From the NCBI GenBank assembly GCA_964036295.1, contig OZ038471.1:13534184-13598183 (forward strand): 64,000 nt of DNA. The letters run 5' to 3'. The notes beneath the pieces are model-generated. The model saw nothing but the letters and a program-made list of their open reading frames with translations. It searched no databases and was not told the DNA's origin. Positions within the stretch are counted from its first letter, which is position 1. The number at the start of each line of letters is the position of its first letter. This document shows, one piece after another, positions 1 through 64,000 of this stretch. This DNA comes from Plumapathes pennacea. Lineage: Eukaryota > Cnidaria > Anthozoa > Antipatharia > Myriopathidae. A program made the position numbers and the translations under genes.

Positions 1-43
1 ACGGCCGCGCGGAGGGACTCTCTCCCAGACTCCGCGCGGCCGT
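1..43. repeat. perfect 14-bp inverted repeat (hairpin)
   Basis: Arms 1-14 and 30-43 are exact reverse complements (ACGGCCGCGCGGAG and its complement) around a 15-base loop. The arms are very GC-rich in an AT-rich setting. It may be the cut end of a larger foldback element, because it starts at the window edge. Confidence 0.8.
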
Positions 44-107
44 AAAAGAGAGAGATTCTGTTCGCAGGCTAGTTTAAACCACACTGAATGAACGCACTCG
101 ACCAGTT

Positions 108-190
108 TCCATATAGCTTCATGGCTCAGTGGTTAAAACGTCGCACCGGTATCGCGGAAGGTCATGGATTTGTCCTGCACCGTCCTTGCA
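108..190 (+). repeat. possible tRNA-derived SINE remnant
   Basis: The stretch TGGCTCAGTGGTTAAAACG at about 121-139 resembles an RNA polymerase III A box (TGGCnnAGTGG type), and a weak B-box-like stretch (GGTCATGGATTTGTCC) follows about 20 bases later. No cloverleaf can be closed, so it is not a functional tRNA. A degraded tRNA-derived SINE head is the best reading. Confidence 0.35.
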
Positions 191-302
191 GCTGCCCCTT
201 CATAACAAAGGACCACTTTCACTGACCACTTCTGAACTACCAGCTAAAATCTTAAAGGCACAATTTCAAGGTACATGACGTCAGTAACCCAAAGTGACAG
301 AA

Positions 303-552
303 CCACACAGGGCGCACAGGAGTTCACTAGCTTTATTATGTAAAACCCTATATATTGACTTGCATAAAGGATACCGCAGAACAATTACATTGCGGGCGCG
401 CGAAGGCATACGTACAAGGTATACTTAGTACGCGCCATGTCAGTATTATGCCTTTGCGCGCCCGCGATGAAATTGTCTTGCGGTATCATTCATACAGGTC
501 ATTATATAGGGTATTACATAATGGTGAGCAAGCGAACTCCTGTGCCCTGTGG
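303..552. mobile_element. foldback MITE with ~107-bp arms
   Basis: Arms 303-410 and 447-552 are inverted copies for their whole length with scattered mismatches. The outer end reads CCACACAGGGCGCACAGGAG on the left and ends CTCCTGTGCCCTGTGG on the right. The loop is only about 36 bases. An open frame across it is a by-product of the palindrome. No transposase is present, so it is non-autonomous. Confidence 0.75.
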
Positions 553-625
553 AACTATTAAGTAAAAACTTCCAAAAGTACACTTCAAGTAATTCGATAA
601 TTTTATACGAAAATTGTCCCGCGGC

Positions 626-831
626 TCAACGAGCCAGGCCCAAAATACAGATTCTCCCAACTTTGTAAGAAGAAAATGTATGAAATGGTGTAGTGAGGAG
701 TGAATGTTCAATCAGCTTTCATCTGAGTAAACTATCAAGTGACAAATTCTCCATATTGTATCATATCTCTTTGGTTAGAGACTAAATGAGAAAATTGAAG
801 TTGGTCACTCTTGGTAGTGAAAGGGTTAAAG
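626..831 (+). mobile_element. ~205-bp MITE family, copy 1 (left end decayed)
   Basis: First of five dispersed copies of one element. Shared blocks include AGAAGAAAATGTATGA, GTAGTGAG, a run near TCATCTGAGTAAACTATCAAG and GAGAAAATTGAAGTTG, ending in the terminal repeat AGTGAAAGGGTTAA. The left terminal repeat is no longer recognisable in this copy. Confidence 0.75.
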
Positions 832-1358
832 CTTAACGCACATTCAACAGTTTAACAAGTCGATTTTGGACAAGAAACTTTGAGACGTATTCTGTAATTT
901 GTCAAAATTTAAGTTGCAGGAATTGTAAGTGTAACTGGATGCACATGTACAGCGCTACAGAAGTAAAATATTGACTGTTGAAAATGTGACTTCAATTAAA
1001 TTACATTCTACTATGTGATACAAAATTGTAAAAACAAAGAATTACTCAACCACTGCTGGTAACTAAATATTTTATTTATAAATGTAGCCCACGAGAAGAA
1101 TTTACATTTCCAATTTTTTTTTAAAACAAACTGAATTCTTTACTTCAGATCGTTTTCTACACAAAGTAGATTCTGTCAATGTCAGTAAATGCCAGCCATG
1201 GTAACTTTTCTAAAATTGTTCAATTTGCACTTCACTTACGACTTATTTTGTCCCGTGTAAATTACTTATGCGTGATGTGTTTTTTCCACTTTTTATATTA
1301 AGAATAACAATACGAACTGCACTGAAAACCTCTATCATAGCACCACGCACTTATAACT

Positions 1359-1590
1359 ATGAAAATAAAATATAACAATAGAAAGGATTACCTCCAATAC
1401 GATGTATATCGTAAATCTTCTGTTAATTTACCGTTTGCGCAAAAACAGCTAAGGGAGGGAGAGGGGAGGGGCGTTTATTTTAAATTTTGGCTGAGAGAAG
1501 GAGCGCTTATTCGAGGGGGGCGTTTAATTGAGATGAGGAGGCTTTTTCGAGGATTAACGGTACGTGCTTTTTTTGAAATGTCCAAGTCAT
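1359..1590. other. gene-free stretch with G-rich patches
   Basis: AT-rich sequence with two G-rich patches (1450-1470 and 1515-1525). An 82-codon open frame starting at 1359 has no recognisable protein features and overlaps the G-rich patches; I do not regard it as a gene. Confidence 0.5.
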
Positions 1591-1670
1591 GTCACACGTG
1601 GCAATAATTCTTGCAACTTGTAACGCAACGCCGTTGCGTTACAAGTTACATAAGAAATAGCGCGTGTGAC
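1591..1670. mobile_element. small hairpin element, perfect 16-bp core palindrome
   Basis: The core arms 1615-1630 and 1632-1647 (AACTTGTAACGCAACG and its exact complement) are separated by a single base. Outer arms extend imperfectly to GTCACACG at 1591 and CGTGTGAC near 1670. The size and terminal symmetry suggest a minimal foldback transposon. Confidence 0.65.
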
Positions 1671-1685
1671 ACCCTCTGCGTGGCC

Positions 1686-1892
1686 TTAACCCTTTCACTC
1701 CTGAGCTCAAAATACAAATTCTCCTAATCATTCAAGAAGAAAATGTATGAGTTCTGTAGTGAGAATTGACAGGCAAAGCAGCTTTTATCTAATTGAACTA
1801 TCAAGCAGTAAATTCTCCACACTGTATTACATATCTCTGGTGAGAAACTGAAGGAGAAAATTGAAGTTGATCACTCAGAAGTAAAGGGTTAA
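1686..1892 (+). mobile_element. ~205-bp MITE family, copy 2 (complete)
   Basis: Best-preserved copy of the family. It starts TTAACCCTTTCACTCC and ends GTAAAGGGTTAA, giving short terminal inverted repeats. Internal blocks match the copies near 0.6, 40.3, 60.4 and 62.7 kb. Confidence 0.85.
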
Positions 1893-2148
1893 ACAGCCCT
1901 AACCCAAAAGTGCACAGCAAAGAGTATTCATTTATTTATTACACGACTTCAGATTTTCGAGTGCAAATACGGGCCAAAACGAGTGCAAAGATGGGAGCGT
2001 ATTGCACTCGTCAGGAACCAGATCAACTGGTTCATTAGCTTACGGGATCAGTTTTCGCAAGCAAAGTTTACGAACTCATCATTTTTTGTTCCATTTTGCG
2101 CGCGGCGAGAACGTTTGCCCTGCTTCGTTTGTCGTGTAATAAACAATT

Positions 2149-2284
2149 TATTACACGAAAAGTCGTGCAATACGGCTGTATTTTTACTCGTCAGTTTTAT
2201 TTTTTCTCGCCTGAAGCAGGCTCGAAAAAATAAAACCGACTCGTAAAAATACTCCGCCGTATTGCACTCCTTCCCGTGTAATAA
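2149..2284. mobile_element. foldback element with ~62-bp arms
   Basis: Sequence reading outward from the loop CCTGAAGCAGG (about 2210-2220) is inverted on both sides. It includes CAATACGGC / GCCGTATTG, TTTTTACTCG / CGTAAAAA and terminal TTATTACACG / CGTGTAATAA. Some arm positions differ, so it is an aged palindrome. Open frames on both strands across it are shadows of the symmetry. Confidence 0.7.
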
Positions 2285-2326
2285 CCTCTTTTTATTGTAC
2301 GTCACGGATAATTATGCTAAATGACT

Positions 2327-2749
2327 CTAGCCGTCATATCCGATGCGTATAATCCTTTCTGCTTCGCGATCAATCTTAGCCTGTCGACGTGTCAAGATGT
2401 CCGTTGACAAAACATAACGACGTGCTCTGTACGGGCATTTGTGGACATCAAAGACGTGCCTAAAACCCCCTAACATTTCTGCTTCTCCCTTTTGTTCCTT
2501 CTCCTTTGCCCCGTCCTGATTCTCAGGAAAAGCATATTGTGCGTTGCACGGTAAAGACTTTCCAAGCAGCTCTGGGTCATTATTATGAATTCCTCTCTGG
2601 TGTTTTATACAAAACCGCGGTACGAGGGGATAAACTTCAGCCTCCACCTCCATTAGCTTTGATGAATTTCCTTTTCTCGTGACGGTGGAAGGATTTAGCT
2701 GTGTGCTGGAAGGCAGGTCTTTCTGTGGATCATGGTTATTATTGTTCAT
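2327..2749 (-). CDS. hypothetical 140-aa protein
   Basis: An uninterrupted frame from an ATG at 2749 to a stop at 2327. The product is hydrophilic, starts with an Asn run (MNNNNHDPQ), has one short C-terminal basic stretch (TRRQAKIDREAERIIRIG) and no membrane segment or signal peptide. I recognise no domain. Amino-acid use is balanced and not repeat-like, which separates it from most frames in this window. No convincing TATA box or splice partner is visible. It could be a single-exon gene, one exon of a larger gene or a decayed transposon gene. It lies directly beside a foldback element. Confidence 0.35.
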   Translation of the reverse strand: MNNNNHDPQKDLPSSTQLNPSTVTRKGNSSKLMEVEAEVYPLVPRFCIKHQRGIHNNDPELLGKSLPCNAQYAFPENQDGAKEKEQKGEAEMLGGFRHVFDVHKCPYRARRYVLSTDILTRRQAKIDREAERIIRIGYDG

Positions 2750-2892
2750 GATTCTTCGCCGGGTTTCACAGTAACTGAGGCATTAACGTCTGCTATGTTT
2801 TAAGACGACTGCAAAAGAACAGAATATCATACTTTTAGTTAGCTCAAGCATTCTGAAACCGCTTGGATGCACAATTCCCCAATTCCTAGCAT

Positions 2893-3130
2893 TAAGGTGA
2901 TGTTACACGAGACGATTTTTAACGACAATTTTTTGCCCAACACCTATAATTTTGTAGCTAGCGCTTTGGCTTTTACTCTAAAAACATGGCGAACCTTCGC
3001 CAAAGGCAGAATTTTGTGCAAAGATTGCTATTCATTGATAGCTCGACGATTACTAGGCAAGAAGTATAGAAAAAAAAAATGTTGCGCAAAAAATCGTCGT
3101 TAAAAATTGTCTCGTGTAACATCACCTTTA
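2893..3130. mobile_element. MITE with ~42-bp terminal inverted repeats
   Basis: Left end reads AAGGTGATGTTACACGAGAC, followed by GATTTTTAACGACAA. The right end is its inverted copy, GTCTCGTGTAACATCACCTT, with very few mismatches. The 238-bp element encodes nothing recognisable; the 78-codon frame across it ends inside the right terminal repeat. Confidence 0.85.
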
Positions 3131-3478
3131 GGCGCCGGTTGCACTCGTAACTTCAATATCGACATTTGCATCATTTCAAGTGCAAACAGTCGCCATAAAT
3201 ATATGTCACAACATGCTACCAAACATTAAAGAAGCCGTCATATTGCTTTCGATGATAAGTTATCATCGACTAAACTTCAAAGTGCGACCGGGCCCTTAGG
3301 TGCGCTGTTTGAAAGTTATAAAAAATTGCAGCCATCTTTTCGTGCATTTCGTGGACTTTATTCCAAATTGCACGGGAAAACTGTATGGAATTAATTTCTT
3401 ATTAACCGAGCGCGAGGAATCTACCGTCAAATCTTCGCGCGTAGGCGGTTAGTTTATAAAATGGCTACTTCGTTCGAT

Positions 3479-3680
3479 TGGCGGGTCTTTTCCGGAATAG
3501 GAATAGCACTTGATCGGTAACATTGTTTGTTTGGAGCTGAGATTAAGGTTGGGGTGTATCGGGAGCTTTACAAAATGCAAGCATGGAGGCTTTTAAAACA
3601 ATTTCGTACAAAATCTCCCTGAGAACAAGGAAAACTTCGGGTCTTTCTAGCTAATCCTATTCCGGAATAGACTCAATCTA
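3479..3680. repeat. inverted repeat pair around a TTCCGGAATAGGA motif
   Basis: 3479-3506 (GTCTTTTCCGGAATAGGAAT) and the complement of 3651-3680 (GTCTATTCCGGAATAGGAT) match closely. They probably bound a small non-autonomous element of about 200 bp. Broader ends near 3299 (TAGGTGCG) and 3690 (CGCACCCTTA) may belong to it. Confidence 0.45.
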
Positions 3681-3690
3681 ACGCACCCTT

Positions 3691-5400
3691 AGTAGTTATA
3701 AGAGAAGTATATTCAAAATCGATTGTACTGCTTAGGGCTGAAAAGATGTACTCGTAATAACACTGGAACTGAATATACGTGGAACATTTGTATCAACTGC
3801 TGAAACAGCCGGCCCATTGCATCAGATTCAGCCGAAAACCCTTTAAATCTTTGTCACCACTCCGTTGGAGTTTCTTCCCTTTATACTTGTAGAAGACTTG
3901 GAAGTTGAAGCCGCAAAGGCTTAATCAGCGTTTGCTGCTGCTCGCTTGCATGTTTTTGAAGACGTTCGAGATTGATGCATTTTTCAGTTCGAATCATCTT
4001 CAAATTCTTACTTATTCTTAATTTTTACAAACTTGTTCAAGTCAAATTTTAAATTGAACTTTGCAGAACTCAGTAGAAAACCCGGCGGTGTGCATGACAG
4101 ACACTGCAAAACAAGATGGTGCCAATGACTATTACCCTCGCAGAGCTCGGGGAATCGTACGTATGATAATGATCAATTATAAATGAGAGAACGAAATCTG
4201 GTGTGTCTAAAAGAACAACTATTTTTTTATCACAGCTAATCGCTGCAAAAGATTTAGCTTTCCTGAATAATTTCTTTTTAACTGAATTGTCACTTAAAAG
4301 CAAAACTAGCTTGCTGGATAAGATGCTACGAAATATATCAAATAAAGAACCGCTAGTTGTAATTTTTCAACATTTTTGTTGTTTCTTAATTTTTTGTCAG
4401 CGAGCGAGCGAGAAAAGGGGGATTCGGTTGAAGCCTCAATCTCCCTCTGGAGGACACAAAAGGCTGACGTCAACGTTAATGTAACACAAACGCTGCACTC
4501 AAATTAATTAATTAACTTTTGATGATGAATAATGCTGAACTGTCATTTGGAAATGGTTGACATCGGAGAGTTTCCGTTTTGATTTCTCCCACAAAGCAGC
4601 AGCGGTTACCGTTCGTGTGGCCTTTCTGTAATTATCAGAAGCTGTGCGTACATTTACACAAAAGTTGATCGCAAGTGCCTGAAAGAGAGTCGATGTTCTT
4701 CTTTCGAAACCTACTTTTATTTTTTCCTGCTTTAGAAGTGCAAAAGAGTGCAAACAAAAAGAATTATCTCAAATTTTAATTGCGCCGGCATCATTTAGCG
4801 TATTTTACGCATATTTTAAAAGTTGCTATTCACTTCACAAAGCGATGCCTTGACAACTGCTCGACAGTTTCTGAGATCTTAAAATATAGTACTCGGAAAT
4901 TATGTGGAAGTCGGCGGAAATACCAAAAAAAAATAAACATGCCATCTGATGAGCATATTTATAATCGTTCGCTAAATGCGAAGTAAAACAGAATACGACA
5001 AATACCAAATGTTTCGGGGGTTAAATGTCACGCATAAATGATTATTGCATCTAGAAATTTGAACCAACAGTTTTGCAAGTGAAATGATCAGTGGACTGAT
5101 AATGATATTGATCTAGGCGTATATTTATTGAGTAGAACAAAGAACAGAATGAGGTAAGATTCCCAATTATACATACGCCAGCTGTTATGTATTTTTAGCG
5201 ATTTCGACTTGTCTCGCGAATTAATGAGGAAACACTACAACTAATGTTTTAAATTTTCTTGTGTTGGCACAATTTCATAATTGTTTTCTTGTTATTCTAA
5301 TCAATTTTATCGAAGAGATCATTATTTTTCTATTGTCACAGTTAAAACAAATGACGATTTTCTAAACCGATAGATAACGAGAAAATGCTTAGATATAGCG
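3691..5400. other. gene-free AT-rich stretch
   Basis: No supported gene. The only repeat signal is the block TTACCCTCGCAGAGCTCGGG near 4133, which recurs as the terminal repeat of the element at 33.75-34.76 kb. Short open frames here (4070-4303, 4508-4753, 4780-4986) show no domain or compositional support. Confidence 0.5.
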
Positions 5401-5490
5401 CAGAGAAATAGCACGCACGCAACACTCGCACGGCACCCACAAGCACGACACGCACGTACAAGCAACACTCGCACTTTTTCACGCGAATCT
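5401..5490. repeat. CAC-rich low-complexity tract
   Basis: Irregular runs of GCACGCAC, AACACTCGCAC and ACACGCACG. It is a simple-sequence patch with no fixed period. Confidence 0.6.
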
Positions 5491-5954
5491 ACACTTTAAG
5501 ACAAAATCGGAACCAAAATTTAACTGAACCACATAAACAAATCCATAAGATATATACAAATATATTCGCGTGTAACAGCATCAATGAATCTTACAGTAAA
5601 AACGATAGCTGACAGCAGAATTCGATTTCCTATTGAATCTTTCGTTCTTCTTCAGACGCTGTAAATGCCGGAGGACTGAGAATCATGACTGTGTTGTGAT
5701 GAGGAGTAAACTGATCTGTTTTCAATGACTTCTCGGTATTAGTTTGTTAAGCTCTAATGTGACGCCCACGTCTCCATTATGATGTCATTAGCCCACGTGC
5801 TGCTTTGTCAAGGCACCTTGCGGGATGACTGCCCACATTCAGGAAGATTGGAAGTAGCAAACGAAAATAGGGTATGCGTTAGTGCTGTTATGCAAAGGTT
5901 AAGCGATTTCAAAGAATAGTGGAAATAGATAAAATTGCAACTAAAAAGTGGCAG

Positions 5955-6050
5955 TATTTACTACTACTACTATTATTATTATTATTATTATTTATTTATT
6001 TATTTTTTATTTTATTTTATTTTTTTTATTTATTTTTTTTTTTTTGCGCC
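5955..6050. repeat. microsatellite (ATT)n to (ATTT)n to poly-T
   Basis: Starts as CTACTACTATTATTATT and passes through TTTATTTATTTA into T-rich sequence ending at about 6046. The 61-codon frame across it is a low-complexity artefact. Confidence 0.9.
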
Positions 6051-6528
6051 GTGGTACCTTTTAGGGGTCTGGTCTTGATGTTCACAATAATGTCAACAAC
6101 ATAGCTTTTCAATGATTTCTGCGGAAACGCCATTTTCACACGTATGGGTTCTTTCTCAGACCTGGTCAAGAAGCTCCGGGCTCGTGGAATTGTGGAATTA
6201 TGGAGAAAGTCGGTTTATCAGCAGATAGGAAGTATAAAATTTCGCTGTTAAACAAGGACTTGCACCATAAAACAGGTTTATGCAGTTTAAGACGTCAATT
6301 ATTTCGCTACAGAATGTCAACGGGTAGTGCTCACACATTTTACCACAGCTTTTATGTGTAGTATAGTTATGTTCTTCCTTCCTTGCTTTATTATTATATT
6401 CTTATACTATTTGTTGATGTGTTATGAAACTATACAATATTTGTATTATCAATGTGTTTTCATTATAATGAAATCAAAGTTTTGTCCACTTGAAAAAAAT
6501 TTAATTATATTATTTGTCTATCAACTTT

Positions 6529-7310
6529 TATGACCCATCAAATATTTCCTCCCGCGCGTGATTGGTAGAATCGTGACACGTGACCGAATAACGTCCGCTC
6601 GTGAGCGGACATTATCAGCAAATAACCCCTCGCCAAAAGTAGTTTATTGTTTATTTATTTTGGCAAAGTATACTTTGCTCCTTGTCAATGACTATCAGCT
6701 CAAATAATAATAATAATTACTATGAATTCTTAAAGATATCTATCACTTGGAACTGAGTCATACATAATATGTGCACGTCAGCATGTTGGACACTGTGGTG
6801 TTCCTCGAGGTGACTTTCCCAGCGGATTATATTCCCCTGATATATAAACAATAAACTACTTTTGGCGAGGAAATATGCACGGATAATTGTCCGAGGATAT
6901 TATCTGTTCCGAGAAGCGAACAGTCCAACTGTGAGCTTCCAGGAACAGATAATGTCCAAGGACAATTATCCGTGCATATTTCCGAAGCCAAAAGTAGTTT
7001 ATTGTCTTTATTATCCTTCAAATATTTCCTCTCGCAGCGCAAATAACGGCACGGAAATTGTGAAGCTTTTTAGTGCTTTCTGGAACTGCTTTTTCGACCA
7101 ATAAATTGATGTCCTCCTCAGTAGTCATCTTGTAATGATTTTTGTGACTAAATAAATAGAACTGTGTTCGGATGTTGTCAATAAACAGCGTTAGTTCGCC
7201 AGGCGGGGGTTATTCGCTGATAATGTCCGCTCACGAGCGGACGTTATTCGGTCACGTGTCACGATTCTACCAATCACACGCGGGGGGAAATATTTGATGG
7301 GTCATAAAGT
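6529..7310. mobile_element. 782-bp nested foldback MITE, complete copy
   Basis: Terminal inverted repeats of about 95 bp begin TTTATGACCCATCAAATATT and include GTGACACGTGACCGAATAAC and a GTCCGCTC-GAGCGGAC mini-palindrome. The centre (6845-7006) is a second palindrome with matching arms around GGATAATTGTCC and TATCTGTTCC. No transposase is present. A shorter copy lies at 12.25 kb. Confidence 0.85.
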
Positions 7311-8989
7311 CTGATAGTGGATTGCATGTCCCCCAAAGAGAACCCTTTTAAATCACTTTCTTTCGAAACAACAGAGTTTAACATTCACCACTTCCACAAA
7401 TGTAGTGTAGCGCGAGTTGTGCGCTTTGGCCTTCCGCCGGAAGTTAATGTGCAACCCTCTCTTTTTTTTTTCAGTTCTTACTGAGGCACAACTTCTAAAT
7501 GAAAAATGGCTCAAAGAAGCAAAACACCAGAATTAGAAAGATAAGTAAAGTGTTTTAGCAAATTTAGGTTAGGGATGTTTATTCGAAGGGGGAGCTTGTT
7601 CGAGGGGAGGCGTTTATTGAATTTTCCCTAGTCATTTATTGTTGCAATGTGTAAATTTGCTCATGAACAACAAAGCAGTTCGTATAGTTTTATTAATAGC
7701 AACATACTTAAAAGTATGAAACATCGATTTTGACTTTCGATGGTGCTATTTACCATCGGTGCAAAAACAACAAAGTCTGTAGTAGGAGTTTGGCGCTTAT
7801 TTAAAATTTTGGCCAACGGGGGTGGGGGGGGGGGGTCATTTATTAGAGTGGGGCACTTATTTGAAGATCTTTCGCGTGACCATTTCGTAGAACCTTTTGC
7901 TATTCCTCACAGCGGTTGATCAGGGTCAGTCTCTCTTATGAGAGAGCACTTTTCTGAAATCTTACCAAAATTACAAAGTTCCCTCCAAAATTCCCTAAAT
8001 AGGTAGATAATATATTATTGAAACTTGGTTTGTAGCACCGTTCTTGGCCAGTGGAAACTGATGCTCTTTTAACTGAAAACTGATTTAATGTCAAAAAAGT
8101 TTTTTTGGTGGGGGGGGGGGGGAGGATTGGGGGAGATGATCATAGTTGGAATTAAGTCATATTTTGTGCATGTCGGATGCAAAAAGGCTTGCACCCTGTG
8201 GTGTGCTCCTTGAGGTGATTTTGGCATGGCATCTTAGTGGAGATCAGACAAGGGAATTTCCTCGTTGGTGAATTGGTTGTGTTGTGTCCATTACTTACAG
8301 AAAGAGGTACCTTGGTTACCGGTTCAAACGTGCTGTGGCAACGACCAGATACAATCTGATGAAATTTGCAACAAAATAAATGCCTATGACGTCGGCTGGG
8401 TTCTTGGATGATTGTTTGTCCAAGGCAGTAGGGAACGTCTGGAGGAGAGCACATGTGTTGCAGGACTTGAAAACGCAAGCTAGGGCATGCTCCAAGACGA
8501 AGAAATGGCCTCCTTTTAATCTGACAGGTTCCGTAGTTGGCTTACTAATCCAGGATGCAGTCATTCAAGTAGAATGATGGTGATCAGGAAAAGGATCAAG
8601 TCTCGAACTGGTGTGTTTCTTGCATCTTCAGTGAAAGGGTGGCTGTCTCGCTGTGGGAGTGGTTGCTTTGGTGTAGCATCGTGTGCATTTCAAAGATGTG
8701 CCAGAGGTCATACACCAAGTCTGCTCCTTGGTGAATTGGTTGAGCTGTGTCCAATGCTTACAGGAAAAGAGACTTGGTTACAACTACTGTAGGCCAAGTT
8801 GCCTGACAGGACTTTCAACAGGTTTCTGATGCGCACTGAGGCAGCTCTTCCTCAAGTTCTTGTACAGGCCATTCTGCAACTGTTGACATTCTTAGCACAA
8901 CCAATGTCATAAAATAGGGTGTTTCTCCTTTCGTCAGGAACAAGCAAGAAGCAGTGAAGGTTGTGGAGCCTTCATGTAACCACCTTCCT

Positions 8990-9140
8990 TCTTGACGCGA
9001 CAGCCTTTCGTCTTGCCGCGACCGCCTGCCGTCTTGCCGCGACCACCTGCTGTCTTGCTGCGACCGCCTGCCGTCTTGCTGGGATCACCTTCCGTCTTGT
9101 TGTGACCGCCTGCCGTCTTGCACCGATAACCTGCTGTCTT
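8990..9140 (-). repeat. 21-bp minisatellite, short degenerate version
   Basis: About seven diverged units of the form GCAAGACGG-AGGCGGTCGC read on the minus strand. This is the counterpart of the array at 48.96-49.48 kb. Units differ from one another at several positions. Confidence 0.8.
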
Positions 9141-9419
9141 CCAGCGACCTTTATGCCGTCTTGCTGCGGGTAAGAATGGCACGTCTTGCTGCGGACCACC
9201 TTCCTGTCGTGCTGTGACTGCCTGCCATCTCGATCAACTGTCGTATTGCCGCGACCGTCTCTCGTCTTGCTGCCTACCGCCCCCATTTCGTGCCTACCTG
9301 CCGTCTTGAGGTGTGTTAGGTAGCCGCGGGGGGGTTGTCGCCCTGGCGTGTCTGATTGTCATCTTGGGTGTCAGGGGTTCGTAGTCGTGTAGGATGTCAC
9401 CATGGCTTTGTAAGGTATA

Positions 9420-9575
9420 CGCACTGGCGTATTAGGTTGTCCGGCTGGCATGTTTGGTTGTCGCCCTTGCGTGTTAGGTTGTCGCCCTGGCGCGCTTGAT
9501 TGTCGCCCCGGCATGTTTGGTTGTCGCCCTGGCGTGTTTGGTTGTCGCCCTGGCGTGTTACCGCCTCTCGCCCTG
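9420..9575 (-). repeat. second 21-bp minisatellite, short degenerate version
   Basis: About seven units containing CCAGGGCGACAACC (minus strand), the counterpart of the array at 48.08-48.62 kb. In phase it would encode a TPGRQPN heptad, but the frame is not convincingly genic. Confidence 0.8.
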
Positions 9576-10399
9576 CTGTTGCCACCTTGTTGTTCTGGTG
9601 TGACCATCACTTTCCACCTCTTGGACTAAGGTAAGAACACGTGTTTTGTTTGATTTTGCTGAGGAACACTAGTGCACTTGGGAACGTCGTCGTTTTTGTT
9701 GACATGGGTCATGGTAAGAATTGCAACAAAACCCTGTTGCAAAAATGTACAAGAATTTGAAGAAGAGCTTGCTTCAGTGCACAGCAGCAACTTGTTGAAG
9801 GTTGCGTCAGCAAACTTGGCCTAGCAGTTACCACAGGGCATTTATATGCACGCATTCCAAGAACTAATCCAACTTGTGCAAGCTCCAATGCTACTACTCC
9901 AACTGGATGCATACATCTTCACAGAGACTTGGCTAGGTGACATAACATTAGATGTGGCGAGTGAATTCCTGGAATACCAACTGGAACGCAGGGAGTTTTC
10001 ATGTGTGTATACGCTGAAGCTACGCATGCTGGAATGTTCTTGACAAATGAGTACTTCACCAAGACGTTCCTGGGTGTCGCTGGTGCCATGCCCTACTGGT
10101 TCAGAAATGAATGATAAAACAGGCTATCTCCTGGAAGGACACCTCATATCTACAGTGAGATCGGACACCGCAATGAACTACTATAAAAATAGATTGACAA
10201 TCAAACGATCTGACAGATTAGGAGTTTTATAAAGACACTTTCAAATCCACCAAGGAAGCAAAAAGTCTTCATTTTTAAGAGCCCTTTGAGAACAGTCAAA
10301 GCCCTAAAGAGCTTTGGAAGCACTTTAAGAGTACTATGGGATCCACCCAGAAAGAGGGGGGGTACTTCCATATATAAGCCATATAGGTAGTGCTTCCCG

Positions 10400-10680
10400 A
10401 AAGGGTATCATTTTCAAGCATTTCTAGTCTGAAATTGGGTATAGATTTTGCCTTTTTGGTCTGAAATAGGGTATTGATTTTGTCTTTTTGGTCTGGGATA
10501 TGGTATGATTTTAACAGAAATGTGTCGTTGCGGACATTGCACGGCAAATGGAAGAAAGCACAGGGTGGAAATCGTTGCAAATGAAAAAACCTTTGAAATA
10601 GGTCTGAAATAGGATATACATTTTTGCAGTTGGGTCTAAAATAGAGTATACATAATTTGTCTTTACACTTCTGCCTTTTA
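10400..10680. repeat. degenerate short tandem repeat, TCTGAAATAGGGTAT type
   Basis: Several irregular copies of GGTCTGAAATAGGGTATNNATTTT with spacers of 30-60 bases. The inverted counterpart (CTATTTCAGAC) lies at 44.90-45.08 kb in the other arm. Confidence 0.7.
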
Positions 10681-10830
10681 TTTTCAGAGGGACTCTGATG
10701 TCAATGGGAGCATAAAGAACTAATTCCTTCAGCCCCAAATTTTGCTGGTGGGAAATCCATTTGATATAGATCTTAGCTATTACACATTGTTGTTGAAAGT
10801 CTTCCGTGCACCACTCCTCAGCAGAAAACG

Positions 10831-11453
10831 CAACTCACGCCGCGAGCTCACTGGCAACGCCAGTCTAGTTTACCAATTGAGAATATAAAGCGTTTATATA
10901 TGTCAAAAAGTGAATATTGTTTCATATCCGTGTCCCCGTGGTTTTGTGCGAAACAACAACAATACTGGAATATTTAGCGAACCTCTTACTGTGAAGACAA
11001 CATACCGCATTTAGCATAAGACGTATTGTGACGTGAAGATGTACGACACAGGTAATAAGCCGCAGGTGTATCATCCTCGTGCCCAGTTCCTTCCCCGCCT
11101 CCTCCGTGTACATTCCACCCCACCCCCGAAGTTACTCCCCTTTTTACACATAGTCCCCTAACAACCAAATATGGCATCAAAATTACCGTCTATTATTTTG
11201 TTGGCTATGTTTCATATTTATTTTTCCAAACCGCGAGGGTTGACTTACTGCAGCTCCTCTCTAGTCACCCAACCCGCCCCCCCCCCCCCCCCCCCCTACC
11301 CCTTTCCCTTAGGCCCCAAAATACATTTCACAACAGGAATTTAGCTGGAGTTTAACGCATGGGTATATTTAGTAAACATAATATGGCAGTGCTGACGTAG
11401 TTGTTATAGTTCACTAAAGGTGTTGGTGTTGTCTCTTGTTTTGTGATATTTTC
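10831..11453. other. gene-free stretch with poly-C run
   Basis: Contains a run of about 20 C at 11278-11297. No gene-like frame is supported. Confidence 0.5.
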
Positions 11454-11795
11454 ATGTCGGCTGAGTCGTGTGAACAGTGTCAGTATCCGGTGAGTTTTTA
11501 TTGTCTTGACTGGTACTTATTTCCATCGCATACAGGGAGTATCAACAGCGACAAGGCATGTCTGAAAAACCACTTGAATAAGCAGTTCAAGATGTTCACC
11601 TACAGATACTTTAAACAAGCCATGATCAGCCAGAACAGCAAGGGACCACGCTCTGGTTCGTTAGGTCTCTACATAACTGATCGCTGTGACGTCAACACTA
11701 ATTCCAACTCAAACTCTGAGCTTCACTTACAAAGCACCAAACGGATACACCCCGGGAAGTCATGTGACGAGTACGAGGTGTTTTACCAGAAGTAG
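11454..11795 (+). CDS. possible protein fragment, 113 aa
   Basis: Reading frame from ATG 11454 to the stop at 11795. The N-terminus MSAESCEQCQYP is followed by a consensus-like donor (GTGAGT, 11490) and, 40-odd bases later, by an acceptor-like CATACAG, so the first part may be an exon rather than continuous coding. The product has scattered Cys and an Asn/Ser-rich stretch (NTNSNSNSE). I recognise no domain. It could be an exon of an unknown gene or a chance frame. Confidence 0.25.
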   Translation: MSAESCEQCQYPVSFYCLDWYLFPSHTGSINSDKACLKNHLNKQFKMFTYRYFKQAMISQNSKGPRSGSLGLYITDRCDVNTNSNSNSELHLQSTKRIHPGKSCDEYEVFYQK

Positions 11796-11889
11796 CTCAG
11801 CTGACACTGGACAAGTCTTGCCTACTTTATAGTAAACCAACCACGCAAGCGACATGCAGACACAGGTGCAGTAGATTGTCACACCAAAT

Positions 11890-12250
11890 TTGATAAATAG
11901 TCTGGTAATTTTCTTAATACTTTACAAGGAGTTATCTGTTCTAATTTGTTTCCATAAATTATGCGTTACTCGATTGCAAGTCTTGTTCATCCCGCACCCC
12001 CTCCCCCAGGGGGTATTGCAGCGGTTACTCTATTCCGAGTCGATATTTTCAAATACTGCAGTATCGGGGAAGTTGAAGTGGGAAACCACTTGTGGTGATT
12101 GAAACAGGTCGGAATTGGTAGGAAAACTACGTCAAAAAATCCTTACTCTACTCCTCTTAGTCGATTTTTTTCCGCTTTGTTTTCATTTATCTTTGCTGCC
12201 CTCGTTTTAGGTAGGCTTCGAAATAGAGTGGTGCAGGCTATATATAATTC
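11890..12250. other. gene-free stretch
   Basis: AT-rich sequence with CCCGCACCCCCTCCCCC at about 11990-12010. No supported feature. Confidence 0.45.
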
Positions 12251-12254
12251 TTAT

Positions 12255-12750
12255 ACTTATATAAACAATAAACTACTTTTGGCGAGGAAATATGCACGGA
12301 TAATTGTCCGAGGATATTATCTGTTCCGAGAAGCGAACAGTTGCCCGAGAGCGAAGCTCGAGGGCAACTGTGAGCTTCGAGGAACAGATAATGTCCAAGG
12401 ACAATTATCCGTGCATATTTCCGAAGCCAAAAGTAGTTTATTGTCTTTATTATCCTTCAACTATTTCCTCTCGCAGCGCAAATAATGGCGCAAGGACTGT
12501 GAAGCTCTTTGGTGCTTTCTGCAACTGCTTTTTCGACAAATGAATTGATGTCCTCCTCGGTAGTCATCTCGTAATGGTTTTTTGTGATTAATATTTAAAA
12601 TTGTGTTCGGATATTGTCAAAAAACAGTGATAGTTCGCCAGGCGGGGGTTATTCGCTGATAACGTCCGCTCGTGAGCGGACGTTATTCGGTCACGTGTCA
12701 CGATTCCACCAATCACGCGCGGGAGGAAATATTTGATGGGTCATAAAATT
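12255..12750. mobile_element. nested foldback MITE, second copy (left terminus missing)
   Basis: Matches the 6.5-7.3 kb element from its central palindrome to the right terminal repeat ending GATGGGTCATAAA. The outer left terminal repeat is absent. The central loop carries an extra small palindrome (GTTGCCCGAG ... CTCGAGGGCAAC) that the first copy lacks, so the two copies differ by an insertion or deletion at the palindrome tip. Confidence 0.85.
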
Positions 12751-13190
12751 TTATAATTCCCAGGGCGGAATCAAAATTATACCCTGCCTGTTTTTAAACG
12801 ACCCTCGACTTGTGTTGGTTCAAAACGGATGATTAAAACTTCCCTTTCTCCATTTCTTGCATCGCCTTGAGTTTATTACTCAGAACTTACAGAAATGGCT
12901 CCATTCGCAATAAAAGACCTTGGTGACCTGAGAGCATACAGTTGCGGTTTATATAAATATTAGTTTTCATTGTTTACTGTTGGTAAATTTTGGAAGATTC
13001 GTAGCTGGTCGCTTGCGTGCGTGTAATTAAAATAGAACACAAATAAAATAAACGTTAAACTGGACACGTTTGTATTTACTTGCATTGCTGTCAGCAAGGG
13101 ATTTTAACTAAAATATTCAGCTTGAACACAAGTAATCATATTTATTACAATTAGTTCGTTGGAAAACTAATCGACGATGCCAACATTTTG
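12751..13190. other. gene-free stretch before the satellite domain
   Basis: AT-rich, no repeat or gene recognised. Confidence 0.5.
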
Positions 13191-15005
13191 CATGTTTCAA
13201 GAGTTTTCTTATAGTCTTAGGAATGTTACCTAAAAGTTTCAAGAGTTTTCAATTTTTGGCCAAAATCGTCTAATTTTGATGGGCTATTGCCTCAGTATTT
13301 TTTTGAAATACGGTCATTTTTGGACCTTCTTAGAATCGCATGAAACTTTTAGGAAACTTTTCTGGGACTAAAATAAGACTTATTGCAACATATTTGCATA
13401 ATTTATCTTCATCCGTTGGCGAGATAAAGCAGCAAAAGCGCTTCAAACTTCGAAAGGTGCGATGTTTTATTTTAATAGTCAATGATTTGCTCTAATTTAC
13501 TTTAATATCTCACGACTCCCTGCATAACATTTTACAAAAATTATATAACAACCGTCGACATGGCCCCGGAAAGGTTTCCTGAAAGTTTCATGCAATTTTA
13601 TAAATAACCGTATAAATAACAAAATACTAAGGCTATTGCCCATCAAAATTAGCCGATTTTGGCCAAAAATTAAAAACTCTATTAAACTTTTAGGAACCCT
13701 TCCTGGGACTATAAGGGGACTTTTTGCAATAAGTTTGCTTTATTTATCTTGATCCGTTGCCGAGATAAAGCAGCAAAAGCGCTTCAAACTTCAAGGTGTG
13801 ATGTTTTAATTAGTCAATGCTTTGCTCTAATTTCTCACGACGCGCGGACTAAAAGTTTACAAAAACTATGCAAAAACCGTCGGCATAGTCCCAGGAACGT
13901 TTCCTGAAAGTTTCATGCGATTCTGAGATCGTCGAGAAATGACCGGATTTTGACAAAATACCAAGGCCATAGCACAGGGATTTTTGTCAAAAATTGAAAA
14001 CTCTTTAAACTTTCAGGAAACCTTCCTTGGACTATAACAAGACTTTTTGCAATACATTTACTTTATCTATCTTTATCCGTCGGCGAGATATTGCAGCTTA
14101 AAATTGGCTCCTTTGCTCCAAAGGTGTGATGTTTTAATTAGTGCATGATTTGCTCTAATTTGCTCTAATTTCACACGACGCGCGGGCTAAAAGTTTACAA
14201 AAACTATGCAAAAACCGTCGGCATAGCCACAGGAACGTTTCCTGAAAGTTTCATGCGATTCTGAGCTGATCGAAAAATGACCGGATTTTGACAAAATACT
14301 AAGGCTATAGCACAGGGATTTTTGTCAAAAATTGACAACTCTTGAAACTTTCAGGAAACCTTCCTTGGAGTATAACAAGACTTTTTGTAATACATTTGCT
14401 TTATCTATCTTTATCCGTTGGCGAGATATAGCAGCTTAAATTTAGCTCCTTTGCTCCAAAGGTGTGATGTTTTAATTAGCGTATGATTTGCTCTAATTTC
14501 TCACGACGCGCGGGCTAAAAGTTTACAAAAACTATGCAAAAACCGTCGGCATAGCCACAGGAACGTTTCCTGAAAGTTTCATGCGATTCTGAGCTGATCG
14601 AAAAATGACCGGATTTTGACAAGAAATACTATTCCTTGGACTATAACAAGACTTTTTGCAATACGTTTGCTTTATCTATCTTTATCCGTTGGCGAGATAT
14701 ATTAAATTTGGATCCTTTGCTCGAAAGGTGTGAAACTTTGTCAAAATCCGGTCATTTTTCGACCTTCTCAGAATCGCATGAAACTTTCAGGAAACGTTCG
14801 TGGGACTATGCTGGCGGTTTTTCCATAGCCTTGTAAACTTTTAGCCCGCGCGTCGTGAGAAATTAGAGCAAATTAGAGCAATTCATGTGCTAAATAAAAC
14901 ATAATACCTTTCGAGCAAAGTGGGTCCCCCAAATTTAAGCTGCTAAATCTCGGCAACAGATGAAAATCGATAAAGCAAATGTATTGCAAAAAGTCTTGTT
15001 ACAGT
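13190..15005 (+). repeat. ~330-bp tandem repeat, left flanking block
   Basis: About five diverged units spaced roughly 325-340 bp apart, marked by GCGGGCTAAAAGTTTAC at about 13846, 14183 and 14512. Other shared marks are GGAACGTTTCCTGAAAGTTT and TTTATCCGTTGGCGAGATA. The last part (14730-15005) is in reverse orientation. The same repeat resumes at 29.94 kb on the far side of the 816-bp array. Units share no stable reading frame, so it is non-coding satellite DNA. Confidence 0.85.
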
Positions 15006-18000
15006 CTTATGCAAAGTGTTTTACCGGAACGATGTATCTCTCAACGATGCACACAAGGAAAGAAACCACGATTAAAAAGGTCAAGTTTCCGCCGAGATAT
15101 AATCAATCGACTTTCGCTCCATAGTAAGCTCTTATAGCTCACATTTACATAATATTACGCAAGTTTCTGTTAAGCATACGTTTTCTCTACTATGTAGCGC
15201 CACTCACAGGAATCCACAAGAACGTAGACTTTTAGGAAAGAACACCTATAAGACGCTTAATGAATGACAATCAGTTTGTCGGCAAAGAATTGAGCGAGAA
15301 ACGAACTATTCGCTATTTTCGTCTTTTAGCAAAGAAAAATTTCAATGTTTTGGGCGCTCTCAATTTTATAGTTAGAACAATTTTGCGCACTACTCTACTT
15401 GTACGGAAGCAACAGACGTAAAACTTGTGTCATTCATTTAGCATATCAATAGTATTGTAACGATTTAAGGCCGGACCCTCAGGCCTGGCTGAGCCTAAAG
15501 GCCCGACCGTAACCGAGCTGACACAGCGGACCAACGACGCACACGTGAACCGGGACAAGAAGAGAGGTTTATTTAAACAATTCATCTAATTTTATATGGT
15601 TTCGGTTAATAATTAGCAGTATCCGTTTTCAGATCATGGGTCTCGTTTGCGTAATAGAAGATTACGCAATTATCTCAATGTGGCACACGTTACAGTATTC
15701 TTCTATGAAACTCTGCGTTCTTGAGGTTACTTGTGAGCGACGCTGTATAGAGGGAGAGCACGGACTTTGGCGCATTAATGAGTTGATTTTATGCGTTCCT
15801 GAGCTATAAGAGCTTAGAGAGGAAAGAAATACAAATTTGGTTATAATTTGGACGAAACGTGACCGATTTAATCGCGCATTCTTTCCTCGCACGTCTCTTT
15901 AGCTTGCCCAACGTTTTCTAAAGTCTCTTGGAAAAAATAATTTTGAGGGATACAAGACATTTTGAAAATTAAAAAGTACCAAAATTTTTTTAACCTCCAG
16001 CTACCTTTTTATCCAATTCCTATTGTTTAAAAAAACAATCGTTGTTTCTGAAGCTCTGACTGCGTCTTATGCAAAGTGCTTTACAGGAAAGATGTATCTC
16101 TCAACGATGTACACAAGGAAAGAAACCACGATTAAAAAGGTCAGGTTTCCGCCGAGATATAATCAATCTACTTTCGCTCCATAGCAAGCTCTTATAGCTC
16201 ACATTTACATAATATTACGCAAGTTTCTATTAAGTGTACGTTTTCTCTACTATGTAGCGCCACTCACAGGAAACCTCAAGAACGCAGACTTTCAGCAAAG
16301 AACACCTATAAGACGCTTAATGAACGACAATCAGTTTGTCGGCAAAGAATTGAGCGAGAAACGAACTATTCGTTATTTTCTTTTTTTAGCAAAGAAAAAT
16401 TTCAATGTTTTGGGCGCTCTCAATTGGGTAGTTAGAACAATTTTGCGCACTACTCTTCTTGTACGGAAGCAACAGGCGTAAATCTTGTGTCATTCACTTA
16501 GCATATCAGTATTATTCTTCCAACAAAGTCTGTGTTCTTGAGGTTACTTGTGAGCGACGCTGCATAGAGGGAAAGAACAGACTTTGGCGCGTTAATGAGC
16601 TGATTTTATGCGTTCCTGAGCTATAAGAGCTTAGAGTGGAGAGAAATACAATTTTGGCTATAATTTGGCCAAAACGTGACCGATTTAATCGCGGATTGTT
16701 TTCTCGCACGTCTCTTTAGCTTGCCCAACGTTTTGTAAAATCTCTTGGAAAAAATAATTTTGAGGGATATAAGAAATTTTGAAAATTAAAAAGTACCAAA
16801 ATTTTTGACCCTCCAGCTACCTTATTATCCAATTCCTATTGTTTAAAAAAACAATCGTTCTTTCTGAAGCTCTCAGTGCGCTATATGGAAAGTGCTTTAC
16901 AGTAAAGATGTATCTCTCAACGATGCACACAAAGAAAGAAACCACGATTAAAATGGTCAAGTTTCCGCCGAGATACAATCAATCAACTTTCGCTCCATAG
17001 TAAGCTCTTATAGCTCACATTTACATAATATTACGCAAGTTTCTATTAAGTGTACGTTTTCTCTACTATGTAGCGCCACTCACAGGAAACCTAAAGAACG
17101 CAGACTTTCAGCAAAGAACACCTATAAGACGCTTAATGAATGACAATCAGTTTGTCGGCAAAGAATTGAGCGAGAAACGAACTATTCGCTATTTTCGTCT
17201 TTTAGCAAAGAAAAATTTCAATGTTTTGGGCGCTCTCAATTGGGTAGTTAGAACATTTTTGCGCACTACTCTTCTTGTACGGAAGCAACAGGCCTAAAAC
17301 TTCTGTCATTCACTTAGCATATCAGTATTATTCTTCCATGCAAGTCTGCGTTCTTGAGGTCACTTGTGAGCGACGCTGCATAAAGGGAGAGAACAGACTT
17401 TGGCGCGTTAATGAGCTGATTTTATGCGTTCCTGAGGTATAAGAGCTTAGAGTGGAGAGAAATACAATTTTGGCTATACTTTGGCCAAAACGTGACCGAT
17501 TTAATCGCGGATTGTTTCCTCGCACGTCTCTTTAGCTTGCCCAACGTTTTGTAAAATCTCTTGGAAAAAATAATTTTGAGGGATATAAGAAATTTTGAAA
17601 ATTAAAGAGTACCAAAATTTTTGACCCTCCAGCTACCTTATTATCCAATTCCTATTGTTTAAAAAAACAATCGTTGTTTCTGAAGCTCTCAGTGCGCTAT
17701 ATGGAAAGTGCTTTACAGGAAAGATGTATCTCTCAACGATGCACACAAAGAAAGAAACCACGATTAAAATGGTCAAGTTTCCGCCGAGATATAATCAATC
17801 TACTTTCGCTCCATAGTAAGCTCTTATAGCTCACATTTACATAATATTACGCAAGTTTCTATTAAGTGTACGTTTTCTCTACTATGTAGCGCCACTCACA
17901 GGAAATCTCAAGAACGCAGACTTTCAGCAAAGAACACCTATAAGACGCTTAATGAACGACAATCAGTTTGTCGGCAAAGAATTGAGCGAGAAACGAACTA

Positions 18001-20345
18001 TTCGCTATTTTCTTTTTTTAGCAAAGAAAAATTTCAATGTTTTGGGCGCTCTCAATTGGGTAGTTAGAACAATTTTGCGCACTACTCTTCTTGTATGGAA
18101 GCAACAGGCGTAAACATTCTGTCAGTTACTTAGCATATTAGTATTATTCTTCCATGAAAGTCTGCGTTCTTGAGGTTACTTGTGAGCGACGCTGCATAGA
18201 GGGAGAGAACAGACTTTGGCGCGTTAATGAGCTGATTTTATGCGTTCCTGAGGTATAAGAGCTTAGAGTGGAGAGAAATACAATTTTGGCTATAATTTGG
18301 CCAAAACGTGACCGATTTAATCGCGGATTGTTTCCTCGCACGTCTCTTTAGCTTGCCCAACGTTTTCTAAAGTCTCTTGGAAAAAATAATTTTGAGGGAT
18401 ATAAGAAATTTTGAAAATTAAAAAGTACCAAAATTTTTGACCCTCCAGCTACCTTATTATCCAATTCCTATTGTTTAAAAAAACAATCGTTGTTTCTGAA
18501 GCTCTCAGTGCGCTATATGCAAAGTGCTTTACAGGAAAGATGTATCTCTCAACGATGCACACAAAGAAAGAAACCACGATTAAAATGGTCAAGTTTCCGC
18601 CGAGATATAATCAATCTACTTTCGCTCCATAGTAAGCTCTTATAGCTCACATTTACATAATATTACGCAAGTTTCTATTAAGTGTACGTTTTCTCTACTA
18701 TGTAGCGCCACTCACAGGAAACCTCAAGAACGCAGACTTTCAGCAAAGAACACCTATAAGACGCTTAATGAATGACAATCAGTTTGTCGGCAAAGAATTG
18801 AGCGAGAAACGAACTATTCGCTATTTTCGTCTTTTAGCAAAGAAAAATTTCAATGTTTTGGGCGCTCTCAATTGGGTAGTTAGAACATTTTTGCGCACTA
18901 CTCTTCTTGTACGGAAGCAACAGGCCTAAAACTTCTGTCATTCACTTAGCATATCAGTATTATTCTTCCATGCAAGTCTGCGTTCTTGAGGTCACTTGTG
19001 AGCGACGCTGCATAAAGGGAGAGAACAGACTTTGGCGCGTTAATGAGCTGATTTTATGCGTTCCTGAGGTATAAGAGCTTAGAGTGGAGAGAAATACAAT
19101 TTTGGCTATACTTTGGCCAAAACGTGACCGATTTAATCGCGGATTGTTTCCTCGCAAGTCTCTTTAGCTTGCCCAACGTTTGGTAAAATCTCTTGGAAAA
19201 AAAGAAAGGGATATAAGAAATTTTGAAAATTAAAAAGTACCAAAATTTTTGACCCTCCAGCTACCTTATTGTCCAATTCCTATTGTATAAAAAAACAATC
19301 GTTGTTTCTGAAGCTCTCAGTGCGCTATATGGAAAGTGCTTTACAGGAAAGATGTATCTCTCAACGATGCACACAAAGAAAGAAACCACGATTAAAATGG
19401 TCAAGTTTCCGCCGAGATATAATCAATCTACTTTCGCTCCATAGTAAGCTCTTATAGCTCACATTTACATAATATTACGCAAGTTTCTATTAAGTGTACG
19501 TTTTCTCTACTATGTAGCGCCACTCACAGGAAACCTCAAGAACGCAGACTTTCAGCAAAGAACACCTATAAGACGCTTAATGAACGACAATCAGTTTGTC
19601 GGCAAAGAATTGAGCGAGAAACGAACTATTCGCTATTTTCTTTTTTTAGCAAAGAAAAATTTGAATGTTTTGGGCGCTCTCAATTGGGTAGTTAGAACAA
19701 TTTTGCGCACTACTCTTCTTGTATGGAAGCAACAGGCGTAAAAATTCTGTCAGTTACTTAACATATTAGTATTATTCTTCCATGAAAGTCTGCGTTCTTG
19801 AGGTTACTTGTGAGCGACGCTGCATAGAGGGAGAGAACAGACTTTGGCGCGTTAATGAGCTGATTTTATGCGTTCCTGAGCTATAAGAGCTTAGAGTGGA
19901 GAGAAATACAATTTTGGCTATAATTTGGCCAAAACGTGACCGATTTAATCGCGGATTGTTTCCTCGCACGTCTCATTAGCTTGCCCAACGTTTATTAAAA
20001 TCTCTTGGAAAAAATAATTTTGAGGGATATAAGAAATTTTGAAAATTAAAAAGTACCAAAATTTTTGACCCTCCAGCTACCTTATTATCCAATTCCTATT
20101 GTTTAATAAAACAATCGTTGTTTCTGAAGCTCTCAGTGCGCTATATGCAAAGTGCTTTACAGGAAAGATGTATTTCTCAACTATGCACACAAGGAAAGAA
20201 ACCATGATTAAAATGGTCAAGTTTCCGCCGAGATATAATCAATCTACTTTCGCTCCATAGTAAGCTCTTATAGCTCACATTTACATAATATTACGCAAGT
20301 TTCTATTAAGTGTACGTTTTCTCTACTATGTATTGCTACTCAAAG
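15006..20345 (-). repeat. 816-bp satellite array, block 1
   Basis: Head-to-tail units with an 816-bp period, marked by GTGCTTTACAGGAAAGATG at about 16073, 16893, 17706, 18522, 19338 and 20151. The first unit (15017) is longer because of an LTR-like insertion. Adjacent units differ, but units two apart (about 17.3 and 18.96 kb; 18.1 and 19.8 kb) share private variants, giving a 1632-bp higher-order period. Each unit holds two inverted half-copies (see findings). A 65-codon frame recurring in each unit starts with GTG and is not a plausible gene. Confidence 0.95.
15456..15694. mobile_element. probable solo LTR inserted in a satellite unit
   Basis: A 239-bp segment present in only one of the satellite units. 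It begins TGTAACG and ends CGTTACA, the TG...CA short inverted repeat usual for LTRs. It is flanked by GTAT on both sides (15452-15455 and 15695-15698), consistent with a 4-bp target duplication. No internal retroelement sequence remains. Confidence 0.65.
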
Positions 20346-23300
20346 GAAAGCAAGACAAGCCGTTCATTAAGCGTCTAATAGGTGTTCTTTGCTGAAAGTC
20401 TGCGTTCTTGAGGTTTCCTGTGAGTAGCGCTACATAGTAGAGAAGACGTACACTTAATAGAAACCTGCGTAATATTATGTAAATGTGAGCTATAAGAGCT
20501 TACTATGGAGCGAAAGTAGATTGATTATATCTCGGCGGAAACTTGACCATTTTCATTGTGGTTTCTTTCTTTATGTGCATCGTTGAGAGATACATCTTTC
20601 CTGTAAAGCACTTTGCATATAGCGCACTGAGAGCTTCAGAAAGAACGATTGTTTTTTTAAACAATAGGAATTGGATAATAAGGTAGCTGGAGGGTCAAAA
20701 ATTTTGGTACTTTTTAATTTTCCAAATTTCTTATATCCCTAAAAATTATTTTTTCCATGAGATTTTACAAAACGTTGGGCAAGCTAAAGAGACGTGCGAG
20801 GAAACAATCCGCGATTAAATCGGTCACGTATTGGCCAAATTATAGCCAAAATTGTATTTCTCTCCACTCTAAGCTCTTATAGCTCAGGAACGCATTAAGT
20901 CAGCTCATTAACGCGCCAAAGTCTGTTCTCTCCCTCTATGCAGCGTCGCTCACAAGTAACCTCAAGAACGCAGACTTTCATGGAAGAATAATATTGATAT
21001 GCTAAGTAAATGACAGAGGTTTTGCGCCTGTTGCTTCCATACAAGAAGAGTAGTGCGCAAAATTGTTCTAACTACCCAATTGAGAGCGCCCAAAACATTG
21101 AAATTTTTCTTTGCTAAAAAAAGAAAATAGCGAATAGTTCGTTTCTCGCTCAATTCTTTGCCGAGAAATTGATTGTCGTTCATTAAGCGTCTTATAGGTG
21201 TTCTTTGCTGAAAGTCTGCGTTCTTGAAGTTTCCTGTGAGTGGCGCTGCATAGTAGAGAAAACGTACACTTAATAGAAACTTACGTAATATTATGTAAAT
21301 GTGAGCTATAAGAGCTTACTATGGAGCGAAAGTAGATTGATTATATCTCGGCGGAAACTTGACCATTTTAATCGTGGTTTTTTTCCTTGTGTGCATCGTT
21401 GAGAGATACATCTTTCCTGTAAAGCACTTTACATATAGCGCACTGAGAGCTTCAGAAACAACGATTGTTTTTTTAAACAATAGGAATTGGATAATAAGGT
21501 AGCTGGAGGGTCAAAAATTTTGGTACTTTTTAATTTTCCAAATTTCTTATATCCCTCAAAATTATTTTTTCCAAGAGATTCTACAAAACGTTGGGCAAGC
21601 TAAAGAGACGTGCGAGGAAACAATCCGCGCTTAAATCGGTCACGTTTTGGCCAAATTATAGCCAAAATTGTATTTCTCTCCACTCTAAGCTCTTATAGCT
21701 CAGGAACGCATAAAATCAGCTCATTAACGCGCCAAAGTCTGTTCTCTCCCTCTATGCAGCGTCGCTCACAAGTAACCTCAAGAACGCAGACTTTCATGCA
21801 AGAATAATACTGATATGCTAAGTGAATGACAGAAGTTTTACGCCTGTTGCTTCCGTACAAGAAGAGTAGTGCGCAAAATTGTTCTAACTACCTAAATGAG
21901 AGCGCCCAAAACATTGAAATTTTTCTTTGCTAAAAGACGAAAATAGCGAATAGTTCGTTTCTCGCTCAATTCTTTGCCGACAAACTGATTGTCGTTCATT
22001 AAGCGTCTTATAGGTGTTCTTTGCTGAAAGTCTGCGTTCTTGAGGTTTCCTGTGAGTGGCGCTACAAAGTAGAGAAAACGTACACTTAATAGAAACTTGC
22101 GTAATATTATGTAAATGTGAGCTATAAGAGCTTACTATGGAGCGAAAGTAGATTGATTATATCTCGGCGGAAATTTGACCATTTTAATCGTGGTTTCTTT
22201 CTTTGTGTGCATCGTAGAGAAATACATCTTTCCTGTAAAGCACTTTGCATATAGCGCACTGAGAGCTTCAGAAACAACGATTTTTTTATTAAACAATAGG
22301 AATTGGATAATAAGGTAGCTGGAGGGTCAAAAATTTTGGTACTTTTTAATTTTCAAAATTTCTTATATCCCTCAAAATTATTTTTTCCAAGAGATTTTAC
22401 AAAACGTTGGGCAAGCTAAAGAGACGTGCGAGGAAACAATCCGCGATTAAATCGGTCACGTTTTGGCCAAATTATAGCCAAAATTGTATTTCTCTCCACT
22501 CTAAGCTCTTATAGCTCAGGAACGCATAAAATCAGCTCATTAACGCGCCAAAGTCTGTTCTCTCCCTCTATGCAGCATCGCTCACAAGTAACCTTAAGAA
22601 CGCAGACTTTGATTGAAAAATAATATTGATATGCTAAGTGAATGACAGAAGTTTTACGCCTGTTGCTTCCGTACAAGAAGAGTAGTGCGCAAAATTGTTC
22701 TAACTACCCAATTGAGAGCGCCCAAAACATTGAAATTTTTCTTTGCTAAAAAAAGAAAATAGCGAATAGTTCGTTTCTCGCTCAATTCTTTGCCGACAAA
22801 CTGATTGTCGTTCATTAAGCGTCTTATAGGTGTTCTTTGCTGAAAGTCTGCGTTCTTGAGGTTTCCTGTGAGTGGCGCTACATAGTAGAGAAAACGTACA
22901 CTTAATAGAAACTTGCGTAATATTATGTAAATGTGAGCTATAAGAGCTTACTATGGAGCGAAAGGAGATTGATTGTATCTCGGCGAAAACTTGACCATTT
23001 TAATCGTGGTTTCTTTCTTTGTGTGCATCGTTGAGAGATACATCTTTTCTGTAAAGCACTTTGCATATAGCGCACTGAGAGCTTCAGAAACAACGATTGT
23101 TTTTTTAAACAATAGGAATTGGATAATAAGGTAGCTGGAGGGTCAAAAATTTTGGTACTTTTTAATTTTCAAAATTTCTTATATCCCTCAAAATTATTTT
23201 TTCCAAGAGATTTTACAAAACATTGGGCAAGCTAAGGAGACGTGCGAGGAAACAATCCGCGATTAAATCGGTCACGTTTTGGCCAAATTATAGCCAAAAT

Positions 23301-23412
23301 TGTATTTCTCTCCACTCTAAGCTCTTATACCTCAGGAACGCATAAAATCAGCGCATTAACGCGCCAAAGTCTGTTCTCTCCCTTTATGCAGCGTCGCTCA
23401 CAAGTAACCTCA
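20346..23412 (+). repeat. 816-bp satellite array, block 2 (inverted relative to block 1)
   Basis: The same satellite in opposite orientation, with unit marks (complement of GTGCTTTACAGG) near 20600, 21415, 22235 and 23050. The left junction is at about 20340-20400, after TACTCAAAGGAAAGCAAGAC. The right junction falls inside the unit's own inverted repeat at CCTCAAGAAC (about 23409). Confidence 0.93.
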
Positions 23413-25590
23413 AGAACAGACTTTGGCGCGTTAATGAGCTGCTTTTATGCATTCCTGAGCTATAAGAGCTTAGAGTGGAGAGAAATACAATTTTGGCTAT
23501 AATTTGGCCAAAACGTGACCGATTTAATCGCGGATTGTTTCCTCGCACGTCTCTTTACCTTGCCCATCGTTTTGTAAAATCTCTTGGAAAAAATAATTTT
23601 GAGGGATATAAGAAATTTTGAAAATTAAAGAGTACCAAAATTTTTGACCCTCCAGCTACCTTATTATCCAATTTCTATTGTTTAAAAAAACAATCGTTGT
23701 TTCTAAAGCTCTCAGTGCGCTATATGGAAAGTGCTTTACAGGAAAGATGTATCTCTCAACGATGCACACAAAGAAAGAAACCACGATTAAAATGGTCAAG
23801 TTTCTGCCGAGATATAATCAATCTACTTTCGCTCCATAGTAAGCTCTTATAGCTCACATTTACATAATATTACGCAAGTTTCTATTAAGTGTACGTTTTC
23901 TCTACTATGTAGCGCCACTCACAGGAAACCTCAAGAACGCAGACTTTCAGCAAAGAACACCTATAAGACGTTTAATGAACGACAATCAGTTTGTCGGCAA
24001 AGAATTGAGCGAGAAACGAACTATTTGCTATTTTCGTCTTTTAGCAAAGAAAAATTTGAATGTTTTGGGCGCTCTCAATTGGGTAGTTAGAACAATTTTG
24101 CGCACTACTCTTTATGTATGGAAGCAACAGGCGTAAAAATTCTGTCAGTTACTTAGCATATTAGTATTATTCTTCCATGAAAGTCTGCGTTCTTGAGGTT
24201 ACTTGTGAGCGACGCTGCATAGAGGGAGAGAACAGACTTTGGCGCGTTAATGAGCTGATTTTATGCGTTCCTGAGGTATAAGAGCTTAGAGTGGAGAGAA
24301 ATACAATTTTGGCTATAATTTGGCCAAAACGTGACCGATTTAATCGCGGATTGTTTCCTCGCACGTCTCTTTAGCTTGCCCAACGTTTTGTAAAATCTCT
24401 TGGAAAAAATAATTTTGAGGGATATAAGAAATTTTGAAAATTAAAAAGTACCAAAATTTTTGACCCTCCAGCTACCTTATTATCCAATTCCTATTGTTTA
24501 AAAAAACAATCGTTGTTTCTGAAGCTCTCAGTGCGCTATATGGAAAGTGCTTTACAGGAAAGATGTATCTCTCAACGATGCACACAAAGAAAGAAACCAC
24601 GATTAAAATGGTCAAGTTTCTGCCGAGATATAATCAATCTACTTTCGCTCCATAGTAAGCTCTTATAGCTCACATTTACATAATATTACGCAAGTTTCTA
24701 TTAAGTGTACGTTTTCTCTACTATGTAGCGCCACTCACAGGAAACCTCAAGAACGCAGACTTTCAGCAAAGAACACCTATAAGACGCTTAATGAACGACA
24801 ATCAGTTTGTCGGCAAAGAATTGAGCGAGAAACGAACTATTCGCTATTTTCGTCTTTTAGCAAAGAAAAATTTCAATGTTTTGGGCGCTCTCAATTGGGT
24901 AGTTAGAACAATTTTGCGCACTACTCTTCTTGTATGGAAGCAACAGGCGTAAAAATTCTGTCAGTTACTTAGCATATTAGTATTATTCTTCCATGAAAGT
25001 CTGCGTTCTTGAGGTTACTTGTGAGCGACGCTGCATAAAGGGAGAGAACAGACTTTGGCGCGTTAATGAGCTGATTTTATGCGTTCCTGAGCTATAAGAG
25101 CTTAGAGTGGAGAGAAATACAATTTTGGCTATAATTTGGCCAAAACGTGACCGATTTAATCGCGGATTGTTTCCTCGCACGTCTCTTTAGCTTGCCCAAC
25201 GTTTTGTAAAATCTCTTGGAAAAAATAATTTTGAGGGATATAAGAAATTTTGAAAATTAAAAAGTACCAAAATTTTTGACCCTCCAGCTACCTTATTATC
25301 CAATTCCTATTGTTTAAAAAAACAATCGTTGTTTCTGAAGCTCTCAGTGCTCTATATGGAAAGTGCTTTACAGTAAAGATGTATCTCTCAACGATGCACA
25401 CAAAGAAAGAAACCACGATTAAAATGGTCAAGTTTCTGCCGAGATATAATCAATCTACTTTCGCTCCATAGTAAGCTCTTATAGCTCACATTTACATAAT
25501 ATTACGCAAGTTTCTATTAAGTGTACGTTTTCTCTACTATGTAGCGCCACTCACAGGAAACCTCAAGAACGCAGACTAGACGCAGAACTA
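23413..25590 (-). repeat. 816-bp satellite array, block 3
   Basis: Orientation returns to that of block 1, with unit marks near 23728, 24546 and 25363. The block ends at a junction almost identical to that between blocks 1 and 2. Confidence 0.93.
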
Positions 25591-28500
25591 CTCAAAGGAA
25601 ACCAAGACAAGCCGTTCATTAAGCGTCTAATAGGTGTTCTTTGCTGAAAGTCTGCGTTCTTGAGGTTTCTTGTGAGTAGCGCTACATAGTAGAGAAGACG
25701 TACACTTAATAGAAACCTGCGTAATATTATGTAAATGTGAGCTATAAGAGCTTACTATGGAGCGAAAGTAGATTGATTATATCTCGGCGGAAACTTGACC
25801 ATTTTCATTGTGGTTTCTTTCTTTATGTGCATCGTTGAGAGATACATCTTTCCTGTAAAGCACTTTCCATATAGCGCACTGAGAGCTTCAGAAACAACGA
25901 TTGTTTTTTTAAACAATAGGAATTGGATAATAAGGTAGCTGGAGGGTCAAAAATTTTGGTACTTTTTAATTTTCAAAATTTCTTATATCCCTCAAAATTA
26001 TTTTTTCCATGAAATTTTACAAAACGTTGGGCAAGCTAAAGAGACGTGCGAGGAAACAATCCGCGATTAAATTGGTCACGTTTTGGCCAAATTATAGCCA
26101 AAATTGTATTTCTCTCCACTCTAAGCTCTTATAGCTCAGGAACGCATAAAATCACCTCATTAACGCGCCAAGGTCTGTTCTCTCCCTCTATGCAGCGTCG
26201 CTCACAAGTAACCTCAAGAACGCAGACTTTCATGGAAGAATAATACTAATATGCTAAGTAACTGACAGAATTTTTACGCCTGTTGCTTCCATACAAGAAG
26301 AGTAGTGCGCAAAATTGTTCTAACTACCCAATTGAGAGCGCCCAAAACAATGAAATTTTTCTTTGCTAAAAAAAGAAAATAGCAAATAGTTCGTTTCTCG
26401 CTCAATTCTTTGCCGACAAACTGATTGTCGTTCATTAAGCGTCTTATAGGTGTTCTTTGCTGAAAGTCTGCGTTCTTGAGGTTTCCTGTGAGTGGCGCTA
26501 CATAGTAGAGAAAACGTACACTTAATAGAAACTTGCGTAATATTATGTAAATGTGAGCTATAAGAGCTTACTATGGAGCGAAAGTAGATTGATTATATCT
26601 CGGCAGAAACTTGACCATTTTAATCGTGGTTTCTTTCTTTGTGTGCATCGTTGAGAGATACATCTTTACTGTAAAGCACTTTCCATATAGAGCACTGAGA
26701 GCTTCAGAAACAACGATTGTTTTTTTAAACAATAGGAATTGGATAATAAGGTAGCTGGAGGGTCAAAAATTTTGGTACTTTTTAATTTTCCAAATTTCTT
26801 ATATCCCTCAAAATTATTTTTTCCAAGAGATTTTACAAAACGTTGGGCAAGCTAAAGAGACGTGCGAGGAAACAATCCGCGATTAAATCGGTCACGTTTT
26901 GGCCAAATTATAGCCAAAATTGTATTTCTCTCCACTCTAAGCTCTTATAGCTCAGGAACGCATAAAATCAGCTCATTAACGCGCCAAAGTCTGTTCTCTC
27001 CCTCTATGCAGCGTCGCTCACAAGTAACCTCAAGAACGCAGACTTTCATGGAAGAATAATATTGATTTGCTAAGTGAATGACAGAAGTTTTACGCCTGTT
27101 GCTTCCGTACAAGAAGAGTAGTGCGCAAAAATGTTCTAACTACCCAATTGAGAGCGCCCAAAACATTGAAATTTTTCTTTGCTAAAAGACGAAAATAGCG
27201 AATAGTTCGTTTCTCGCTCAATTCTTTGCCGACAAACTGATTGTAGTTCATTAAGCGTCTTATAGGTGTTCTTTGATGAAAGTCTGCGTTCTTGAGGTTT
27301 CCTGTGAGTGGCGCTGCATAGTAGAGAAAACGTACACTTAATAGAAACTTGCGTAATATTATGTAAATGTGAGCTGTAAGAGCTTACTATGGAGCGAAAG
27401 TAGATTGATTATATCTCGGCGGAAACTTGACCATTTTAATCGTGGTTTCTTTCCTTGTCTGCATCGTTGAGAGATACATCTTTCCTGTAAAGCACTTTAC
27501 ATATAGCGCACTGAGAGCTTCAGAAACAACGATTGTTTTTTTAAACAATAGGAATTGGATAATAAGGTAGCTGGAGGGTCAAAAATTTTGGTACTTTTTA
27601 ATTTTCAAAATTTCTTATATCCCTCAAAATTATTTTTTCCAAGAGATTTTACAAAACGTTGGGCAAGCTAAAGAGACGTGCGAGGAAACAATCCGCGATT
27701 AAATCGGTCACGTTTTGGCCAAATTATAGCCAAAATTGTTTTTCTCTCCACTCTAAGCTCTTATAGCTCAGGAACGCATAAAATCAGCTCATTAACGCGC
27801 CAAAGTCTGTTCTCTCCCTCTATGCAGCGTCGCTCACAAGTTACCTCAAGAACGCAGACTTTCATGCAAGAATAATACTGATATGCTAAGTGAATGACAG
27901 AAGTTTTACGCCTGTTGCTTCCGTACAAGAAGAGTAGTGCGCAAAATTGTTCTAACTACCCAATTGAGAGCGCCCAAAACATTGAAATTTTTCTTTGCTA
28001 AACGACGAAAATAGCGAATAGTTCGTTTCTCGCTCAATTCTTTGCCGACAAACTGATTGTCGTTCATTAAGCGTCTTATAGGTGTTCTTTGCTGAAAGTC
28101 TGCGTTCTTGAGGTTTCCTGTGAGTGGCGCTACATAGTAGAGAAAACGTACACTTAATAGAAACTTGCGTAATATTATGTAAATGTGAGCTATAAGAGCT
28201 TACTATGGAGCGAAAGTAGATTGATTGTATCTCGCCGGAAACTTGACCATTTTAATCGTGGTTTCTTTCCTTGTGTGCATCGTTGAGAGATACATCTTTC
28301 CTGTAAAGCCCTTTCTATATAGCGCACTGAGAGCTTCAGAAACAACGATTGTTTTTTTAAACAATGGGAATTGGATAATAAGGTAGCTGGAGGGTCAAAA
28401 ATTTTGGTACTTTTTAATTTTCAAAATTTCTTATATCCCTCAAAATTATTTTTTCCAAGAGATTTTACAAAACATTGGGCAAGCTAAAGAGACGTGCGAG

Positions 28501-29934
28501 GAAACAATCCGCGATTAAATCGGTCACGTTTTGGCCAAATTATAGCCAAAATTGTATTTCTCTCCACTCTAAGCTCTTATAGCTCAGGAACGCATAAAAT
28601 CAGCTCATTAACGCGCCAAAGTCTGTTCTCTCCCTCTATGCAGCGTCGCTCACAAGTAACCTCAAGAACGCAGACTTTGATTGAAGAATAATATTGATAT
28701 TCTAAGTGAATGACAGAAGTTTTACGCCTGTTGCTTCCGTACAAGAAGAGTAGTGCGTAAAATTGTTCTAACTACCCAATTGAGAGCGCCCAAAACATTG
28801 AAATTTTTCTTTGCTAAAAGACGAAAATAGCGAATAGTTCGTTTCTCGCTCAATTCTTTGCCGACAAACTGATTGTCGTTCATTAAGCGTCTTATAGGTG
28901 TTCTTTGCAGAAAAGTCTGCGTTCTTGAGGTTTCCTGTGAGTGGCGCTACATAGTAGAGAAAACGTACACTTAATAGAAACTTGCGTAATATTATGTAAA
29001 TGTGAGCTATAAGAGCTTACTATGGAGCGAAAGTAGATTGATTGTATCTCGCCGGAAACTTGACCATTTTAATCGTGGTTTCTTTCTTTGTGTGCATCGT
29101 TGAGAGATACATCTTTTCTGTAAAGCACTTTACATATAGCGCACTGAGAGCTTCAGAAACAACGATTGTTTTTTTAAACAATAGGAATTGGATAATAAGG
29201 TAGCTGGAGGGTCAAAAATTTTGGTACTTTTTAATTTTCAAAATTTCTTATATCCCTCAAAATTATTTTTTCCAAGAGATTTTACAAAACGTTGGGCAAG
29301 CTAAAGAGACGTGCGAGGAAACAATCCGCGATTAAATCGGTCACGTTTTGGCCAATTTATAGCCAAAATTGTATTTCTCTCCACTCTAAGCTCTTATAGC
29401 TCAGGAACGCATAAAATCAGCTCATTAACGCGCCAAAGTCTGTTCTCTCCCTCTATGCAGCGTCGCTCACAAGTGACCTCAAGAACGCAGACTTTCATGG
29501 AAGAATAATATTGATATGCTAAGTGAATGACAGAAGTTTTACGCCTGTTGCTTCCGTACAAGAAGAGTAGTGCGCAAAATTGTTCTAACTACCCAATTGA
29601 GAGCGCCCAAAACATTGAAATTTTTCTTTGCTAAACGACGAAAATAGCGAATAGTTCGTTTCTCGCTCAATTCTTTGCCGACAAACTGATTGTCGTTCAT
29701 TAAGCGTCTTATAGGTGTTCTTTGCTGAAAGTCTGCGTTCTTGAGGTTTCCTGTGAGTGGCGCTACATAGTAGAGAAAACGTACACTTAATAGAAACTTG
29801 CGTAATATTATGTAAATGTGAGCTATAAGAGCTTACTATGGAGCGAAAGTAGATTGATTATATCTCGGCGGAAACTTGACCTTTTTAATCGTGGTTTATT
29901 TCCTTGTGCATCGTTGAGAGATGCATCTTTCCTG
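25591..29934 (+). repeat. 816-bp satellite array, block 4
   Basis: Opposite orientation again, with unit marks near 25850, 26668, 27485, 28300, 29115 and 29925 (the last truncated). One unit is 817 bp. The array ends abruptly at GCATCTTTCCTGAC, where the ~330-bp repeat resumes. Confidence 0.93.
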
Positions 29935-31515
29935 ACTCGCGGGCTAAAAGTTTACAAACAGTATGCAAAAAACGTCAGTATAGTCCCAGGAACGTTTCCT
30001 GAAAGATTCATGCGATTCTGAGATGGTCGAAAAATGACTGCATTTTGACAAAATACTAAGGCTATAGCACAGAGTTTTTTTGTCAAAAATTGAAAACTCT
30101 TGAAACTTTTAGGAAACCTTCCTTGGAATATAACAATACTTTTTTGAAATATATTTGCTTTATCTATCTTTATCCGTTGGCGAGATATAGCAGCTTAAAA
30201 TTGGCTCCTTTGCTCCAAAGGTGTGATTTTTTTATTAGTGCATGATTTGCTCTAATTTGCTCTAATTTCTCACGACGCGCGGGCTAAAAGTTTACAAAAA
30301 CTATGGAAAATCCGTGGGCATAGTCCCAGGAACGTTTGTTGAAAGTTTCATGTGATTCTGAGATGGTCGAAAAATGACCGGATTTTGACAAAATACTAAG
30401 GCTATAGCACAGGGTTTTTTGTCAAAAATTGAAAACTCTTGAAACTTTCAGGAAACCTTCTTTGGACTAAGACTTTTTGCAATACATTTGCTTTATCTAT
30501 CTTTATCCGTTGGCGAGATATACCAGCTTAAAATTGGCTCCTTTGCTCCAAAGGTGTGATGTTTTAATTAGCGTATGATTTGCTCTAATTTCTCACGACG
30601 CGCGGGCTAAAAGTTTACAAAAACTATGGAAAATCCGTGGGCATAGTCCCAGGAACGTTTCCTGAAAGTTTCATGCGATTCTGAGATGGTCGAAAAATGA
30701 CCGGATTTTGACAAAATACTAAGGCTATAGCACAGGGTTTTTTGTCAAAAATTGAAAACTCTTGAAACTTTCAGGAAACTTTCCTTGGACTAAGACTTTT
30801 TGCAATACATTTGCTTTATCTATCTTTATCCGTTGGCGAGATATAGCAGCTTAAAATTGGCTCCTTTGCTCCAAAGGTGTGTTTTAATTAGCGTATGATT
30901 TGCTCTAATTTGCTCTAATTTCTCACGACGCGCGGGCTAAAAGTTTACAAAAACTATGTAAAAACCGTCGGCATAGTCCCAGGAACGTTTCCTGAAAGTT
31001 TCATGCGATTCTGAGATGGTCGAAAAATGACCGGATTTTGACAAAATACTAAGGCTATAGCCCACTAGAATTAGCTGATTTTGGCCAAAACTCTGAAAAC
31101 TCTTGAAACTTTTAGGAAACCTTCCTGGGACTATAGGACGACTTTTTGCAATACCTTGATTTATCTCCATCCGTTGGCGAGATAAAGCAGCAAAAGCGCT
31201 TCAAACTTCGAAAGGTGTGATGTTTTAATTAGTCGATGATTTGCTCTAATTTGCTTTAATATCTCACGACCCGCTGGATAAAAGTTTACAAAAAATATAT
31301 ACAACCATCGGTATAGTCCCAGGAACATTTCCGGAAAGTTTCATTCGATTCTGAGATGGTTGAAAAATGACCGTACTTTGACAAAATAGTAAGGCTTTAG
31401 CCCATGGTTTTTTGTCAAAAATAGCCGATTTTGGTGAAAAATTGAAAACTCTTGAAACGTTTAGGAAACCTTCCTGGGACTATAACAAGACTTTTTGTAA
31501 TACATTTCCGTGACG
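29935..31515 (+). repeat. ~330-bp tandem repeat, right flanking block
   Basis: About five units marked by GGGCTAAAAGTTTAC at 29941, 30281, 30604 and 30933, with a diverged one near 31275. Same family as 13.2-15.0 kb. Middle units resemble each other more than the outermost one does, as expected if the array decays from its edge. Confidence 0.88.
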
Positions 31516-31569
31516 TGTGGATGCCCGCTGTTGGAGGATTGAGGCGAGTAGCTTCACTGGCGGATAGGC
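31509..31569 (-). pseudogene. possible exon fragment (AYPPVKLL)
   Basis: On the minus strand an acceptor-like TTCATTTCAG is followed by a frame reading AYPPVKLLASILQQR. A related block with its own acceptor occurs at 36.8-36.9 kb (AYPSLKLLPS). I cannot name the parent gene. The tract stops at the satellite edge, so it is a fragment at best. Confidence 0.3.
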
Positions 31570-31817
31570 CTGAAATGAAGATTGGAAAATTTTAAAGCTT
31601 TTTTTAAATCACTTCGTGATACAGTCTATTTTTGTTCGTCAACAACAGTATCCTCAGGCCAGAGAGACTGTGATGTAATTATAACATGCAAGTAAAGTTA
31701 GGGTACTTTTATTCGTGTATGTGAAGTCTTCCGTAGCTTTTTTTTAACTCGCTTAATGTGTCGATCTTTGACCGCACAATTATGCGCCGATTAATTCAAA
31801 ACGTCACCACCCCTTCC

Positions 31818-31910
31818 CCTACCCCCCCCCCCCCCCCCTTCGCCGGGCATACTGTACCCCTCCTTTGACTGGGGAGGCGGAAATTTGTCCTACCAGGGGG
31901 GGGGGTGGAG
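31818..31910. repeat. paired poly-C and poly-G tracts
   Basis: A run of about 17 C near 31823-31839 is followed about 60 bases later by a run of 10 G (31898-31907). This allows a hairpin or G-quadruplex-like structure. Confidence 0.6.
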
Positions 31911-32570
31911 AATTTGAGTTGCCTGTTAATCGGCGCATTACACACAGCTATTTTTTGTAGATATGAATTCGGTCGAGCGTAATTTCTGGTAAACTAAATA
32001 TGCTTCCTGCGAGAAACATACTGTATTTACTTAAAACAGGTATTCAAACATGACATTGTCTCGGGTGATTGCGTGATTTGTTTATTCTCCGCGCTAAAAA
32101 GAAACTATAAAATTTGAGGCTGAGTTTTAAATAATAAGATTTTGGGGGGCTCTCCACAGGGGTTTCACCAGAAAACCTACTCCGTGCAGTGTAAACACAA
32201 GGCCAGCCTGGAGAGGTTTTTAATCCTTTAATGCGACCGGAGCATCATGAAAACCTATCGACATACAGGACGTACCATTTTCAGAAGTTGAACGTACCTC
32301 TGCCGTCTATGAAACTGAAATTCAGATTATCTCTTCGCGCCCAAGAGGTAAATCTGAGAATATTTTCATCTGTACTACATTAAATATAAAATCGAGAATG
32401 CACTGTTAGAGAAACTCAAACGTATATATGGCGTTTCGTTGCGGACAAAACTATATAAAACCGTATAAAAGTCGAGATTTGCAAAACATAAGTCGAGATT
32501 TAGAAAAACACGAGTCAAGATCAGTGAAATTTGAGTCGAGAATTTTGCACGGGGTGCGAGTCGAGATTTT
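31911..32570. other. gene-free stretch with GAGTCGAGATTT-type short repeats
   Basis: 32465-32570 holds irregular copies of AGTCGAGATTT / GAGTCGAGAATTTTGCAC. No gene is supported in this interval. Confidence 0.5.
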
Positions 32571-32576
32571 GCCATC

Positions 32577-32627
32577 CTCGTTCCCAGGCTCTTTTCCCTA
32601 CCACAGGGAAAAGAGCCTGGGAACGAG
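32577..32627. repeat. perfect 23-bp palindrome
   Basis: Arms 32577-32599 and 32605-32627 are exact complements around the loop ACCAC. The arm begins CTCGTTCCCAGG, which also appears at 40.02 kb and, inverted, at 57.31 kb beside other repeats, so this is part of a dispersed element. Confidence 0.85.
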
Positions 32628-32647
32628 AATGAGACTTTGCACGGTGT

Positions 32648-33356
32648 GACAGAGCTGACAAACGCATTGCGCATGTTGGTGCCGTCATCAGTCCGTCCGC
32701 TTGTTTATCTTGTTCAGAGTCACTGAGGTGAATTTTTTAATCTAAAATAACCTTCAAAAGTTTACATTTTTGCAATAAAGCCTGAGAGCTTGGCTCATCT
32801 GGTGAGTTCCTCTCTGGGACAGAGCAACGAGTATCCCTCCATCGTAATTCGTCGCAGTGGTTACGGCAAACTGGATCATTTTCTCGGAGCCCAGAACCTT
32901 TGGCGAGCCCTTCTGACAAGGAGTAGAACTTTCCTTTTCATTGCTTTGCTTGGCCGGTCCTTTTACCTTGAGTATATTGTCCTTTTACCTTGAGTATATT
33001 ATCCTTTATACCTTCTACGACTTTCACGGAACGCAGCAGTAACACGGTCGCTATGGCGATGAAAACAATCCGACAAGGACGAATTTGTTTTGCAATTTTC
33101 ACCACGGGTGCAAGGAGGAAAGTGGTAGGTGCAAAAGCTCAGGAAGAGAAAAACTATTGAACTGCAAACTCTGAAAATTTGTAGCTTAACTTTTGCTTCT
33201 GCGTCTTAACTTTTTTTAAAAACCCGCCGGAAGTTGTGTTTCGTACATCATTCAAAAATACAAAGGGATTCAGTGGAGCGTACACCCGTGCCAGTTTCCG
33301 CGGTAAAAAGTTTTGCTGCGCGGCCACGCATGCACAGTGCGTTTGTCAGCTCTGTC
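32648..33356. mobile_element. non-autonomous DNA transposon with 9-bp target duplication
   Basis: Terminal inverted repeats GACAGAGCTGACAAACGCA (left) and its inverted copy ending GCTCTGTC (right) extend about 28 bp with two mismatches. GCACGGTGT directly flanks both ends (32639-32647 and 33357-33365), a clean 9-bp target duplication. That length fits Mutator-like elements, but no transposase is present to confirm it. Internal sequence includes gene-like pieces on both strands (32.74-32.99 kb) that may be captured exon fragments. Confidence 0.75.
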
Positions 33357-33430
33357 GCACGGTGTGAGTCAAGATACGCCGACCAGTTTTAACGCTGTCT
33401 CCTCCGCATGCGCTCGAGACTGCAAAAATA

Positions 33431-33625
33431 ATGGCGACGCGCTGGCTGCCAAACGTGGGTGATTTCTTCTTTTCATTGGAAAGATTTATAGAGATTTCGG
33501 AGAGACAGTTAAGTTCAGCATCCTATGACATTTCAGAGTTCTTAATTCGTCGCCTTGATGAATACGAGAGGACGCTGTCGATATTGTTAGCAAGGTTTGT
33601 GGAGACGAGGTCGCCAAAGCTATAA
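33431..33625 (+). CDS. hypothetical 64-aa frame
   Basis: ATG at 33431 in a good context (AATAATGGCGACG), stop at 33625. The product is helical and charged (LERFIEISERQLSSASYDIS, then FLIRRLDEYERTLS) with no known domain. It might be a first exon, since frames of this kind with an MAT start are common at gene starts. It overlaps nothing else. Chance is not excluded. Confidence 0.25.
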   Translation: MATRWLPNVGDFFFSLERFIEISERQLSSASYDISEFLIRRLDEYERTLSILLARFVETRSPKL

Positions 33626-33749
33626 GAGAGTTTGTGGGAAATTACGAATGACCTGACTATTCGCTCAAAGTGCTGAAATACAAAATGCGAGGAAGCGATC
33701 CCATTGGTCGAAAAAGCGAAATGTTCCCATTTTAATGTCTCGAGCATTA

Positions 33750-34757
33750 CCCTCGCAGAGCTCGGGGAAAATACAGACAGTAGTTTTAAATTACAACGAT
33801 CAGAGTTGCACTCATAGGTATTAATGAGCAAATCGTTTTGGTTCTCATCAGAAAACAGGAAAAAAGGAATTGCGTGATGCTGACACTTACTTGAGATCTG
33901 AATAAAGAACATTTAGCACATGAAACTGGAACTTTCTGGGTTATCTGTTGGGTACATATTCCCCTGTATTTCCTGAAAGGGACGTTCCTCTGAACACGTT
34001 TTGTGTTCAGGGTTCTCTGTCTAACAGGGCATACAATTTAAGAGGGGTTCCGCTGTAAACTCGAGTAATGATCACAGTAAACAAAACAATTCTTGTACCA
34101 ACACAATGTATTTTTGATTGAGAATTTTTCGCCACTTCCTTGAAGAAATAGGAGGACAAATATTCCTATCAAACCCTTATTTTGCAATGATAACGCACTA
34201 ACTACAAAATACTGCATTTTTTAAACACCCCTAAAGAACGGTGGATACGCAGATACGCAGTCAAGCCAGACCACCCCTCCCCCAAATAGCTCTACTTCAG
34301 TGGATACGCAGTAGAATTAGACCACACTTCCCCCTAAGTTTTTGAAGTATGTGTCGAAGTGGATACGCTAATCTACGCCGATACGCAATCAAGCTAGACC
34401 AAACCTCCCCCAAAATAGCTGTATTGCGTATCCGCGTATCCACTTCGTATAATACTTCAAACAGTTAGGGGGAGGTGTGGTCTGACTTCACCGATCCGCG
34501 TATCCGGATACGCAGACATCCCTTCTGGAAGTGCGGGGTATTCTGTAGTTTAGCCGTTGGGTCTTTAACGGGATCGCAAATTGAAGCACGAATGAAAACT
34601 GCCTAATTTGTGTCATGAACCGGGCCAGAGCTAGGTATCAACGGAATCCCCTCCTCCCAAATCAAATTTAACTGCAAAAAGTGCTACTTTAGGTCACTTT
34701 CTGGAGGGAACACGAACTCTCCCTTCAACAAAGTAATCCCCTAGCTCTGCGAGGGTT
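33750..34757. mobile_element. probable ~1-kb non-autonomous element, 18-20 bp terminal repeats
   Basis: The left end CCCTCGCAGAGCTCGGGG and the right end CCCCTAGCTCTGCGAGGG are inverted copies with one mismatch, both preceded or followed by TTA/TAA. A third copy of the terminal block lies at 4133. No transposase frame is seen inside. Confidence 0.55.
34220..34525. repeat. GGATACGC short-motif cluster with internal inverted copies
   Basis: GGATACGC, GATACGCA and the inverted GCGTATCC occur about ten times. They are interleaved with recurring AGACCA-C-TCCCCC and TACTTCA blocks, also in both orientations. It looks like collapsed inverted repeats inside the ~1-kb element. Confidence 0.7.
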
Positions 34758-35408
34758 ACTAATCGTGACGCTATCTCGATTTTTATGCTAATTAGTCTGT
34801 CACATAAAGACTCACTGATAGAATGCCCGTTGTCAATGACAACAATTGTAATATTTTAAAAGCACAAAGTCAAAAACGTACAATTGAATACATGGCAAAA
34901 TTAACATATTTGACAGATATGAAGATTTACATATTTTGCAATGTTTTTTATAAAAATGAAATGAAATATTGCTACGCTTTCCTGAACTTATGCAATCGAA
35001 AAAAGCGACTAGAAATTTTTGCCCTGAAGCAAGTAGCGTACACAAGAAACAACTTGAAATTTAAACTTGAAGTATCTGGATTCAATAACAGAAAGTCTTG
35101 GACCATGCAATTAAGCATGTCTTGCACTGTAGTTTTACTGCCACAGTGCGTGCTCACCACTTGAATCATTTAGTGAGATGATTTCCTTTTTCTTTCAAGA
35201 AATAAAATTTGTCGAGTTGGAAAGCTGTAACTGTGCTCAAGAAATCCTTTTACCTGATAGCGATTACAGCGAAACACACAAACAATAATTTGAGCTCATT
35301 AAATATACATGTGTGTTAATGATATGTATGATATGCGAATTTATTTACGTTATTTACGTTAATAAAAGTGAATGATTTATCTAGCGCTTCAAATAAACGT
35401 TATCCGAA
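34758..35408. other. gene-free AT-rich stretch
   Basis: A 113-codon frame (34823-35164) starts with ATG but has no recognisable domain and is composed as expected for AT-rich intergenic DNA. A competing frame runs on the other strand. No gene is called. Confidence 0.45.
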
Positions 35409-35411
35409 ATG

Positions 35412-35697
35412 AAAAACGCTACCGACCACTTACCGACCAAACCTTTCACTTTACCGACCACTTACCGACCACATCATAAATCTTACCGACCACATACCAA
35501 CCACTTACCGACCACGTTACCGACCACGTTACCGACCACGTACCGACCACATACCGACCACATACCAACCACATACCGACCACATACCAACCACATACCG
35601 ACCACATACCGACCACTTACCGACCACATACCGACCACATACCGACCACTTACCGACCACATACCGACCACGTTACCGACCACTTACCGACCAGTTC
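35412..35697 (+). repeat. 11-12 bp minisatellite (ACCGACCAC core)
   Basis: About 24 copies of TACCGACCACA / TTACCGACCAC, alternating between 11- and 12-base units. Frames across it encode Thr-Tyr-Arg-Pro-His repeats only because the array lacks stops. Confidence 0.95.
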
Positions 35698-35724
35698 AAC
35701 TTGTTCACAATTACCGATATGTAT

Positions 35725-35963
35725 AGTAGGTTGGTTGTGATCGTCCGGGTTAGAGTAGTCTCCAGAAAGACTGTTGTTGGTGACTGACGTTTCGACTACA
35801 TTATCTGAGCGGAAGTCATCTTCAGAGTCAAGTGAAAGTATTCGTCAGACGAATACTTTCACTTGACTCTGAAGATGACTTCCGCTCAGGTAGTCGAAAC
35901 GTCAGTCACCAACAACAGTCTTTCTGGAGACTACTCTAACCCAGACGATCACAACCAACCTAC
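35725..35963. repeat. near-perfect ~118-bp-arm palindrome from a retroelement terminus
   Basis: Left arm from AGTAGGTTGGTTGTGATCGT and right arm ending ATCACAACCAACCTACT are inverted copies with very few differences, meeting at ATTCGTC/GACGAAT near 35848. The arm carries CTGAAGATGACTTCCGCTCA and then GTCGAAACGTC. A similar (T)CGAAACGTC motif is in the palindrome at 60.1 kb. Confidence 0.88.
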
Positions 35964-36063
35964 TGTTCACACTCCTGGGTTCAAACCATTTGCCAATGAT
36001 ACATGTATGTAACTATATAATAATGAGCATCACTGTGTTGATGAAAATGAATTTATGTAGAAC

Positions 36064-36309
36064 ATGCAACTTGCAAACTTTTGCAAGGGAGGAACCCTGA
36101 TAGGGACCCTGATAGGTTTTCTGGCCAAAGCTGCCCTGGACCGGTGGTTTATTATTGTCAAGCCCCCTCTAGAAATTCTGCACGATCAACCCCAGCCGCA
36201 AGACACAGAACCGACCCAACAAGTAAAAGAAGCCCCGACGATGCCTCGATGTTCAGGTCGCACTCGAAAGTCACCCGCCCGCCTAGCTGACTTTGTTGTC
36301 AGTCAGTGA
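36064..36309 (+). pseudogene. Gypsy-like retrotransposon Pol C-terminal tail (fragment)
   Basis: The frame ends with a basic, proline-rich tail (PRCSGRTRKSPARLADFV) of the kind found after the integrase of Ty3/Gypsy elements. It stops about 80 bases before a purine-rich tract and an LTR-like segment, the expected order for a 3' end. Everything upstream of the tail is missing, so only the last ~80 codons survive. Confidence 0.55.
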
Positions 36310-36388
36310 CACCCTCAACTGTATTCTGTTGATACCCTGTAGTTCCTGTTTTGTTTGTAATGTTTAATCTTTTGTATAAGAGGAAGGA

Positions 36389-36566
36389 TGTGACGATGGT
36401 CGCCCGAGGTCAGCGGTGACCGCCGAATCTTAGCTGTCATAGTGTTATAGTATTATCACATATAATCTTGTTATCGGATGCTGGAGACACATAGAGGGAG
36501 CTCTCGAACTCGTGTACACCAAAGCGCTTTGTTGCACAACTATTAAAGTACACTTATTGTTACACA
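36389..36566 (+). mobile_element. LTR of a truncated Gypsy-like element
   Basis: Begins TGTGACGATGGTCG directly after a polypurine tract (AAGAGGAAGGA, 36378-36388) and ends near TTGTTACACA, about 177 bp. The order Pol tail, polypurine tract, TG...CA segment supports a 3' LTR. No matching 5' LTR is in the window. Confidence 0.6.
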
Positions 36567-36813
36567 CCGGAACTGCCTAAATTTCCATCTGTGTTAAAAC
36601 ATGCCATTGTTCTTGTTTCATTTTTTTAGCACAAAGAATATGCGACATCGTTCAGAGAATAAACAGATCACGCAATCACCTCACTGTCGATTCCAATACC
36701 TGTTCTAGAGTAAAGACATTTCCCACAGGATCGAAAATTGCTACATCAGGGCAAGGGGATATCTAGATTTCTAGTAGAATAATAATATTATTGTCTAGTA
36801 CAGATTGACTTAC

Positions 36814-36920
36814 CAGGTGCATGCCATGGTGGATCAACTGTTAAATGAACCGGGTCTGGATAAGCAACACATGACCAACCAAGTCTGAGGAGAAGGGAGA
36901 AGCTTCAGTGATGGATAGGC
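36814..36920 (-). pseudogene. possible decayed exon (AYPSLKLLPS)
   Basis: On the minus strand an acceptor (TTATTTCAG) precedes a 107-base stretch ending at a good donor (TG|GTAAGT, 36808-36813). The frame reads AYPSLKLLPSPQTWLV, then meets a TGA, so as written it is broken. Its start resembles the fragment at 31.51-31.57 kb. Confidence 0.35.
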
Positions 36921-37064
36921 CTGAAATAAAGAATGGTAAAAATCCCTTTAGTAAATTATGTTTTTCCAGTGATTTCATAATAAACAAGCTTTTTTACAAA
37001 CAGACTGTTTTGGACAGTTACTTACAGTAAATAATGTGTTGTGTTCAACAAAATCTTTTCACAG

Positions 37065-37229
37065 CTCATTCTCAGCTAAAGTGGCCTCCGGTCCCAACTT
37101 TTACTAACTTACTCACTATGGTGCTGAGCTTCATTAAGAAAGCAGAAACCTGAAAAAACATATCCAGAAAAAAATTATTTCAGTACCAAAGTCGTGAGAC
37201 ATTGATTGGCCACTTTAGCTGAGAATGAG
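37065..37229. repeat. perfect 22-bp inverted repeat pair
   Basis: 37065-37086 (CTCATTCTCAGCTAAAGTGG and two more bases) and 37208-37229 are exact complements, 121 bases apart. They could be terminal repeats of a small element. Confidence 0.75.
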
Positions 37230-37249
37230 CCTCACAAGCTTTAGTTCAG

Positions 37250-37470
37250 TCACGGTAGCCAGGAAAGCCTGGCCTAAAACTATTTACCAGACATTAGGCT
37301 CAACAAAAGGGTACTGTGGCCAGGAAAGCCTGACCCAAAATTGTTTGTATGGGTTGGCTGGGCTTATACTTCAGCCAGGGTGGTCAAGGCCTGGCCTAAA
37401 ACTATATTTGGTCAGACTTACAGACTTTAATTCAGCCAGGATAGCCAGTTGTTTAAAAGTGTTTGCCTGG
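37250..37470. repeat. degenerate ~62-bp tandem repeat
   Basis: Four units, each beginning with a GCCAGGAAAGCCTGGCC-like block followed by TAAAACTAT. The units are strongly diverged. The 106-codon frame across them is not regarded as a gene. Confidence 0.65.
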
Positions 37471-37499
37471 ACTTGCCTCTGTTTATCCTTAGTCATACA

Positions 37500-38905
37500 T
37501 AGTAAAGGTACTCTCTTTCTAATAATAATTAGCTTATTCTTTTAGCATAATAGATAGACCTATGATTTACATTATTACATTATTGATAACTCCAGTCTGC
37601 CTAAAGTTTTCTCGTTCATTTCACTTTTGCACCTTTTTTGTTTATTTTATGTTTTAATTTAATTTAATTTTGTTGCTTTAGTTGTTTATTGTTCTGATCA
37701 AAGTCAAAATATCAACTGAGTAAAAATTTATTTCAAAGCTTAAACATGAGGTGCAATAAATTCATATTAATAAAAGGGGACTCCCACAGGGTTGATCTCT
37801 CACTTTTCTCAGCACAATCAAAACTGTACTCTCTTGAGGGCAGCAATTAATTTGTTTGTGAATTATAACACTATAAACAAAAAAATATATGTTATATGTT
37901 ATTTTACAAATTAAATGTAAATAATTTCATGCTTCAGCCTGAGTCATAATATTGATTCAATTCAGGTTCAACCAAAACAACTATGCCCTTGCTTTGGAAG
38001 ACTAATCGCATTATTGTTTTACAACTGGCACCATTTTGTTTAATTGGAAAAGAGAATGGGAAGCTGGCTATTAAACACTAAGCAGTTTTATTATTCTACT
38101 CAATGTCGGTGAATAGCGGTGGCTTAATTCACCTTTCCAAATCGGCTCGGTAAATAGCCACCACTATTCACCTCTACTTTGCCAAATAATTATTGTTAAT
38201 TATTTTCAGTTATTTAGCTTTGACAAACTAATATATTGGGTTGATACTCGAAAGAAACCATTGTCGTGATCACGTGAGTTGAAATAAACTCCACTCTGTA
38301 ATTGTCATACTGCTCATTTATATGCTTTTGTGACTCAGGTTACGCATATGCTCGATCTGTTGAATGTGCGACCTGTTTGACTGGAACTCCAACTGTGTTT
38401 ACATAGAAGCATTCTCGCTCGCTGTCAAGGCAACTGGAATGTTGTGGAAATGTTGTGGCCAATTCACCTACAAAAAGCCTGTGCTCAAGTGTCTACTCGG
38501 TTGACTTTGAGCTAACTGACCCGATGTGGTCTCAAACTAAGCCAATTTTATTGCATACCTGTAATCGCGTTCCACTGATTTAGTGTGCCAATGGACAAAG
38601 TCTGGAAAATACAGCAATGAGATTTTGCATCAATGCGTGCAAACAGGGAGCATTTCACTTCCATTATGGGACTCCTAGTTTTAATTCTTGTTTGTGGCCC
38701 GTTTGGCCTCATTTTCTAAAATTACACCTGTTCAGTCAAATAAACTCTTACTGTGGGCTACCATAACTAAGTCTACACTACTATTACTATGTGCATGTAC
38801 TGTGTGTAACGATACGTATAACATGCAGGATTTGCAATAGATGACATTTACCAAGGGAGATCAGAGAATACGCCAAACAACTTACAACTCACCTTTTAAC
38901 AGTTC
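37500..38905. other. gene-free AT-rich stretch with one inverted repeat
   Basis: 38108-38124 (GGTGAATAGCGGTGGCT) and 38156-38172 form an inverted repeat with one mismatch. Nothing else was recognised. Confidence 0.55.
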
Positions 38906-39184
38906 ATTATGATGGATTTACTTTTCGATCAGCATGGTCGTCCTCTTTGTTTTAGCCACTGCCGACAGCATGACATTTTCACCAAAGTATATTACCGGTT
39001 ATTTCTACTCCCTGGTCATAACTGTTGCATAACAAAGCAGATTTTCGGCGATATCTTGGCGTTCAATTCATACCCTTTTGGTAAACAAACCAAGCCGCCA
39101 TTTTGTCGAGAGAACCTGGGAAAGAGTAAGCTACGTGGGGACGAGGTTGGGGAAAAACAATGTGAATTAGATGTAGGAATTGAT

Positions 39185-39715
39185 TTAAAGTGCCTATAAG
39201 CCTTCAGACGTTACGTTTTTATATGAAAGTAGGAAGTAATCTAAACAACTTATGGCCAAAAAAACTCCGCTCCGAAGTGTTTTTATATATTTTTCCGCCC
39301 GGAAAACATGCGATTTTGACTGCCATTTTGAATCTGACCGCGCAAAGTTTTTCGATCGAGAGCCTGGATTATGACGTCAGAGGAGGGATTCATTTCTTGT
39401 CAAACAAAACTTTCACACAGATTTTGCAGTTGGCGAGGTGAGAATTATGCCTGATAGATGTGCTGTCGAGAAAAATGTAACCAAGGGAAAAAAGACAACT
39501 AAGGTAAAGAGACGCCAAAGCGATGCCAGTGCCTTCTCTGACGTCACAGACCCAGTCTCCCATGTCGCTCGGTCAAGATTTCGGAATTCTGAGTTCAACC
39601 GCGTGAAAAAAGTATAAGAACACTTCGGAACGGAGTTTCTTTAAATATAAGTTGCTTAGATCACTTCCTACTTTCATATAAAAACGTAACGTCTGAAGGC
39701 TTATAGGCACTTTAA
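39185..39715. mobile_element. ~530-bp non-autonomous element with ~90-bp terminal repeats
   Basis: The left end TTAAAGTGCCTATAAGCCTT continues through CAGACGTTACGTTTTTATAT and GAAAGTAGGAAGT. The right end is the inverted copy ending ATAGGCACTTTAA. Short frames at both ends encode the same peptide (PISLQTLRFYMKVGS), one on each strand, which is a direct sign of the terminal repeat. Confidence 0.85.
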
Positions 39716-39726
39716 GAATGAATAGC

Positions 39727-39805
39727 AGGGATGCGGGGAGGGGAGGGGGGGGATGCTTATTACAAAGCCCCCGGAGGGGGGGGGAGGGGGGGAGGTGGAA
39801 GGAGG
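39727..39805. repeat. G-rich tract
   Basis: Many runs of 4-9 G separated by one or two bases. It could form a G-quadruplex on the plus strand. No gene. Confidence 0.75.
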
Positions 39806-40014
39806 GATATTCCCATATAGTATAGGGAGGTTCCACTGTATTCCCGTTCTAATACTCTTCTATCAGTGCCAGGGATTGTCGATATCCCCGCGCTCGGCAC
39901 TGGTCTGAGTACGCCATCGTACCCGGCTGGACAACCGTGCTGTCGGATGACCGGCAGCAAGTTGTTTGCGAAACTTTTGTCGTTCGTCAGTCAACGTGAA
40001 GGCGATTACGGGCA

Positions 40015-40056
40015 ACCTCGTTCCCAGGGCCATCCGCGGCAGAAGCTCCCGGTATG
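40015..40056. repeat. dispersed block CTCGTTCCCAGGGCCATCCG
   Basis: The block continues into a GCAGAAGCTCCCG stretch and recurs inverted at 57.28-57.32 kb, next to the foldback element there. It probably belongs to one end of the same repeat family. Confidence 0.65.
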
Positions 40057-40288
40057 CCTTTCCATGTTTCTGAACATATTCAATGTACTGTGAATTTCCT
40101 GGAAAATATTGTCTACCATTTCACTTTTCAAGTTGACCGAATATCATATTGAGGAACCCACCATCCTTTTACCAGATTTCAGCCAAACTTTATATCTACT
40201 AGGCTTTCCAAAGAGGTGTCTTTTCATGTTCCTGCAAATATTCAATTTATGATTAATTTTCTTTGTTTTTCACTTGGACACAAATAAG

Positions 40289-40492
40289 TTAACTCTTTCA
40301 CTCCCAAGTTCAAAAGGCAGATTCTCCTAACCTTTTAAGAGAAAATTGTATGAGTGATGTAGTGAGAATTGATGGTTTAATCAGCTATCATCTGAGCAAA
40401 GTATCAAAAGCCAAGCTTACCTTACTGTATGAATATAAATTTGTGCTGCCAACTGAAGGAGAAAATTGAACTTGATTACTCTAGGGAGTCAA
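40289..40492 (+). mobile_element. ~205-bp MITE family, copy 3, inserted in helicase fragment
   Basis: Starts TTAACTCTTTCACTCCCAAG and ends near CTCTAGGGAGTCAA. It cuts the RecQ-like reading frame just after the codons for NYPPLT, so the helicase exon is truncated by this insertion. Confidence 0.8.
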
Positions 40493-41361
40493 TGGGGGGT
40501 AGTTTATCAAATCAACCTTTAACTGTTCAGCAATTGGTGTCAAAACGTTCTCAAATGATTCAATACCGAGCCTTGCTGGGCCACGCCTGTACTTGCCGAT
40601 AAAAATATTTGGTCGATCAACATTGTCCACAATTCTTACTGGTGATTTTAAACCTAAGACAATTATTGTCTCCCGCATCTTCTGTGGGGCTGTCCCGTCA
40701 GGGCAACTAATGGAACATCAGGGAACAGTGAACCCAAAATAGAAAGCCTTTTAAATGCTGGTCGAAATTCCTGGCCCCTAGTAAAACAAAACCAGAAAAT
40801 GTCAATTGTCATATGCCACATATCGTACAGATGCAAATGCTTTCATGTCCGAATCGATGTACTGGATAGGCAGTCTTGGAACTAAAATTCACAATATCAT
40901 GTACGTATAGGATATTTATTTATTAGTGCACAGATGGCAAAGAAGTTTTAAATCAAACGAGAAGCGAATATTTTCCGTCTCCGGAACGATTTCTAACAAC
41001 AACTCGTCATCACTTGAATTATCACTTGAACTGTTGTCCCGCTCTTGTAATCCACCGCAGCGCAAAACAGCACTTGTAATTCCCTTCTGCGTCAACGACT
41101 TCGAATGATTTTAAGAGGACAAATAACTAAAATGACTGAATCTATTTCTACAGTGGTTCCAGTGTGCTTTTTGAAAGCATTCAAATTGGGAATCAACTGG
41201 AAAATTAACGATTTCCCGTATCCTGTTGGTAGAACACCAAAGACATCCTTCTCCAGATAAACGGCTTCTAATGCCCGCACTTGTCCCACTTTGAAATTTA
41301 CAGATATGTCTGACTCCTGAACCGAAAAGTTCAGAGAACGCAGGAAATTGTAAACCGCCAT
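40481..41361 (-). pseudogene. RecQ-like DNA helicase fragment (broken)
   Basis: ATP-dependent 3'-5' DNA helicases of the RecQ family unwind DNA in repair and recombination. The minus-strand frame from ATG 41361 to 41092 has a Q-motif-like region and a Walker A (VLPTGYGKSLIFQL), then ILVICPL, corresponding to helicase motifs 0, I and Ia. A later piece (about 40778-40481) follows a good acceptor (TTTTACTAG) and reads VPLVALTG, then shifts frame by one base and continues PQKMRETIIVLGL and DRPNIFIGKY, which matches the start of the second RecA lobe. The exon with the DEAH box is missing between them. An intermediate stretch (about 41076-40920) is open in another frame. A MITE truncates the end. 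With a frameshift, a missing motif II and the insertion, it is a pseudogene. The Walker A and RPNIF motifs make the family assignment fairly safe. Confidence 0.75.
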
Positions 41362-41442
41362 TTTGAAAAAAAAATCAGATACCTTCCCATGATACCAAGC
41401 GGGGAAATGTACAAGAATCTTGTACATTTTGCAGCCTGTACC

Positions 41443-43110
41443 AGGGTTGTGCCGAAATCGTACCAACGGGAAGGACAGCCGCGCAAGACTGAAAACGAGT
41501 TTAGACCCGATCGCCTCACGGTTGTGACTAAACTGGATACTCCAAAATCAGGTTTCCGAGAGAAGACTGGGACCAAAATAACGAGTTATCGGCGAGCCGT
41601 TTACGAACATTGTGGACCAAAAAACAACCTCGGTTTGTCTGAAGCATGGTTCTGACACCGGAAGAAAGTCAAATAAAATTCGGCACTGGAAAGGTTTTAG
41701 AAGGAAAAAATTAGCTCGGGGAGAAAATACTAAAGAAGAGAGGCTTGTTCTGGCTGATTTTGCACAGATGAATCAGTATTGGCACCGAAGATAATATAAT
41801 TCAAACAAAATTGAACTGTTCCGGAGGGCGATTAAAACGGCTTGTGTTACGATCCTGTGTTTCTTGATCAGTCTTAACTCCAGAAGACGAACGCATTCAC
41901 GATAAGACATGCAATCAAGATTTAAGCATTCCGAGCGAAGGTGCGATCTGTCAAAATTCACCACAGAAATGATAAGTAAATAGAAATAATAGTGAAGCCC
42001 ATAGAAGCCAACAGTTATAGACGGATCAGATTCCCAACGTATCTTAAAAATATGTAGATATTTATCCGTATTTACTGTATTAGGATGGTTATATGTTATT
42101 TTCATCCACTTGACTTCGAAGAAAAGATTGAGTCAACATTTTGGTAAAACAAAGGCTGCTCTTGTTGACCAGTACCAAAGTAGAAGTCCAAATGGCAGAG
42201 CGAGGGGTATCTGCGATTATGGTATTTCTAGTGTATATGTTATTTTCATCCAAATCCACTGTGTTCTCGAGCAAATGGCCGGCTGAGCCGAAATGTTACA
42301 AATAACAGTAATATTGTCCTTTTCACGTTCACAGCAACAATGCTTCTTGTGTGTATCTGATGTTGACTGGTTACAGTTTCGACTTATGTCTTGAGCCGTT
42401 TCAGTTTTATTTGGAGTTGACCTCCACGTCCGTGTAAAAAGGAACACAGGCGGCGCGACGCGGCCAGCCGATTCGAACTAAAGGAAATACGTCAGGTACG
42501 GACTTGCTAATGCGCGCCAAACACACTTTCAAAACATCAACGTCACTCTCGTACGGTTTTCGGAACACGGTCCGAGCTGACGAAAATTTAATTTTTGATT
42601 CGGTCCCAGTTTCCTCTCGGAAACCTGATTTTGGAGTATCCAAGTTTAGTCACAACCATCGCCTCACGACCGAGAATCGGACGATGTCGGTAAATCCAAG
42701 ATGGCTGTCTTCTGTGTATTTCATCGAACGATGAAATGAACAAGCCTTATTGAGTTAAGTGAAATAACATCGCTTCCTTTCATCATAGTTTAGACTATTA
42801 TAATACATATTGAACCTCGTGGCGAACTAAACTGTAGAAAATGTGACGTGTCCTTCCCGCTGGTACGGTGTAAAATCGTGTCGTACCAACGGGAAGGACA
42901 GAGTGAAATAACTCGACTATTTTAGTCAAGGATCATTTTAAGTGAAGAGTAAGTGTATCTTCAATAAAATCAAGTGGCATCTCTTCCTTTGATGGTGATT
43001 TAGACAACTGAGGCGAACTAAACTGTGGAAAATGTGATGTGTCCTTCCCGCTGGTACGATGGAGTTCGCCGATCGTACCAGCGGGAAGGACAGCGGGAAA
43101 TAACCAGACT
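41443..43110. repeat. foldback repeat family F, copy 1 (interrupted)
   Basis: Blocks 41443-41519 and 42658-43110 match 56.60-57.03 kb closely. They share GTACCAACGGGAAGGACA, CAAGACTGAAAACGAGTTTA, TTCATCGAACGATGAA and CTCGTGGCGAACTAAACTG. Two hairpins lie inside: 42849-42866 with 42883-42900, and a perfect 21-bp one at 43040-43060 with 43072-43092. The two blocks are separated by a transposon insertion. Confidence 0.85.
41510..42667. mobile_element. DNA transposon with ~55-bp TIRs and 10-bp target duplication
   Basis: The element spans 41520-42657. Its ends are GGTTGTGACTAAACT on the left and AGTTTAGTCACAACC on the right, with near-identical inverted repeats for about 55 bases. ATCGCCTCAC flanks it on both sides (41510-41519 and 42658-42667). 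The uninterrupted site is present at 56.66 kb (CCGATCGCCTCACGACCG), which proves the insertion. A 9-10 bp duplication and GG termini suggest a Mutator-like element. Internal frames are short and unrecognised, so it is non-autonomous. Confidence 0.88.
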
Positions 43111-43980
43111 ATCTTTAACCGTATCTTTAACCGTATATTCAGGCCTGGTTTATACATCGCACAATCGTCGCATTTAATTCACACGAATTTAATTCATATT
43201 AACTTCGTCGATCAGACGACGTAAATGTCGCTCCGATTCATACGACGGATTTAATGCAGACGAATTTAAACCCCATGTGTGAATCCTCCTTCATTCTCAA
43301 TGTTATCGGCTAAAATAACTCGTGTAGTTTATGCATTTCATTCGATGCGTCGTTGCTGCGACGTCTAAATCGAACACACATTTCAGACGTTGTATCCGTG
43401 TGGCCATGACGGATAATGCGTGTTGGACGAATTTGTGTTAATTTGTACATGACTGTGTGGATGTTTGTATGTTGTTGCTATTTTATGACAGAATTTCAGA
43501 GTCCTCTAAGCAATGCATGAAGCTGCACTGAAAAATTTGCTAAGAGAAACTAGAATTGAAGTTCTGGTGCCCAGATACAATACGATCACCAACATATCGC
43601 TGGACAGCGTAGAGATTCTTGAGGGTGCCTTTCCTTGGCATTATTATCAAGTGGCAGTTTACACTATATTGCTTTAATTATATATACGAGGTAATATTTG
43701 TTTTGTACTGTAAGGACTTTTTTCTTTCCGTTCATTAAAGGTGTTCCTGTTCGTGGTAAACTGATTAATCCTCGAGAAGATTGGCACAATCAAGCGGTGC
43801 ATCAACTGGCAAAAAGTTGATAAACAATGAAATGTCAGGCTTCTTGGTTTTGTGTAGGGAGACTTAATACGGGCTTAAAAGCGAAGATACATCTCATAAA
43901 CGAGGAGCAGACCGCAATCGGCACAATTGTGGGTTTGATAAAACAATGAAACTTGTTCTGTTACTTTGTCCAAATACTAA
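43111..43980. other. gene-free stretch upstream of the peptide gene
   Basis: 43140-43270 is rich in AATTTAATTC and CGTCG motifs, possibly one more MITE end. A TATA-like run (ATTATATATACG) lies at 43677-43688. No coding frame is supported. Confidence 0.45.
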
Positions 43981-44304
43981 ATGAAAGTTTACGCGAATTG
44001 TTTCTTTCTTTCTATTTTTTTGCCAGATATTGTTGCGGCAACTAATGGTTCACACGAATCACGCAGGGTGACGCTACTTAAACGTCAAGCCCTCGGAAAT
44101 CTTGAACCTAATAACTTCAGTACAGCTAAATGCTTAATAAATATGCTCATGAAGAACTCGAGGTGTGATCGCTCTTGCTGTCCTTGGAGCAAGTTCTTGA
44201 AGAATTTTGCGTATAAAAAGGTCACGCCTAGCTTGACGATATTACCCCAACACCCCCTACTATTTGCAAGAAGAAGTCAAAATATTGTTTTCTTCCCTTG
44301 GTGA
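43981..44304 (+). CDS. candidate small secreted cysteine peptide precursor (107 aa)
   Basis: ATG at 43981, stop at 44302-44304, and a poly(A) signal AATAAA at 44323. Residues 1-20 look like a signal peptide (short start, then CFFLSIFLPDIVAA). A dibasic site LLKR (residues 32-35) follows and is directly followed by Gln36, a residue that can cyclise to pyroglutamate after cleavage. The mature part holds four cysteines at 51, 62, 66 and 67 (spacing C-x10-C-x3-CC) within a Lys-rich region, then a hydrophobic tail. This layout is that of a prohormone or another small secreted peptide, but I recognise no family. The tract before residue 16 also looks like an acceptor (TTTTTTTGCCAG at 44015-44026), so the true start could be an upstream exon. 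Chance is possible at this length. Confidence 0.4.
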   Translation: MKVYANCFFLSIFLPDIVAATNGSHESRRVTLLKRQALGNLEPNNFSTAKCLINMLMKNSRCDRSCCPWSKFLKNFAYKKVTPSLTILPQHPLLFARRSQNIVFFPW

Positions 44305-44322
44305 TATCAATAGGTTTAAAGC

Positions 44323-44328
44323 AATAAA
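44323..44328 (+). promoter_or_regulatory. poly(A) signal AATAAA
   Basis: Lies 19 bases after the stop of the candidate peptide gene, as expected for a 3' UTR signal. AATAAA is common in AT-rich DNA, so it is supportive only. Confidence 0.4.
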
Positions 44329-44579
44329 ATTTGCAAAAGGCACAGTGTTCTGACTGATTTTATGTTTATTATGATAACGCACATACACGAACGACCGTAA
44401 ACTGTGTTCGAGAGGGACGGAGAGTAGGAAACCCCTAACATTACATCCAAAAGCATTAAAATCTGCATCACAAGAAATCTCAATAAAGTCTAGCCCCCTA
44501 GCCCCCGTCGGCTTGATATCATCGGCTTTGTCCTCTTCCGTTGCGCTTGGAAAAGCTTTGATGATTCAGATGACACAGA

Positions 44580-44612
44580 TAGACAAACAGACAGACAGAC
44601 AGACAGAAAGAC
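44580..44612. repeat. (ACAG)n microsatellite
   Basis: Six or seven copies of ACAG/CAGA in GACAAACAGACAGACAGACA. Confidence 0.9.
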
Positions 44613-45933
44613 TAACCCCCACCTTTCAAGCAAAATCTACTCGAATAACGTCAATAATGCTTTGCAATTTGTGCTAGGTATGTATTAACATGTACAAGTA
44701 GGAGGCGAGCAGCCCAGGAACAGCGTCTAGCATTTTCTGTTAAGGAGTGGTGCACGGCACACTTTCAACAATTGTAATTAATCTATATCAAATGGACCTC
44801 CCACTAGCAAAATCTGGGGCTGAATGAATTAGTTCTTTATGCTTCCATCAACATCACAGTCCCTCTGAAAATAAAAGGCAAAAGTGTCAAGAGAAATTAT
44901 CTATACCCTATTTCAGACCCAACTACAAAAATGTATACCCTATTTCAGAACTATTTCAGATATTTTTTTCATGTCCACAACAACCGATTTTTGTTAAAAT
45001 CATACCATATCCCAGGCCAAAAAGACAAAATCGATACTCTATTTCAGAACAAAAAGGCAAATCTATACCCAATTCAGACTAAAACTGCTTGAAAATGATA
45101 CCCCTTGGGGCAGCACATACATATATGGCTTATATATATATACATATGGAAGTAACCCCCCCCCCTCCCCCTTTTTTTTTCTGGGTGCATCCCATAGTAT
45201 TCTTAAAGTGCTTCCAAAGCTCTCTAGGGCTTTAACTGTTCTCAATAGACTCTTAAAAATGAAGACTGCTTTTTTGATGGATCTTGTTGCCAACTGGCCG
45301 GAACTGTCTGTTTTTTCCTTTGTACAGTTTACTCTTTTGTTTCAGTTCTTTGTATTCTACCATATGTTACTTCTTTTTGGGCTACTTAAGGCAATAGCTT
45401 TTTTATCAGTCTTCAGTCAGTCAATAAATCAATCAACCTTTTTGTGTATCTGTGAAGTGGGCCCAACAAATCTTCAGCAACCGGACATCTCACAAGTCTA
45501 GAGTCGAGCCATCAACATTTCTGGTCCTTCGAGCTGGATGGCAGAATTTGGAAATGATTGACTCTAATCAAGAGTTGGAAGGTTCACCAAGACCGAGAGA
45601 AGATTTAAACATCAAAGCAAATGAGTATGCAACAAGCACAAAGCAAGACGTTGTCGGCGGCGCAAGAACAAAAAAGCCCACAGCGAAAGGCATGACTTTT
45701 CAAGCCCACATTAAATGGCAAAACGTCAATCTGCCCAAAGGAAAATATCGCGTCAAATGAAGAAAATAGAACTGTTCACTAAAGACTATGACAACGTGCA
45801 CATAGTTCAGAGTGAACTGAAGACTTTGCATGAAGTTCTTGAAGACCTGCAGAAAACACACGTCTTACGTGGTACTCTGACCACAAAGGAAGAAAAACTC
45901 ATTGCAAGGGACTAATACCAAGAGCACAAGATA

Positions 45934-46341
45934 ATGGGTGATTTCATTGACAAAATCGGAAATTGGACTATCTTGGCAAAGCGCCAAATAGAGGAACAGC
46001 TCAATAACGGTTCAATTATCTCCAAACTGTCTAACCGTTCCAAGGCTTCTTTAAGAGCTTCATCTGTCTCTACGAGAGCCAGAGAAAGAGCCAAAGCAGC
46101 AGAATTAGTTGCCAGAGCCGCTATGCTAGAGAAAAAACAAGCTCTTCAAAATGAAACTGTAAGGCTTGAACTGCAGAAAGGGGTTGGAGTGGCTCAAGCT
46201 CGTGAGCGCGCATACGCTCAAGTGGAACAAGAACTGCACTTTAACGACGGGATGAATGAATATCTCGATGAACACAAAGTTACAGTCGCAGCAACCCACT
46301 TCTGCTTTATCAAAGGCTTTATCTGTCTCTCAACCAATTGA
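45934..46341 (+). pseudogene. BEL/Pao Gag-like coiled-coil fragment
   Basis: Residues about 30-105 form an Ala/Arg/Glu-rich coiled coil (ASSVSTRARERAKAAELVAR, later KKQALQNETVRLELQK), typical of the Gag region of cnidarian BEL/Pao elements. Two shorter frames just upstream (45715-45915 and 45452-45760) look like earlier Gag parts in other frames, which implies frameshifts. The true frame is lost after about 46260. Confidence 0.6.
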
Positions 46342-46796
46342 GCTACGGCCCCCAGTGAAGAGCGTGATTACAACCAGATTTTCACTGAAAGCAGGCAAAT
46401 TCCCTGTAACCGAACTTTTGAAGAACTGTACCCGGAAGGACAACCAAAGAAACTGATAAAGGGGTGTCTATTCATGGACCCCAAGAAGGGTTACCTGGAA
46501 GCAAAACAGCTGCTGGAAGAAAAGTACGGTGACACATAGAGGATCTCCAATGCTTACCTCAAGAAAGTAACTGGATGGCCGACCATCAAACTGGGAGATG
46601 ACGTTGCCCTTGATCGGTATTCAACTTTCCTAACCCAATGCCTTAGCCATGATGTCACTCTCTTTCTTTACGATCTTGGACCACCCGCAAAAATCGTCAA
46701 AACATGGTGAAGAAGCTCCCAATGCAGCTGCAGGATCATTAGTGCAGTGAAACCAATGGATCAGCCAATAACGGGCCCAGTATCTGACACGGAAAC

Positions 46797-46991
46797 TTGC
46801 AAGACGGAATGGACATGGCAAAGCTATCAATCCCCAGATCCTACAACAAGAGTGAAGGTCGCATGGTACAGCGCCAACGTCATGTGTTTGCTGATGCGTA
46901 TGAGACTGCCTTTAGCGCTGTAGCTTACCTAAGACTCCAGTCTGAAGACGGCATTCACCACTGCTCCTTTGTACTTGGAAAGGTGAAGTAG
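46797..46991 (+). pseudogene. BEL/Pao Pol fragment (A17-type region)
   Basis: The frame includes HVFADAYETAFSAVAYLRLQ and then HHCSFVLGK, a signature of the Pao Pol segment after the reverse transcriptase. It starts in mid-domain and ends at a premature stop, leaving about 60 codons. Confidence 0.75.
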
Positions 46992-47106
46992 AGATTAGAG
47001 ATTAGAGCTGCAAGCTGCGGTCCTGACAGTACGGATTGGCCAAACCACCCAGAGAGAGCTAGATATTTAGGCTAAGCAGATCACCTACTGGACAGATTTA
47101 ACTACC

Positions 47107-47451
47107 ATGCTCCAGTATACCAAGAGTGAGAAAGCCAGATTTCACACTTTTGTAGACAACGGGGTTGCTGAATTGAGAGAAGGATCGGATCCAAACAAGT
47201 GGAGGCATGCTCCTGGCTACCTAAACACTTCTGACGACTGTTCCAGGGGCTTATCTGCACAAGACCTAAGACAAGAAAGCCCATGGATCCAAGGACTGAG
47301 TTTCCTCTGGCAAGACGAAAGTCACTGGCCAGAACAAAAAATCTGCCGACCTCCTGATTACTATGACCCTGAAGTTGAAGTCGAGATGTGGTCCGCTTTC
47401 TCTTCCAAAGTGGACAACACCTTAATGGATCCAGAGAAAACCTCCTCGTGA
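47107..47451 (+). pseudogene. BEL/Pao Pol fragment before the integrase
   Basis: Contains FHTFVDNGVAELRE, WRHAPGYLNTSDDCSRGLSA and FLWQDESHWP, a block in the same order as in intact Pao Pol proteins between protease-like and integrase domains. It ends at a stop at 47449-47451; no integrase follows. Confidence 0.78.
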
Positions 47452-48078
47452 ATTAACCTACGTAGAGTGACCGCATGGATCAAGAGATTCACTGCTAAAT
47501 GCCAGAGAAAGCTGAAAAAGCAAGTGTCTAATCTCACTGCAGATATGAGGTGTCCTTCAAGGAGTTAGCCTCTGTTTTATCACTCATTTCTAAACCAGTA
47601 GGGCATGGCACCAGTGACACTCAGAAACGTCTTGGTGAAGTACTCAATATTGTCAAGAACATTCCATCATACGTAGCTTCAGAGTATATATACATGAAAA
47701 CTCCCTGCGTTCCAGTTGGTATTCCAGGAATTCACTCTCCGCATCTAATGTTGTGTCACCTAGCCAAGTCTCTGTGAAGATCAATACATCCAGTTGGAGT
47801 AGTAGCATTGGAGCTTGCACAGATTGGATTAGTTCTTGGAATGCGTGCATATAAATGCCCTGTGGTAACTGCTAGGCCAAGTTTGCTGATGCAACCTTCA
47901 ACAAGTTGCTGCTGTGCACTGAAGCAGCTCTTCTTGTAGTTTTGCAACAGGGTTTTGTTGCAATTCTTACTACGACCCATGTCAACAAAAGCAAAGACAC
48001 GTTCTTACCTTAGTCCAAGAGGTGTAAAGTGATAGTCACACCAGGACAACAAGGAGACAGCAGCAGGGTGAGAGGCAG

Positions 48079-48620
48079 TAACACGCCAGGGCGACAACCT
48101 AACACGCCAGGGCAACAACCTAACACGCCAGGGCGACAACCTGCAACATGCCAGGGCGACAACCAAACACGCCAGGGCGACAACCTAACACGCCAGGGCG
48201 ACAACCTAACACGCCAGGGCGACAACCTAACACGCCAGGGCGACAACCTAACACGCCAGGGCGACAACCAAACACGCCAGGGCGACAACCTAACATGCCA
48301 GGGCGACAACCAAACACGCCAGGGCGACAACCTAACACGCCAGGGCGACAACCTAACACGCCAGGGCGACAACCTAACACGCCAGGGCGACAACCTAACA
48401 CGCCAGGGCGACAACCTAACACGCCAGGGCGACAACCAAACACGCCAGGGCGACAACCTAACACGCCAGGGCGACAACCAAACACGCCAGGGCGACAACC
48501 AAACACGCCAGGGCGACAACCTAACAAGCCAGGGCGACAACCTTACATGCCAGGGCAACAACAAAACACGCCAGGGCGACAACCAAACACGCCAGGGTGA
48601 CAACCAAGCACGCCAGGATG
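48079..48620 (+). repeat. expanded 21-bp minisatellite 1
   Basis: About 25 nearly identical units containing ACGCCAGGGCGACAACC plus a variable CTAA/CAAA step. The left arm has only about seven diverged units. Several frames on both strands remain open because 21 is divisible by three and the unit has no stops. Confidence 0.95.
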
Positions 48621-48956
48621 ACAACCAACTGCCAACTGGACAACCTGATACGCCCAGTGTGTATACATTACAAAGCCAAGGAAGCATCCTACACGGCATC
48701 AAAACGCAGAACGCAAAGGCGACAATCAGACACGCCAGGGCGACAACCCCCCGCAGCTACCCAACACGCCTTACGACGGCAGGCAGGCACGAAATGGGGG
48801 AAGTAGGCACAAGACGAGAGGCGGTCGCAGCTATGCGCCGAGTATCGAGACGGTAGGCCTGCCACATAATGACAGAACATATACCACAGCAAGACGTGCC
48901 ATTCCTGCCCGCAGCAAGACAGCATAAAGGTTTCGAGAAGACAGAAGGTTATCAGT

Positions 48957-49480
48957 GCAAGACGGAAGGCGATCACTGCAAGACGGAAGGCGGTCGCAGC
49001 AAGACGGCAGGCGGTCGCAGCAAGACAGCAGGCGGTCGCAGCAAGACTGCAGGCGGTCGCAGCAAGACGGAAGGCGGTCGCAGCAAGACGGAAGGCGGTC
49101 GCAGCAAGACGGAAGGCGGTCGCGGCAAGACGGAAGGCGGTCGCGGCAAGACGGAAGACGGTCGCGGCAAGACGGAAGGCGGTCGCAGCAAGACGGCAGA
49201 CGGTCGCAGCAAGACGGAAGGCGGTCGCAGCAAGACAGCAGGCGGTCGCAGCAAGACGGAAGGCGGTCGCAGCAAGACGGCAGGCGGTCGCAGCAAGACG
49301 GAAGGCGGTCGCAGCAAGACGGAAGGCGGTTGCAGCAAGACGGCAGGCGGTCGCAGCAAGACGGTAGGCGGTCGCAGCAAGACGGCAGACGGTCGCAGCA
49401 AGACGGAAGGCGGTCGCAGCAAGACGGCAGGCGGTCGCAGCAAGACGGAAGGCGGTCGCAGCAAGACGGAAGGTGGTTAC
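48957..49480 (+). repeat. expanded 21-bp minisatellite 2
   Basis: About 25 units of GGTCGCAGCAAGACGG plus AAGGC or CAGGC. Units alternate between a few variants (GAAGG, GCAGG, GCAGA) in no simple order. It is the counterpart of 8.99-9.14 kb. The C/G-rich strand bias is strong. Confidence 0.95.
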
Positions 49481-50139
49481 ACAAAGGCTCCACAATCTTC
49501 TTGACTGCTTCTTGCTTGTTCCTGACGAAAGGAGAAACACCCTATTTTATGACAGTGGTCGTGCTAAGAATGCCAATGACATCCCAGTTGCAGAATGGCC
49601 TGTACAAGAACTTGAGGAAGAGCTGCCTCAGTGCACATCAGAAACCTGTTGTAAGTCCTGTCTGGCAACTTGGCCTACAGAAATTGTAACCAAGTTTCTT
49701 TTCCTGTAAGCATTGGACACAGCTCAACCAATTCGCCAAGGAGTCTGACCTCTAGCACATCTTTGAAATGCACACGATGCTCGCCAAAGCAACCATCCCC
49801 ATGGCAAGACAACCACCCTTTCACTGATGATGCAAGAAACACACCAGTTCGAGACTCGATCCTCTTCCTGACCACCATCATCCTACTTGAGACTACATCC
49901 TGGATTAGTAAGCCAACTACAAAACCTATCAGATAAGAGAGGCCTTTTCTTCATCTTGGAGCATTCCCTAGCTTGCATATTCGAGTCCTGTAACACATGT
50001 GCTTTCCTCCAGAACTTCCCAACTGCCTTCAACAATCATCCAAGGACCCAGCCACCATCATAGGCATTTATTTTGTTGCAAATTGCATCAGATTGTATCT
50101 AGCTGTTGCCACAGCACGTTTGAACCCATAACCAAGATA

Positions 50140-50172
50140 CCTCTTTCTGTAAGTAAGACTTACAGAAAGAGG
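50140..50172. repeat. perfect 15-bp palindrome at the Ngaro-element boundary
   Basis: CCTCTTTCTGTAAGT (50140-50154) and its exact complement (50158-50172) flank AAG. The first arm belongs to the duplicated host sequence (also at 8.30 kb); the second is at the inner edge of the retroelement. Confidence 0.8.
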
Positions 50173-50204
50173 ACAGACCTCACTTGAGCAGATCACCCCA
50201 ACTG

Positions 50205-51119
50205 CTAAGCCAGGTGATGAGAGAGGCCAGCCAAAGCTGATGCAGGAGTTCTGATGTAGAGCTGATAAGCACTGCTGGTCCACCTCCCCAGGGCTTGAAT
50301 GAGTTGATCCGGCACTCCACTGCATGCTCCGATGCGAAAGCTATGGCTAGAGAAGTTGCCTGGTACACCTGCAGCTGCCAGGATTTGACAAAGCCAGTTG
50401 GTGAGTAAGGTGCAAGTCAGAGGCCACCCGTCCTGCAGCAAGAACAAGGGGCCTGGGGCAATACCTCTGAGAGCTAGATAAGCCAACATGGCCTGAACAG
50501 CGCAAAGAGGTGTACCAAGGCCAATGTGAATAAAGCAGCCAACGCGGAACGGATCAGTCTTGGACGCCTTAATCTTAACTTGCAAGCAGGAAGGGTTAGA
50601 GTTGGAGTTCACAGCAATATCTGATACCTCAAGGTGAATGGAGGACTGGAAACTGGCGAGGTTGGGGACTGGAACTCTAAATATCTCAAGAAGCCAAAGA
50701 AGGCGAGTGTGCAGGCAGCCCAGAACATGCAGTGGTCAGGAAGAATCAGATCGAGGGAGTTGGCAACAATCCACATAATGGAGTCAGTCACAGGTAAACG
50801 TTCGTCGGCAGGAGAGCCTTGTTGACGCTTGATGCTACGAACCACCCTGGAGACGTAGACAGTTGGCTAGAGGATCGGGGAAGCCTTGTTCGATGTGTAG
50901 AGACCGTACAGCAGAAAGGTAGACCTTAATGGAGAAATGTTGGAGGGACTCGGCTAAGGAAGTTGCAAAACGGCAGAGGGTCCGCTCATCGGCTGGACAA
51001 GGAGAGCCACTGGTGTGAAGCCTGCCGGAATGAAGACAGAACTGGTGAAACCTGTCTTGGGCGGACATATAAGTTTGGCGAGTAGAAGGGGCCAGACCTT
51101 TGTAAGAAAATTCCAGCAC
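50205..51119 (-). pseudogene. tyrosine recombinase of the Ngaro-like element (frameshifted)
   Basis: Would integrate circular cDNA by strand exchange through a catalytic tyrosine. The N-terminal core-binding part (LAPSTRQTYMSAQDRFHQFC) starts at 51119. The catalytic part shows box A arginine in FFGFLRYLEF and, in the last segment, HSFRIGA (the HxxR motif), LGRW and the likely nucleophile in SSAYQLYIR. Frame shifts occur near 50.84 kb and near 50.64 kb, so three separate frames carry the domain. All visible catalytic residues remain, which suggests fairly recent decay. Phage integrases share the fold, but position after RNase H identifies the element. Confidence 0.82.
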
Positions 51120-51126
51120 CGCTGCT

Positions 51127-51681
51127 CTAGTTGGGAGAAGTCAGATCCTTGAGAAGCTGATGCAGAATTGGAACTGGAAACGGGTGTGCCTCAGGAGCTA
51201 AACGCCGGAATTCCTGCCAATTAAAACGAGAAAGGGCATCAGCAATTGAGTTCCGCATGCCAGGAATGTGTCGGGCTGTGAAGAAGTTGAAACAGGCTGA
51301 GGCCATAAGCAGACTACACATTAGATGCATCAGCTGGGGGACCTTGGAAGTCCTAGAGTTGAGGACCGACACGACAGCTGTGTTGTCAGAATGGAACAAA
51401 ATGTTCCTCTTAGCCCACCTTGGGCCCCACAGATGCGCTGCAATAACCACCGGGAAGAGTTCCTTGTAGGCAATAAACTTGTGCCATTGGATGGGCAACC
51501 ACGGACCAGAGAACCATTCTCCGCGGAAAAAGGCACCAAAGCCAAGGGAACTTGCTGTGTCAGAAGTGACCTCCAGATCTAAATCCGGGGTCAAGCCTGG
51601 ATAGAGCCAGAAGCTGACGCCGTTCCCCGAAGAGAGAAATTGAACCCACCACTGGAGGTCAAGGTGGAACTCCCAGCTCAA
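51127..51681 (-). pseudogene. RNase H domain of the Ngaro-like element
   Basis: A 184-codon frame with the acidic RNase H residues in context: SDTASSLGFGAFF (first Asp), KELFPVV (Glu), HSDNTAVV (Asp) and NSIADALSRF (last Asp). It removes the RNA strand during cDNA synthesis. The frame is intact over the domain but split from the reverse transcriptase upstream and the recombinase downstream. Confidence 0.82.
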
Positions 51682-51801
51682 CCGGATAGGATGATCAGGT
51701 TACCAGAAGCAGCAGAGCAGGTCAATCATGTGACGCAGGAAGGTTCAGCCAGGCCAGACCACTTTGGCCACAAAATGGAGGTGGCCGATCAAGGATTCGA
51801 G

Positions 51802-52455
51802 TTACCATCTGTCACACCAGCAGCGAGGAACCCACGAGAAGAGTAAATCTTGAAGGGCAAGTAGCTTCTCAGCTGGTAGGCGAGCTATCTGGTTGACTGA
51901 GTCAAGTTCGATGCCCAAAACAACCATACAAGTTGTGGGTCTCACACACTTAGTGGGATGCAGTGGCAGGCCCAGCCGACGACAAACGCTTAAGGCAGTG
52001 TCGAAATTGTGAGCACACTGTAGAGAATTAGGAGGGCCCACGCTGATGAAATCATCCAAGTAGTGAACGAGATCGGACACTGCGTAGGATCCATTCCACT
52101 AAGTACGCTACTGAGTTGAAGATGAACGGTGCTGAAGGCCAAACGGGAGCGTGAGATCGATGTAAAACTGGCCTTTCGATACTTCATTGGCCAGATAGGC
52201 ATCGACGACGGCCGGATGTTGAAGGGCAGACGGCTTGTTACATTTAGAGGAGCTAAGCGGAGAGGTTGCAAGGAAGCCCACCTTAAACCCATGCCTAAGC
52301 TCCTGGATTACGAAGGAAACTCGATCCTGGTCCGGGTGCTCACGCAGCTCCTGGGTGAAGAGGTCAGGGACGAGAGGGCTAACTAATTTGACTGGAGGAA
52401 GGGGAGGCCATGCTAGAAGGGGAAGTAAAAGTGAATTGGCAACCAGAACACACAC
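51802..52455 (-). pseudogene. reverse transcriptase of the Ngaro-like element (frameshifted)
   Basis: The N-terminal part (52455-52108) contains LREHPDQDRVSFVIQELRHG and FKVGF, a typical entry to DIRS/Ngaro polymerases. The second part (52080-51802) has the catalytic motif in VHYLDDFISVGP and the following LGLPLHPTKC and VLGIELDS. The frame breaks between the two parts (about 52.08-52.13 kb), so no continuous enzyme is encoded. Confidence 0.82.
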
Positions 52456-52559
52456 GCAGCAATGCAGCCAAGCAACTCAAGCAAAACTTAATGGAACTAA
52501 GAAGCAACCAAGGCAACAGCAACAGCAAAACTAGTGACTAGCAAGAAAACAGAAAAGAA

Positions 52560-53627
52560 TTAAAGTCCCTTCTTGGGATGCTTGGAGAGCTCCTTGGAGT
52601 CTGGGCCAGGCGACAAACCATGTTTGGCATCAGGCATGATGTCCAGATCGGGCGAATCAAAACAATCCTTGGCACGATGTAAGCCAGAACAAGAACTGCA
52701 TTTGTGGGTGAAGCGGCAGGAAGAATAAGGCGCAGAGCAACAACCACGGTTCCATGACCTGCAGACAGCAAGCGACAAGTTGTTACCCCAAGCTTCGCTA
52801 AGCTCCGCTAAGACGGGATACAGAACAGATCCAGGGCGAGGCACCCGCTGAATGGAAATTGAACAGCTGGACATCCATGCTTGACCAATCCTGCAGCTTC
52901 GTGGCGGCGGCATGCTGGCAAATGGCACAATCATAGGCCAACCAAACCCGACTGGCAAATTGCCAGTAAGTACGGAGGATTAGAAGCTTGTAGCTCGTTA
53001 AATCACGCCAGCGATGTTGGAAGTGAGAAAACAAGGACCTGAGAACGCTTCAATCCAAGACACAATGCCCTTGATGCGCCGGCGTTGTCTCTTGGGAGTG
53101 GAGGTGAGAATGGCATGCCTATCAAACAGCAGTTGAGGCTCGGGTTCAACTTCTGACAAATTCACCTAGAGAAGGTCGCTGAAATCCACGAATTTGCCTG
53201 CCACAGTTTGTGCCACCAGCTTTGCAGGTACAGAAGAGAAACTGGGACCAACGACAAAGGGTTGTTGAAAAATGGGTGGGGCCAAACTAGGAATGTGAGC
53301 AGAGGTAGCCACGTGGAACGGGTTTTGGACGAACGAAGACACAGAGTTGGACAACACAGCAATAGACAGAATGGCAAGGGAGTAAGTGTTCCCAATGAGG
53401 GCACAGCAACCGACCTACCTTGAACAGAAGGGGCGGAGGAAGCTTGTAGATTGAGACACTCCGGCTCCGTTGGAGAGGCCACCCCACGCCAAACAAGATG
53501 GAGCAACAACAGGCACACGAACAGGTGTGATCGAACTCACGATTGGTAAAACAGATGCCAATTGCGACAAGGCCGCAGGTCCAGCGGGTGGCAAATCGGC
53601 AGCTAACGCAACACGAACTGCAGCCAC
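52560..53627 (-). pseudogene. Gag-like region of the Ngaro-like element
   Basis: Pieces in shifting frames: IPSLAPPIFQQPFVVGPSFS and KLVAQTVAGKFVDFSDLL near 53.17-53.36 kb, a middle part near 52.8-53.0 kb, and a Cys/His cluster (SCRFTHKCSSCSGLHRAKDC) near 52.66 kb that resembles a nucleic-acid-binding knuckle. The order fits the Gag of cnidarian DIRS/Ngaro elements. At least two frame changes occur. Confidence 0.65.
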
Positions 53628-54180
53628 CAGAGGTGATGAACTCCGGCGAAGGACTAGGATCAGAGCGTGGCAGCGAAGGAGGAGCTGTCACCAGAGAAGA
53701 CAAAGTCGTGGTAGAGTCGAAGCACTCAACACCATGGCCAAAGAGTAAGCACTATCAAGACTATTACGAGTTTGACGCAACATCGCAAACTTAGAGCCAA
53801 GCAAGAGATCTGCAACGATCTGCAAGCAAACTGCAAATGCCACAAACCGCGCAAAGCCCCAGAATGCCACGGGGCACCCCCTGCTGCGGGGAACGACTGC
53901 TGACCAGCAATTGTCTCGAGGTTAACTTTGCCTAAATTACATTTAGCCACATTTAAAAGTGCATCAGTTTCCAGTGGCCAAGAACAGTGCTACAAACCAA
54001 GTTTCAATAATACATTATCTACCTATTTAGGAAATTTTGGAGGGAATTTTGTAATTTTGGGAAGACTTCAGAAAAGTGCTCTCTCATAAGAGAGACTGAC
54101 CCGGATCAACTGCTGTGACAAATTGCACAAGGTTCTAACAAATGGTCACACCGAAGATCTTCGAATAAGTGCCCCACTCT

Positions 54181-54225
54181 AATAGATGACCACCCCCCAC
54201 CCCCCCCCCCCCCCCCCCCCCCTCT
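54181..54225. repeat. poly-C tract
   Basis: A C run interrupted twice, matching the shorter poly-G tract near 7824-7835 in the inverted left arm. Confidence 0.85.
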
Positions 54226-54690
54226 TGGCCAAAATTTTAAATGAGTGCCTCCTCTCCTTTACAGACTTTGTCGTTTTTGCACTGATGGTAAATTAGCACC
54301 ATCGAAAATCAAAATCAATGTTTTATGCTTTAAAGTATGTCGCTATTAATAGATCTGTACGAACTGCTTTGTTGTTCATAAGCAAATGATACGCATTGCA
54401 AAAGTAAATGACTAGGGAAGATTTAATAAGGGCCTCCCCTCAAACAAGCTCGCCCTTTGGATAAGCATTCCTAACATAAATTTGCTGAGGCCCAGGATGC
54501 TTGTGGTATGACCAAATGGTAAAAAATCTAAAACACTTCACTTATCTTTCTTGAGCCATTTTTCATTTAGAAGTTGTGCCTCAGTAAGAACTGAAAAACA
54601 AAAAAAGAAGAGAGTTGCACATAACTTCTGGTGGAAGGCCAGAGGGCACAACTTGCGCTACACTACATTTGTGGCAGTGTCAATTGAGAA

Positions 54691-55237
54691 CGTTTTAGAA
54701 AAACATCAGCAAAAAAGTTGACACCTGAAAAATAAAAACACAGGCAAAGCAATAATTCTTTGTCAACCAAACTGATTAGACATCATTGCTTTCAGCAGCC
54801 AATATCTGTATTGTTTGCACAACTTATCATTTGGGATTTTTCTGCATAATATCGTAGCAGACCTGGAAATTTTGGCACTTTGGATTAAATCTATCTAATA
54901 AAAAAAGCAAGCTGTTCACACGTATGTGACAGACAGCAAATTAGGTTTTTGCCCAACGTAGTGCAGCAAACACCAAGTATAAAATATAAAATATAAAATT
55001 CAAAAGTGCCCTCCCATTTAAAAACGTTCATGTCCACAAATTAATGTAAAATAAAGTCTTTGAGAGAATAGGACTCACTGAGAACGTTTAGAGCACCTCT
55101 TTCAAAGACAAAGTAAATAACATCATACATGACTGTAGAATAACATATCAGAGCTTACAGTTTTCTGTTCAATACATTTCTACATTCATCTTCCACTTGA
55201 AGCCATCTCCAGCCAAATAATCCTTGTAAACTTTGAG
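54691..55237. other. gene-free stretch
   Basis: AT-rich, includes AAAATATAAAATATAAAAT near 54980. No gene or repeat recognised. Confidence 0.5.
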
Positions 55238-55447
55238 TCAAGTCCATGTGCCATGCCTCTTTTCCACTGTCCTGAAAGCTGCGTGGTATGAAAGCTCTGC
55301 GAGAAAAGAGAGAAATGTATTAAATAACCTGGAATGTTTCAAAGACAGGCATAAAGCTAAGCGTAAGTTCGTTTCATTCATTTGTATGTCACAAGTTTCA
55401 ACTTAGTAAGACTCACCAGAAAGCCTGACTTTCGCTCGCTCTGCCAT
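55238..55447 (-). CDS. two short exons of an unidentified gene
   Basis: ATG at 55447 in the context AAAAATGGCAGAGCG. Exon 1 (55447-55417) reads MAERAKVRLS and ends at a consensus donor (G|GTGAGT). The acceptor after a pyrimidine tract (TTTCTCTCTTTTCTCGCAG, 55315-55297) opens exon 2 in phase, reading LSYHAAFRTVEKRHGTWT before a TGA at 55238-55240. Joined length is only 29 codons, so it may be a decayed gene, a short upstream frame or a 5' part whose real splice pattern differs. I recognise no family. Confidence 0.3.
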
Positions 55448-56106
55448 TTTTGGTTTACAAATCTCTTCTCACAAACACATCCATCTTTGTTGGAGTCTTC
55501 TCACAAATGGCTTCTGTGCATGATGGAACAAAAGGTGTGAAAAATGCAGTCAAGCCAGTTTTGGCACACTTGTCAGTTGGATGCATGAACAAAGCAGCAT
55601 GGGATGCATGAACAAAAAGTGCACGAGGTTGGGTGGGGTTTTTTGGGTTATAAGTAAACGGCCACCGCCATATAACTAAAAAATAGATATCTAAAAAGTA
55701 CATGTGCCTACTGCTCTAAAGCAGGGAGGTTACTGAGTAGGCATGAGAGCGAAACCTGATAACTTATATGTAAATTAGTGGAAAACAGTTTAAAACACAC
55801 TAAAAAAAGTCGAAATATCATGGCTTTTGTGCCCCTTGTACAAACAAGTTTATTACTTCACACTGTCCTGTTGTCACAGCCTGCAGATCATAAGGACATG
55901 ACTCAATTGCTAATTTATCAAGGATTATGCCATCTTATTTTTTATTCATCATCGTCGGTATAGAGAAGCTTGTCAATTTATAAGAGATAATATCATTTAA
56001 ATATTATTTCAAAAGCAGCCTCTATTTTGTGTTCAACGTGAGCAACTTCAAAATATGTAAACTAACATCAAGTCAATATGAGTATATTTATTTATAATTT
56101 GAATAC

Positions 56107-56585
56107 CTGTGCAGTTGCGTCGCCGCCCGAGTCGCCGTCTGTACTCTTCACGTTGACATTGTGAACGGCAATCATCTTGTCCTTGTTGTTTAAATCATGT
56201 AGATCAGATATTTCTACATATTCGTTCCAATCGCTCTCGAATCTTTGAAAATATATTCGCCGAGCTTTTGTATATTGATTTAGGTCCTCAAGAGACTTGA
56301 AATGCTGGACTTCAACCACTTGGCGTCTGTCACCAAGCTGTAAAAGGATCTGCAACGCCAGATAAACATTCTGTGTTTTTATTTTGAATATATGCATTCC
56401 ACATGGCTACTCGAGCAAACAAAATATTAAAATATGCACCTATTGCAAGAATGAAAACACAAATATGCAAACAATCACGTTCTTATTGCTGCAGTGCACC
56501 AAACTATGACTCGACAGAACACGGATGGTTTAATTTCAGGCCAATAACTCAAGGATTTTACCTTCTTCGTTTCCTCCGTCGCCAT
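56107..56585 (-). CDS. 5' exons of a gene with a ubiquitin-like/PB1-like N-terminus
   Basis: Exon 1 (56585-56562) codes MATEETKK and ends at a GT donor (GTAAAATC). Exon 2 (56349-56107) follows the acceptor TGGCGTTGCAG, stays in phase, and ends at CAG|GTATTC. The 89 residues read ILLQLGDRRQVVEVQHF, then LEDLNQYTKARRIYFQRF, then WNEYVEISDLHDLNNKDKM. The pattern of two strands, a helix, a FQ-x-F strand, an acidic YVEISDLHDL turn and a KDKM-AV strand is what a beta-grasp (PB1- or ubiquitin-like) domain would show; this is inference from pattern, not a family match. Linker VKSTDGDSGGDATAQ closes the exon. Later exons were not found down to 54.7 kb. A foldback repeat lies immediately upstream of the ATG. 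Confidence 0.55.
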
Positions 56586-56592
56586 GTTTCAT

Positions 56593-57270
56593 GGTTGTGC
56601 CTAAATCGTACCAACGGGAAGGACAGCCGCGCAAGACTGAAAACGAGTTTAGATCCGATCGCCTCACGACCGAAAATCGGACGATGTCGGTAAATCCTGT
56701 CTTCTGTGTATTTCATCGAACGATGAAATGAACAAGCCTTATTGAGTTACGTGAAATAACATCGCTTCCTTTCATCATAGTTTAGACGATTATAATACAT
56801 ATTGAACCTCGTGGCGAACTAAACTGTAGAAAATGTGACGTGTCCTTCCCGCTGGTACCATATGGTGTAATGGTGTCGTACCAACGGGAAGGACAGAGTG
56901 AAATAACTCGACTATTTTAGTCGAGGATCATTTTAAGTGAAGAGTAAGTGTATCTTCAATAAAATCAAGTGGCATCTCTTCCTTTGGTGGTGATTTAGAC
57001 AACTGAGGCGAACTAAACTGTGATGTGTCCTTCACATTTTCTACAGTTTAGTTCGCCACGAGGTTCAATATTATTATAATCGTCTAAACTATGATGAAAG
57101 GAAGCGATGTTTTTTCACTTAACTCGATAAGGCTTGTTCATTTCATCGTTCGATGAAATACACAGAAGACAGCCATCTTGGATTTACCGACATCGTCCGA
57201 TTCTCGGTCGTGAGGCGATCGGGTCTAAACTCGTTTTCAGTCTTGCGCGGCTGTCCTTCTAGGCACAACC
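56593..57270. mobile_element. foldback repeat family F, copy 2 (large palindrome)
   Basis: Arms of about 245 bp (56593 to about 56840, and about 57027-57270) are inverted copies, beginning GGTTGTGCCT on the left and ending AGGCACAACC on the right. The right arm keeps AAGATGGC-like sequence that the left has lost. The spacer contains a hairpin (56841-56858 with 56878-56895). It matches the family at 41.44-43.11 kb and carries the empty target site of the transposon there. Confidence 0.88.
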
Positions 57271-57275
57271 CTGTA

Positions 57276-57320
57276 CCAGGTCGGGAGCTTCTGCTGCGGA
57301 TGGCCCTGGGAACGAGGTTG
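57276..57320. repeat. dispersed block, inverted copy of 40.02 kb
   Basis: GGGAGCTTCTGCTGCGGATG followed by GCCCTGGGAACGAGGTTG, the complement of the block at 40015-40056 with one or two changes. Both copies sit at the outer side of family F repeats. Confidence 0.7.
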
Positions 57321-57459
57321 GATTAGGGGCACGCAGAAAATAAACTTGTCACCAGGCCTATAGCGTGAGCGCTTGTTCGTAATTTCGGCGCGGGTTGTTT
57401 GTGCGTTATTCAAAACAGAGCCCTCCCATCTAAAAATTCTTCGAGTAACAGCGGTATAA

Positions 57460-57918
57460 ATGTCGTTTATCGCTGTTGTTCTTGCGCCTGAACGAATGGA
57501 GGATTCTAAAGCCCAAATAAAGACGGAAACAGTATAACAAATTGATTATGCGTGATCAGGAGCCCATCTCCTGGCGTGATCATAAACAGAGGGGGAGGGG
57601 GGGGGGGGGTAGCTATTGTAAAATACGTTTGCGCAACCGCAGATTTGTTCGCATCATCAGTTCACACCTGCGACTAGCGACTAGCTGTTGTTGTAGTTAA
57701 CTCAGTTTGGACTCACGAGGCGTCTATACCTCACTCCGCTGTTCATTTGTGGCAGATGACCTCTTCATCCAGCAACCTCAGGAACCTGTGCGATTGCTGG
57801 GTTTAACTACGCATACTGCTTGAGCGTAATTTTTTTGCTTTTCTTTTTTATGCAGGCCATTGCGAAATTAGAAACAGACGTGGATAACGCTCTGGAACAG
57901 TCGCGCAATGTTCCTTGA
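57460..57918 (+). CDS. candidate two-exon small gene (44 aa)
   Basis: ATG at 57460 just after a TATAA run. Exon 1 (57460-57531) reads MSFIAVVLAPERMEDSKAQI and KTET, with a possible donor GTATAA. A strong acceptor (TTTTCTTTTTTATGCAG, 57839-57855) opens exon 2 (57856-57918) in the same phase: AIAKLETDVDNALEQSRNVP and stop. Both parts are acidic-helical and look alike in composition. Unspliced, exon 1 ends in a stop right after the donor. No family recognised. Exon 2 could instead be the last exon of a different gene. Confidence 0.33.
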
Positions 57919-58865
57919 AGTATACGATAAAGCACAATTCAACCTCCAGGACGCTTTTGTACTCATACAAGGTTATGCTTAATGGTGGGGACAATTTGCA
58001 CATTTGAGAATAACATGAAATAATTCACAAAATACTCAAATAACATGAATGGAACTTACCAGCTGGTGTGTCTTTCTGTGGCTTGAGCTGTCTGTGTTGT
58101 ATTTCGGGATCCGGCCCAGGGGTAATTGTGCAATTGTGTAATTGTGTTGCAAAATCTTCCGGAAAAGAGCCTTATAGCCAATGATAGAAAATGGGTTTCT
58201 TGCTCAACGTAACCTGTATATCTAAATTTTTCAAGTGCTACGCGTTCGATACGGCGCCGAACTTACCGGCAGTACCTAAAAGATAAATTTCCATTCAAAA
58301 GCTAAATATTTGTGATCTATTCAGTCTGCTTGTTGCACGTGCTTAACTGGTCTAAAAAAGCAGGAAAATCGTTGTTTCAGGAGGTCTATATTTCAAACTT
58401 CTAAAGAGATGAATAAACTAAACCACGGATTAGTTAATTTTACCTGCTCCATTGCCCTTTACCCTTTGGAAAAAATTCGTTCTAAATGTATTAATGACAC
58501 TCACCAATTTAAGTTTTTATCGACACATTTTTTCTTTCGTTGTTGTAGCACTTATGCACCAGAGTTAATTCATAAACTGCATGGCTTAATAAGAGGAGGT
58601 TTGGTTTTGCACAGATAATCAACCTCTATCGTTTTAGGTGATTCAACATTGATATTAGAGAACAGGTTAAAATTCATGCAATTTAACGAACAATTTTGCC
58701 ACCAGCTTTCTGCTGTTGGTTCGTTTTATTAGATTGGATTATACTATGAGATAATAAAGCATTCAAGTCATTTAACTGAAAAACCCTGGCGTTGAAAATT
58801 TTCAGTATCTCTCCCGAGGCTGTCAAAAGACATTATTTCTCGGCAAGCTTGTTGGATAATATTCG
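57919..58865. other. upstream region of the discoidin-domain gene
   Basis: AT-rich, no clear repeat. A 69-codon frame at 58409-58618 has no domain support. Promoter elements of the downstream gene would be here, but no unambiguous TATA box or initiator could be singled out. Confidence 0.45.
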
Positions 58866-61800
58866 ATGGATCTTTATTCAATTTTGCGGTCTTTGCTTCT
58901 TTTGGCCATTTTGAATTTAGGGTCAGGAAAACGTAAGATGTATTTTGACGTGATTATCCCTTTTCTACTTAGCCCAACCAATACTAGCGAACAATATCTT
59001 GTTTACCAGAATGCTAACTAAACTCATCCCAATTTATGGTCCCTGCGTATCTTTTTTTTTTTTTTTTTTTTTTTCTTTTATCGTCTACAGCCAGCAAGAA
59101 CCGTTCAAATCTGTATGAGCCAGCAGGTAAGAAATACGACACAAAATATCGCTGTATACTCTGCTCATTTAACACGGCAAAAGGGAGTATTTGTAGCCGA
59201 TTGAAACGACATATTTTTCTTCAATGTTGCATCTACAATAAATATATTAAAAAGTCTTTACAGAGAGTTGAAACTAAAAAGCAATTTTGGTACTGACAGA
59301 GATTTCATTTCAGAGGTAATAAAGAGTTTCTGCATGTGAAACGGGACAAATTAAATGCTATAGAAGTTTTGAACCAACTGGTTTTGGCCAAAAGAGATAC
59401 CAACGGAAATTCAATTACAAAATATTATTTAACCTCTATCTTTTGTCACGTTTTTAAATAACCATGGAAACGTCTACTGTTCTTTTTTAAGTGTCCTCTG
59501 GTGGCGATGTTGATGGTGAGTGAATTTTGATTTACAAGTTTAAATATCTGATACAATGTCTTGGATTATTTGTCACAAACTTTGAAATATAATATGACCC
59601 AGCGATTATGAAAATAAGTTTCAACCACAGTCCTTTGCGCGTCGAAATCTCAGATCCACCGATCATTTTTAGAGGCCCAGAAAGTCGAAGGATGAATTAG
59701 CAATCTATTTTCATCCGACTCGTTTGAGAAGAACATTATTATTTTTTGCCTGAAATTACTAGTTAACCTATTTTGCTATTGATTAATATCGTTTTTCGTG
59801 CTGGGAACCAAACTCAGCCTTGGTATTTATACATGTAAACAAAAACATTGAAATCAGTGGCTGAGAGGGCCCCTTTAACAAAGTGCTAAGAAATAAAACC
59901 CACATAACACATTAAGGCAAAACAGTGAAGCTTACATTGTAGCTAATTGACATTTCATGTTCAGATTCCTTGCTTGCTCCTCGTTTTCGCTTAGTAAATC
60001 TATTTAGAAAACCAGCTATAAAGAGAACTAGATGGACTATGTCGGCATGGAAAAATACGTACAACTTGGATCGATTAAGGGTCGATATGTGAAAATTGGA
60101 CGCCGTGAAAGAATTAAAAGCCGACGTTTCGAGCACTAAGCCCTTCGTCTGAGCAAATAGATCCCATAATCTTCACACATCGACCCTTAGTCGATCCAAG
60201 TTATATAGCTGTAGATCTATGAGTCGAGATTATACTTTTTCACGAATAGACGGAAGCGGACTTGACAACACATTCGCCGTGTCCAGAATTGTTGACGATA
60301 AACAGTTAAAAAATAATCTTGGCGCTCACTTGTATAGCGGTTCCACAGCATTGACAATGAATCGTTTAATCCTTTCACTCCCGAGAGTGATCAACTGCGA
60401 TTTTCTCCTTCAGTTTCTTACCAGAAGTATATCATATAGTAGGGAGAACTTGGCTTTTGATACCTTGCTCAGATGAGAGCTGATTAAACTAACAATTCTC
60501 ACTACATCATTTGTACATTTTCCTCTTAAAAGGTTGGGAGAATCTGCATTTTGAACTTGGGAGTAAAAGGGTTAGTTTCTGGAAAGTGTGTAAAATATTT
60601 AATTTATATTCTGTATCTACTCCGCTTCAGACAACGGATGTGTGGAATATGCAAATGGAGATTCATCTTCCAATGATATCATCGATATCCCTACCATGAC
60701 TTGGTCTCAAACACCTTCAGTCGTTTCCATGGGTGCCGGTAATGTGCTGTCCAAAATACCACAAAAATACGTTCTTTATGCTATGTCAGTTAGTTGAGGC
60801 ATACGTAGAGTGAAAGCCCTATTTTTGTCACGCACAGATAACGACGTTATAGAAAATGCGTTGAGGTTATTGGGCTTCTTGACTAATTTCAGGAACGTTA
60901 CACAAAACTGCAAAATCGACATTGAATCCACAGGCCTGGGCAATGACCGCTGGCAATGATTTTTTTTTTTTTTTTTTATCATTTGCTAGAGGATTGCATT
61001 AAATTCATTGCGTGCCCCGAGTTCGGGAGGGAGAGGCCTTCAATTGTTTAGCGCATTGTTCACTTACAACAGATCTTTGCTTAAGAAATGTTATAATTGC
61101 TTTTCCAGCATGCACTGGTGAAGAGCCTCTTGGATTAGAAAGTGGTGTTATCACAGACCAACAGATTAAGGTTTCTACAGAATATGACAAAAACGCTGGT
61201 CCGGAATTAGCCAGACTCAACGTGATTACGGATGGAACAAGGAGAGGGGCCTGGTGTGCAAAGACAATTGATGTAAATCAATGGATGGAGGTAGATTTTG
61301 GCCGAGATGTTAAAATTACAAAGTTCGACACCCAAGGTCGGCAAGACTATGATCAGTGGGTAAAAAGCTATACTCTCTCATACAGCCAGGATGGTGGAAG
61401 CATTTATTATACATATCAAGAGAATGATGCAGAAAAGGTATGTTCTCATAAGCACTTCCGCTTTCTATCTTCCTTTCATTATTGAAAACATAAAAATACC
61501 TTTACTAAAAATACCTTCATACATAGAGGATATTACAAGGCGGCGCGAAGATATGAATTTTATTTTCAAATGGTAAAAACAATATTTTACGAACGAGCGC
61601 TTCGCGAGTGAGTAAAATATTGTTTTTACCACGAGAAAATAAAATCCATATCTTCAAGCCGCCGTGTAATTTTCTTTTTATTATATTAGACACGAGTGTT
61701 TTACGAGAAATTGCACAAACAACCGTGCAAAAGCGGGAAATGATGCCAACATGGAAAATACGCCACTCGGGTCCCGGATGCAGTTTCGTATGGATTTTAC

Positions 61801-63964
61801 GCACGGTATATTTTCCAGTAAAACACTCGTGTCCATATAATAACCGTCCTTCTTTAACCAGGTCTTCGATGGAAATACCGACAGGAACACTGTTGTGTCA
61901 CACCAGCTTATACAGCCTATCACAGCTCGCTATGTCCGTATAAACCCTAAAACGTGGCATCGTCATATTTCCATGCGAGCGGAATTGTATGGCTGTGTTC
62001 CTTCAGGTAATTATTTTGTGTTGTTGTTATTGTTGTATTGTTTTTTGTTCTCTGTTAGTTGAAAACATGATAATGCTGCGTTTGTCTTGGAAACATCAAA
62101 TTGCCAGTGCACGTTTCAGTAATCTTCTGAAGCTGTGCGGTTATTTTGCGTTGTGGGCATAAAATTTCCTCCTTGTGCTACATGGCTAGAACATTACTGG
62201 ACATACAGGAGCTAGTGCTTTATAGCTGTTTTCTCGAACATAATATAATAGTTTATAATAAAGTAAAAAAGTTGAGTTTTACTATGGCATGTGGGTTGAT
62301 CTGAGACTGAATGTAGCTATTTTATTGTTGTACATTATTGCTGTCTTTCTCTGTCTACAGAACGTTATCAAGTTCTTGGTCGCGTCCTTCATATGGACTT
62401 CATAAGGGAGCACCTTGCCACAAAAAAGGGAATTAACTTGGACAACTCTCAGGATCAACCCAACCATATTAATCTTGAAGTCCTGGCTGATACCGTTTAT
62501 GTTAAAGTAAGAGGTTGAATCTTTACTTTGTTCTACAAGAGGGATGCTTGCTTAGTATCTACGAAGTCACTATAAATTGTCTTTCTCTTCATTATTATTA
62601 TTATTACAATTTTCACTGTCTTATGGTGAACTTGTATGAGGAGAGGCTTCTTTACTATATGTTCCGCGATAGTTTCTTAACCCTTTCGCTCTCAAGAGTG
62701 ACCAACTTCAAGTTTCGCCTTCAGTTTCTCACCAAAGATATTATCATACAGTGAGGAGAACTTGGCTTTTCATACCTTGCTCAAATGAAAGCTGATTAAA
62801 CTATTAATTCTCTCTAAATTACTTATATACAATTCCTTCTTCAAAGGCTAAGGAAAATCTGTATTTCATGTTTGGAAGTGGAAGGGTTAAGGATTCCTCA
62901 CCACCAGTTAATTACTTAAAGACAAGAGTTATCGTGTTTTGAACTGGAAACACTCTAAATGCTCTTGGTTTCACCATGCAAGTGACCAGTAATCGTAAAA
63001 TCATATAACCATCTTGATATAACTATAGCTTTGTGAATATCTATCACAGGGCAACATTAAACTCCACGGAATCAATAGCATGACAGTGTTTGCGCGCCAA
63101 ATTGTCTCAGAGGCGGGAAGTCAACTGGATCTCTCTGCTCCGAGTTTGACGCAGCCGTCCAAACGTATGACCCCTGGGGAAGACGGATTTGGGGGAAGGT
63201 TTGGAGTAAATGGTCCGAAAGGTAGGGTTAGATAAACGTAAGCCATACGATTAGCCAAAATATGAGCGCGTTTGTTTTACAACTTATGCACATGTCATAG
63301 CCGGAGCGTTCATTAGAAACTGTTAAATGAAATTTTACACATGTTAAAATCATAAACATATAAAATTATCCACGAAAGGTTTCTGTTACATTTTCGAGTA
63401 TTGACTGTGGAAAAACGAAGCAAATCTTGCCCCATATACACCGAATTATAGATGGCTGACGCGCGGAGAAACCTGGGATTCGTCACTATATCTATGTTAA
63501 ATTCCCTTTGATAGCTTAGAGTGTGCATAGTTATTAAGTAAATAACTATTTAATCATGTGTAGGGAGGAGGGCCAAATAAATCAGCCTGGGCTTTTACAA
63601 GTAGTCCCCCTTTCATAACGAAACTTGCATTTGGAAAGGTTAAGTGTCAGCTTGTGTCAGCCATCTTTATGACAAGGTATAAGTATACAATCATTGTGTC
63701 ATCTTTAACAAAAATTATTATTGCTGATAATTGTTGTTTTTGTTTAAGTGGAGATGTTTACCAACGTGACAGTGGGTTTTTTGAAAGTTATAACCTCTGG
63801 CGGAGATGGTAATCAAGGACAAAATGGCGAGAATGGTAAAGATGGGCTCAGCAGAACTACAACGGTAAGAAAGTTTGATGACCAAGGGCAGAAAGTAACT
63901 AACCCGGTTCAAACGTCGCTCCTCACATGCGCCGAACCTAGTGCAAATGAACAAAAACCATAGT
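58866..63964 (+). CDS. secreted discoidin-domain (F5/8 type C) protein, nine exons, 3' end open
   Basis: Exons chosen by GT-AG sites with matching phases: 58866-58932, 59091-59126, 59492-59515, 60631-60738, 61109-61437, 61862-62006, 62361-62506, 63050-63221 and 63749-63864. The 381 codons start with a signal peptide (MDLYSILRSLLLLAILNLGS), then a short linker. Residues about 80-233 form an F5/8 type C (discoidin) domain, which binds glycans, lipids or matrix proteins outside the cell. Residues about 237-330 look beta-rich (LHGINSMTVFARQIVSEAGS, LDLSAPSL) and carry a GFGGRFGVNG tail. The last exon has a Gly/Asp/Asn-rich stretch (SGGDGNQGQNGENGKDG). A donor follows at 63865 (ACG|GTAAGA), so more exons probably lie beyond the window; if unspliced, the frame ends at a TAG (63961-63963). 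MITEs sit in introns 4, 5 and 7. Likely an adhesion, lectin-like or matrix protein; exact role unknown. Confidence 0.85.
59051..59080 (+). repeat. poly-T run in intron 1, before the acceptor
   Basis: About 23 consecutive T precede CTTTTATCGTCTACAG. It serves as a long polypyrimidine tract and may vary in length. Confidence 0.7.
60061..60206. mobile_element. foldback retroelement terminus in intron 3
   Basis: Arms 60061-60093 and 60174-60206 (ACTTGGATCG, then AAGGGTCGAT) are inverted copies. The loop, read on the minus strand, has AGACGAAGGGCTTAGTGCTC followed by GAAACGTC. That layout resembles the (C)TGANGA-stem-GAAAC core of the palindrome at 35.8 kb. Confidence 0.65.
60365..60573 (-). mobile_element. 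~205-bp MITE family, copy 4 (intron 3)
   Basis: Reverse orientation relative to copies 1-3: begins TTAATCCTTTCACTCCCGAG and ends GGGAGTAAAAGGGTTA. It lies in intron 3 of the discoidin-domain gene. Confidence 0.85.
61109..62006 (+). other. F5/8 type C domain (exons 5 and 6)
   Basis: The domain is bracketed by Cys80 and Cys233, the usual disulphide. Diagnostic stretches are PLGLESGVITDQQI near the start, ITDGTRRGAWCA, WMEVDFGRDVKITKFDTQG, WVKSYTLSYSQDG in the middle and ITARYVRINPKTWHRHISMR with ELYGC at the end. An extra cysteine at residue 128 (AWC) may be free or pair elsewhere. The intron after NDAEK is in phase 0, between two core strands. Confidence 0.93.
61532..61833. mobile_element. 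compound foldback elements in intron 5
   Basis: A 59-bp-arm palindrome (61532-61590 and 61612-61670) is followed by a second inverted pair with perfect 16-bp arms (GACACGAGTGTTTTAC at 61689-61704, complement at 61818-61833). The right end lies only 28 bases before the acceptor of exon 6. Confidence 0.8.
62677..62890 (-). mobile_element. ~205-bp MITE family, copy 5 (intron 7)
   Basis: Begins TTAACCCTTTCGCTCTCAAG and ends GGAAGTGGAAGGGTTAA. Same orientation as copy 4. It lies in intron 7 of the discoidin-domain gene. Confidence 0.87.
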
Positions 63965-64000
63965 TTGAACTAATTTTGCATCACGTTCGGTGGCGCATTT

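Follow-up and report, generated by a model that had tools for sequence, protein, structure and literature searches.

An 816-bp satellite of Plumapathes pennacea carries an old inverted duplication within its unit

In this work, we describe a 64,000-nucleotide stretch of the genome of the antipatharian Plumapathes pennacea (C10:13534184-13598183, hereafter the window), of which about 15 kb (15007-29934) are taken up by a tandem satellite with a unit of 816 bp. A first-pass annotation, made from the letters of the sequence, had placed such a satellite at 15006..29934, and it did so rightly: 15 full units are present, with a mean pairwise identity of 97.2%. The unit map revealed one feature absent from that annotation, the orientation of the array, which alternates over four blocks. 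Units are numbered from window position 16900 (position 1 of the reference unit), and the coordinates of the array, its parts and its neighbours are collected in Table 1. The genome search covered 24 contigs (290 Mb), and 20 places of the 816 family (L009-L028) were retrieved for comparison.

Table 1. The 816-bp array, the parts of its reference unit, the adjoining satellite and the places where orientation changes
Feature	Position	Strand	Basis or remark
338-bp satellite, left flank, dyad unit	13212..15006	-, +, - pieces	repeat finding, self-matches
816-bp satellite array, four alternating blocks	15007..29934	.	unit map and 15-unit alignment
Block 1	15028..20349	+	unit map; broken by insertion 15457-15695
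Block 2	20363..23423	-	unit map; meets block 1 at unit +202/-243
Block 3	23413..25577	+	unit map; meets block 2 at unit -451..456/+491..496
Block 4	25615..29934	-	unit map
Arm A, reference unit (unit 35-246)	16934..17145	+	inverted alignment and shuffles
Inner spacer (unit 247-404)	17146..17303	.	non-palindromic; score 7 vs 8.2 in shuffles
Arm B (unit 405-619), inverted copy of arm A	17304..17518	-	inverted alignment and shuffles
Outer spacer (unit 620-816 and 1-34)	17519..17749	.	no inverted copy of remainder
338-bp satellite, right flank, dyad unit	29934..31507	+	154-column inverted match, E 2.8e-14
Orientation switches, window	unit +202/-243; -451..456/+491..496; +229/-245
Orientation switches, L009	unit -355/+297; +467/-386; -332/+389; +467/-386
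Orientation switches, L011	unit +465/-319; -156/+490

Several other elements lie in the window. Two matching sets of segments (7389-10831 and 44730-54679), about 78-85% alike, stand in opposite orientation; they include 21-bp tandem repeats (8979-9560 and 48079-49477), a frame of RVT_3 type (RNase H-like) lies in the right set at 51127-51699, and we take both sets, as a guess, to be DIRS-type. A dispersed repeat of about 200 bp, SINE-like in size, occurs in five copies (640-830, 1686-1893, 40289-40496, 60364-60574 and 62677-62890) that are approximately 73-83% alike and lie in both orientations. Open frames were noted at 41092-41547 (-), short and DEAD-box helicase-like, and at 61003-61485 (+), of F5/8 type C (discoidin-like). 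Inside the first 816-bp unit there is an insertion of about 240 bp with the ends GTAACG/CGTTAC; AGTATT flanks it on both sides (read by eye) as a likely target duplication, which suggests a small inverted-repeat element.

At the junction of blocks 2 and 3, 11 bp match from both sides, and an exact stretch of 38 bp is common to the left junction of block 4 and the junction of blocks 1 and 2. The long inverted arms of the window array are 96.2% identical over 6524 columns. Large palindromes of mixed 405-bp and 816-bp units were also seen on contig C12, at L009 (C12:887001-897000, arms 96.6% identical over 1878 columns) and at L011 (C12:2589001-2599000, arms 99.1% identical). An assembly fold-back is an unlikely source of such inverted blocks, with the window arms about 4% apart and 18 of 1978 columns differing in the palindrome of L011.

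Within the reference unit, positions 35-246 align with positions 405-619 in inverted orientation (154 of 225 columns identical, or 68%, E 2e-11), and in the consensus the inverted score of arm against arm was 78, where dinucleotide shuffles gave 12.3 +/- 2.1 and none of 500 scored as high. The inverted copies that the first-pass annotation had described within each unit are therefore real. The similarity is not limited to a central 35-40 bp, because the blocks quoted there, GATTAAAATGGTCAAGTTTC / GATTAAATCGGTCACGTTTT, CTCTTATAGCTCA and GAACGCAGACTTTC, all fall within the arm alignment and the outer arms alone score 41 against 10.7 +/- 1.9 (0 of 500 shuffles). The halves of about 300-400 bp that it had proposed were too large, as the arms measure about 212 bp and the spacers are without inverted similarity. 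For the inner spacer (158 bp) the consensus gave no signal in the inverted-copy test (Table 1); for the outer spacer (231 bp) one half against the other scored 8, with shuffles at 10.0, again without a signal of an inverted copy, and comparison of this spacer with the dyad detected no similarity, either direct (13, shuffles 13.6) or inverted (13, shuffles 14.0). A small excess appeared when the outer spacer was set against its own reverse complement (21 versus 13.2, 4 of 500 shuffles as high), which may have no other cause than the self-comparison, a condition that did not apply to the shuffles. Since the 158 and 231 bp between the arms are no inverted copies, the dyad occupies about half of the 816-bp unit, as arms of about 212 bp framed by unrelated sequence.

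Relatives of the unit were found elsewhere in the genome, the 816-type places among the matches listed lying on C12, C9, C4, C7, C8, C3 and C10; these matches are a lower bound, the window's own array being absent from one search and present in another. On C12 there is a 405-bp unit, whose 15 aligned copies have a mean identity of 98.3%; it is about 86% identical to unit 139-549 and keeps the inner arms (inverted score 46 versus 10.8, 0 of 500 shuffles). It makes up an array of single orientation throughout at L010, and at L009 and L011 it is mixed with 816-bp units in blocks of opposite orientation. Some dispersed copies carry arm B without arm A (L024, L025 and L026). In L026, unit 529-635 and 243-531 stand in direct repeat with a spacing of about 406 bp, and among the matches listed the same B-only joint is present at C12:617580 (94%) and C4:3992508 (82%, partial). 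Tests of self-inversion were not significant for L026 (92 of 200 shuffles as high) and L024 (65 of 200), and L025 gave a weak signal (7 of 200). An edge at about unit 243-249, not far from where arm A ends on its inner side, recurs in L019, L024, L025 and L026. A composition of the unit from two parts of 408 bp was rejected, since unit 139-549 against 550-138 scored 13 in direct orientation (shuffles 13.5) and 16 in inverted orientation (shuffles 13.6). This absence of similarity contrasts with the two half-length forms, each of which lacks about 406 bp. On C9 a composite repeat of about 3 kb (L014, L015 and L016, 96-97% alike) adjoins 816-type and 338-type sequence, and its near-full-length copies are on C9 only among the matches listed.

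The age of the duplication was approached with an arm tree built from 49 rows (44 distinct), in which dispersed copies on other contigs were included. Matches below 90 positions were left out, L010 entered as a consensus only, L009 and L011 each contributed at most three rows per arm, and 7 rows fill at most half of the columns. A single branch with a support of 100/100 separated the 22 A rows from the 27 B rows without exception, and because of this separation the dyad is regarded as old, in agreement with the word "ancient" in the first-pass annotation. The root was placed at the midpoint only; on this root the duplication would be older than every sampled copy and the B-only copies would have lost arm A, while without a clock it is possible that arm A stems from the B-only form.

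A second satellite, with a 338-bp unit, adjoins the 816-bp array on the left and on the right. All ten arrays with a period of 300-380 bp that the tandem-repeat program reported in the window and L009-L028 match themselves in inverted orientation, nine at E <=2.2e-7 and the array of L011 at 4.4e-6; these arrays are one family and so not independent, and a self-palindrome counts each arm twice. Among eight distinct tandem repeats with a period of at least 90 (window and L009-L048), no shuffle out of 100 reached the dyads of the 338-bp and 816-bp units; of the remaining six repeats, one was borderline (2 of 100) and five were not significant (15 to 100 of 100), these six being a weak control for their shorter units (100-193 bp) and, mostly, fewer than 3 copies. 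Profile searches of 338 against 816 in both directions matched only shuffled decoys, and neither these searches nor pairwise alignment support descent of the two satellites from one ancestor.

The two families are nonetheless often neighbours. In 11 of 20 loci, three of which (L014-L016) are near-copies of one another, 338-type sequence lies at most 0.75 kb from 816-type sequence, and the retrieved stretch of the other 9 contains none. The reverse search found 816 sequence in none of 20 further 338 arrays, an unfair test since their flanks are very short. At L017 a 338-type dimer sits inside an 816-type copy near unit 1-9, and L018 continues across this insertion point, a short gap apart; the junctions share at most 5 bp, where a coarser alignment had overlapped by 9 unit positions. 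The phases in which 338 and 816 are joined vary among the junctions examined, and four of them (both sides of the window array and both sides of the L017 insertion) are near unit 800-9. Changes in the orientation of 338-type sequence were observed within L013, L014, L016, L031, L037, L039 and L042, which shows that the 816 family is not alone in having inverted blocks.

A possible role as cruciform or centromere device has been considered for satellites with dyad units, and pairing between the arms was followed in both families. For the 816 family we used 112 arm pairs inside unit 139-549 and, as rows, the consensus with 31 of 75 matches (at most 4 per locus), 25 rows having enough of both arms. 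Pairing within copies minus pairing between copies was 0.0000, -0.0012, -0.0040, +0.0092 and -0.0048 in classes of rising divergence with 19, 96, 80, 54 and 40 comparisons, respectively. In the 25 rows 0.58-0.76 of the arm positions still pair, and in 1856 cells at consensus Watson-Crick pairs there were 8 double changes, 78 one-sided changes (G-T) and 180 broken pairs. For the 338 family, 52 rows were taken from 95 full-length matches, with a limit of 2 per locus and the least reference-like first; 93 partial matches were left out. Here the same difference, by rising divergence, was -0.0025, -0.0011, +0.0037, +0.0099 and -0.0053, the mutual information of dyad pairs was -0.0009 versus -0.0001 for all pairs (slid controls -0.0030 to +0.0065), and 4072 cells at consensus Watson-Crick pairs held 19 double changes, 158 one-sided changes (G-T) and 468 broken pairs. 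In the copies examined of both satellites the arms drift independently, and pairing is no better within a copy than across copies.

Conservation in the 816 family was 0.846 and 0.849 for the arms and 0.812 for the inner spacer (16 chosen rows), a nominal difference, and in the 338 family it was 0.851 and 0.850 for the arms and 0.865 for the remainder (29 rows, one per locus), so that the arms are hardly, if at all, better conserved than other parts of the unit. A single strand of the 816-bp unit folds at -97.8 kcal/mol compared with -61.6 for shuffles (z -7.58, 0 of 100), which we read as a consequence of the old duplication and do not take to show upkeep. Cruciform extrusion, as suggested by the first-pass annotation, is no more than a potential: this fold speaks for it, but about 30% of the arm columns are mismatched or gapped, a 158-bp spacer of unrelated sequence separates the arms and co-evolution is absent in the copies examined.

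A role of the dyad in recombination, also proposed there, found weak support. On unit coordinates we placed nine switches of orientation, all of them in the window, L009 or L011 (Table 1), and for a switch guided by the dyad the two coordinates are expected to sum to about 654. Two of the nine come close to this register (652 and 646), but seven do not (445, 947, 474, 853, 721, 853 and 784), and the nine are not independent, as two window switches share the 38-bp stretch and two of L009 share one position pair. All eighteen breakpoints lie within unit 156-496, mostly at different positions, which was noticed after the fact. We infer that most switches arose by short-range strand switching, and two were perhaps guided by the arms.

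In the tripled 816-bp unit the longest stop-to-stop frame has 97 codons, and a coding unit was rejected on this ground. Retrozyme-like satellites have a unit that carries a self-cleaving ribozyme. Such an identity was rejected, as Rfam reported no family at gathering score in the whole 64-kb window; three sub-threshold matches, from 13300-18600 only, are at chance level and none is a ribozyme. Because there is no long frame and no RNA family, and the listed places are scattered along contigs, the satellite gives no positive sign of function.

The nearest described case that we found, with matching anatomy, is TmSat2 of the beetle Tribolium madens, as presented in PMC13081366 (a paper cited by PMC13427858). 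The 704-bp unit of TmSat2 includes inverted segments that are imperfect and about 300 bp long, and the TmSat2 arrays consist of opposite-orientation blocks in cassettes embedded in TmSat1. Likewise, the 816-bp satellite has a long tandem unit with long inverted segments (about 212 bp here), forms opposite-orientation blocks in the window array, L009 and L011 (L010 is one-directional), and is embedded in a second satellite on both sides in the window. According to that paper, TmSat1 and TmSat2 both derive from one element of about 110 bp, fill megabase putative pericentromeric regions and have conserved inversion sites; in contrast, the 816 and 338 profiles find no match with each other, and the arrays among the matches listed extend over kilobases at dispersed places. 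As to inversion sites, the nine switches placed here are mostly at different unit positions but all within 156-496, and two pairs of them share a stretch or a position pair. The 1061-bp satellite of Tribolium brevicornis is likewise built of two long inverse segments (Mravinac et al. 2005, cited in PMC13081366), but at about 470 bp these nearly fill the unit, whereas the arms here fill about half. An internal inverted repeat is also known in the 385-bp satellite of Trichogramma brassicae, of 80 bp only (cited in PMC13081366). The view that dyad-unit satellites are uncommon holds in so far as PMC13081366 rates longer dyads inside satellite repeats as "not so common", yet it describes cases of them, and the 816-bp satellite belongs with the known long intra-monomeric dyad satellites of the T. 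brevicornis and TmSat2 kind. From coral and cnidarian satellite literature, the available part of PMC10586311 mentions no dyad unit.

We consider it likely that the 816-bp repeat is a neutral, non-coding tandem satellite and that its dyad is a fossil of the birth of the unit, with arms that have drifted independently since, and not a kept structure. If the dyad were kept because DNA cruciforms or RNA hairpins act in chromatin, recombination or small RNA, then the strong fold of the single strand, the presence of dyads in both joined satellites and the share of arm positions that pair would be accounted for; the absent arm co-evolution in both families, the 338 arms with no extra conservation over the remainder, the mismatched or gapped arm columns and the 158 unrelated bases between the arms make this decidedly unlikely. 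A centromeric or pericentromeric nature, which has been put forward for the satellites of Tribolium madens, would suit the shared anatomy of dyad unit, inverted blocks and satellite within satellite. However, the 816/405 and 338 places among the matches listed occupy many separate positions per contig on many contigs, not one large cluster, and we hold this reading, and with it the centromere link of the first-pass annotation, to be very improbable; the assembly may lack long centromeric arrays.

It is unlikely as well that the unit goes back to an inverted-repeat transposon, foldback-like or other, whose terminal repeats would be the arms. Such an origin could draw on the inverted arms of copies dispersed on several contigs, on the 338-type dimer within the 816-type copy at L017, where L018 is uninterrupted save for a short gap, and on the edge near unit 243-249 that recurs in four loci, but this edge is the joint of the B-only form and no insertion end, and the junctions of L017 share only 5 bp. 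Moreover, none of the 17 mapped loci contains a copy that spans unit 35-619, no arm-bounded copies with target duplications were seen among them, many pieces cross the 816 boundary as tandem pieces, and the 816-bp unit has no coding sequence. Some findings also speak against the dyad as a fossil of unit birth. Two mutually unmatched, co-located satellites both have dyad units, whereas the six other tandem repeats show none clearly, and a chance twin birth is possible but notable; the 816 arms are nominally slightly above the inner spacer in conservation and the strand still folds; L025, a B-only copy, is weakly self-inverted; and the arm tree is rooted at the midpoint only.

Under the favoured reading of the dyad as a relic of unit birth, the founding unit arose when a segment of about 212 bp was duplicated once in inverted orientation, as its sequence shows, probably by hairpin or template-switch repair. 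By the arm tree, and provided that rates were roughly clock-like, this duplication precedes the amplification and spread of the family, and the arms of the copies examined have drifted independently since. Later changes of the arrays would have comprised tandem amplification, loss of about half a unit giving the 405-bp arrays and the dispersed B-only copies, strand-switch inversions giving the alternating blocks, and joining with the 338-bp satellite, perhaps through integrated circular or copied array pieces, as the varied joining phases suggest.

It is conceivable, though of low probability, that long satellite units of different animals repeatedly arrive at dyad symmetry with unrelated sequences, an idea which comes from the 816-bp and 338-bp satellites, between which no relation was detected and which both combine dyad, inverted blocks and cassette, as in flour beetles. 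If it is recurrent, long satellites would often be born via inverted duplication, or overall symmetry, and not base-by-base pairing, would be favoured. The arms can be traced across dispersed copies of differing age, which makes a direct test of co-evolution feasible, and the same test may be applied to the beetle satellites as well. The absence of arm co-evolution in the copies examined argues that a satellite dyad can be a birthmark rather than a kept structure.
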